In this document: piece after piece, positions 1 through 22,268 of the stretch | How positions within the stretch are numbered: position 1 is the stretch's first letter | Layout: every line of letters starts with the position of its first letter | Source: a virus | Length of the DNA: 22,268 nt | Reading direction: 5' to 3' (one strand) | Virus record (IMG/VR): IMGVR_UViG_3300049595_001039 | Location: 1 to 22,268 of that record | Position numbers and translations under genes: made by a program | Notes under the pieces: model-generated | Seen by the model: only the letters and a program-made list of their open reading frames with translations | Database searches by the model: none | Told to the model about the DNA's origin: nothing

Positions 1-11
1 GGCAGACATCC

Positions 12-20
12 AAAAGGAGG
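12..20 (+). promoter_or_regulatory. Strong Shine-Dalgarno before the first ORF
   Basis: An AAAAGGAGG run ends 4 bases before the ATG at 25. It is one of the strongest ribosome-binding sites in the window and supports a real translation start at 25, even though the coding frame downstream becomes doubtful. Confidence 0.7.
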
Positions 21-24
21 CGAA

Positions 25-330
25 ATGACCAGCGCAGAAATCAACATCGCCATCGCGCAAGCGTGTGGGTGGACGGAGGATCGTTTATTGCCAAGCAATT
101 CCCTCAGAAACCTGACTGGAAGGTATTTAGCCAAGAATTTAGCTGCGAGCATACAGGCAGCAGATGGGTTAGTGAAAGCGAGGAGGAACTATGGTTTTAC
201 GACTTCAAAGAACAGGGATAGTAATCGCACTACTTATCAATATCGGTTGTGTTTCTTATCCACGGCCTTACCCGTGGAACTTCCCCCCAGAGGAAGAGTG
301 GAACGCTCCGCTGGAGACAAGCTGGGTTAA
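25..330 (+). CDS. Small hypothetical phage protein, probably frameshifted
   Basis: The start is well supported by a strong Shine-Dalgarno. The first 16 or so residues (MTSAEINIAIAQACGW) look like the N-terminus of small phage proteins. After about base 72 this frame becomes basic and unconvincing, and its last 140 bases overlap the next gene at 191 in another frame. The third frame is open from base 3 and ends with TAG at 219-221; from about base 72 it reads as acidic, aromatic-rich, protein-like sequence (ending ELWFYDFKEQG). A -1 shift near the GTGGGTGG stretch at 65-72 would join the good N-terminus to that frame, giving a product of about 65 residues with a 31-bp overlap with the next gene. 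This could be a sequencing indel, a decayed gene or true recoding. Function unknown. Confidence 0.4.
   Translation: MTSAEINIAIAQACGWTEDRLLPSNSLRNLTGRYLAKNLAASIQAADGLVKARRNYGFTTSKNRDSNRTTYQYRLCFLSTALPVELPPRGRVERSAGDKLG
181..186 (+). promoter_or_regulatory. Shine-Dalgarno AGGAGG for the ORF at 191
   Basis: A perfect AGGAGG lies 4 bases before the ATG at 191. It decides that the 191 frame, not the continuation of the frame starting at 25, is the likely coding frame from here on. Confidence 0.65.
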
Positions 331-448
331 TGCCGTGGACGCTTTCCGCAACTGGACAGCCCCGAAGGGAAGGGTCTGGAATCCGCTTATTCGGGAGTAT
401 GAGCCTGACTTTGGTCGGGATCTTGAGGAACATGAATTGTATCAATGA
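191..448 (+). CDS. Short proline-rich lipoprotein-like protein
   Basis: This 85-residue protein starts with two arginines and a hydrophobic core (IVIALLINI) followed by Gly-Cys at residues 19-20. That resembles a lipoprotein signal, although Asn at the -3 position is not the usual lipobox residue. The segment after the Cys is rich in Pro, Tyr and Trp (YPRPYPWNFPPEEEW). A short proline-rich lipoprotein would fit an outer-membrane spanin (Rz1-like) in a phage of a Gram-negative host, but no partner i-spanin is recognisable, so this is only a possibility. The start is fixed by AGGAGG four bases upstream. The last 62 bases overlap, tail to tail, the minus-strand HNH-like gene. Confidence 0.55.
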   Translation: MVLRLQRTGIVIALLINIGCVSYPRPYPWNFPPEEEWNAPLETSWVNAVDAFRNWTAPKGRVWNPLIREYEPDFGRDLEEHELYQ

Positions 449-761
449 TCCAGCCTTGCTTGCGGGATTCTCGGCCATTGGCATGAATAAAATCGTGGCA
501 AGCTCGACAAAGCGCGGCAAAAAGACTGTAGTCGCAAAGATAGCGACCAACCCTGCCAGCCTTATGATGGATGTCCTGACTCTTCGTCTTCTTGCATTTC
601 TCGCAGACGGGATGAAGTGCCAAGTAGGCTTTCTTCACTTTTGCATACTCCTTGTATTCACGCTGGCGCTTGGGGGATGCGTACCGCAACCTTCCGCTGC
701 GTTTGAGGCCATTCGACCTTTTGAGTGGAGTTTTTGAACGAAGTGGAGTTTTTCTTGTCAT
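387..761 (-). CDS. HNH-like zinc endonuclease / NinG-like protein
   Basis: Counting from the ATG at 761, the protein has 124 residues. It has a very basic N-terminus with repeated KTPL(R/K) motifs, as is common in phage HNH/NinG-type proteins. A zinc-binding pair of knuckles follows: Cys53-x2-Cys56 and Cys85-x2-Cys88. Between them lies His65-His66 (DIHHKAGR), and His89 and His93 follow in CHDFIHANG. This is the arrangement of small HNH-type nucleases that cut or nick DNA; in phages such proteins act in recombination, packaging or homing. A GTG five codons upstream (776) is an alternative start; neither has a clear ribosome-binding site. The gene is opposite to its neighbours and its 5' end lies 7 bp from the divergent start at 769. 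Catalytic activity is inferred from the motif only. Confidence 0.75.
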   Translation of the reverse strand: MTRKTPLRSKTPLKRSNGLKRSGRLRYASPKRQREYKEYAKVKKAYLALHPVCEKCKKTKSQDIHHKAGRVGRYLCDYSLFAALCRACHDFIHANGRESRKQGWIIDTIHVPQDPDQSQAHTPE

Positions 762-768
762 ACCTACT

Positions 769-957
769 ATGATCACTTGGAACGATTACAACAATACAAA
801 GCCCGATACTGAGGGAATCTACCTTATTAAAAACGACGAGTCAAACCCTCCATTGAGGTGGGCCTGTCACTACCATCCTCACCATGGATGGAGTGGTATT
901 GGACATATACTTGAGCGTGTGATTAAGTATTGGAGTCCATGGCCCGATTCAAAGTAG
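769..957 (+). CDS. Small hypothetical protein, DUF551-like appearance
   Basis: The 62-residue product begins MITWNDYNNTKPDTEG and ends with an aromatic motif (VIKYWSPWPDSK). The pattern of an N-terminal Trp, a 'P..EGIYLI' strand, a central Gly-Trp and a terminal 'YWSPWP' resembles the small phage DUF551-type proteins, whose function is unknown; this is by eye only. The frame is open further upstream to 652, but that segment is antisense to the HNH-like gene and does not look coding. No clear Shine-Dalgarno precedes the ATG. The start is immediately divergent from the minus-strand HNH-like gene. Confidence 0.55.
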   Translation: MITWNDYNNTKPDTEGIYLIKNDESNPPLRWACHYHPHHGWSGIGHILERVIKYWSPWPDSK

Positions 958-1169
958 TATTAACCGTCATCAATGAAGACTCCGTCTCCCCATTCGTGGT
1001 TGGCCCACGATTCCGTCGAGGAACCCCCATGCCAATGGAAGCGTTGTTCGCTGAACGTAATGGCTACTGGTTCGACCCCGCCACCGAAATCGACATGGCC
1101 ACTACATGCGCTGAACAGTTTACCAAATACATCAACCAAGCAGAAGCAAAGAAAAGGAAAAACAAATGA
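939..1169 (+). CDS. Small hypothetical protein (76 aa)
   Basis: The product starts MARFKVVLTVINEDSV and ends with a lysine-rich tail (EAKKRKNK). A TTG three codons upstream (930) is an alternative start, but ATG 939 is preferred. GGAG at 932-935 is close to the ATG, so spacing is short. The gene overlaps the preceding one by 19 bp and the following one by the 4-bp ATGA, so the three small genes are probably co-transcribed and translationally coupled. I do not recognise a family. Confidence 0.6.
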   Translation: MARFKVVLTVINEDSVSPFVVGPRFRRGTPMPMEALFAERNGYWFDPATEIDMATTCAEQFTKYINQAEAKKRKNK

Positions 1170-1354
1170 ATAAGTTTTTAGTGTGCTATGGAGAGAAAGT
1201 GGTGGAACTCCACAACCACAACCTGTCCAAAGACGAAGCCAAGCATGTGGCCAATGCCCTTATAGTCAAGGGCTACAAGAACGTCCGCGTCCGCATGGAA
1301 GACCCCACCCATCCGACTTGGCCACTCCATTTCGATGACGAGGAGAAGACATGA
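1166..1354 (+). CDS. Small hypothetical protein (62 aa)
   Basis: The product (MNKFLVCYGEKVVELHN...) has a short beta-strand-like start, a helix with 'SKDEAKHVANALIVKGYKNVRV' character and an acidic end (FDDEEKT). It looks like a small alpha/beta fold. It starts inside the stop of the preceding gene (ATGA), with AAGGA at 1154-1158 as ribosome-binding site, and its own stop overlaps the next start by another ATGA. This coupling supports it as real. No known function is recognised. Confidence 0.7.
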   Translation: MNKFLVCYGEKVVELHNHNLSKDEAKHVANALIVKGYKNVRVRMEDPTHPTWPLHFDDEEKT

Positions 1355-2568
1355 ACATTGTCTTTGCCTACCACAACGGAGATGCGGAGTTGGCTTTGCT
1401 ATCTGCTAAAGCTATCACCTCTTTTGGCATAAACATGCGACATAAAGCCACCGTATGTGCCACGAACGATAGCGCCCTACTATTCGATATTATCGAAGAG
1501 TTGAAGAAAAGCTTTCCCGAAGTCGGCAGAATCATCGCCCAAGACGGGTTCAATGGTTGGCCTCTTGGCCCCAACCAGATGTTCAGTGATGCGGCGGCAC
1601 AATGCTACTCCGTCAACGAGCCTTGGATGTTCTGGGAGCCCGATTGTGTCCCCATGAAACAAGGCTGGGCTGATGACCTTGAGGCCGAATTCCGCAAAGA
1701 ACCCGCCATCCTTGGCCACCAATACGAAGGGGGCATGGCCACCAATGGGAAGAATATCTACAAAATGATTGTGGGTAGTGCCATCTATCCACCCAATTTC
1801 TTGGACTTCTGCCCATCGGCCCGAAGCCTCGACAACTACAATTTGGCCTACCGCTCTGCTGGATCTATTCCAGAGCCTTGGGACGTTCGTTGTCGCTGGA
1901 ACTTCATGGCCATTGGTCGGGACTGCCCTCTCATGCGAACCTACTGGAGGAGTGTGAACTACCAATGGAAGGATGGGAAGATTGTCTTCTTTGCCGAAGA
2001 CCCCGAATCCCAAGCCATTCAAGGAGTCACCTGTCCCGATAGAGTTATCTCCAGTAAAGCTGTGGTTATCCACGGATGCAAAGACGGATCTCTCCACAAG
2101 ATGGCTATTGCGGGATTTCCAATGCCCGAAGATAAACCTGTAATGCCGTCAGATTCCACGGGATTAGATATCCCATCGAATTCCATGGGATTAGAAAGTA
2201 TACCCGATCAGGAACAGGCTTTTTCCAATGTCTCTGTAGGAGACGAAATTGAGATTGTTCATATACCCGTTCGGGAACCCGACATATCATTGCAGGAAGT
2301 GACACAAAATGTAGACACTTGTTTGCAAGGTACTACGGTTTGCAACAAAACATCAGAAGAGGCGAATTACGCCCCATATCCCATCCAAGTCTTGTGCGAG
2401 GCTGTAGGTATAACCACAAGGGAAAAAAAAATGCGGGCAATCAAACAAGATCCGCCTAAAAAGAAGAAAAAACGCATGCTTTCTTCAGAGGAACGCCAAC
2501 GCCGCAGCGAGGCCATGAAGGCGATTCTCGCAAGAAAGGCTGAACGAAAAGCCCAAGGTGTTGTCTAA
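1351..2568 (+). CDS. Putative glycosyltransferase with basic C-terminal tail
   Basis: The first 255 or so residues look like a GT-A type nucleotide-sugar transferase: an N-terminal strand (MNIVFAYHNG), helices, and an acidic EPDC motif at residues 96-99 within 'FWEPDCVP..QGW', the position expected for the metal- and sugar-binding Asp. Phages use such enzymes to modify DNA, virion proteins or host envelope sugars; the acceptor cannot be told here. The remaining 150 residues are different: a low-complexity linker with a 9-residue imperfect repeat, then a strongly basic end (PPKKKKKRMLSSEERQRRSE) that resembles nucleic-acid-binding tails of phage proteins. GAGGAG at 1340-1345 and a 4-bp overlap with the upstream gene fix the start. 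The family assignment is by motif and overall feel, not by alignment. Confidence 0.6.
   Translation: MNIVFAYHNGDAELALLSAKAITSFGINMRHKATVCATNDSALLFDIIEELKKSFPEVGRIIAQDGFNGWPLGPNQMFSDAAAQCYSVNEPWMFWEPDCVPMKQGWADDLEAEFRKEPAILGHQYEGGMATNGKNIYKMIVGSAIYPPNFLDFCPSARSLDNYNLAYRSAGSIPEPWDVRCRWNFMAIGRDCPLMRTYWRSVNYQWKDGKIVFFAEDPESQAIQGVTCPDRVISSKAVVIHGCKDGSLHKMAIAGFPMPEDKPVMPSDSTGLDIPSNSMGLESIPDQEQAFSNVSVGDEIEIVHIPVREPDISLQEVTQNVDTCLQGTTVCNKTSEEANYAPYPIQVLCEAVGITTREKKMRAIKQDPPKKKKKRMLSSEERQRRSEAMKAILARKAERKAQGVV
2146..2196 (+). repeat. Imperfect 27-nt tandem repeat in glycosyltransferase linker
   Basis: Two 24-base units begin at 2146 and 2173, a period of 27 bases (9 codons). Both contain ATTCCAyGGGATTAGA. 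They encode SDSTGLDI and SNSMGLES in the linker between the enzyme-like domain and the basic tail, and probably arose by local duplication. Confidence 0.6.
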
Positions 2569-2574
2569 CCCTTC

Positions 2575-3909
2575 GTGAACAACGAATCCATCTTCGACCA
2601 ATCGTCGGAAAGCGCCGTTCTTTCCTGTTTCCTCCACGCACAACTTGATGAGCAAAGAGAGATGCTATCCACCCTCAGAGAGGATCACTTCCATCTCTAC
2701 GAGCATAAGCTGATATTCCAGTCGTTCCTTCGTGTGGTTGGTAAATCCATCCATGCCGACTACATCTCCATCAAGAGTGATCTGGATGGCAACGCAACCT
2801 TAGAAGATGCTGGGGGAGACAAGACTCTTGCAGACATAGCCTCCTATTGCCAGTCCTCCCACAATTGGAGGCGCTATTTCCCCCAGCTTGAGGAAGCTCG
2901 CTATCGCCGTTCCCTTGAGATGTTGGGCGGTGATATTGTCCACAAGGCCCGTGACCGCGAGCTAAAGCTGGAAGAACTCAAGAACTGGTCGGAGACCAGC
3001 ATTATGCGGGCTGACTACCTGATCGACAACACCGAGAAACTGTCGATTAAGAGCGTAGTAGACCGCGCCCTAGACAACATCGAATCCACAATGCGCGGTG
3101 AGCCCAAGATTGGCATACGCACAGGCTTGGTACCAGTGGACGATCTCCTAATGTTCGGCATGCGAGGAGGAGACATGATTGTTCTCGCGGCCAGACCCGC
3201 AGTCGGCAAGACCAGTGCTGCTATGCAGATTGCCGAGCATGTTGCCTTGGATGCCCAGAAGCGAGTCCTTATTTTCTCACTTGAGATGACCAGTGTCAGT
3301 CTGATGGAGAGAATGATTCGGAGTCGGGCTCGCGTGCGAGCAGCCGACATTCTCGCTCAGTCCATTACGAAGTTTCAGCGCGAGAGCTTATCAAACGCCT
3401 ACGCCGAAGTGCGCGATAGCCACATTCTTTGCGACGACACTTCTGGTAAGTCTATCGGTTACATCAAGGCCGTGGCTCGCCGCGCCCACCAGAAGGAACC
3501 GTTGGATTTGATCATTATCGACTACCTCCAGTTGTTGCGCGGGGACAGCAAGCGAAGCAAGGACAACCGCGTTAACGAAGTCGAAGAGATCAGTGGTGGC
3601 ATTAAGGAACTGGCCAAGACGTTGCGCGTACCAGTTTTGGTACTAGCCCAGTTGAATCGCGATCCCGAAAAACGCGGAGGCAGACCAAGTCTCTCAGACC
3701 TCAAGGGGTCTGGTGCTATCGAACAGGATAGTGATATGGTGGTAATCCTCCATTGTGATGAGGAGGACGCCAAGAACCATTCTCAAATGCCGACAGTCGA
3801 ATTCATTGTGGCCAAGAACCGCGAGGGAGCTACTGGCATTGCTCCGATGAGCTTTAACAAGGCGATTACTCGCTTTGAGATTTCTTCCAGCAATGGTCGG
3901 GAAAGCTGA
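2575..3909 (+). CDS. dnaB: Replicative DNA helicase, DnaB family
   Basis: This 444-residue protein has the full DnaB layout and a typical length: a helical N-terminal domain (residues 1-110, starting 'SESAVLSCFL'), a linker, and a RecA-like ATPase domain from about 165. Walker A is ARPAVGKT with Lys212. A FSLEM motif follows. Walker B is LIIIDYLQL with Asp316. The C-terminus has 'GSGAIEQDSDMV' and 'VAKNREG', the Q-loop/arginine-finger region of the family. The enzyme would unwind the phage replication fork as a hexamer; no phage primase or loader is seen nearby, so host proteins may be used. The start is GTG at 2575, 6 bases after the previous stop and without a strong Shine-Dalgarno. The last 44 bp overlap the 3' end of a gene on the other strand. 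Confidence 0.95.
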   Translation: MNNESIFDQSSESAVLSCFLHAQLDEQREMLSTLREDHFHLYEHKLIFQSFLRVVGKSIHADYISIKSDLDGNATLEDAGGDKTLADIASYCQSSHNWRRYFPQLEEARYRRSLEMLGGDIVHKARDRELKLEELKNWSETSIMRADYLIDNTEKLSIKSVVDRALDNIESTMRGEPKIGIRTGLVPVDDLLMFGMRGGDMIVLAARPAVGKTSAAMQIAEHVALDAQKRVLIFSLEMTSVSLMERMIRSRARVRAADILAQSITKFQRESLSNAYAEVRDSHILCDDTSGKSIGYIKAVARRAHQKEPLDLIIIDYLQLLRGDSKRSKDNRVNEVEEISGGIKELAKTLRVPVLVLAQLNRDPEKRGGRPSLSDLKGSGAIEQDSDMVVILHCDEEDAKNHSQMPTVEFIVAKNREGATGIAPMSFNKAITRFEISSSNGRES

Positions 3910-4459
3910 GATGGGCGTCTTGCTGAACATCCAGAGGCAGATGAACACTCACGGCATTGAAGCACCCACAGACCCCACAAGCCTTTAGCTGGTTGTCATA
4001 GCTGGTCTTTCGGGCTCCCGCGATGGCTGGAAGCATTCCTGCAATTCCCTTGCACCCCCAACATCCAGAGGTGGAAATTTGATGCGGACATGCCGCACAG
4101 ATTTTGGCTCTACGCTCTGCCTCCTCTTGATCTACCAATTGAAATTTAGATTGGGTGGCAAAGTTATACATTGCCCTGACCCAGCGGACAATTTCTCCGA
4201 AGCCCAAGGTCTGCTTAACGCTAGAACAAGGAACACAGTTGCTAGACCCCGCCAAACGCTCACAAAGGGCATTCTCTATTTGGGAAATGAGATCGGTGGG
4301 AGGCACCAAACCCCGCTCCAAAATCTTCTTCTCGCAGTTCTTAACCATGTCCCCAAAGTCCCCACCATGGATAGCCTCTCCCGTCACGGGGCACTTAATC
4401 CACCAGCCCTGTGGAGGAACGTCAGTTTTGCGGGGATAACAGAATCTAAGACTACTCAT
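3866..4459 (-). CDS. Cysteine-rich putative zinc-binding protein
   Basis: The 197-residue protein has 14 cysteines. The C-terminal third carries clustered pairs: Cys121-x2-Cys124 (CAACPHQ), Cys133-x2-Cys136 (CWGCKG), Cys161-x2-Cys164-x-Cys166 (CGVCGC) and Cys190 (HCW), enough for two zinc sites. The N-terminal half has 'PPQGWW..CPVTGEAIHGG'. I do not know a characterised family; a DNA- or protein-binding role near replication and packaging is a guess. It is read after the terminase-small-like gene, its ATG lying within that gene's end (ATGAGTAG, 8-bp overlap), so the two are likely coupled. Its 3' end overlaps the DnaB gene tail to tail by 44 bp. Confidence 0.75.
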   Translation of the reverse strand: MSSLRFCYPRKTDVPPQGWWIKCPVTGEAIHGGDFGDMVKNCEKKILERGLVPPTDLISQIENALCERLAGSSNCVPCSSVKQTLGFGEIVRWVRAMYNFATQSKFQLVDQEEAERRAKICAACPHQISTSGCWGCKGIAGMLPAIAGARKTSYDNQLKACGVCGCFNAVSVHLPLDVQQDAHLSFPDHCWKKSQSE

Positions 4460-5219
4460 TGACTACCAATTCGGCCTCGTAGGTGTTGTTGTCTGGGATC
4501 TTCAACGATTCCAGTTTGGTGGCGATATTGATCTGAACCGCGTTTTGCTGGTTGTTGCCTTCGCTAAAGTTGATAGATGCGGCTTCGGCCAGTTGCTTGA
4601 TATTTCGCATCATGCCCAGAGCCTCCATGCCATCTAGGTCTTGCGCGGCATCGGCAGCCTTAACCAACACTTTACCAGTCAAAAACTTAATAGATTTCTT
4701 CATGGTCTCAATGGAGGCCGTGATATCGGAGAGCAGGGTGGGAACATCAGAATCCTCCCAAGGTGCGGGGTTTTGGTCGTTGGCCAGCCTTTCTCGGCAT
4801 GCCACCCAGCGTTGAGTTTCCTTCCAAAGATTGATTGTGGACACGCTAACCCCGATTTCCGAAGCAATATCAGGAACGTTGCGCCCAGAGCAGAATAGCG
4901 AAAATGCCTTGATGCATTGCATCCGCTTTTCTTTTTCCATCTCCTCCATCTTTGGCGGAGCGGGAACCAGTTGATTGGGGCGCTCCACCTCCCAAGGATA
5001 GAGGTTTTCTTGTTCGGGGCTAGACCGCCAGATTTCGGCATGCTTTTCCCACTTCTCGCTATGGACAAACTTCGATAGCTGGGGAGGGGAGGTAAAACCA
5101 AGCTCGGTCATAATTGCCTTGGTCCCTCGGCCCGCGACATAAAGTCGGAAGGCATTTTGTTTTTTGATTCGGTTTTCTGGTAAGTCCCAGTCGATCTTGT
5201 TCTTGCGCTGTCCAGCCAT
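4452..5219 (-). CDS. Probable terminase small subunit with two HTH-like halves
   Basis: The 255-residue protein contains two similar segments, residues 23-57 and 104-138. Each has the pattern AF-L-(Y/F)-(V/C)-(A/S)-G-R, then a helix-turn-helix (AIMTELGF / DIASEIGV), then a (W)EKW/QRW end. This resembles the DNA-recognition part of phage terminase small subunits, and the gene lies beside the large subunit. In that role it would bind the packaging site and recruit TerL. The C-terminal part is helical and would serve oligomerisation. It is transcribed away from TerL, with only 28 bp between the two ATGs, which is unusual. A transcriptional regulator with duplicated HTH is the main alternative. 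Confidence 0.6.
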   Translation of the reverse strand: MAGQRKNKIDWDLPENRIKKQNAFRLYVAGRGTKAIMTELGFTSPPQLSKFVHSEKWEKHAEIWRSSPEQENLYPWEVERPNQLVPAPPKMEEMEKEKRMQCIKAFSLFCSGRNVPDIASEIGVSVSTINLWKETQRWVACRERLANDQNPAPWEDSDVPTLLSDITASIETMKKSIKFLTGKVLVKAADAAQDLDGMEALGMMRNIKQLAEAASINFSEGNNQQNAVQINIATKLESLKIPDNNTYEAELVVNE

Positions 5220-5247
5220 CCCGATTAGTTTAGTAGAAATTTCTCAG

Positions 5248-7089
5248 ATGGCAACAGAAGATCAGGGGATAGAAAAATACGGGCGGTTATGGCTATCCAA
5301 GGATGGGCAGGCGATTACACCTCTGCGTATCGAAATGGATGCTTTTCTTATGGGGTTAACACCTGAAGAGGGGGGGCTCGGCAAAGCCCGCCACTACCGA
5401 AATATCGTCTCAGCCATCTGGCCCACCTTCCAGTGGCATAAATGGGCGGAGTTAGCCGCCCAAGCCTTCTGCGCTTCAGTCCACGAAGAAGACGAGGCCT
5501 CTGGCAACAAGTTTATGCGTAGCGTCACGGGGCTGGCTGGGGGCACCGACTCAGGAAAGTCCTACGGCATGGCGGCGTTTGCATTGGTCAACTGGTTCTG
5601 CGACCCGATCAATACGATGTGCATTGTGGTCTCTACAAGCAAGATCGACGCCAAGCAGCGTATCTGGGCGGCACTGGTCAAGATGTATCGCGAAGCCCGA
5701 AACCTCGGAATCGCATCAGGCCGACTCATCGAATCCATGGATATCATCAAGCTATCCGAAGAAGAGGGAGCCATTATCGATCCCCTAACAGGGGTGAGCG
5801 ATGCCTCCTCCATCATGCTTTTGGCGGCTGGTGACGAATACAAAGATGACGCCCAAAAACGACTTCAGGGTAAGAAGAATCGTCGTATTGTGTTGATTAT
5901 AGACGAGTTACAGGACTGTTCGGCTTCTGTGATTAACGAAGCAATCTGGGGATTTAAGGGCGCACAAGAACTCTATGTGGTGGGAGCAGGCAACCCCGCA
6001 TCCATATTCGACCCCCACGGAAAATTCTGCGAACCTATCAAGGGATGGATGAGTGTGGATGAGGATACCCCGAATTGGAAAATACGGGTGGCTGGTATTG
6101 AGGGGATATGCATCCGTTTTGACTCCGAAAAGGACAACCCCAACCAACAAGCTTTTGAACAGGGGAAGGGACTTCGCTACCCGTTTCTACCAAAACCAAA
6201 TGATGTAGCTTTGGCTAAAAAGGAACTGGGAGAACTCAATCCCCAGTTCTGGCGCAAGTTCAGGGGCTTCTGGCCACCCGCAGACGCCGATGATTCCACG
6301 ATTGTCTCGGATATACTTCTGGCTCGCCATGGGGCTCTGGATAAACCCATCTGGGACGGAACCCCGAAAGATATAGCAGGAGTTGATCCTAGCTACACAG
6401 AAGGCGGTGACCGCTTTGTCTTTACCCATCTTAAATATGGTAGGCTAATCTCAGGAAAATGGGCGATAGCCGTAGAGAAACAATATGTCCTCAACCGAAG
6501 GGCGGGGTCTCAAGAAGATTTCCAATACGAAATGATCCAACAGATTAGCGACCTATCTATCAAGTTGGGAATCCCGAACCAATGGATAGGGGTAGACGCC
6601 TCGGCTGGTGGTATCTTTTGGTCTATCGGAGAGAGGGAGCTTCTCAAGGGCTGGCATGCGGTGAGTTTTGCTGGAGCGGCCTCAGATCTTCCTGTATCGG
6701 CTCAATATGCCATGAGAAACGAAGTGACTGGAAAACCCCAAGTCGGCAAGGAACTCTTCCACAACATGGCTAGTGAACTATGTTTCGCCGCCCGCTACTT
6801 CTTGGAATGCGAGCAACTCAAGGGAATCGCCCCCGATCTGGCGTGGGAGATGACCCAAAGGAAGTATGCCCGTAGGACGCGGAAGATTATCATCGAATCC
6901 AAGACCGACATGAAAAGGCGGATCGGAAAGTCCCCCGACTTATTCGACTCGTTCGCCGTGGGACTGTTCGTCGCCCGCAAAGTATTCGGGGCCATGGCGG
7001 GATCGGAGGCAATAGAAGAAAAGAAACGAGTCAACAAAGAGACCTTCAAGAAACTCAAACAAGCCTTGACTTTGCGAAGGCAATGGTAG
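5248..7089 (+). CDS. terL: Terminase large subunit (packaging ATPase and nuclease)
   Basis: Counting from ATG 5248, the protein has 613 residues. Walker A is GGTDSGKS at 98-105 (Lys104). Walker B with the catalytic Glu is IVLIIDELQD with Asp219-Glu220. The C-terminal RNase H-like nuclease shows its acidic residues in 'AGVDPSY' (Asp380), 'IGVDASAGG' (Asp450) and 'SPDLFDSF' (Asp564/Asp567). It would pump DNA into the prohead and cut the concatemer. The frame is open back to 5164, but that part is antisense to the small-subunit-like gene and reads as non-coding, so ATG 5248 is preferred. There is no Shine-Dalgarno; the leader is AT-rich. Confidence 0.93.
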   Translation: MATEDQGIEKYGRLWLSKDGQAITPLRIEMDAFLMGLTPEEGGLGKARHYRNIVSAIWPTFQWHKWAELAAQAFCASVHEEDEASGNKFMRSVTGLAGGTDSGKSYGMAAFALVNWFCDPINTMCIVVSTSKIDAKQRIWAALVKMYREARNLGIASGRLIESMDIIKLSEEEGAIIDPLTGVSDASSIMLLAAGDEYKDDAQKRLQGKKNRRIVLIIDELQDCSASVINEAIWGFKGAQELYVVGAGNPASIFDPHGKFCEPIKGWMSVDEDTPNWKIRVAGIEGICIRFDSEKDNPNQQAFEQGKGLRYPFLPKPNDVALAKKELGELNPQFWRKFRGFWPPADADDSTIVSDILLARHGALDKPIWDGTPKDIAGVDPSYTEGGDRFVFTHLKYGRLISGKWAIAVEKQYVLNRRAGSQEDFQYEMIQQISDLSIKLGIPNQWIGVDASAGGIFWSIGERELLKGWHAVSFAGAASDLPVSAQYAMRNEVTGKPQVGKELFHNMASELCFAARYFLECEQLKGIAPDLAWEMTQRKYARRTRKIIIESKTDMKRRIGKSPDLFDSFAVGLFVARKVFGAMAGSEAIEEKKRVNKETFKKLKQALTLRRQW

Positions 7090-7110
7090 ACTCTACGCTG
7101 GATTTTTTCT

Positions 7111-7485
7111 ATGGCCGAACTACCGATTGCTATTGCCGATATTTGTATCTTTCAGGGGGCAACCTTTGACCAGACTCTGTTTTATGAAACGGGAGAGCCG
7201 TCAACACCTGTTAATCTTGCGGGATTTACGGCCAAGATGCACATCCGCTCAAAGCCCGAATCCAAAGCACTAATTCTTGAGTTGTCCACGGCAGTTGGCA
7301 ATGGTAGGATCACTCTTAACTATGGATCTCAAAATGGGGCTATTCGACTATTTATTTCGGCTGCTGACACGGCGCAACTCTCGGTCTGTGACAAGGCCGT
7401 ATATGACCTTGAGCTATACAACGGGTCCGTCACAACCCGAATCCTGCAAGGCAATGTTATCATTTCACCAGAGGTAACCCGATGA
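7111..7485 (+). CDS. BppU-N-like small tail/fibre-attachment protein, copy 1
   Basis: The 124-residue protein has the pattern of the immunoglobulin-like N-terminal domain of phage baseplate/fibre adaptor proteins (BppU-N type): 'IFQGATFDQTLFY', 'PVNLAGFTAKMHIR', a glycine turn, 'AADTAQL', 'AVYDLELYNG' and 'ILQGNVIISPEVTR'. It is paralogous to the 122-residue protein at 10509, with matches along its length. It probably connects a fibre to the tail or baseplate; this is inferred from the family resemblance. It overlaps the next gene by ATGA, and its own start has no Shine-Dalgarno (T-rich leader). Confidence 0.65.
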   Translation: MAELPIAIADICIFQGATFDQTLFYETGEPSTPVNLAGFTAKMHIRSKPESKALILELSTAVGNGRITLNYGSQNGAIRLFISAADTAQLSVCDKAVYDLELYNGSVTTRILQGNVIISPEVTR

Positions 7486-7802
7486 GTAAAATTTGCATTC
7501 CCATCCCAAGCTCCAGCGTTATCGGGGTTAGCACAACGCAGCTTCAAACCCCCAGCGTCAACATACTTCGGGTAGAGCCAGCCATTACGGGGCTGATTGG
7601 CGGCGGTTCTTCCAACTTGGATGGGGTTGTCACTGCTTCTGGGAGCTATGCTGTCGGAATTTGCATCTTTTTGGTTATTAATGGAATTCCAGCAATTTAT
7701 CAATTGGTCAGTGGTAGCAACGCCGAAAGCTCTCCATCAGTAATACGCCCCAATGATTTTGATGAAATGACCAATGCCAAGGTTTGGATTCAACGAATGT
7801 AA
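7482..7802 (+). CDS. Small fibre-region protein of unknown function (106 aa)
   Basis: The product starts MSKICIPIPSSSVIGVSTTQ and has a glycine-rich 'GLIGGGSSNLDG', a hydrophobic strand (YAVGICIFLVIN) and an acidic 'RPNDFDEMTNAKVW' end. It follows the first BppU-N-like protein by ATGA overlap, in the same position as the long fibre at 10874 follows the second copy, so it may be a reduced fibre stub or an adaptor. AGAGG lies about 8 bases before the ATG. No family is recognised. Confidence 0.6.
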   Translation: MSKICIPIPSSSVIGVSTTQLQTPSVNILRVEPAITGLIGGGSSNLDGVVTASGSYAVGICIFLVINGIPAIYQLVSGSNAESSPSVIRPNDFDEMTNAKVWIQRM

Positions 7803-7806
7803 CCTA

Positions 7807-10512
7807 ATGAAAAACTTAATTTCCATAATTATCTCTGGGGCCTTAATTGTTTCGGGCTACGCGCAAACACGCAATGTGTTGGTGGGAACCAACGGTGCGG
7901 TGGTTCAACCGACCAATTTTTGGAGCGCCGATGCCTCCAATGCCCGCGTAGGCTTGGGTGTTGGAGCAACAAATAATGTTACTTTTAATAGAGTTCTTGC
8001 TACTACAACTGGAAGCCTCGCCAATCCTGCCGTTCAAGTTGGAACCAATACTAATGGTTTAGCTGCTTTTAATGGTTTTTTATGGTTGGTCAATAGAGGA
8101 GTTGCAGCCATAACTATTGATACTAGTAATTCATATTTTCTTGGCAATGTGTCGTTTGCAGATCCTACAACGACTAGAACCAATCTTGGCCTTTCTTGGT
8201 CTGGATTAACAAATGCTGATGCGTCTTCTTTTAGGACTGCTTTAGGATTGGGAACAGCGGCGACAAATCCCGCATCTGCATTTCAACCTTCTTCAACGGT
8301 TCTTAGCAATCTTGCCTCCAGCAATGGGGCAAGCCTAACTAATCTTCAGGCTACAAATCTTGTAGGAATCATTCCTTCATCCAATATTGCCACGGTTAAT
8401 TTTTCCAATTTGTCTGGCACACTTAGTATTGCTTCGGGCGGAACAGGAGCCACCAATGCAGCAAATGCTCGACAAAATCTCGGATCTACTACAGTGGGTG
8501 ATGCGGTATTTATCGCCACAAACACATCGGTCGCCAGAACTGCCATCGGGCTTGGGGTAACAAATGTTGTTAGATTTGAAAGTATTCAATTATACCAAGA
8601 CGGAGAAACAACAAACTCCATAACTTATGGGGCTGACTCGTTATTTTTTAACCAAAATGGTGTTGAATTTTTTTCGCTTGATGGCGCGGCAGGCGGCACA
8701 ATTATTTTTAGAAAGCCTATACTTTTTTTAGGCACCAATGCCTCATCCAATGCGGCAGTAAGCAGAACCAATCTGGGATTAGGCTGGTCTGCGCTTACGA
8801 ATACAGATGCCACAAACTTCCGTAATGCCATCGGGCTTGGAGCCACTAATAGCGTGACATTTGAAACGGTAAATTTGGGGGGTCTTTATTTAAGCGAGTC
8901 CGTAATAAGATGGGGAACTAATGACATAATCGAGCCAGAAGCAAGAATATTTTTTGGAGAATGGACATTTGATTCTGGCGCAATTCAGATTGGGGGCGCA
9001 ACAAGTCGCCCATTGTATCAGGCTCAAACTCGCACCAACCTTGGACTCCCTTGGACTGGGCTAACCAACAGCAACGCCACAACATTTCAGGCGGCACTCT
9101 TTGGATCTAATACCAATCCAGTTTTGGTCAATACCAATGGAGAGGTTGTAAGCCCGACCAACTTCTGGCAAGCGGCCCCGATATCCACAACTGTCCAATA
9201 CCAGACAAATGTTACAGGAACATCAACAAATGCCGCAACAAATAGTCGCAATCTTTTCTTGTTCAGCCTTTCTCCTTCGGTATCTGGGGTTACCAATACG
9301 GTTACACTTCCCACCAACCCCGCAACCACATTTGAAGGAGATAGGGCAACAATTACCCATCTTGGCAATTCAACAAACGCAGTAACTGCTATCAGGCAAT
9401 CAGGAGTAGGAACAAATCTTATTACGCTGAATCAAATGGATGAGACTGTTCTGTTGATGTATCGCAGTGGAGCATGGAGGTTGGCCGATAATATTTCTTA
9501 TATTGAGCCTATCTATTTTTCAGGCACCAACGCCACAGCCAATGCGGCGGCAAGCAGAACGAATTTGGGATTGGGAACAACAAATAATGTTATTTTTTTA
9601 TCTTTGATAACGGCAAATACCAATGGATCACTCATTAATTTGGATCCATCTGAAACGCTTGGGCAGTCCTTGACTGGTATTGGAAGGACTTCAAATTCAA
9701 TTTATTTTACTTATGCATCATTTACATATCTAGAAGCCAACACCAATGGGTGGACAGTTCATAGGCCGCTTTCATTTTCGTCAGACGGGATAAGGCTTGG
9801 AACATTAACAAACTTGCAACTTGCTTCTACTAATATTGTTACATTCGCTGGCATCACCAACAACGGCGACATTACGATCAACCAAACCACCACCAACAAC
9901 GGTCTGCTTTACGTTCGCCGCACCAACAACGAAGCCTTCCTTGGCCTCGCCAACCTCATCGCGTCAAACAACGTAACCGTCAGCAACGAAACGTTGTTCC
10001 GTGTAGGTGTCTCAGAGGCTACCAACAAGGCCGCGCAATTCGGCTTCCGCTCAACCAACACCAACGGCAACGGAGTGGCGGTGTTTTCGGTCTTTGGCTA
10101 CAACGCCTTAATGATGATTGGGCCCTCTGATCCCGCAGCAGGAACCAATCCTATCGAAGCAACAGTGTATTCTGTTAGCCCGACAAACAAGGTGATGACT
10201 CTTATCAAAACCAACACAGGAGCCACGATGTTCCATCGTGCTATTGAGTTTGAAAACACCACCAACCAAGCCGTGACTCGCACCAACCTCGGACTTGGCC
10301 AAACCAATAACGTAACATTCTCTAATGTCACGGCATCTGGAACTCTGACAGCTACTGGCACTGTGACGGCAACCACCAATCTTGTGGTTAATGGGTTTGT
10401 AGACTTCTCCACCAACCAAACCAACTCAAACCCCGCAACCAACAACCAGATCAATGACTTCATTGAGATTCGTGTTGGAACCAATCAATTCTGGCTACCA
10501 GTTTATAAATGA
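7807..10512 (+). CDS. Repeat-rich tail fibre protein with signal peptide
   Basis: Counting from ATG 7807, the product has 901 residues. Residues 1-20 (MKNLISIIISGALIVSGYAQ) form a textbook Sec signal peptide with an Ala-x-Ala-like end, odd for a phage structural protein. The rest is built of Asn/Thr/Gly-rich repeats of the form 'SRTNLGLGWSALTNTDATNF...GLGATNxVTF', a motif style common in trimeric beta-rich phage fibres. The N-terminal module 'VLVGTNGAVVQPTNFW' recurs as 'VLVNTNGEVVSPTNFW' near residues 440-455. An ATG at 7774 would add 11 residues and overlap the previous gene; the signal peptide favours 7807. Asn codons switch from mostly AAT to mostly AAC near 9850, suggesting a recombined C-terminal end. 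A secreted host-like adhesin is the alternative reading. Confidence 0.7.
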   Translation: MKNLISIIISGALIVSGYAQTRNVLVGTNGAVVQPTNFWSADASNARVGLGVGATNNVTFNRVLATTTGSLANPAVQVGTNTNGLAAFNGFLWLVNRGVAAITIDTSNSYFLGNVSFADPTTTRTNLGLSWSGLTNADASSFRTALGLGTAATNPASAFQPSSTVLSNLASSNGASLTNLQATNLVGIIPSSNIATVNFSNLSGTLSIASGGTGATNAANARQNLGSTTVGDAVFIATNTSVARTAIGLGVTNVVRFESIQLYQDGETTNSITYGADSLFFNQNGVEFFSLDGAAGGTIIFRKPILFLGTNASSNAAVSRTNLGLGWSALTNTDATNFRNAIGLGATNSVTFETVNLGGLYLSESVIRWGTNDIIEPEARIFFGEWTFDSGAIQIGGATSRPLYQAQTRTNLGLPWTGLTNSNATTFQAALFGSNTNPVLVNTNGEVVSPTNFWQAAPISTTVQYQTNVTGTSTNAATNSRNLFLFSLSPSVSGVTNTVTLPTNPATTFEGDRATITHLGNSTNAVTAIRQSGVGTNLITLNQMDETVLLMYRSGAWRLADNISYIEPIYFSGTNATANAAASRTNLGLGTTNNVIFLSLITANTNGSLINLDPSETLGQSLTGIGRTSNSIYFTYASFTYLEANTNGWTVHRPLSFSSDGIRLGTLTNLQLASTNIVTFAGITNNGDITINQTTTNNGLLYVRRTNNEAFLGLANLIASNNVTVSNETLFRVGVSEATNKAAQFGFRSTNTNGNGVAVFSVFGYNALMMIGPSDPAAGTNPIEATVYSVSPTNKVMTLIKTNTGATMFHRAIEFENTTNQAVTRTNLGLGQTNNVTFSNVTASGTLTATGTVTATTNLVVNGFVDFSTNQTNSNPATNNQINDFIEIRVGTNQFWLPVYK
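7930..10330 (+). repeat. Degenerate TNLGLG...VTF fibre repeats
   Basis: At least seven divergent copies encode an (A/S)RTNLGLG-type motif often followed by 'ATNxVTF'. They begin near 7930, 8170, 8464/8533, 8761, 9029, 9552 and 10276. The copies at 8170 and 8761 also share the longer 'WS(G/A)LTN.DA..FR.A' segment. They look like duplicated structural units of a fibre shaft rather than mobile DNA. Confidence 0.65.
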
Positions 10513-10877
10513 CCAACTACTGGAGACTTGAAAGAGACATTGAAATCGTCCAAGGAAAGACATGGACGGCGAAGTTTCGTTATCTGACCAAGTCCTGTAA
10601 AGGCAAGTCTAATGTTCCCGTCAATCTTTCGGGCTACGGGGCCAACATGGTGATTCGGGAATGCGCGAAGGATAGTGCTACTTTGCTTACACTGACCTCT
10701 GGAGGCGGGATTACATTGGGCGGGAGTGCGGGCACCATCGAAATCGAAATCACCGCCACACAGGCCGCAAACCTAACAGCAGGCGACAACGTCTACGAAA
10801 TCGAACTCTACCAAGGCTACACCTATATCGCATTCGCCACAGGTAAGGCCAAGGTCTATCAGGAGATTGCCCGATGA
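10509..10877 (+). CDS. BppU-N-like small tail/fibre-attachment protein, copy 2
   Basis: The 122-residue protein is a paralogue of the one at 7111. Shared landmarks are '[12 protein letters not shown]', '[14 protein letters not shown]', '[19 protein letters not shown]', 'VYEIELYQG' and a C-terminal '(V)YQEIAR' matching 'SPEVTR'. It is probably an adaptor domain anchoring a fibre to the tail. It starts inside the stop of the upstream fibre (ATGA) and ends inside the start of the next (ATGA), giving a tightly coupled unit. The N-terminus has an extra positively charged stretch compared with copy 1. Confidence 0.65.
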
Positions 10878-13867
10878 GCCAAGAGGTCATTGAGATCACA
10901 GAGAGGGAGATTGAGATCATTGAGGTCATCGAACGGGGGCCCGTGGGGCAGACTGGCCCGCAGCCCGATATCAACTATGAGGTGGTTACTTCCAGCAGGA
11001 CGGTCACTAGCCGCCAGTTTATCGCCGCTGACACTTCTGGAGGGGCATTTACTCTTACCCTTCCGCTCAATCCCAGCAATGGCGATGCAGTAGACATCTT
11101 TGACTTTTCTGAAACCTTCGACACCAACCCTCTTACGATTGCCCGCAACGGCCAACCCATTGAAAGCCTTAACGAGAATCTAGTCTGTAACGTCGAGGGG
11201 GCTTACTTTACCCTGATTTACACAGGGGCCACCCGTGGATGGCAGGTATTGCCCCGCTATGGGACTTCTGGTGGCGGAGGAGAATCGACCCTCACAACTC
11301 AGGGTGACATGTTGTATCGGGGCGTTGGAATTAATACACGCCTCCCAATTGGAAGCGCGGGACAAATACTAAAGGTAAACAGTGGAGCCACAGCCCCCGA
11401 ATGGGGAACCATCTCCACAGCGCCCAGCGGCCCCGCAGGCGGAGACCTTACTGGAACTTATCCTAATCCAACTTTAACTACTACGGGGGTTGTCGCTGGC
11501 ACTTATACCAAGGTCACCGTTGATACAAAGGGTCGGGCAACTGTTGGAGCTTCTGCAACAAAGTCAGACGTTGGGCTCAGTAATGTCGATAACACAAGTG
11601 ATGCCTCAAAACCCGTCTCAACAGCTACCCAGACCGCGCTAAATCTAAAGGCTAATCTGGACTCCCCCGCGCTCACAGGAACACCGACAGCACCGACTGC
11701 TGCTGCTGGAACTGATACCACCCAGATTGCTACTACGGCATTTACACTGGCAAATCGCGGAGACCGCTATCTCACAACTTCCACAACCTCCCATTCACTA
11801 ACCACTGGATCTAAGACGTTCACCGTCCAATCAGGACTCAGCTACACCCCGACACAGGACGTTACCATTGTATACGATGCAGATCGACACATGCATGCTT
11901 TTGTTACCAGCTACTCTGGAACGTCATTGGTGGTTAATGTCGATACAGTAGCAGGTTCAGGTGGGCCATTTACAGCTTGGACAATCAATGTAGGCGGGCT
12001 TTTGACAGCACAGGGGGCACTACTTGAGGTTAACAATCTTTCGGATGTCTCAAATCCCGCAACCGCATTAACCAATATTGGAGGAGTTCCGACATCCAGA
12101 AGTATTAGTGCTGGCACTGGATTGACTGGCGGCGGCGACCTCACGGCCAACAGGACTTTGGCCGTATCTTACGGAACCACAGCGGGAACCGCTTGCGAGG
12201 GGAATGATGCGCGGTTGAGTGATGCGAGGACACCGAGTTCAACACTGGCTCATGCGGCCAGCCATGCGGCGGGCATTAAGGCCAGTTTCAGCGGCCAAGT
12301 CGCAGGGATGTCCACGCCCGTTCTTGTTCGCGCAAACGCCGCTGGAACCGCAGGCAACAGCATCTCGCTTACATTTAATGGCTCTCAGTCGATAATTAAC
12401 CGCCTGTCTGCGTGGAACTCGGCCAATCCCTCCAATCAAGCTACTTTGATTTGGGGCGATGGGTCGCAGATTCCCGAAAACGGCGAGGACTTCACGCTTT
12501 CGGGCGGGGTTGCGGGTGGATCAGACCCAATTCCGTCTTTTTCTCAACTCGCTGTTAATGATGGCAATGGCGTTTCATTAGTTTCGCTAAACGGCGCATC
12601 AAGCGACATCATTGAATTTGAATCAGCAGAGCTAACATTTCAACATACTGGCGGCAATGATACTCCCTACATTTCCGTTACGGACGAAAGCAACAATGAA
12701 GCGTTGCTTGGTCTTCGCCAAGGCGAAATGTTTTTGCAAGGAAGCAACCCCGATGTCCGCATTGAGCAAGGCGGCGGCGGGCTTGCCAACATCCTCATGG
12801 CAAGCGCCAAACTTGTTGACGAGCAAGGGCCATATACTGCGACAATAGATGTTCAAGAGCAGCTTACAGATGACGTAACCCTCACGATCCCCGACCAGTC
12901 GGGAACCATCGCGGTCACGACAGACATCATTGCCCCGCCTGATGCTTCTGACGCCACCCCGCAAGCCCTCGGAGTTGCGGCGGCTGGAAGCTCGGCTGAT
13001 TTTTCGCGGGCCGACCACGTTCATGCGATGCCCTCTGCGGCGGATGTTGGCGCAGCCGCCAGCGGCTCCATCACTTCATCGGGCCTCACCCAAGCCACCG
13101 CCCGCATCCTCGGACGCACAACAGCCAGCACAGGTGCCGTCGAGGAAATAACAATCGGATCGGGCCTTTCGATGTCGGCGGGGGAGTTGTCGGCAACGGG
13201 ATCGGGCGTCACCGCAGTCGGCACGACCCTCGCGGACATCCTTTCGGTCAGCGGCAGCGACCTTGTGGCCGACGATCTGGCTGCCGATAAGCTCTACGGG
13301 TGGGATGATTCGGAATCCAAGGCGATTGGGTTTATTATTGGCAGCGGGTTGAGCGTGTCGGGCGATACGCTTTCGGCCACGGCCAGCGGCGGATCAAAGA
13401 CCTACGCCGTCTTCACCGCCGAACACAACCAACCGCCTGCCACCACCTTCGCCACCCTCGACACCCGCAACAGCATCGCCGTCCTCGACTTCGATGACGC
13501 CTCGACCGAATCCGCTGTCTTCGTCGGCATCATGCCCGAAGCCGCGTCCCTCGGCAGTGGCTTAATCGTCAACCTCGACTTCATGGCGACCACGGCCACC
13601 AGCGGCAACGTGCGCTGGAGTGTGGCCTTTGAGCGTTGCAACACCGACCTCGACTCAGATTCTTTCGACACGGCCACCGCTGCCACAGTCGCCACCTCTG
13701 GCACATCTGGCATTGTTGCCGTGGGCAGCATCACTTGCACCGCCATCGACGGCATAACGGCTGGCGACTTGTTCCGCCTGCGTGTGCAGCGCATCGGCGG
13801 CGATGGGGCCGACACCATGACAGGCGATGCGGAGTTGGTCGCTGTCGAAGTAAGGAGTGCGGCGTAA
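10874..13867 (+). CDS. Large modular tail fibre protein
   Basis: This 997-residue protein shows many phage-fibre modules. A charged start contains a short collagen-like 'GPVGQTGPQ'. Near residue 143 is 'GDMLYRG'. At about 230-290 is '[19 protein letters not shown]' followed by '[13 protein letters not shown]', the classic tail-fibre repeat. At about 298-377 is a '[12 protein letters not shown]...[13 protein letters not shown]' module. At about 470-550 is a module ending 'LSGG', and the C-terminal beta-sandwich-like end runs from about 838. These are receptor-binding or shaft modules of a trimeric fibre. It is coupled to the upstream adaptor by ATGA with AGGAG as ribosome-binding site. The last 900 or so bases are clearly more GC-rich than the earlier part, suggesting an exchanged C-terminal tip. 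Confidence 0.85.
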
Positions 13868-14529
13868 TGGCTTACAATTTTACAGCGGCGAGTATTCAGT
13901 ATTTGAGCGTAGCCGACACGGCGGCTCTGGACATCACGGGCGCATTGACTTTGGCAGCTTGGGTCAAAAGCAGCGGCAGCTATGCGGCTGGCGGGCGAGG
14001 TATCGTGGCAAAGTATGAAACTGGAACAGGGCAGCGCAGCTACGCGATGGCAATAAACTCAAGCGGATATTTGCAAGCTCTCATTGCATCAAGCAATAGC
14101 CCAGTAAATGTCCGCTCTGAAACAGTACAAACAGCACTTGGAACAAACTGGCGTCACTGCTGCATTACTTTTGCGCCCAATACAAACCCAAAAGTATTTT
14201 TGGACGGAATACAGGAAACAACAACCAACAACAGCGGTAACGTACCAGCGTCAATTTTTAGCGGATCAGCACCTTTGTGGATAGGTGCAATTTCCAATAC
14301 GTCTTTTGTTTGGGATGGGCTGATTGCTGAAGCCTCCGTCTACAACGCCGCCCTAACCGCCGACGAAATCGCATCTCTCGCCAAAGGCATGACTTGCGAC
14401 AAGGTGCGCCCGCAGTCGCTCGTCTTCTACGCCCCGCTCGTCCGCGAACTGCAAGACGTTAAGGGCGGCTTGACCATCACGAACAACAACACGGCGACAG
14501 TCGCCAACCATCCGCGAGTTTATGCTTAA
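13867..14529 (+). CDS. LamG / concanavalin-like lectin domain protein
   Basis: Counting from the ATG that overlaps the previous stop by one base (TAATG), the protein has 220 residues. It shows the LamG/concanavalin-A-like jelly-roll pattern: 'ALTLAAWVKSSG', 'GIVAKYE', 'YAMAINSSGYLQALI', 'WRHCCITF', 'VFLDGIQ', 'APLWIGAI' and the typical closing 'ASVYNAALTADEIASLAKG'. Such domains bind carbohydrates; here it is probably a decoration or tip protein for host-surface binding. AAGGAG sits about 10 bases before the ATG. The frame stays open further upstream to 13636 but that segment lies within the fibre gene in another frame and is not protein-like. Confidence 0.8.
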   Translation: MAYNFTAASIQYLSVADTAALDITGALTLAAWVKSSGSYAAGGRGIVAKYETGTGQRSYAMAINSSGYLQALIASSNSPVNVRSETVQTALGTNWRHCCITFAPNTNPKVFLDGIQETTTNNSGNVPASIFSGSAPLWIGAISNTSFVWDGLIAEASVYNAALTADEIASLAKGMTCDKVRPQSLVFYAPLVRELQDVKGGLTITNNNTATVANHPRVYA

Positions 14530-14953
14530 CTACTACCGCATTTCCGACCCCAACGATGTCCGCGACCTTGGCGAGCAGATGGCTGCATGGGAAGTTGCCG
14601 ACAACCCGAAGCGTTTTGATTGGGCCGTGCAAAGCGCACCCCCAAGCGTGGATGCCGTGTGGACTGACGGCGCGTGGATCGTCCCGCCGTTGCCGACGAT
14701 GACCGCCGAAGAGGCCGTCAGCCAATACTTCTCTCCTTACCAGACGCTCGCCCTCCAGCGTTTTGAGATGGCCCTCCTCCAAGCAGGCAAGCCCCTCGGC
14801 CCGAAGATGACCGCCGCGAAGCAGTGGCTTGAAGGCGTCATGCTTTCATGGGCCGCATCCCCGACACCCGCACCAGCGGAGGCTTTCGGCCAGCCGCAGG
14901 CGACCTTTGAGGAGGCGAGCGCCGAAGCCGTGGCGGGGTTGCAGGCAGGTTAA
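14522..14953 (+). CDS. Hypothetical protein after lectin, possible fibre accessory
   Basis: The 143-residue product starts MLNYYRISDPNDVRDLGEQM and overlaps the lectin gene by 8 bp. It has a short domain with 'AVWTDGAWIVPPLP', then a helical region (LALQRFEMALLQAGKPLG) and an Ala/Pro-rich, acidic helical C-terminus. Its place just after the fibre and lectin genes would suit a fibre-assembly helper or small structural protein, but no family is recognised. Codon use is GC-rich like the end of the preceding fibre. Confidence 0.65.
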   Translation: MLNYYRISDPNDVRDLGEQMAAWEVADNPKRFDWAVQSAPPSVDAVWTDGAWIVPPLPTMTAEEAVSQYFSPYQTLALQRFEMALLQAGKPLGPKMTAAKQWLEGVMLSWAASPTPAPAEAFGQPQATFEEASAEAVAGLQAG

Positions 14954-14995
14954 AATCCCGAAACATAATGGTAGCCCCAAATCCCGAAACATAAT
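14953..14995 (+). repeat. Perfect 17-bp direct repeat in leader of trypsin-fibre gene
   Basis: AAATCCCGAAACATAAT occurs at 14953-14969 and again at 14979-14995, a period of 26 bases. The first copy begins on the last base of the upstream stop codon. Each copy ends in CATAAT, close to a -10 box, and a TTGCAG at 14939-14944 lies 19 bases before the first. It may be a duplicated promoter or operator for the gene at 15010; that role is inference. Confidence 0.6.
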
Positions 14996-15009
14996 ACAAT
15001 ACATATTTC

Positions 15010-17394
15010 ATGGCCTTCCTCTCTTCATTCTATCCCCAGCCAGTAGTAGCTGGCACCACCGCAGGCACCTATGCGGAAGGGAATGCGTCTAGGATTATCG
15101 ACGTAACCCATGCTGGGTTAATGTCTCTTATGGGCAGCCAGAGTCTCAAGGCGGGATTTCACTATCGCATCACAGACTTTGTCACGGAATACATGTCCAA
15201 CGACAGCGAGTGGATCTCCCCGTCAAACACGGCAAACGTTAGCAACAACAATGGCACGGCATTCACGGTAGCTTCCATTGCGGCCACGCCCGAACCTCTT
15301 GTTGTGTATGCTTATAGCTCCAGCAATGTTTCCAAGAATGCATATTCCAATCTTTTTCCACAAGACATCATCCACTACGATCCATCGCTGACTTATCTTG
15401 ATGGAACGAGGGAGGCAAAGGGGTTTATCACTTATAGGAAAGACAATCTTCGTGACATTTCTGCAACCTATGATTGGAGAAACGTAAGGTTTAAAATTTG
15501 GAACATTGATCCAACCGCTGGAGCCAACCCCATCCCTCTTTGGCAAAACGGGACAACCTACACTGTTGGACAATACTTAAGAAATGCAACAGGTCAAGTT
15601 TTTCAATGTATTGAAACGACAACTACCGAGCCAATTGATATCAGTGACCTTATTAGTAATGGAACGTCAGATTGGCTTCCATTTTGCCATCTTGATCACA
15701 CCTATACATTTGGTACTGATTTAGCATTTACTGGACCCTCAGTTGGTAGTGTTCCGTCTGGCGGTTTAGGTGGTCGTAATGAGGCTAAATATGTTTCAAC
15801 ATTCTGTAGGGATTTTTCAAATCCGTCCTTAGATACAAGTTCAAACATTAGAGATATTAAAATTGAGTGTTCTCGACCAACGGTTAACTCTGTAACAAGA
15901 TATAGTGACGTCATCAGGCCGCACGTTTTAATGCGCGGCGCGGCAAGCTCTTCATTGTTAAGGCTTTCTTTTAAAGAATCCACCGCTATTTTGCTTCAAG
16001 CTGGAGGACTTTCTTCGGCAGCCACAGTGGCAAATGTTTTTGTTGAAAACTGTGCATCTGTTAATTTAGCAATAAGATTACTTGGTGCAGGAAGTTCAAA
16101 CATTTCCATTAAACATAGCAGTAATTTTAATTTATTTATTTCAAAAACAATAGCAGGATCAAGGCTTTCTTGTTCGTACACTGGAAGTAATGAAACGCAA
16201 AGAGTGTCAAATTCTTCTTTTTACACGCAATTAACAAATTGTTTTTTCAATAACTGTTCAAAAATCACAACAACGTTGATTAATTTGAGTGCTAAATATG
16301 ATGGTTGTGTCAATTGTGTAATATCTCACTCTGGCAATTACAGCAATATTGGATTTAACATAAACCCGCTTGCAACAGACAGAAATAAAGTGTTTGGTTT
16401 TGTGCCATTAAATTCTGATAGTGTTTTTCATTATAACATAGACAATCTTCCAGTATGTGAATTTACAAACAGAGACAATGCAAAAACAATTGTTCCACAC
16501 ATTGATGATGAAAAATTAATATTTAAAGTTTCAAATAGTGGAATACTAAACAAAATATCCGAGATAAGTAATGTTAACGATTCTCTTCCATTGTTTTCCA
16601 CAAGAGATGACGTTACGCCATCATACACAAGAAACGCATCAAATTGGTTGGGGGAATCAGCGGAATTGCTTACTGGTTATAGCCCTTGGAACAGTGCTTA
16701 TGGAGATGACTTTGGATGCATCGCCATAACGCCAAGGCACATTTGGTTTGCCAAGCACATTACAACATCGTTAACTGGTGCAACAATTCGCTTCATCACA
16801 AATTCAAATACAGTTGTCGAAAGAACAATTTCAAGAACAATAAATTCTCAAGTTAATTTTGATGTTGGCATAGCATTACTTAACAGTGATTTGCCAGAAA
16901 GTATTAATATTGTTAAAATTCTCCCAGCAAGTGCGTCAAAAAAATTTACAAGCGCTGTGTTTTCTTCTGGTTCTTTTTGGATTAATAAAGATAAAGAAGC
17001 ACTTATTACTACCATAAGCGCATTTTCTAATAATTCTGCGTCTACTCAGATTCCATTTTCATCTTCAGACCCCAACTACGGACCAATTTATGTTTCGGGG
17101 CTTGATGGAAATCAAAGAGCTTTTTATAAAAATGTAGTAGTTGGAGATTCTGGATCTCCGTTATTTTTGCTAATAAATAATGAACCAGTTCTTGTTGGAC
17201 TGGCGTTCTCCGCGCCAAATCCAGCTAATGATGAAGGCGGCGAACTGCAAGCTATTTGGGGCGGAGACATTATTGCTGGTGGTTCAAACATTCCGATTAA
17301 CACATTGATAGCGAATATTGACACCGCACAAGGCATTTCTACTGGATACACAGCAACATATTTTAATGATTCCAATTTTGAAAATGTTTCTTAA
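15010..17394 (+). CDS. Fibre/adhesin with carbohydrate-binding-like module and C-terminal trypsin-like protease domain
   Basis: The 794-residue protein has at least four parts. Residues 1-60 resemble a tail-protein start. At about 115-170 is 'AKGFITYRKDNLRDISATYDWRNVRF', a motif seen in phage beta-helix proteins. At about 175-207 is 'LWQNGTTYTVGQYLRN.TGQVFQC', which looks like a CBM5/12-type carbohydrate-binding module. At about 250-500 is an Asn/Ser-rich probable beta-helix. From about 550 onward there is a trypsin-like (S1/chymotrypsin-fold) domain. His583 lies in 'ITPRHIWFAKHI' (AAHC-like), Asp618 in 'DVGIALLNS', and Ser714 in 'VVGDSGSP', followed by 'LVGLAFSA'. Spacings of 35 and 96 residues fit the fold. 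It could digest surface proteins or mature the fibre. From about 15480 the gene is AT-rich, unlike its neighbours. No Shine-Dalgarno. Confidence 0.8.
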   Translation: MAFLSSFYPQPVVAGTTAGTYAEGNASRIIDVTHAGLMSLMGSQSLKAGFHYRITDFVTEYMSNDSEWISPSNTANVSNNNGTAFTVASIAATPEPLVVYAYSSSNVSKNAYSNLFPQDIIHYDPSLTYLDGTREAKGFITYRKDNLRDISATYDWRNVRFKIWNIDPTAGANPIPLWQNGTTYTVGQYLRNATGQVFQCIETTTTEPIDISDLISNGTSDWLPFCHLDHTYTFGTDLAFTGPSVGSVPSGGLGGRNEAKYVSTFCRDFSNPSLDTSSNIRDIKIECSRPTVNSVTRYSDVIRPHVLMRGAASSSLLRLSFKESTAILLQAGGLSSAATVANVFVENCASVNLAIRLLGAGSSNISIKHSSNFNLFISKTIAGSRLSCSYTGSNETQRVSNSSFYTQLTNCFFNNCSKITTTLINLSAKYDGCVNCVISHSGNYSNIGFNINPLATDRNKVFGFVPLNSDSVFHYNIDNLPVCEFTNRDNAKTIVPHIDDEKLIFKVSNSGILNKISEISNVNDSLPLFSTRDDVTPSYTRNASNWLGESAELLTGYSPWNSAYGDDFGCIAITPRHIWFAKHITTSLTGATIRFITNSNTVVERTISRTINSQVNFDVGIALLNSDLPESINIVKILPASASKKFTSAVFSSGSFWINKDKEALITTISAFSNNSASTQIPFSSSDPNYGPIYVSGLDGNQRAFYKNVVVGDSGSPLFLLINNEPVLVGLAFSAPNPANDEGGELQAIWGGDIIAGGSNIPINTLIANIDTAQGISTGYTATYFNDSNFENVS

Positions 17395-17438
17395 TCTGTT
17401 TGATTTCAACCCTTAACTAACCTACACTTTCTACTTTA

Positions 17439-19712
17439 ATGGCAACAGGCAACGCAGAACTGGAAAACCTACCAGAGAGTGGTGGTCCCCCGAAAAAACG
17501 CATAAAGTCATCGGATAGCCTTGTGGCCATCGCTAACAAGTATATCGAACAAGATGAGGATGCGGCGTACCTTCGGGCGCGAGCGCAAGCCTTGGTCAAC
17601 GGCGAAGCCCCCTACGATGCCGAAGAGCTAAAGAGCAAGGGTCTAACCCATGTGGTTAATGCCAACTTTGGGGAAGCTAACGCCATCATGGAAGCCGCCT
17701 TGGCCCCGTATATCGAACTCCAGAACGGGGTGCCGCGCATTGCCAACGTCATCATGGACTCCTACGAAGGAGACTCCAACGAGGACTCTGAGATCATCTC
17801 TGAAGAATTCGACTGGATGCTCAAAGAATGGAGCGACCATGCCTACAACATGCAACTCCTCTCTAGGGAGTTTGTGGGTGACGGGGTTGGGGTGGCCATG
17901 TGGCCCGATGAACGCTCCATCTTCTGGGAGCCCTGTGGGCTAAAAGACTTCAAGGTGGCCCGCGACACCAAGGTTTCAGATGAGTCTATCGAAGTAGCTA
18001 TTGTCCAACGCTCCATGAGTGTGAGCGAGCTTTACAACTACATCCGCAATCCTAAAGCGGCCAAAGCCCTTGGTTGGAATCTTAATGCGGTTAAGCAGGC
18101 GATTTGGAAGGCTTCAACCAAGCGAGATCAGTGGAAAAACTATACCGCTCACTGGGAAGACTTTGAGCGCGAAATCAAGGAGAACGATCTTTACGCTGGG
18201 GAGTCGGCCTACCACAGAGCCCAGTTGGTCTATGGTTATAACAAGGAGTTTGATGGTAAGTTCACCCAGCTAATTGGGAGTCGGGATTCTTCGGACTTCC
18301 TCTACGAACGCTACAGCCGCTATGGAAACGTAAATCAGTGCTTTGTTATCTTCACCTACGGAGTTGGTCAGGGGACATTCCATACCATTCGCGGACTCAA
18401 GCAGAAGATCTACAACCAGATCCAGATTTCTAACCGCGTGTTGTGCCAAGCTGCCCAAGCCGCCATCACCTCTGGTCTCATCCAGTTGCAGGGTGACGCC
18501 GAAGCCATCCAAGACTTTCAATACATTGAGGTCGGGCCTTATACGTTCATCCCTAGTGGGCTGACCCCGATCCAACTTCAACCTCCCGCAGTAGCAACTC
18601 AGGGGCTTCCTGTTTACAACCTGATGAGTCAGGTGTTGCAGAATAATACAGGTAGTTACCGCTCGCGCCAGACCACGCCCGAAGGACAGGCAAGATCGGC
18701 TACCGAAGTTGTCCAGCAGGCCCGTCAAGAATCCACGCTCAACGCCGCAGCACTGGAACTCTTTTATACTCCATATAACAAACTTCTGACCGAGCAGTAT
18801 CGTAGGGCGGTAAGCCCGCTATTAACGGCAAACGATAAGGGTGGACGCCTAGCCTTAGAATTCCGCAAACGTTGTCTACGCAGGGGAGTAAGTGTGGAGC
18901 GGATGCGCCAGTTCTTGAAGGTTACAGCCTTCCGAGCCATGGGAGATGGGAGCCCCGTAATGACCGAGATGGCCTCCAAGCAGTTGATGGAGCTTTATTC
19001 CCTGATGGATGAAAAGGGCAAAGAAAACACCCTTCGTTCCGTCATCGCTGGTATCTCTGGAGTGGGTTGGCAGAAGGTCAACCTCTTCGTTTCGGAGAAG
19101 GGCCCGCGCCGTACGATTGACTTTGATATCGCTAATTTGGAAAACGGCAACCTCCGCAACGGAATCCAACAGATGGTGCATGATAGTCAAAACCACGCTG
19201 TGCATATCGAAGCCCACATTCCGCTCATGGCTGAGATTATTGAGATGCATCGTCAGCAACAAATTCCAGACGAGCAAGCCATGGCTATCCTTCGCCCTAC
19301 CGCCGACCACACCACCGAACATCTGGTTCTTTTCTCAACCAACAGCTTCCGCAAACAAGAAGTCAACGAACTCAAGCGCCAGCTTCAAAACGTCACAGCT
19401 TATGTGGACGAGTTGGAACAACAGGTCATCAATCGTGCCATGGCCGAACAAAGCCAAATGCAGGAACAAGCTATGTCCCCGCAGGAGGGTGGACAGCAGC
19501 AGATTGATCCCAAGATGGAAATGGAATTCCAAAAGGCGCAACTTAAACTGGCCGAAATGCAAGAGAAGCGGATGATGAATCAAGAGACCCACGCGCAGAA
19601 GATGGAAACCATCCGTCAGCAAATGGCTCTCAATGATCTCAAGACGCGGAGTTCTATATTGGAGAAAACGGCTAGGCCCGCAGGCCGACCCCCGATGGCG
19701 ACCGAAGCATAA
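17439..19712 (+). CDS. Portal protein (large, podovirus-like)
   Basis: This 757-residue protein is assigned as the head-tail connector from its size, its place before scaffold and capsid, and typical segments: an N-terminal 'EAPYDAEELKSKGLTHVVNANF', a core 'GTFHTIRGLKQKIYNQIQISNRVLCQAAQAA', and 'GQARSATEVVQQARQESTLNAAALELFYTPYN', which resembles the crown/stem helices of large portals. The C-terminal 140 residues are Gln/Met-rich and helical (coiled coil, 'MEMEFQKAQLKLAEMQEKRM'), as in long barrel-bearing portals. It would form the dodecameric ring through which TerL loads DNA. No Shine-Dalgarno precedes the ATG; the leader is pyrimidine- and A-rich. Confidence 0.85.
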   Translation: MATGNAELENLPESGGPPKKRIKSSDSLVAIANKYIEQDEDAAYLRARAQALVNGEAPYDAEELKSKGLTHVVNANFGEANAIMEAALAPYIELQNGVPRIANVIMDSYEGDSNEDSEIISEEFDWMLKEWSDHAYNMQLLSREFVGDGVGVAMWPDERSIFWEPCGLKDFKVARDTKVSDESIEVAIVQRSMSVSELYNYIRNPKAAKALGWNLNAVKQAIWKASTKRDQWKNYTAHWEDFEREIKENDLYAGESAYHRAQLVYGYNKEFDGKFTQLIGSRDSSDFLYERYSRYGNVNQCFVIFTYGVGQGTFHTIRGLKQKIYNQIQISNRVLCQAAQAAITSGLIQLQGDAEAIQDFQYIEVGPYTFIPSGLTPIQLQPPAVATQGLPVYNLMSQVLQNNTGSYRSRQTTPEGQARSATEVVQQARQESTLNAAALELFYTPYNKLLTEQYRRAVSPLLTANDKGGRLALEFRKRCLRRGVSVERMRQFLKVTAFRAMGDGSPVMTEMASKQLMELYSLMDEKGKENTLRSVIAGISGVGWQKVNLFVSEKGPRRTIDFDIANLENGNLRNGIQQMVHDSQNHAVHIEAHIPLMAEIIEMHRQQQIPDEQAMAILRPTADHTTEHLVLFSTNSFRKQEVNELKRQLQNVTAYVDELEQQVINRAMAEQSQMQEQAMSPQEGGQQQIDPKMEMEFQKAQLKLAEMQEKRMMNQETHAQKMETIRQQMALNDLKTRSSILEKTARPAGRPPMATEA

Positions 19713-19762
19713 TTTTCTTCTAGACAAACCATAGATCCGCGTATAGCGGTAGTATATATCTA

Positions 19763-20065
19763 ATGACTGAATGGACCGATCAGGACGCCCGTGAATGGAG
19801 TAAAACGTGGGCGATGCCCCATATGCAGAAAGGCTTGCGACACATTGCAAGGCGCGTTAGGCCGAAACGTTCAACAGGCCCCGTGGCCCAAGGCTTTGAT
19901 CTGTCGCCCGTGTTTATCAAGAGTGCGGGTTTTTATGAGGGCTCTCAAGAGGTCATTGATCTCATTTCTATTTTGGCCGATGGTAAGGTAGAGACCAAAC
20001 CCAGATTCGACTTGCCAGAACCCTTCTCCCATATAGATTTAGAAGACAAAACACAAACAGCTTAA
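19763..20065 (+). CDS. Small protein between portal and scaffold; reading frame uncertain
   Basis: The annotated frame gives 100 residues, starting MTEWTDQDAREWSK and ending in a convincing acidic segment (FYEGSQEVIDLISILADG and on). The middle part is basic and less convincing. In the overlapping frame from GTG 19791, the same bases encode a clean four-cysteine zinc ribbon. A -1 shift at the GGGTTTTT run (19927-19934) would join that ribbon to the acidic end read here, giving a protein of about 91 residues. A short hairpin (CCGC-GTATA-GCGG, 19737-19749) lies in the leader, and there is no Shine-Dalgarno for ATG 19763. Function unknown. Confidence 0.45.
   Translation: MTEWTDQDAREWSKTWAMPHMQKGLRHIARRVRPKRSTGPVAQGFDLSPVFIKSAGFYEGSQEVIDLISILADGKVETKPRFDLPEPFSHIDLEDKTQTA
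19791..19991 (+). CDS. Overlapping zinc-ribbon frame, alternative to the ORF at 19763
   Basis: From GTG 19791, preceded by CAGGAC five bases upstream, the frame encodes 'RCPICRKACDTLQGALGRNV' and then 'KALICRPCLSRV'. Cys9-x2-Cys12 and Cys38-x2-Cys41 make a well-formed zinc ribbon typical of small phage proteins. After about residue 46 this frame becomes basic and hydrophobic (ending 'FLFWPMVR'), so the genuine C-terminus may lie in the 19763 frame. Either this is the N-terminal half of a gene broken by an indel or recoding, or the cysteines are a chance pattern. Confidence 0.35.
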   Translation: MNGVKRGRCPICRKACDTLQGALGRNVQQAPWPKALICRPCLSRVRVFMRALKRSLISFLFWPMVR

Positions 20066-20073
20066 TTATTAAG
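20061..20073. repeat. AT-rich inverted repeat after small ORF
   Basis: CTTAATTATTAAG is a perfect inverted repeat (5-bp arms, TTA centre) that spans the TAA stop at 20063-20065. It could be a weak hairpin or a protein-binding site in the 50-bp gap before the scaffold gene. The stem is too AT-rich for a convincing terminator. Confidence 0.3.
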
Positions 20074-20115
20074 CGCATCTATACAAACAAGTAACTATTA
20101 ACGATACATACACTT

Positions 20116-21429
20116 ATGGCCGATATCCTCAACTCAGCCCTCACGGGCGAAGCAGACTTTGCTGGAACCATCTTTGGTGGTAAAAACCAACCTGAAGTCA
20201 ATGAAGCACCCGCAGTCGAAACCGCCACTCCAGAGCCAGCCGAAGCGCCGAAAGAAGAAGCTCCCAAAGAGGAGAAGGTCGCTCCCGTCAAAGCGGAACC
20301 CAAGGCCGAAAAGAAGCCCAAGGCCACCAAGGAAGAGACGGCCAAGGCCGTAGAGAAGATCACCGAGAGCGTTTCCAAGGAGACCAAGGACGAGACCCCG
20401 AAAGCCGAAGCTTCGGAAGACGATCTCCCTCTCAATCCCCATTTTCAAGATAAAGCTGTTTCTGATAAACCTGAAGGTGATGATTCTGAAAAGGGTATCT
20501 CAAGCTGGAAAGAGATTAAAATCGAAATGAAAAAGGCCCGTGAAGAGCGGGATCGCCTCAAGGCCGAACTGGAAGCCACCAAAGAGAAGGTCGGCAAGTA
20601 TGAGGGGGAGACCGTCAAATCCCTCCAAGAAGAACTGGAAGGCTACAAGACTCGCTTGGCAGAGCTAGGCCGCGAGCTAAAGACCGCCAACTTTGAAAGA
20701 AGTCCAGAATATGTCGAAGCCATCAAAAAGCCTCTGGCGGGCCTTCAGGGCGATTTAAAGGCCATTGCAGAAGCCAATGACGCCGACTTCAGCAAACTCT
20801 GGCAAGCCCTCACCGAGCCCGATGCCCGCAAACGAATCGACTCTCTTGAAGACCTGACGGGAGACTTCAAGCGCATGGAGCAACTCTCCATCGTCAAAAT
20901 GGCCGACAAATACCATGAGTTGGCCCAATACCATGAGCGGTTCCAGAAGGAGGCCGAAACCTTGGCCGAAGCCGAAAACGCCCGCAAGGCCCAGTCCGAA
21001 CAAGAGTTTATTGAAAACGATCTTCGTCTCCAAAAAGCCTTCACGGCCAAAACTTGGACTAATTTGGAAGATCGTTATAACTTCCTCCAAGAAGTCGAAG
21101 GACAGGATGAGTGGAATGGCCATATCCGCAGCGCCAAGAAGAACGCCGCCGAAACCAATCTGGACCGCTTGAGCGTCGAAGACCGCAGCGCCATCCTCGC
21201 ACGGGCTGCTGTAGTCCCCTTCCTTGAGAGTGCCATCAACCACTACACCACCCAAATGGAACGGGTGAACGCCGAAAAAGACGGCAAGATCAAAGAACTC
21301 CAGACTCAGCTAGAAGGCTTGGTCGGAGCCACCCCAAGCTTGGGCAAGGCCACCGAAACCGACACCAATGACGGGGATGACGAAAATCCCGACAGCCTGA
21401 TGAATTTCGGAAAATCTATCTTCCGCTAA
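20116..21429 (+). CDS. Capsid scaffolding protein
   Basis: The 437-residue protein is strongly charged and Glu/Lys/Ala-rich. Residues 30-110 are a disordered Pro/Glu/Lys repeat region (variants of EAPKEE and KAEPKAEKKPKA). Residues 130-330 are almost continuous coiled-coil heptads ('KKAREERDRLKAELEATKEK', 'LQEELEGYKTRLAELGREL'). The C-terminus ends 'NPDSLMNFGKSIFR', a short basic-aromatic tail of the kind that binds the capsid subunit in scaffolds. The position directly before the capsid gene and after the portal gene supports this role: it would organise the prohead and then leave. No protease domain is visible. No Shine-Dalgarno. Confidence 0.8.
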   Translation: MADILNSALTGEADFAGTIFGGKNQPEVNEAPAVETATPEPAEAPKEEAPKEEKVAPVKAEPKAEKKPKATKEETAKAVEKITESVSKETKDETPKAEASEDDLPLNPHFQDKAVSDKPEGDDSEKGISSWKEIKIEMKKAREERDRLKAELEATKEKVGKYEGETVKSLQEELEGYKTRLAELGRELKTANFERSPEYVEAIKKPLAGLQGDLKAIAEANDADFSKLWQALTEPDARKRIDSLEDLTGDFKRMEQLSIVKMADKYHELAQYHERFQKEAETLAEAENARKAQSEQEFIENDLRLQKAFTAKTWTNLEDRYNFLQEVEGQDEWNGHIRSAKKNAAETNLDRLSVEDRSAILARAAVVPFLESAINHYTTQMERVNAEKDGKIKELQTQLEGLVGATPSLGKATETDTNDGDDENPDSLMNFGKSIFR

Positions 21430-21439
21430 AATTCTGCTA

Positions 21440-21468
21440 TTGACAATTTAACGCAAATGTAATAGTTT
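21440..21468 (+). promoter_or_regulatory. Possible promoter for the capsid gene
   Basis: TTGACA at 21440-21445 is a perfect -35 consensus just after the scaffold stop. With a 17-base spacer the -10 position is TAGTTT (21463-21468), only 3/6; TAATAG at 21460 fits better but leaves a spacer of 14. A strong promoter here would give extra capsid transcript and would place the structured leader in the RNA. Confidence 0.3.
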
Positions 21469-21595
21469 GCGCTCAAGACTTGAGTCCGAGTTGGTCGCGG
21501 ACACTCTGCTGGCGAGTTAGCGCCTTCACAATTTGTAGCCGTAAATCTCTGGTCGCGGCCCAGAAACTCAACCGATAGACGGGCATCCCATGCCC
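21469..21595 (+). other. Structured leader upstream of capsid gene (possible RNA element)
   Basis: In the 209-bp gap between scaffold and capsid genes, several inverted repeats cluster. GCGCT (21469-21473) pairs with AGCGC (21519-21523), enclosing GTCCG/CGGAC (21484-21488 with 21498-21502) and ACTC/GAGT (21503-21506 with 21514-21517). Further on are TCTGG/CCAGA (21548-21552 with 21560-21564, 7-base loop) and GGGCAT-CCC-ATGCCC (21581-21595). A competing long-range helix, TTGAGT (21480-21485) with ACTCAA (21566-21571), would close a tRNA-like cloverleaf of 92 bases. The 9-base TGGTCGCGG appears twice (21492, 21550). No coding frame is visible. It could be a leader RNA, a small RNA or a degenerate tRNA. 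Confidence 0.4.
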
Positions 21596-21638
21596 AGAAA
21601 TCAAAACTAACCCTTAAACCAAATAGAAATAAAATATC

Positions 21639-22268
21639 ATGTCAGCACCTAACGCTGCTTCAGTTACTTGCGAGAGCATTAACGACAATTTCCAGAGAGA
21701 GACTGGACGTATTGCCCTTGGCACCCATCGCTTGGGTCTTTATAAAGATCCCTACCTTCGTCTTGTTACCCAGTCGGCCTTCCCCGACAACATGGGCAAA
21801 ACGATCACCAACACTATTGCTCGCCGTACCATCGCCTCTGGCAGTGGTTGGGAGTCCATCGGTGTCACTGGCGAAGCTGGTCAGGACAACTCCTGCTTGG
21901 CTCCCGTCAAGAAAGTCGGCTACGCCTTCGACCAGAAAAACTTCTCGCTCCGCCATCAGGCTGTGGAGTCGGATTGGATCTGCTTGGAAGACGTTCGTAC
22001 TTCGGCTTTCCCGATTGATGATGTCAACAACTACATCAAGATCTTGGCCGACAACGTCAACGTCGAGTGGATTAAGCGTTACGACAACGACTATCTGTCC
22101 AACGTCAATATCTTGAGCGTCGAAGCTGGCTTTGACACCCAGATTGGAACTGGCGTCACCTTTAGTGGTGACAATGCCACGATCACTGGTCTCACGGCCC
22201 CGACGAGCGTTCTCACGACTGGCGTTCTGCGTCAGATCTACGACAGCCTCTACTCGGACAACGCTGGA
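21639..22268 (+). CDS. Major capsid protein, N-terminal part (runs off window)
   Basis: An ATG at 21639 opens a frame that stays open for 210 codons to the end of the window without a stop, so the gene is truncated here only by the window edge. The product begins MSAPNAASVTCESINDNFQR and continues with a mixed alpha/beta sequence that includes 'NTIARRTIASGSGWESIG', 'WICLEDVRTSAFPIDDVNNY' and 'WIKRYDNDYLSN', which look like a capsid E-loop and spine region. The call rests mainly on the order portal, scaffold, this gene, and on codon bias typical of a highly expressed gene. The leader is AT-rich (AATAGAAATAAAATATC) with no Shine-Dalgarno. Confidence 0.75.
   Translation, partial: MSAPNAASVTCESINDNFQRETGRIALGTHRLGLYKDPYLRLVTQSAFPDNMGKTITNTIARRTIASGSGWESIGVTGEAGQDNSCLAPVKKVGYAFDQKNFSLRHQAVESDWICLEDVRTSAFPIDDVNNYIKILADNVNVEWIKRYDNDYLSNVNILSVEAGFDTQIGTGVTFSGDNATITGLTAPTSVLTTGVLRQIYDSLYSDNAG

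Follow-up and report, generated by a model that had tools for sequence, protein, structure and literature searches.

The 794-residue fibre-like protein encoded on the plus strand at positions 15010..17394 (ORF and translation) of the window, by which is meant the whole 22,268-base stretch of a virus record analysed here, has at its C-terminal end (residues 529-794; positions 16594..17391, + strand) a domain predicted to be a serine protease of the chymotrypsin fold. This assignment is confirmed at the level of prediction, with profile comparison with the PDB, AlphaFold2, Foldseek, VIA and alignments of relatives as its evidence, and it bears out the preliminary description, which had proposed a trypsin-like protease domain with a catalytic-looking triad at the C-terminal end of the fibre. 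The preferred reading of its function, held with moderate confidence on the basis of sequence and model, is that the domain would be a catalytically competent endopeptidase displayed on the virion at the fibre tip, where it would cut host surface proteins during adsorption.

The triad residues fall exactly where they had been placed. The general-base histidine H583 (codon 16756..16758, + strand) lies in PRHIWFAKHI, which starts at residue 575, and aligns with the catalytic His of solved proteases; the triad aspartate D618 (codon 16861..16863, + strand) opens DVGIALL; and the nucleophile S714 (codon 17149..17151, + strand) stands in GDSGSP, which starts at residue 712, all three positions being supported by the alignments. 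The conserved lead-in of the domain may begin near residue 505. Pfam Trypsin (PF00089) gave no match in the window, no Pfam family matched the fibre at E<=1, Peptidase_S74 included, no NCBIfam family matched the protein, and a phmmer search of the PDB with the domain returned no match.

A carbohydrate-binding-like module had also been attributed to the fibre; no such module was recovered among the Pfam families (none at E<=1), and the one weak PHROG match, of unknown function, covers residues 172-210 (E 0.025), outside the protease domain. Residues 1-528 were partly matched by tblastn in four phage records, namely an uncultured phage (E 2e-9), a faecal phage (5e-4) and gp99 of Sphingomonas phage PAU in two records (9e-3), and gave one chance-level match in the PDB (E 0.35). 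A LamG or concanavalin A-like ORF that may be a binding partner (13867..14529, start inferred, + strand) is separate from the fibre gene and ends 480 bases upstream of it, the match to Pfam Laminin_G_3 PF13385 (E 2.5e-21) spanning window positions 13861-14526. No signal peptide is evident by eye in the window fibre, which fits cytoplasmic assembly.

Among phage records, tblastn found one true relative, UOF78081.1 (L006) of Podoviridae sp. ct3Et533 (27%, E 7e-4), which retains RHI....H, D and GDSGSP. A match to Synechococcus phage Sf-CH11 and a near copy of it (E 0.05) was rejected as a long structural protein with no GDSG around the match. Related-locus searches with the window domain, and also with the window-L006 pair (A1), returned five near-identical contigs only; the search with L006 alone returned no loci, and plasmids gave no matches. 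A DNA pattern common to the window and UOF78081.1, consisting of GDSG-x-P and a spaced tail, was then scanned over IMG/VR and retrieved 50 stretches. Judged by eye, 25 of these belong to a single family and are not duplicates, and they were retained. Those dropped include the five near-identical contigs, two chance matches (L013 and L032), one frame whose N-terminal part is unrelated (L053) and the duplicates L041, L048, L061, L044 and L056. The scan also retrieved seven lipoprotein-like trypsins (L016, L026, L028, L035, L039, L043 and L057) and five V8-like proteases (L018, L022, L029, L050 and L051), which were sorted by eye and likewise dropped.

Twenty-three of the 25 kept members, L020 and L027 being left out, were aligned with the window in the 24-row alignment A2, in which H583 and D618 are nearly invariant, though neither was part of the search pattern. 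In the 26 first-set rows made up of the 25 members and L006, the histidine is found in 22/22 aligned rows, its column being empty in the truncated L017 and L046 and in the unaligned L020 and L027, and the aspartate in 22 of 24 aligned rows, with Gly in L015 and Glu in L030 as exceptions, the latter probably misaligned. Pfam Trypsin PF00089 was matched by 3 of the 24 A2 members (best E 2.1e-4). PHROGs matches of these 24 members were set aside, as they were to six families with one member each and a best E of 0.011.

The A2 profile gave 366 PDB matches at E<=10, the best 60 of which are S1-type proteases; the top match, the serine protease 7uxg (E 1.2e-6), owes its score mainly to the GDSG half, and in the match to factor Xa (E about 1e-4) profile positions 27-216 were aligned. 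To avoid circularity, everything from about 10 residues before GDSG was cut off in the A4 profile, built from 20 first-set members and the window. This shortened profile gave 150 PDB matches at E<=10, of which the best 60 are all S1-type (best E 0.0026), and its second His falls on the catalytic His of the solved proteases. Judged from the alignments, the triad is more than a chance coincidence.

Structure prediction followed by fold comparison with S1 proteases, which had been put forward as one way to check the domain, gave a predicted chymotrypsin fold with AlphaFold2, Foldseek and VIA alike. The AlphaFold2 model obtained with the A2 alignment has a pLDDT of 74 and a pTM of 0.80, with mean pLDDT values of 87, 83 and 77 in the ten-residue blocks that contain H583, D618 and S714 respectively, and with 41 of 266 residues under 50; a single-sequence model (pLDDT 33, pTM 0.25) was discarded. 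Foldseek matched 1016 PDB chains at E<=0.001, the best 50 of which are chymotrypsin-fold proteins (TM 0.43-0.58), and in VIA thrombin and prostasin scored Z 16.4 (203 residues superposed, rmsd 3.3), followed by V8 protease and chymotrypsin with Z 16.3. The best viral structural match, A0A6J7XEP5 (E 1.8e-15, TM 0.74), comes from an uncultured Caudovirales phage and is uncharacterised.

A stricter pattern run over the genome collection gave two matches, both in MAGs that are Verrucomicrobiota by title, and both proteins have signal-peptide-like starts and PEP-CTERM-like ends. With the A3 profile, at least 46 of 288 Verrucomicrobiota genomes were matched, the profile sampling of bacteria having covered this phylum alone. 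Three kinds can be told apart by eye among the bacterial matches: exoproteins of the PEP-CTERM type, proteins of prophages, and large secreted proteins, two of the last kind having been scanned and found to carry RCC1 and Ig-like or TSP3 repeats. The domain stands at the end of large secreted Verrucomicrobiota proteins in L099, L100, L103, L104, L105, L107 and L110, and in all seven (by eye) the gene that follows encodes a product of 195-243 aa that starts like a signal peptide and ends like a PEP-CTERM protein, possibly a partner or inhibitor. Among 34 Verrucomicrobiota rows, which with the exception of L065 and L066 were found by profile and not through the GDSG pattern, H583 is present in 34/34, D618 in 33 of 33 aligned (one gap) and S714 in 34/34.

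The A5 alignment, in which the window sequence stands beside six relatives taken from genomes of Verrucomicrobiota, served for a second viral scan, in which 159 viral stretches were confirmed. The best 80 of the 159 yielded 79 loci, and removal of the five near-identical contigs and of 18 loci sharing an identical 60-residue segment left 56 non-duplicate relatives, many of which are still close kin. His, Asp and Ser are complete in 56/56, the Ser site, unlike the other two, being partly fixed by the search pattern. The oxyanion Gly712 is retained in 55/56 of these relatives and in 32/34 bacterial rows, and D713 in every aligned row. As to position, no more than 9 residues follow the end of the domain in 52 of the 56, including L145, which is cut by the locus end; in the first set, the protein ends no more than 90 residues past GDSG in 13/25 members, and longer C-terminal extensions are present in the other 12/25, indicating that a tip position is common and not a rule. 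The preliminary description had called such a domain an unusual choice for a fibre. From its sequence relatives it is no one-off, as it belongs to a widespread and so far unnamed family.

In a quick tree of 58 rows, two short rows having been left out, a 17-row clade, 13 members of which have PEP-CTERM-like ends, stands apart (SH-aLRT 96) from the other 41 phage, prophage and large-secreted rows, and in this larger clade phage and host versions are intermixed. The window pairs with L069, from the prophage of region L098, at 38% over 228 columns (support 89, not starred). Homologues of the window terminase and of the ORF taken for its portal were each found in one of the 288 Verrucomicrobiota genomes, in both cases G192, at 26% and 23% identity respectively. 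This genome lies outside the 46 domain-bearing ones and, consequently, Verrucomicrobiota as host phylum is only a lead.

The R541-N542 pair (positions 16630..16635, + strand) belongs to a lead-in of the form Y-x-R-N-x-x-[CF]-[WF] and, from the alignments and VIA, lies near the site of zymogen activation in chymotrypsin-like proteases. VIA aligns model residue 17 with residue 20 of chymotrypsin and thrombin, which puts R541, the thirteenth residue of the domain, about where Ile16 begins the active enzyme. There is no Ile or Val of the position 16 type at or beside this approximate site, where the conserved R541-N542 is found. R541 is present in 54/56 and N542 in 55/56 second-set viral relatives; elsewhere R541 occurs in 16 of 21 aligned first-set rows, in 10/15 other bacterial rows and in 0/15 aligned rows of the PEP-CTERM clade, and this incomplete conservation counts against a general rule for the lead-in Arg. 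The ungapped equivalent of trypsin Asp189 is N708 in the window and is variable among relatives, so that cleavage after Lys or Arg cannot be assumed; a one-residue shift would place K707 at the Asp189 position, and residue 707 itself is acidic in 54/56 relatives and Lys in the window. The term trypsin-like can therefore be kept for the fold and cannot be extended to the specificity, and neither Ile/Val16 nor Asp189, which characterize trypsin proper (S1A), is apparent in the aligned sequence.

D713 is the counterpart of Asp194, which is held by the N-terminal charge in chymotrypsin-like enzymes. The lead-in Arg could thus mark a place where the fibre is cut, or it could replace the N-terminal charge that holds D713. 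A broader proposal, offered only tentatively and with less than even confidence, is that of a widespread, unnamed class of permanently active chymotrypsin-fold virion tips, the protein-cutting equivalent of the tailspikes that depolymerise polysaccharides. The class would be exchanged together with fibre genes, with as many as three consecutive copies, and would also occur in secreted proteins of the Verrucomicrobiota hosts; in it the lead-in Arg would take the place of the zymogen N-terminus through a salt bridge to D713 and no activation cut would be needed.

In the window, the fibre gene is placed in a tail-fibre module beside other fibre-type genes. A fibre-shaft-like protein with TNLGLG and LGATNSVTF repeats (7807..10512, + strand; phrog_5481 tail-fibre match, E 0.0043) has eight matches to shaft-type motifs, counted without a chance control, and is of a type found near protease genes in other phages. 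Its probable start is the ATG at 7807, the preceding ORF ending at 7802, and it opens with a signal-peptide-like stretch, MKNLISIIISGALIVSGYAQ, which is odd for a virion protein. A tail fibre protein of 997 aa from the same module is encoded at 10874..13867 (+ strand; phrog_1197 tail protein, E 3.4e-20; phrog_35419 tail fiber protein, E 3e-19). Downstream of the fibre gene, a 757-aa ORF (17439-19712) without a PHROGs name is taken for the portal, its G192 homologue following that of the terminase at a distance of about 1 kb; this portal-sized protein had no matches among phage records. The window terminase was recognised through PHROGs (phrog_2, E 4.5e-14). Within window positions 5164-19712, about 10 kb of mostly fibre-type genes separates the terminase gene from the portal-sized ORF, and in the related region of G192 the two homologues lie about 1 kb apart or less.

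The fibre gene is contained in a block that is 99.2-99.5% identical to five other IMG/VR contigs. This identity holds from position 14864 onward, as far as each contig extends (window 14864-22268), and over the upstream fibre region (window 7468-12928) the same five contigs are a mosaic with 86-99% identity, matching what is expected for exchanged fibre genes. Inside the domain there are no nucleotide differences among these contigs, which are therefore uninformative on selection there.

Among the relatives, the protease gene of L006 directly follows a gene annotated 'rhamnogalacturonan lyase', itself located after a structural protein gene, and that of L023 lies two genes downstream of a pectate-lyase-like gene. 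When eight proteins from five viral loci were compared with PHROGs, six matched: L019, L047 and L055 yielded head or tail families, L023 yielded the pectate-lyase-like protein, and L038 yielded none. At least one head or tail protein was found near the domain gene in each of five prophage regions (L098, L101, L102, L109 and L111; 10 proteins compared with PHROGs, 6 matched). These are part of 14 fetched regions, the others being the seven with large secreted proteins listed above and the unplaced L106 and L108. Of ten genes lying upstream of the protease gene in second-set loci, three could be matched to tail or virion families and seven to no family. Shaft-type motifs (RTNLGLG, LGxxDTVEFG and LPSxxxVTD) were found on the same strand in 14/56 loci, the motifs being self-chosen and counted without a chance control.

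Two or three protease ORFs are present in 5/71 loci. In L131, three of them alternate with two shaft-type ORFs, and a similar alternation is seen in L148, L152 and L162. Copies inside one array share 38-74% over the domain and 23-63% over the region preceding it; in the L031 array no boundary between the two could be placed, and the copies share 38% over their whole length. In prophages L101 and L109, the protease-bearing protein has a signal-peptide-like start, which would fit export by a lysogen over a virion part. Several other head/tail-module proteins of these two Verrucomicrobiota prophages also have, by eye, signal-peptide-like starts (L101:13521-13928, L109:4804-5190 and neighbours), including a small protein encoded directly after the major head protein.

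Under the preferred reading of a virion-displayed tip protease, the fibre would bind the cell first and the protease would then cut host surface proteins, such as a protein coat, outer-membrane proteins or exported adhesins, thereby opening the way to the receptor or committing the virion to it, in analogy with tailspike depolymerases acting on polysaccharides. We infer that the domain would be present in the particle, be catalytically active and meet an extracellular substrate at the time of adsorption. Several observations count against such a role, namely the C-terminal extensions in 12/25 first-set members, the signal-like starts in L101 and L109, the tail or virion families in just 3/10 neighbours and the loss of the Asp in L015. 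Alternatively, the protease may cut its own fibre, for instance at R541-N542, and so mature or release the tip, as in self-cleaving chaperone tips or zymogen activation. The near-complete conservation of this pair in the second set, about at the zymogen activation site, and the mostly C-terminal domain of these relatives would agree with such processing, but R541 is less regular in the first set and absent from the PEP-CTERM clade, residue 708 provides no consistent acidic S1-pocket residue that would demand a cut after Arg, and the domain is away from the C-terminus in 12/25 first-set relatives; self-processing is considered unlikely.

The phage protease could also be envisaged as acting at the surface of, or after secretion from, the infected cell or lysogen, for the benefit of that cell and not of the virion, for which the secreted PEP-CTERM-type homologues of Verrucomicrobiota and the two prophage versions with signal-peptide-like starts would speak. 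However, no signal peptide can be made out by eye in the window protein, its gene lies among tail-fibre genes ahead of the portal-sized ORF, and arrays with fibre-type genes are found among the relatives, and this role is regarded as improbable, as are the particular services to a lysogen that could be imagined (biofilm, exclusion of other phages, nutrition). The absence of the triad Asp in L015 would be in line with a retired enzyme, in which the fold would serve to bind a host protein and cutting would have been lost; since even divergent relatives show hardly any change in the triad and oxyanion residues, this is considered very improbable for the family member in the window.

Most of the enzymes known from phage tips cut sugars. 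The fibre-tip protease look of the window protein and its many viral relatives suggest that phages may digest bacterial surface proteins as others digest sugars. If protease tips are common, surface proteins of Verrucomicrobiota, and perhaps of other environmental bacteria, would be barriers or receptors that phages digest; a function would be given to many unannotated phage proteins, and host range would become more accessible in a phylum whose phages have been little studied. The domain would also be a compact, testable serine protease, possibly one that needs no zymogen cleavage to be active.

Compared with known systems, the domain shares with the S1 family and PA clan (chymotrypsin, thrombin, V8/GluSE) the predicted double-barrel fold, the H-D-S order and GDSG, and differs from them in its 9-17% identity to the solved chains among the matches listed, in having Y-x-R-N in place of an Ile16-type start, in the lack of a fixed Asp189 and in being carried on a phage structural-type protein. 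The PEP-CTERM trypsin-like exoproteins of Verrucomicrobiota (L063, L064 and others) belong to the same domain family by profile, but they are secreted host proteins of a separate clade (SH-aLRT 96) and lack R541 in 15/15 aligned rows. Peptidase_S74 intramolecular chaperone tips are likewise C-terminal protease-type domains on phage fibres, with a fold and catalytic residues that differ from the S1 type, whereas the C-terminus of the window fibre is modelled as an S1-type fold and has no Pfam S74 match.

PghP is a zinc-dependent gamma-peptidase that is not known to have an S1 fold or to be fused to a fibre. This poly-gamma-glutamate peptidase of Bacillus phage NIT1 is named among virion-associated depolymerases in PMC5380687 and resembles the proposed enzyme in coming from a phage and opening a surface layer made of peptide. 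In a PB1-like Pseudomonas phage, the protein PA-PP, assigned to serine proteases by mass-spectrometry matching, is reported in PMC6748951 to have serine-protease activity that digests an outer-membrane porin, and is likened to the window domain by this described activity. A trypsin-like serine protease common to one phage cluster is mentioned in a passage of PMC10783043 that does not state a fibre location. Among the papers listed in the literature searches, none describes an S1-type protease domain on phage fibres, as far as titles and the opening of abstracts show. A parallel in design is seen with tailspike and other virion-associated depolymerases, with which the window protein, as its tail-fibre gene context suggests, would share an enzymatic fibre tip; its relatives lie by fibre genes, two of the relative loci lying near polysaccharide-lyase-type genes, and the window enzyme differs from these depolymerases as a predicted protease and no glycan lyase or hydrolase. 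The domain and its relatives would thus form a so far unnamed protease family, a variant among the virion-borne depolymerases.
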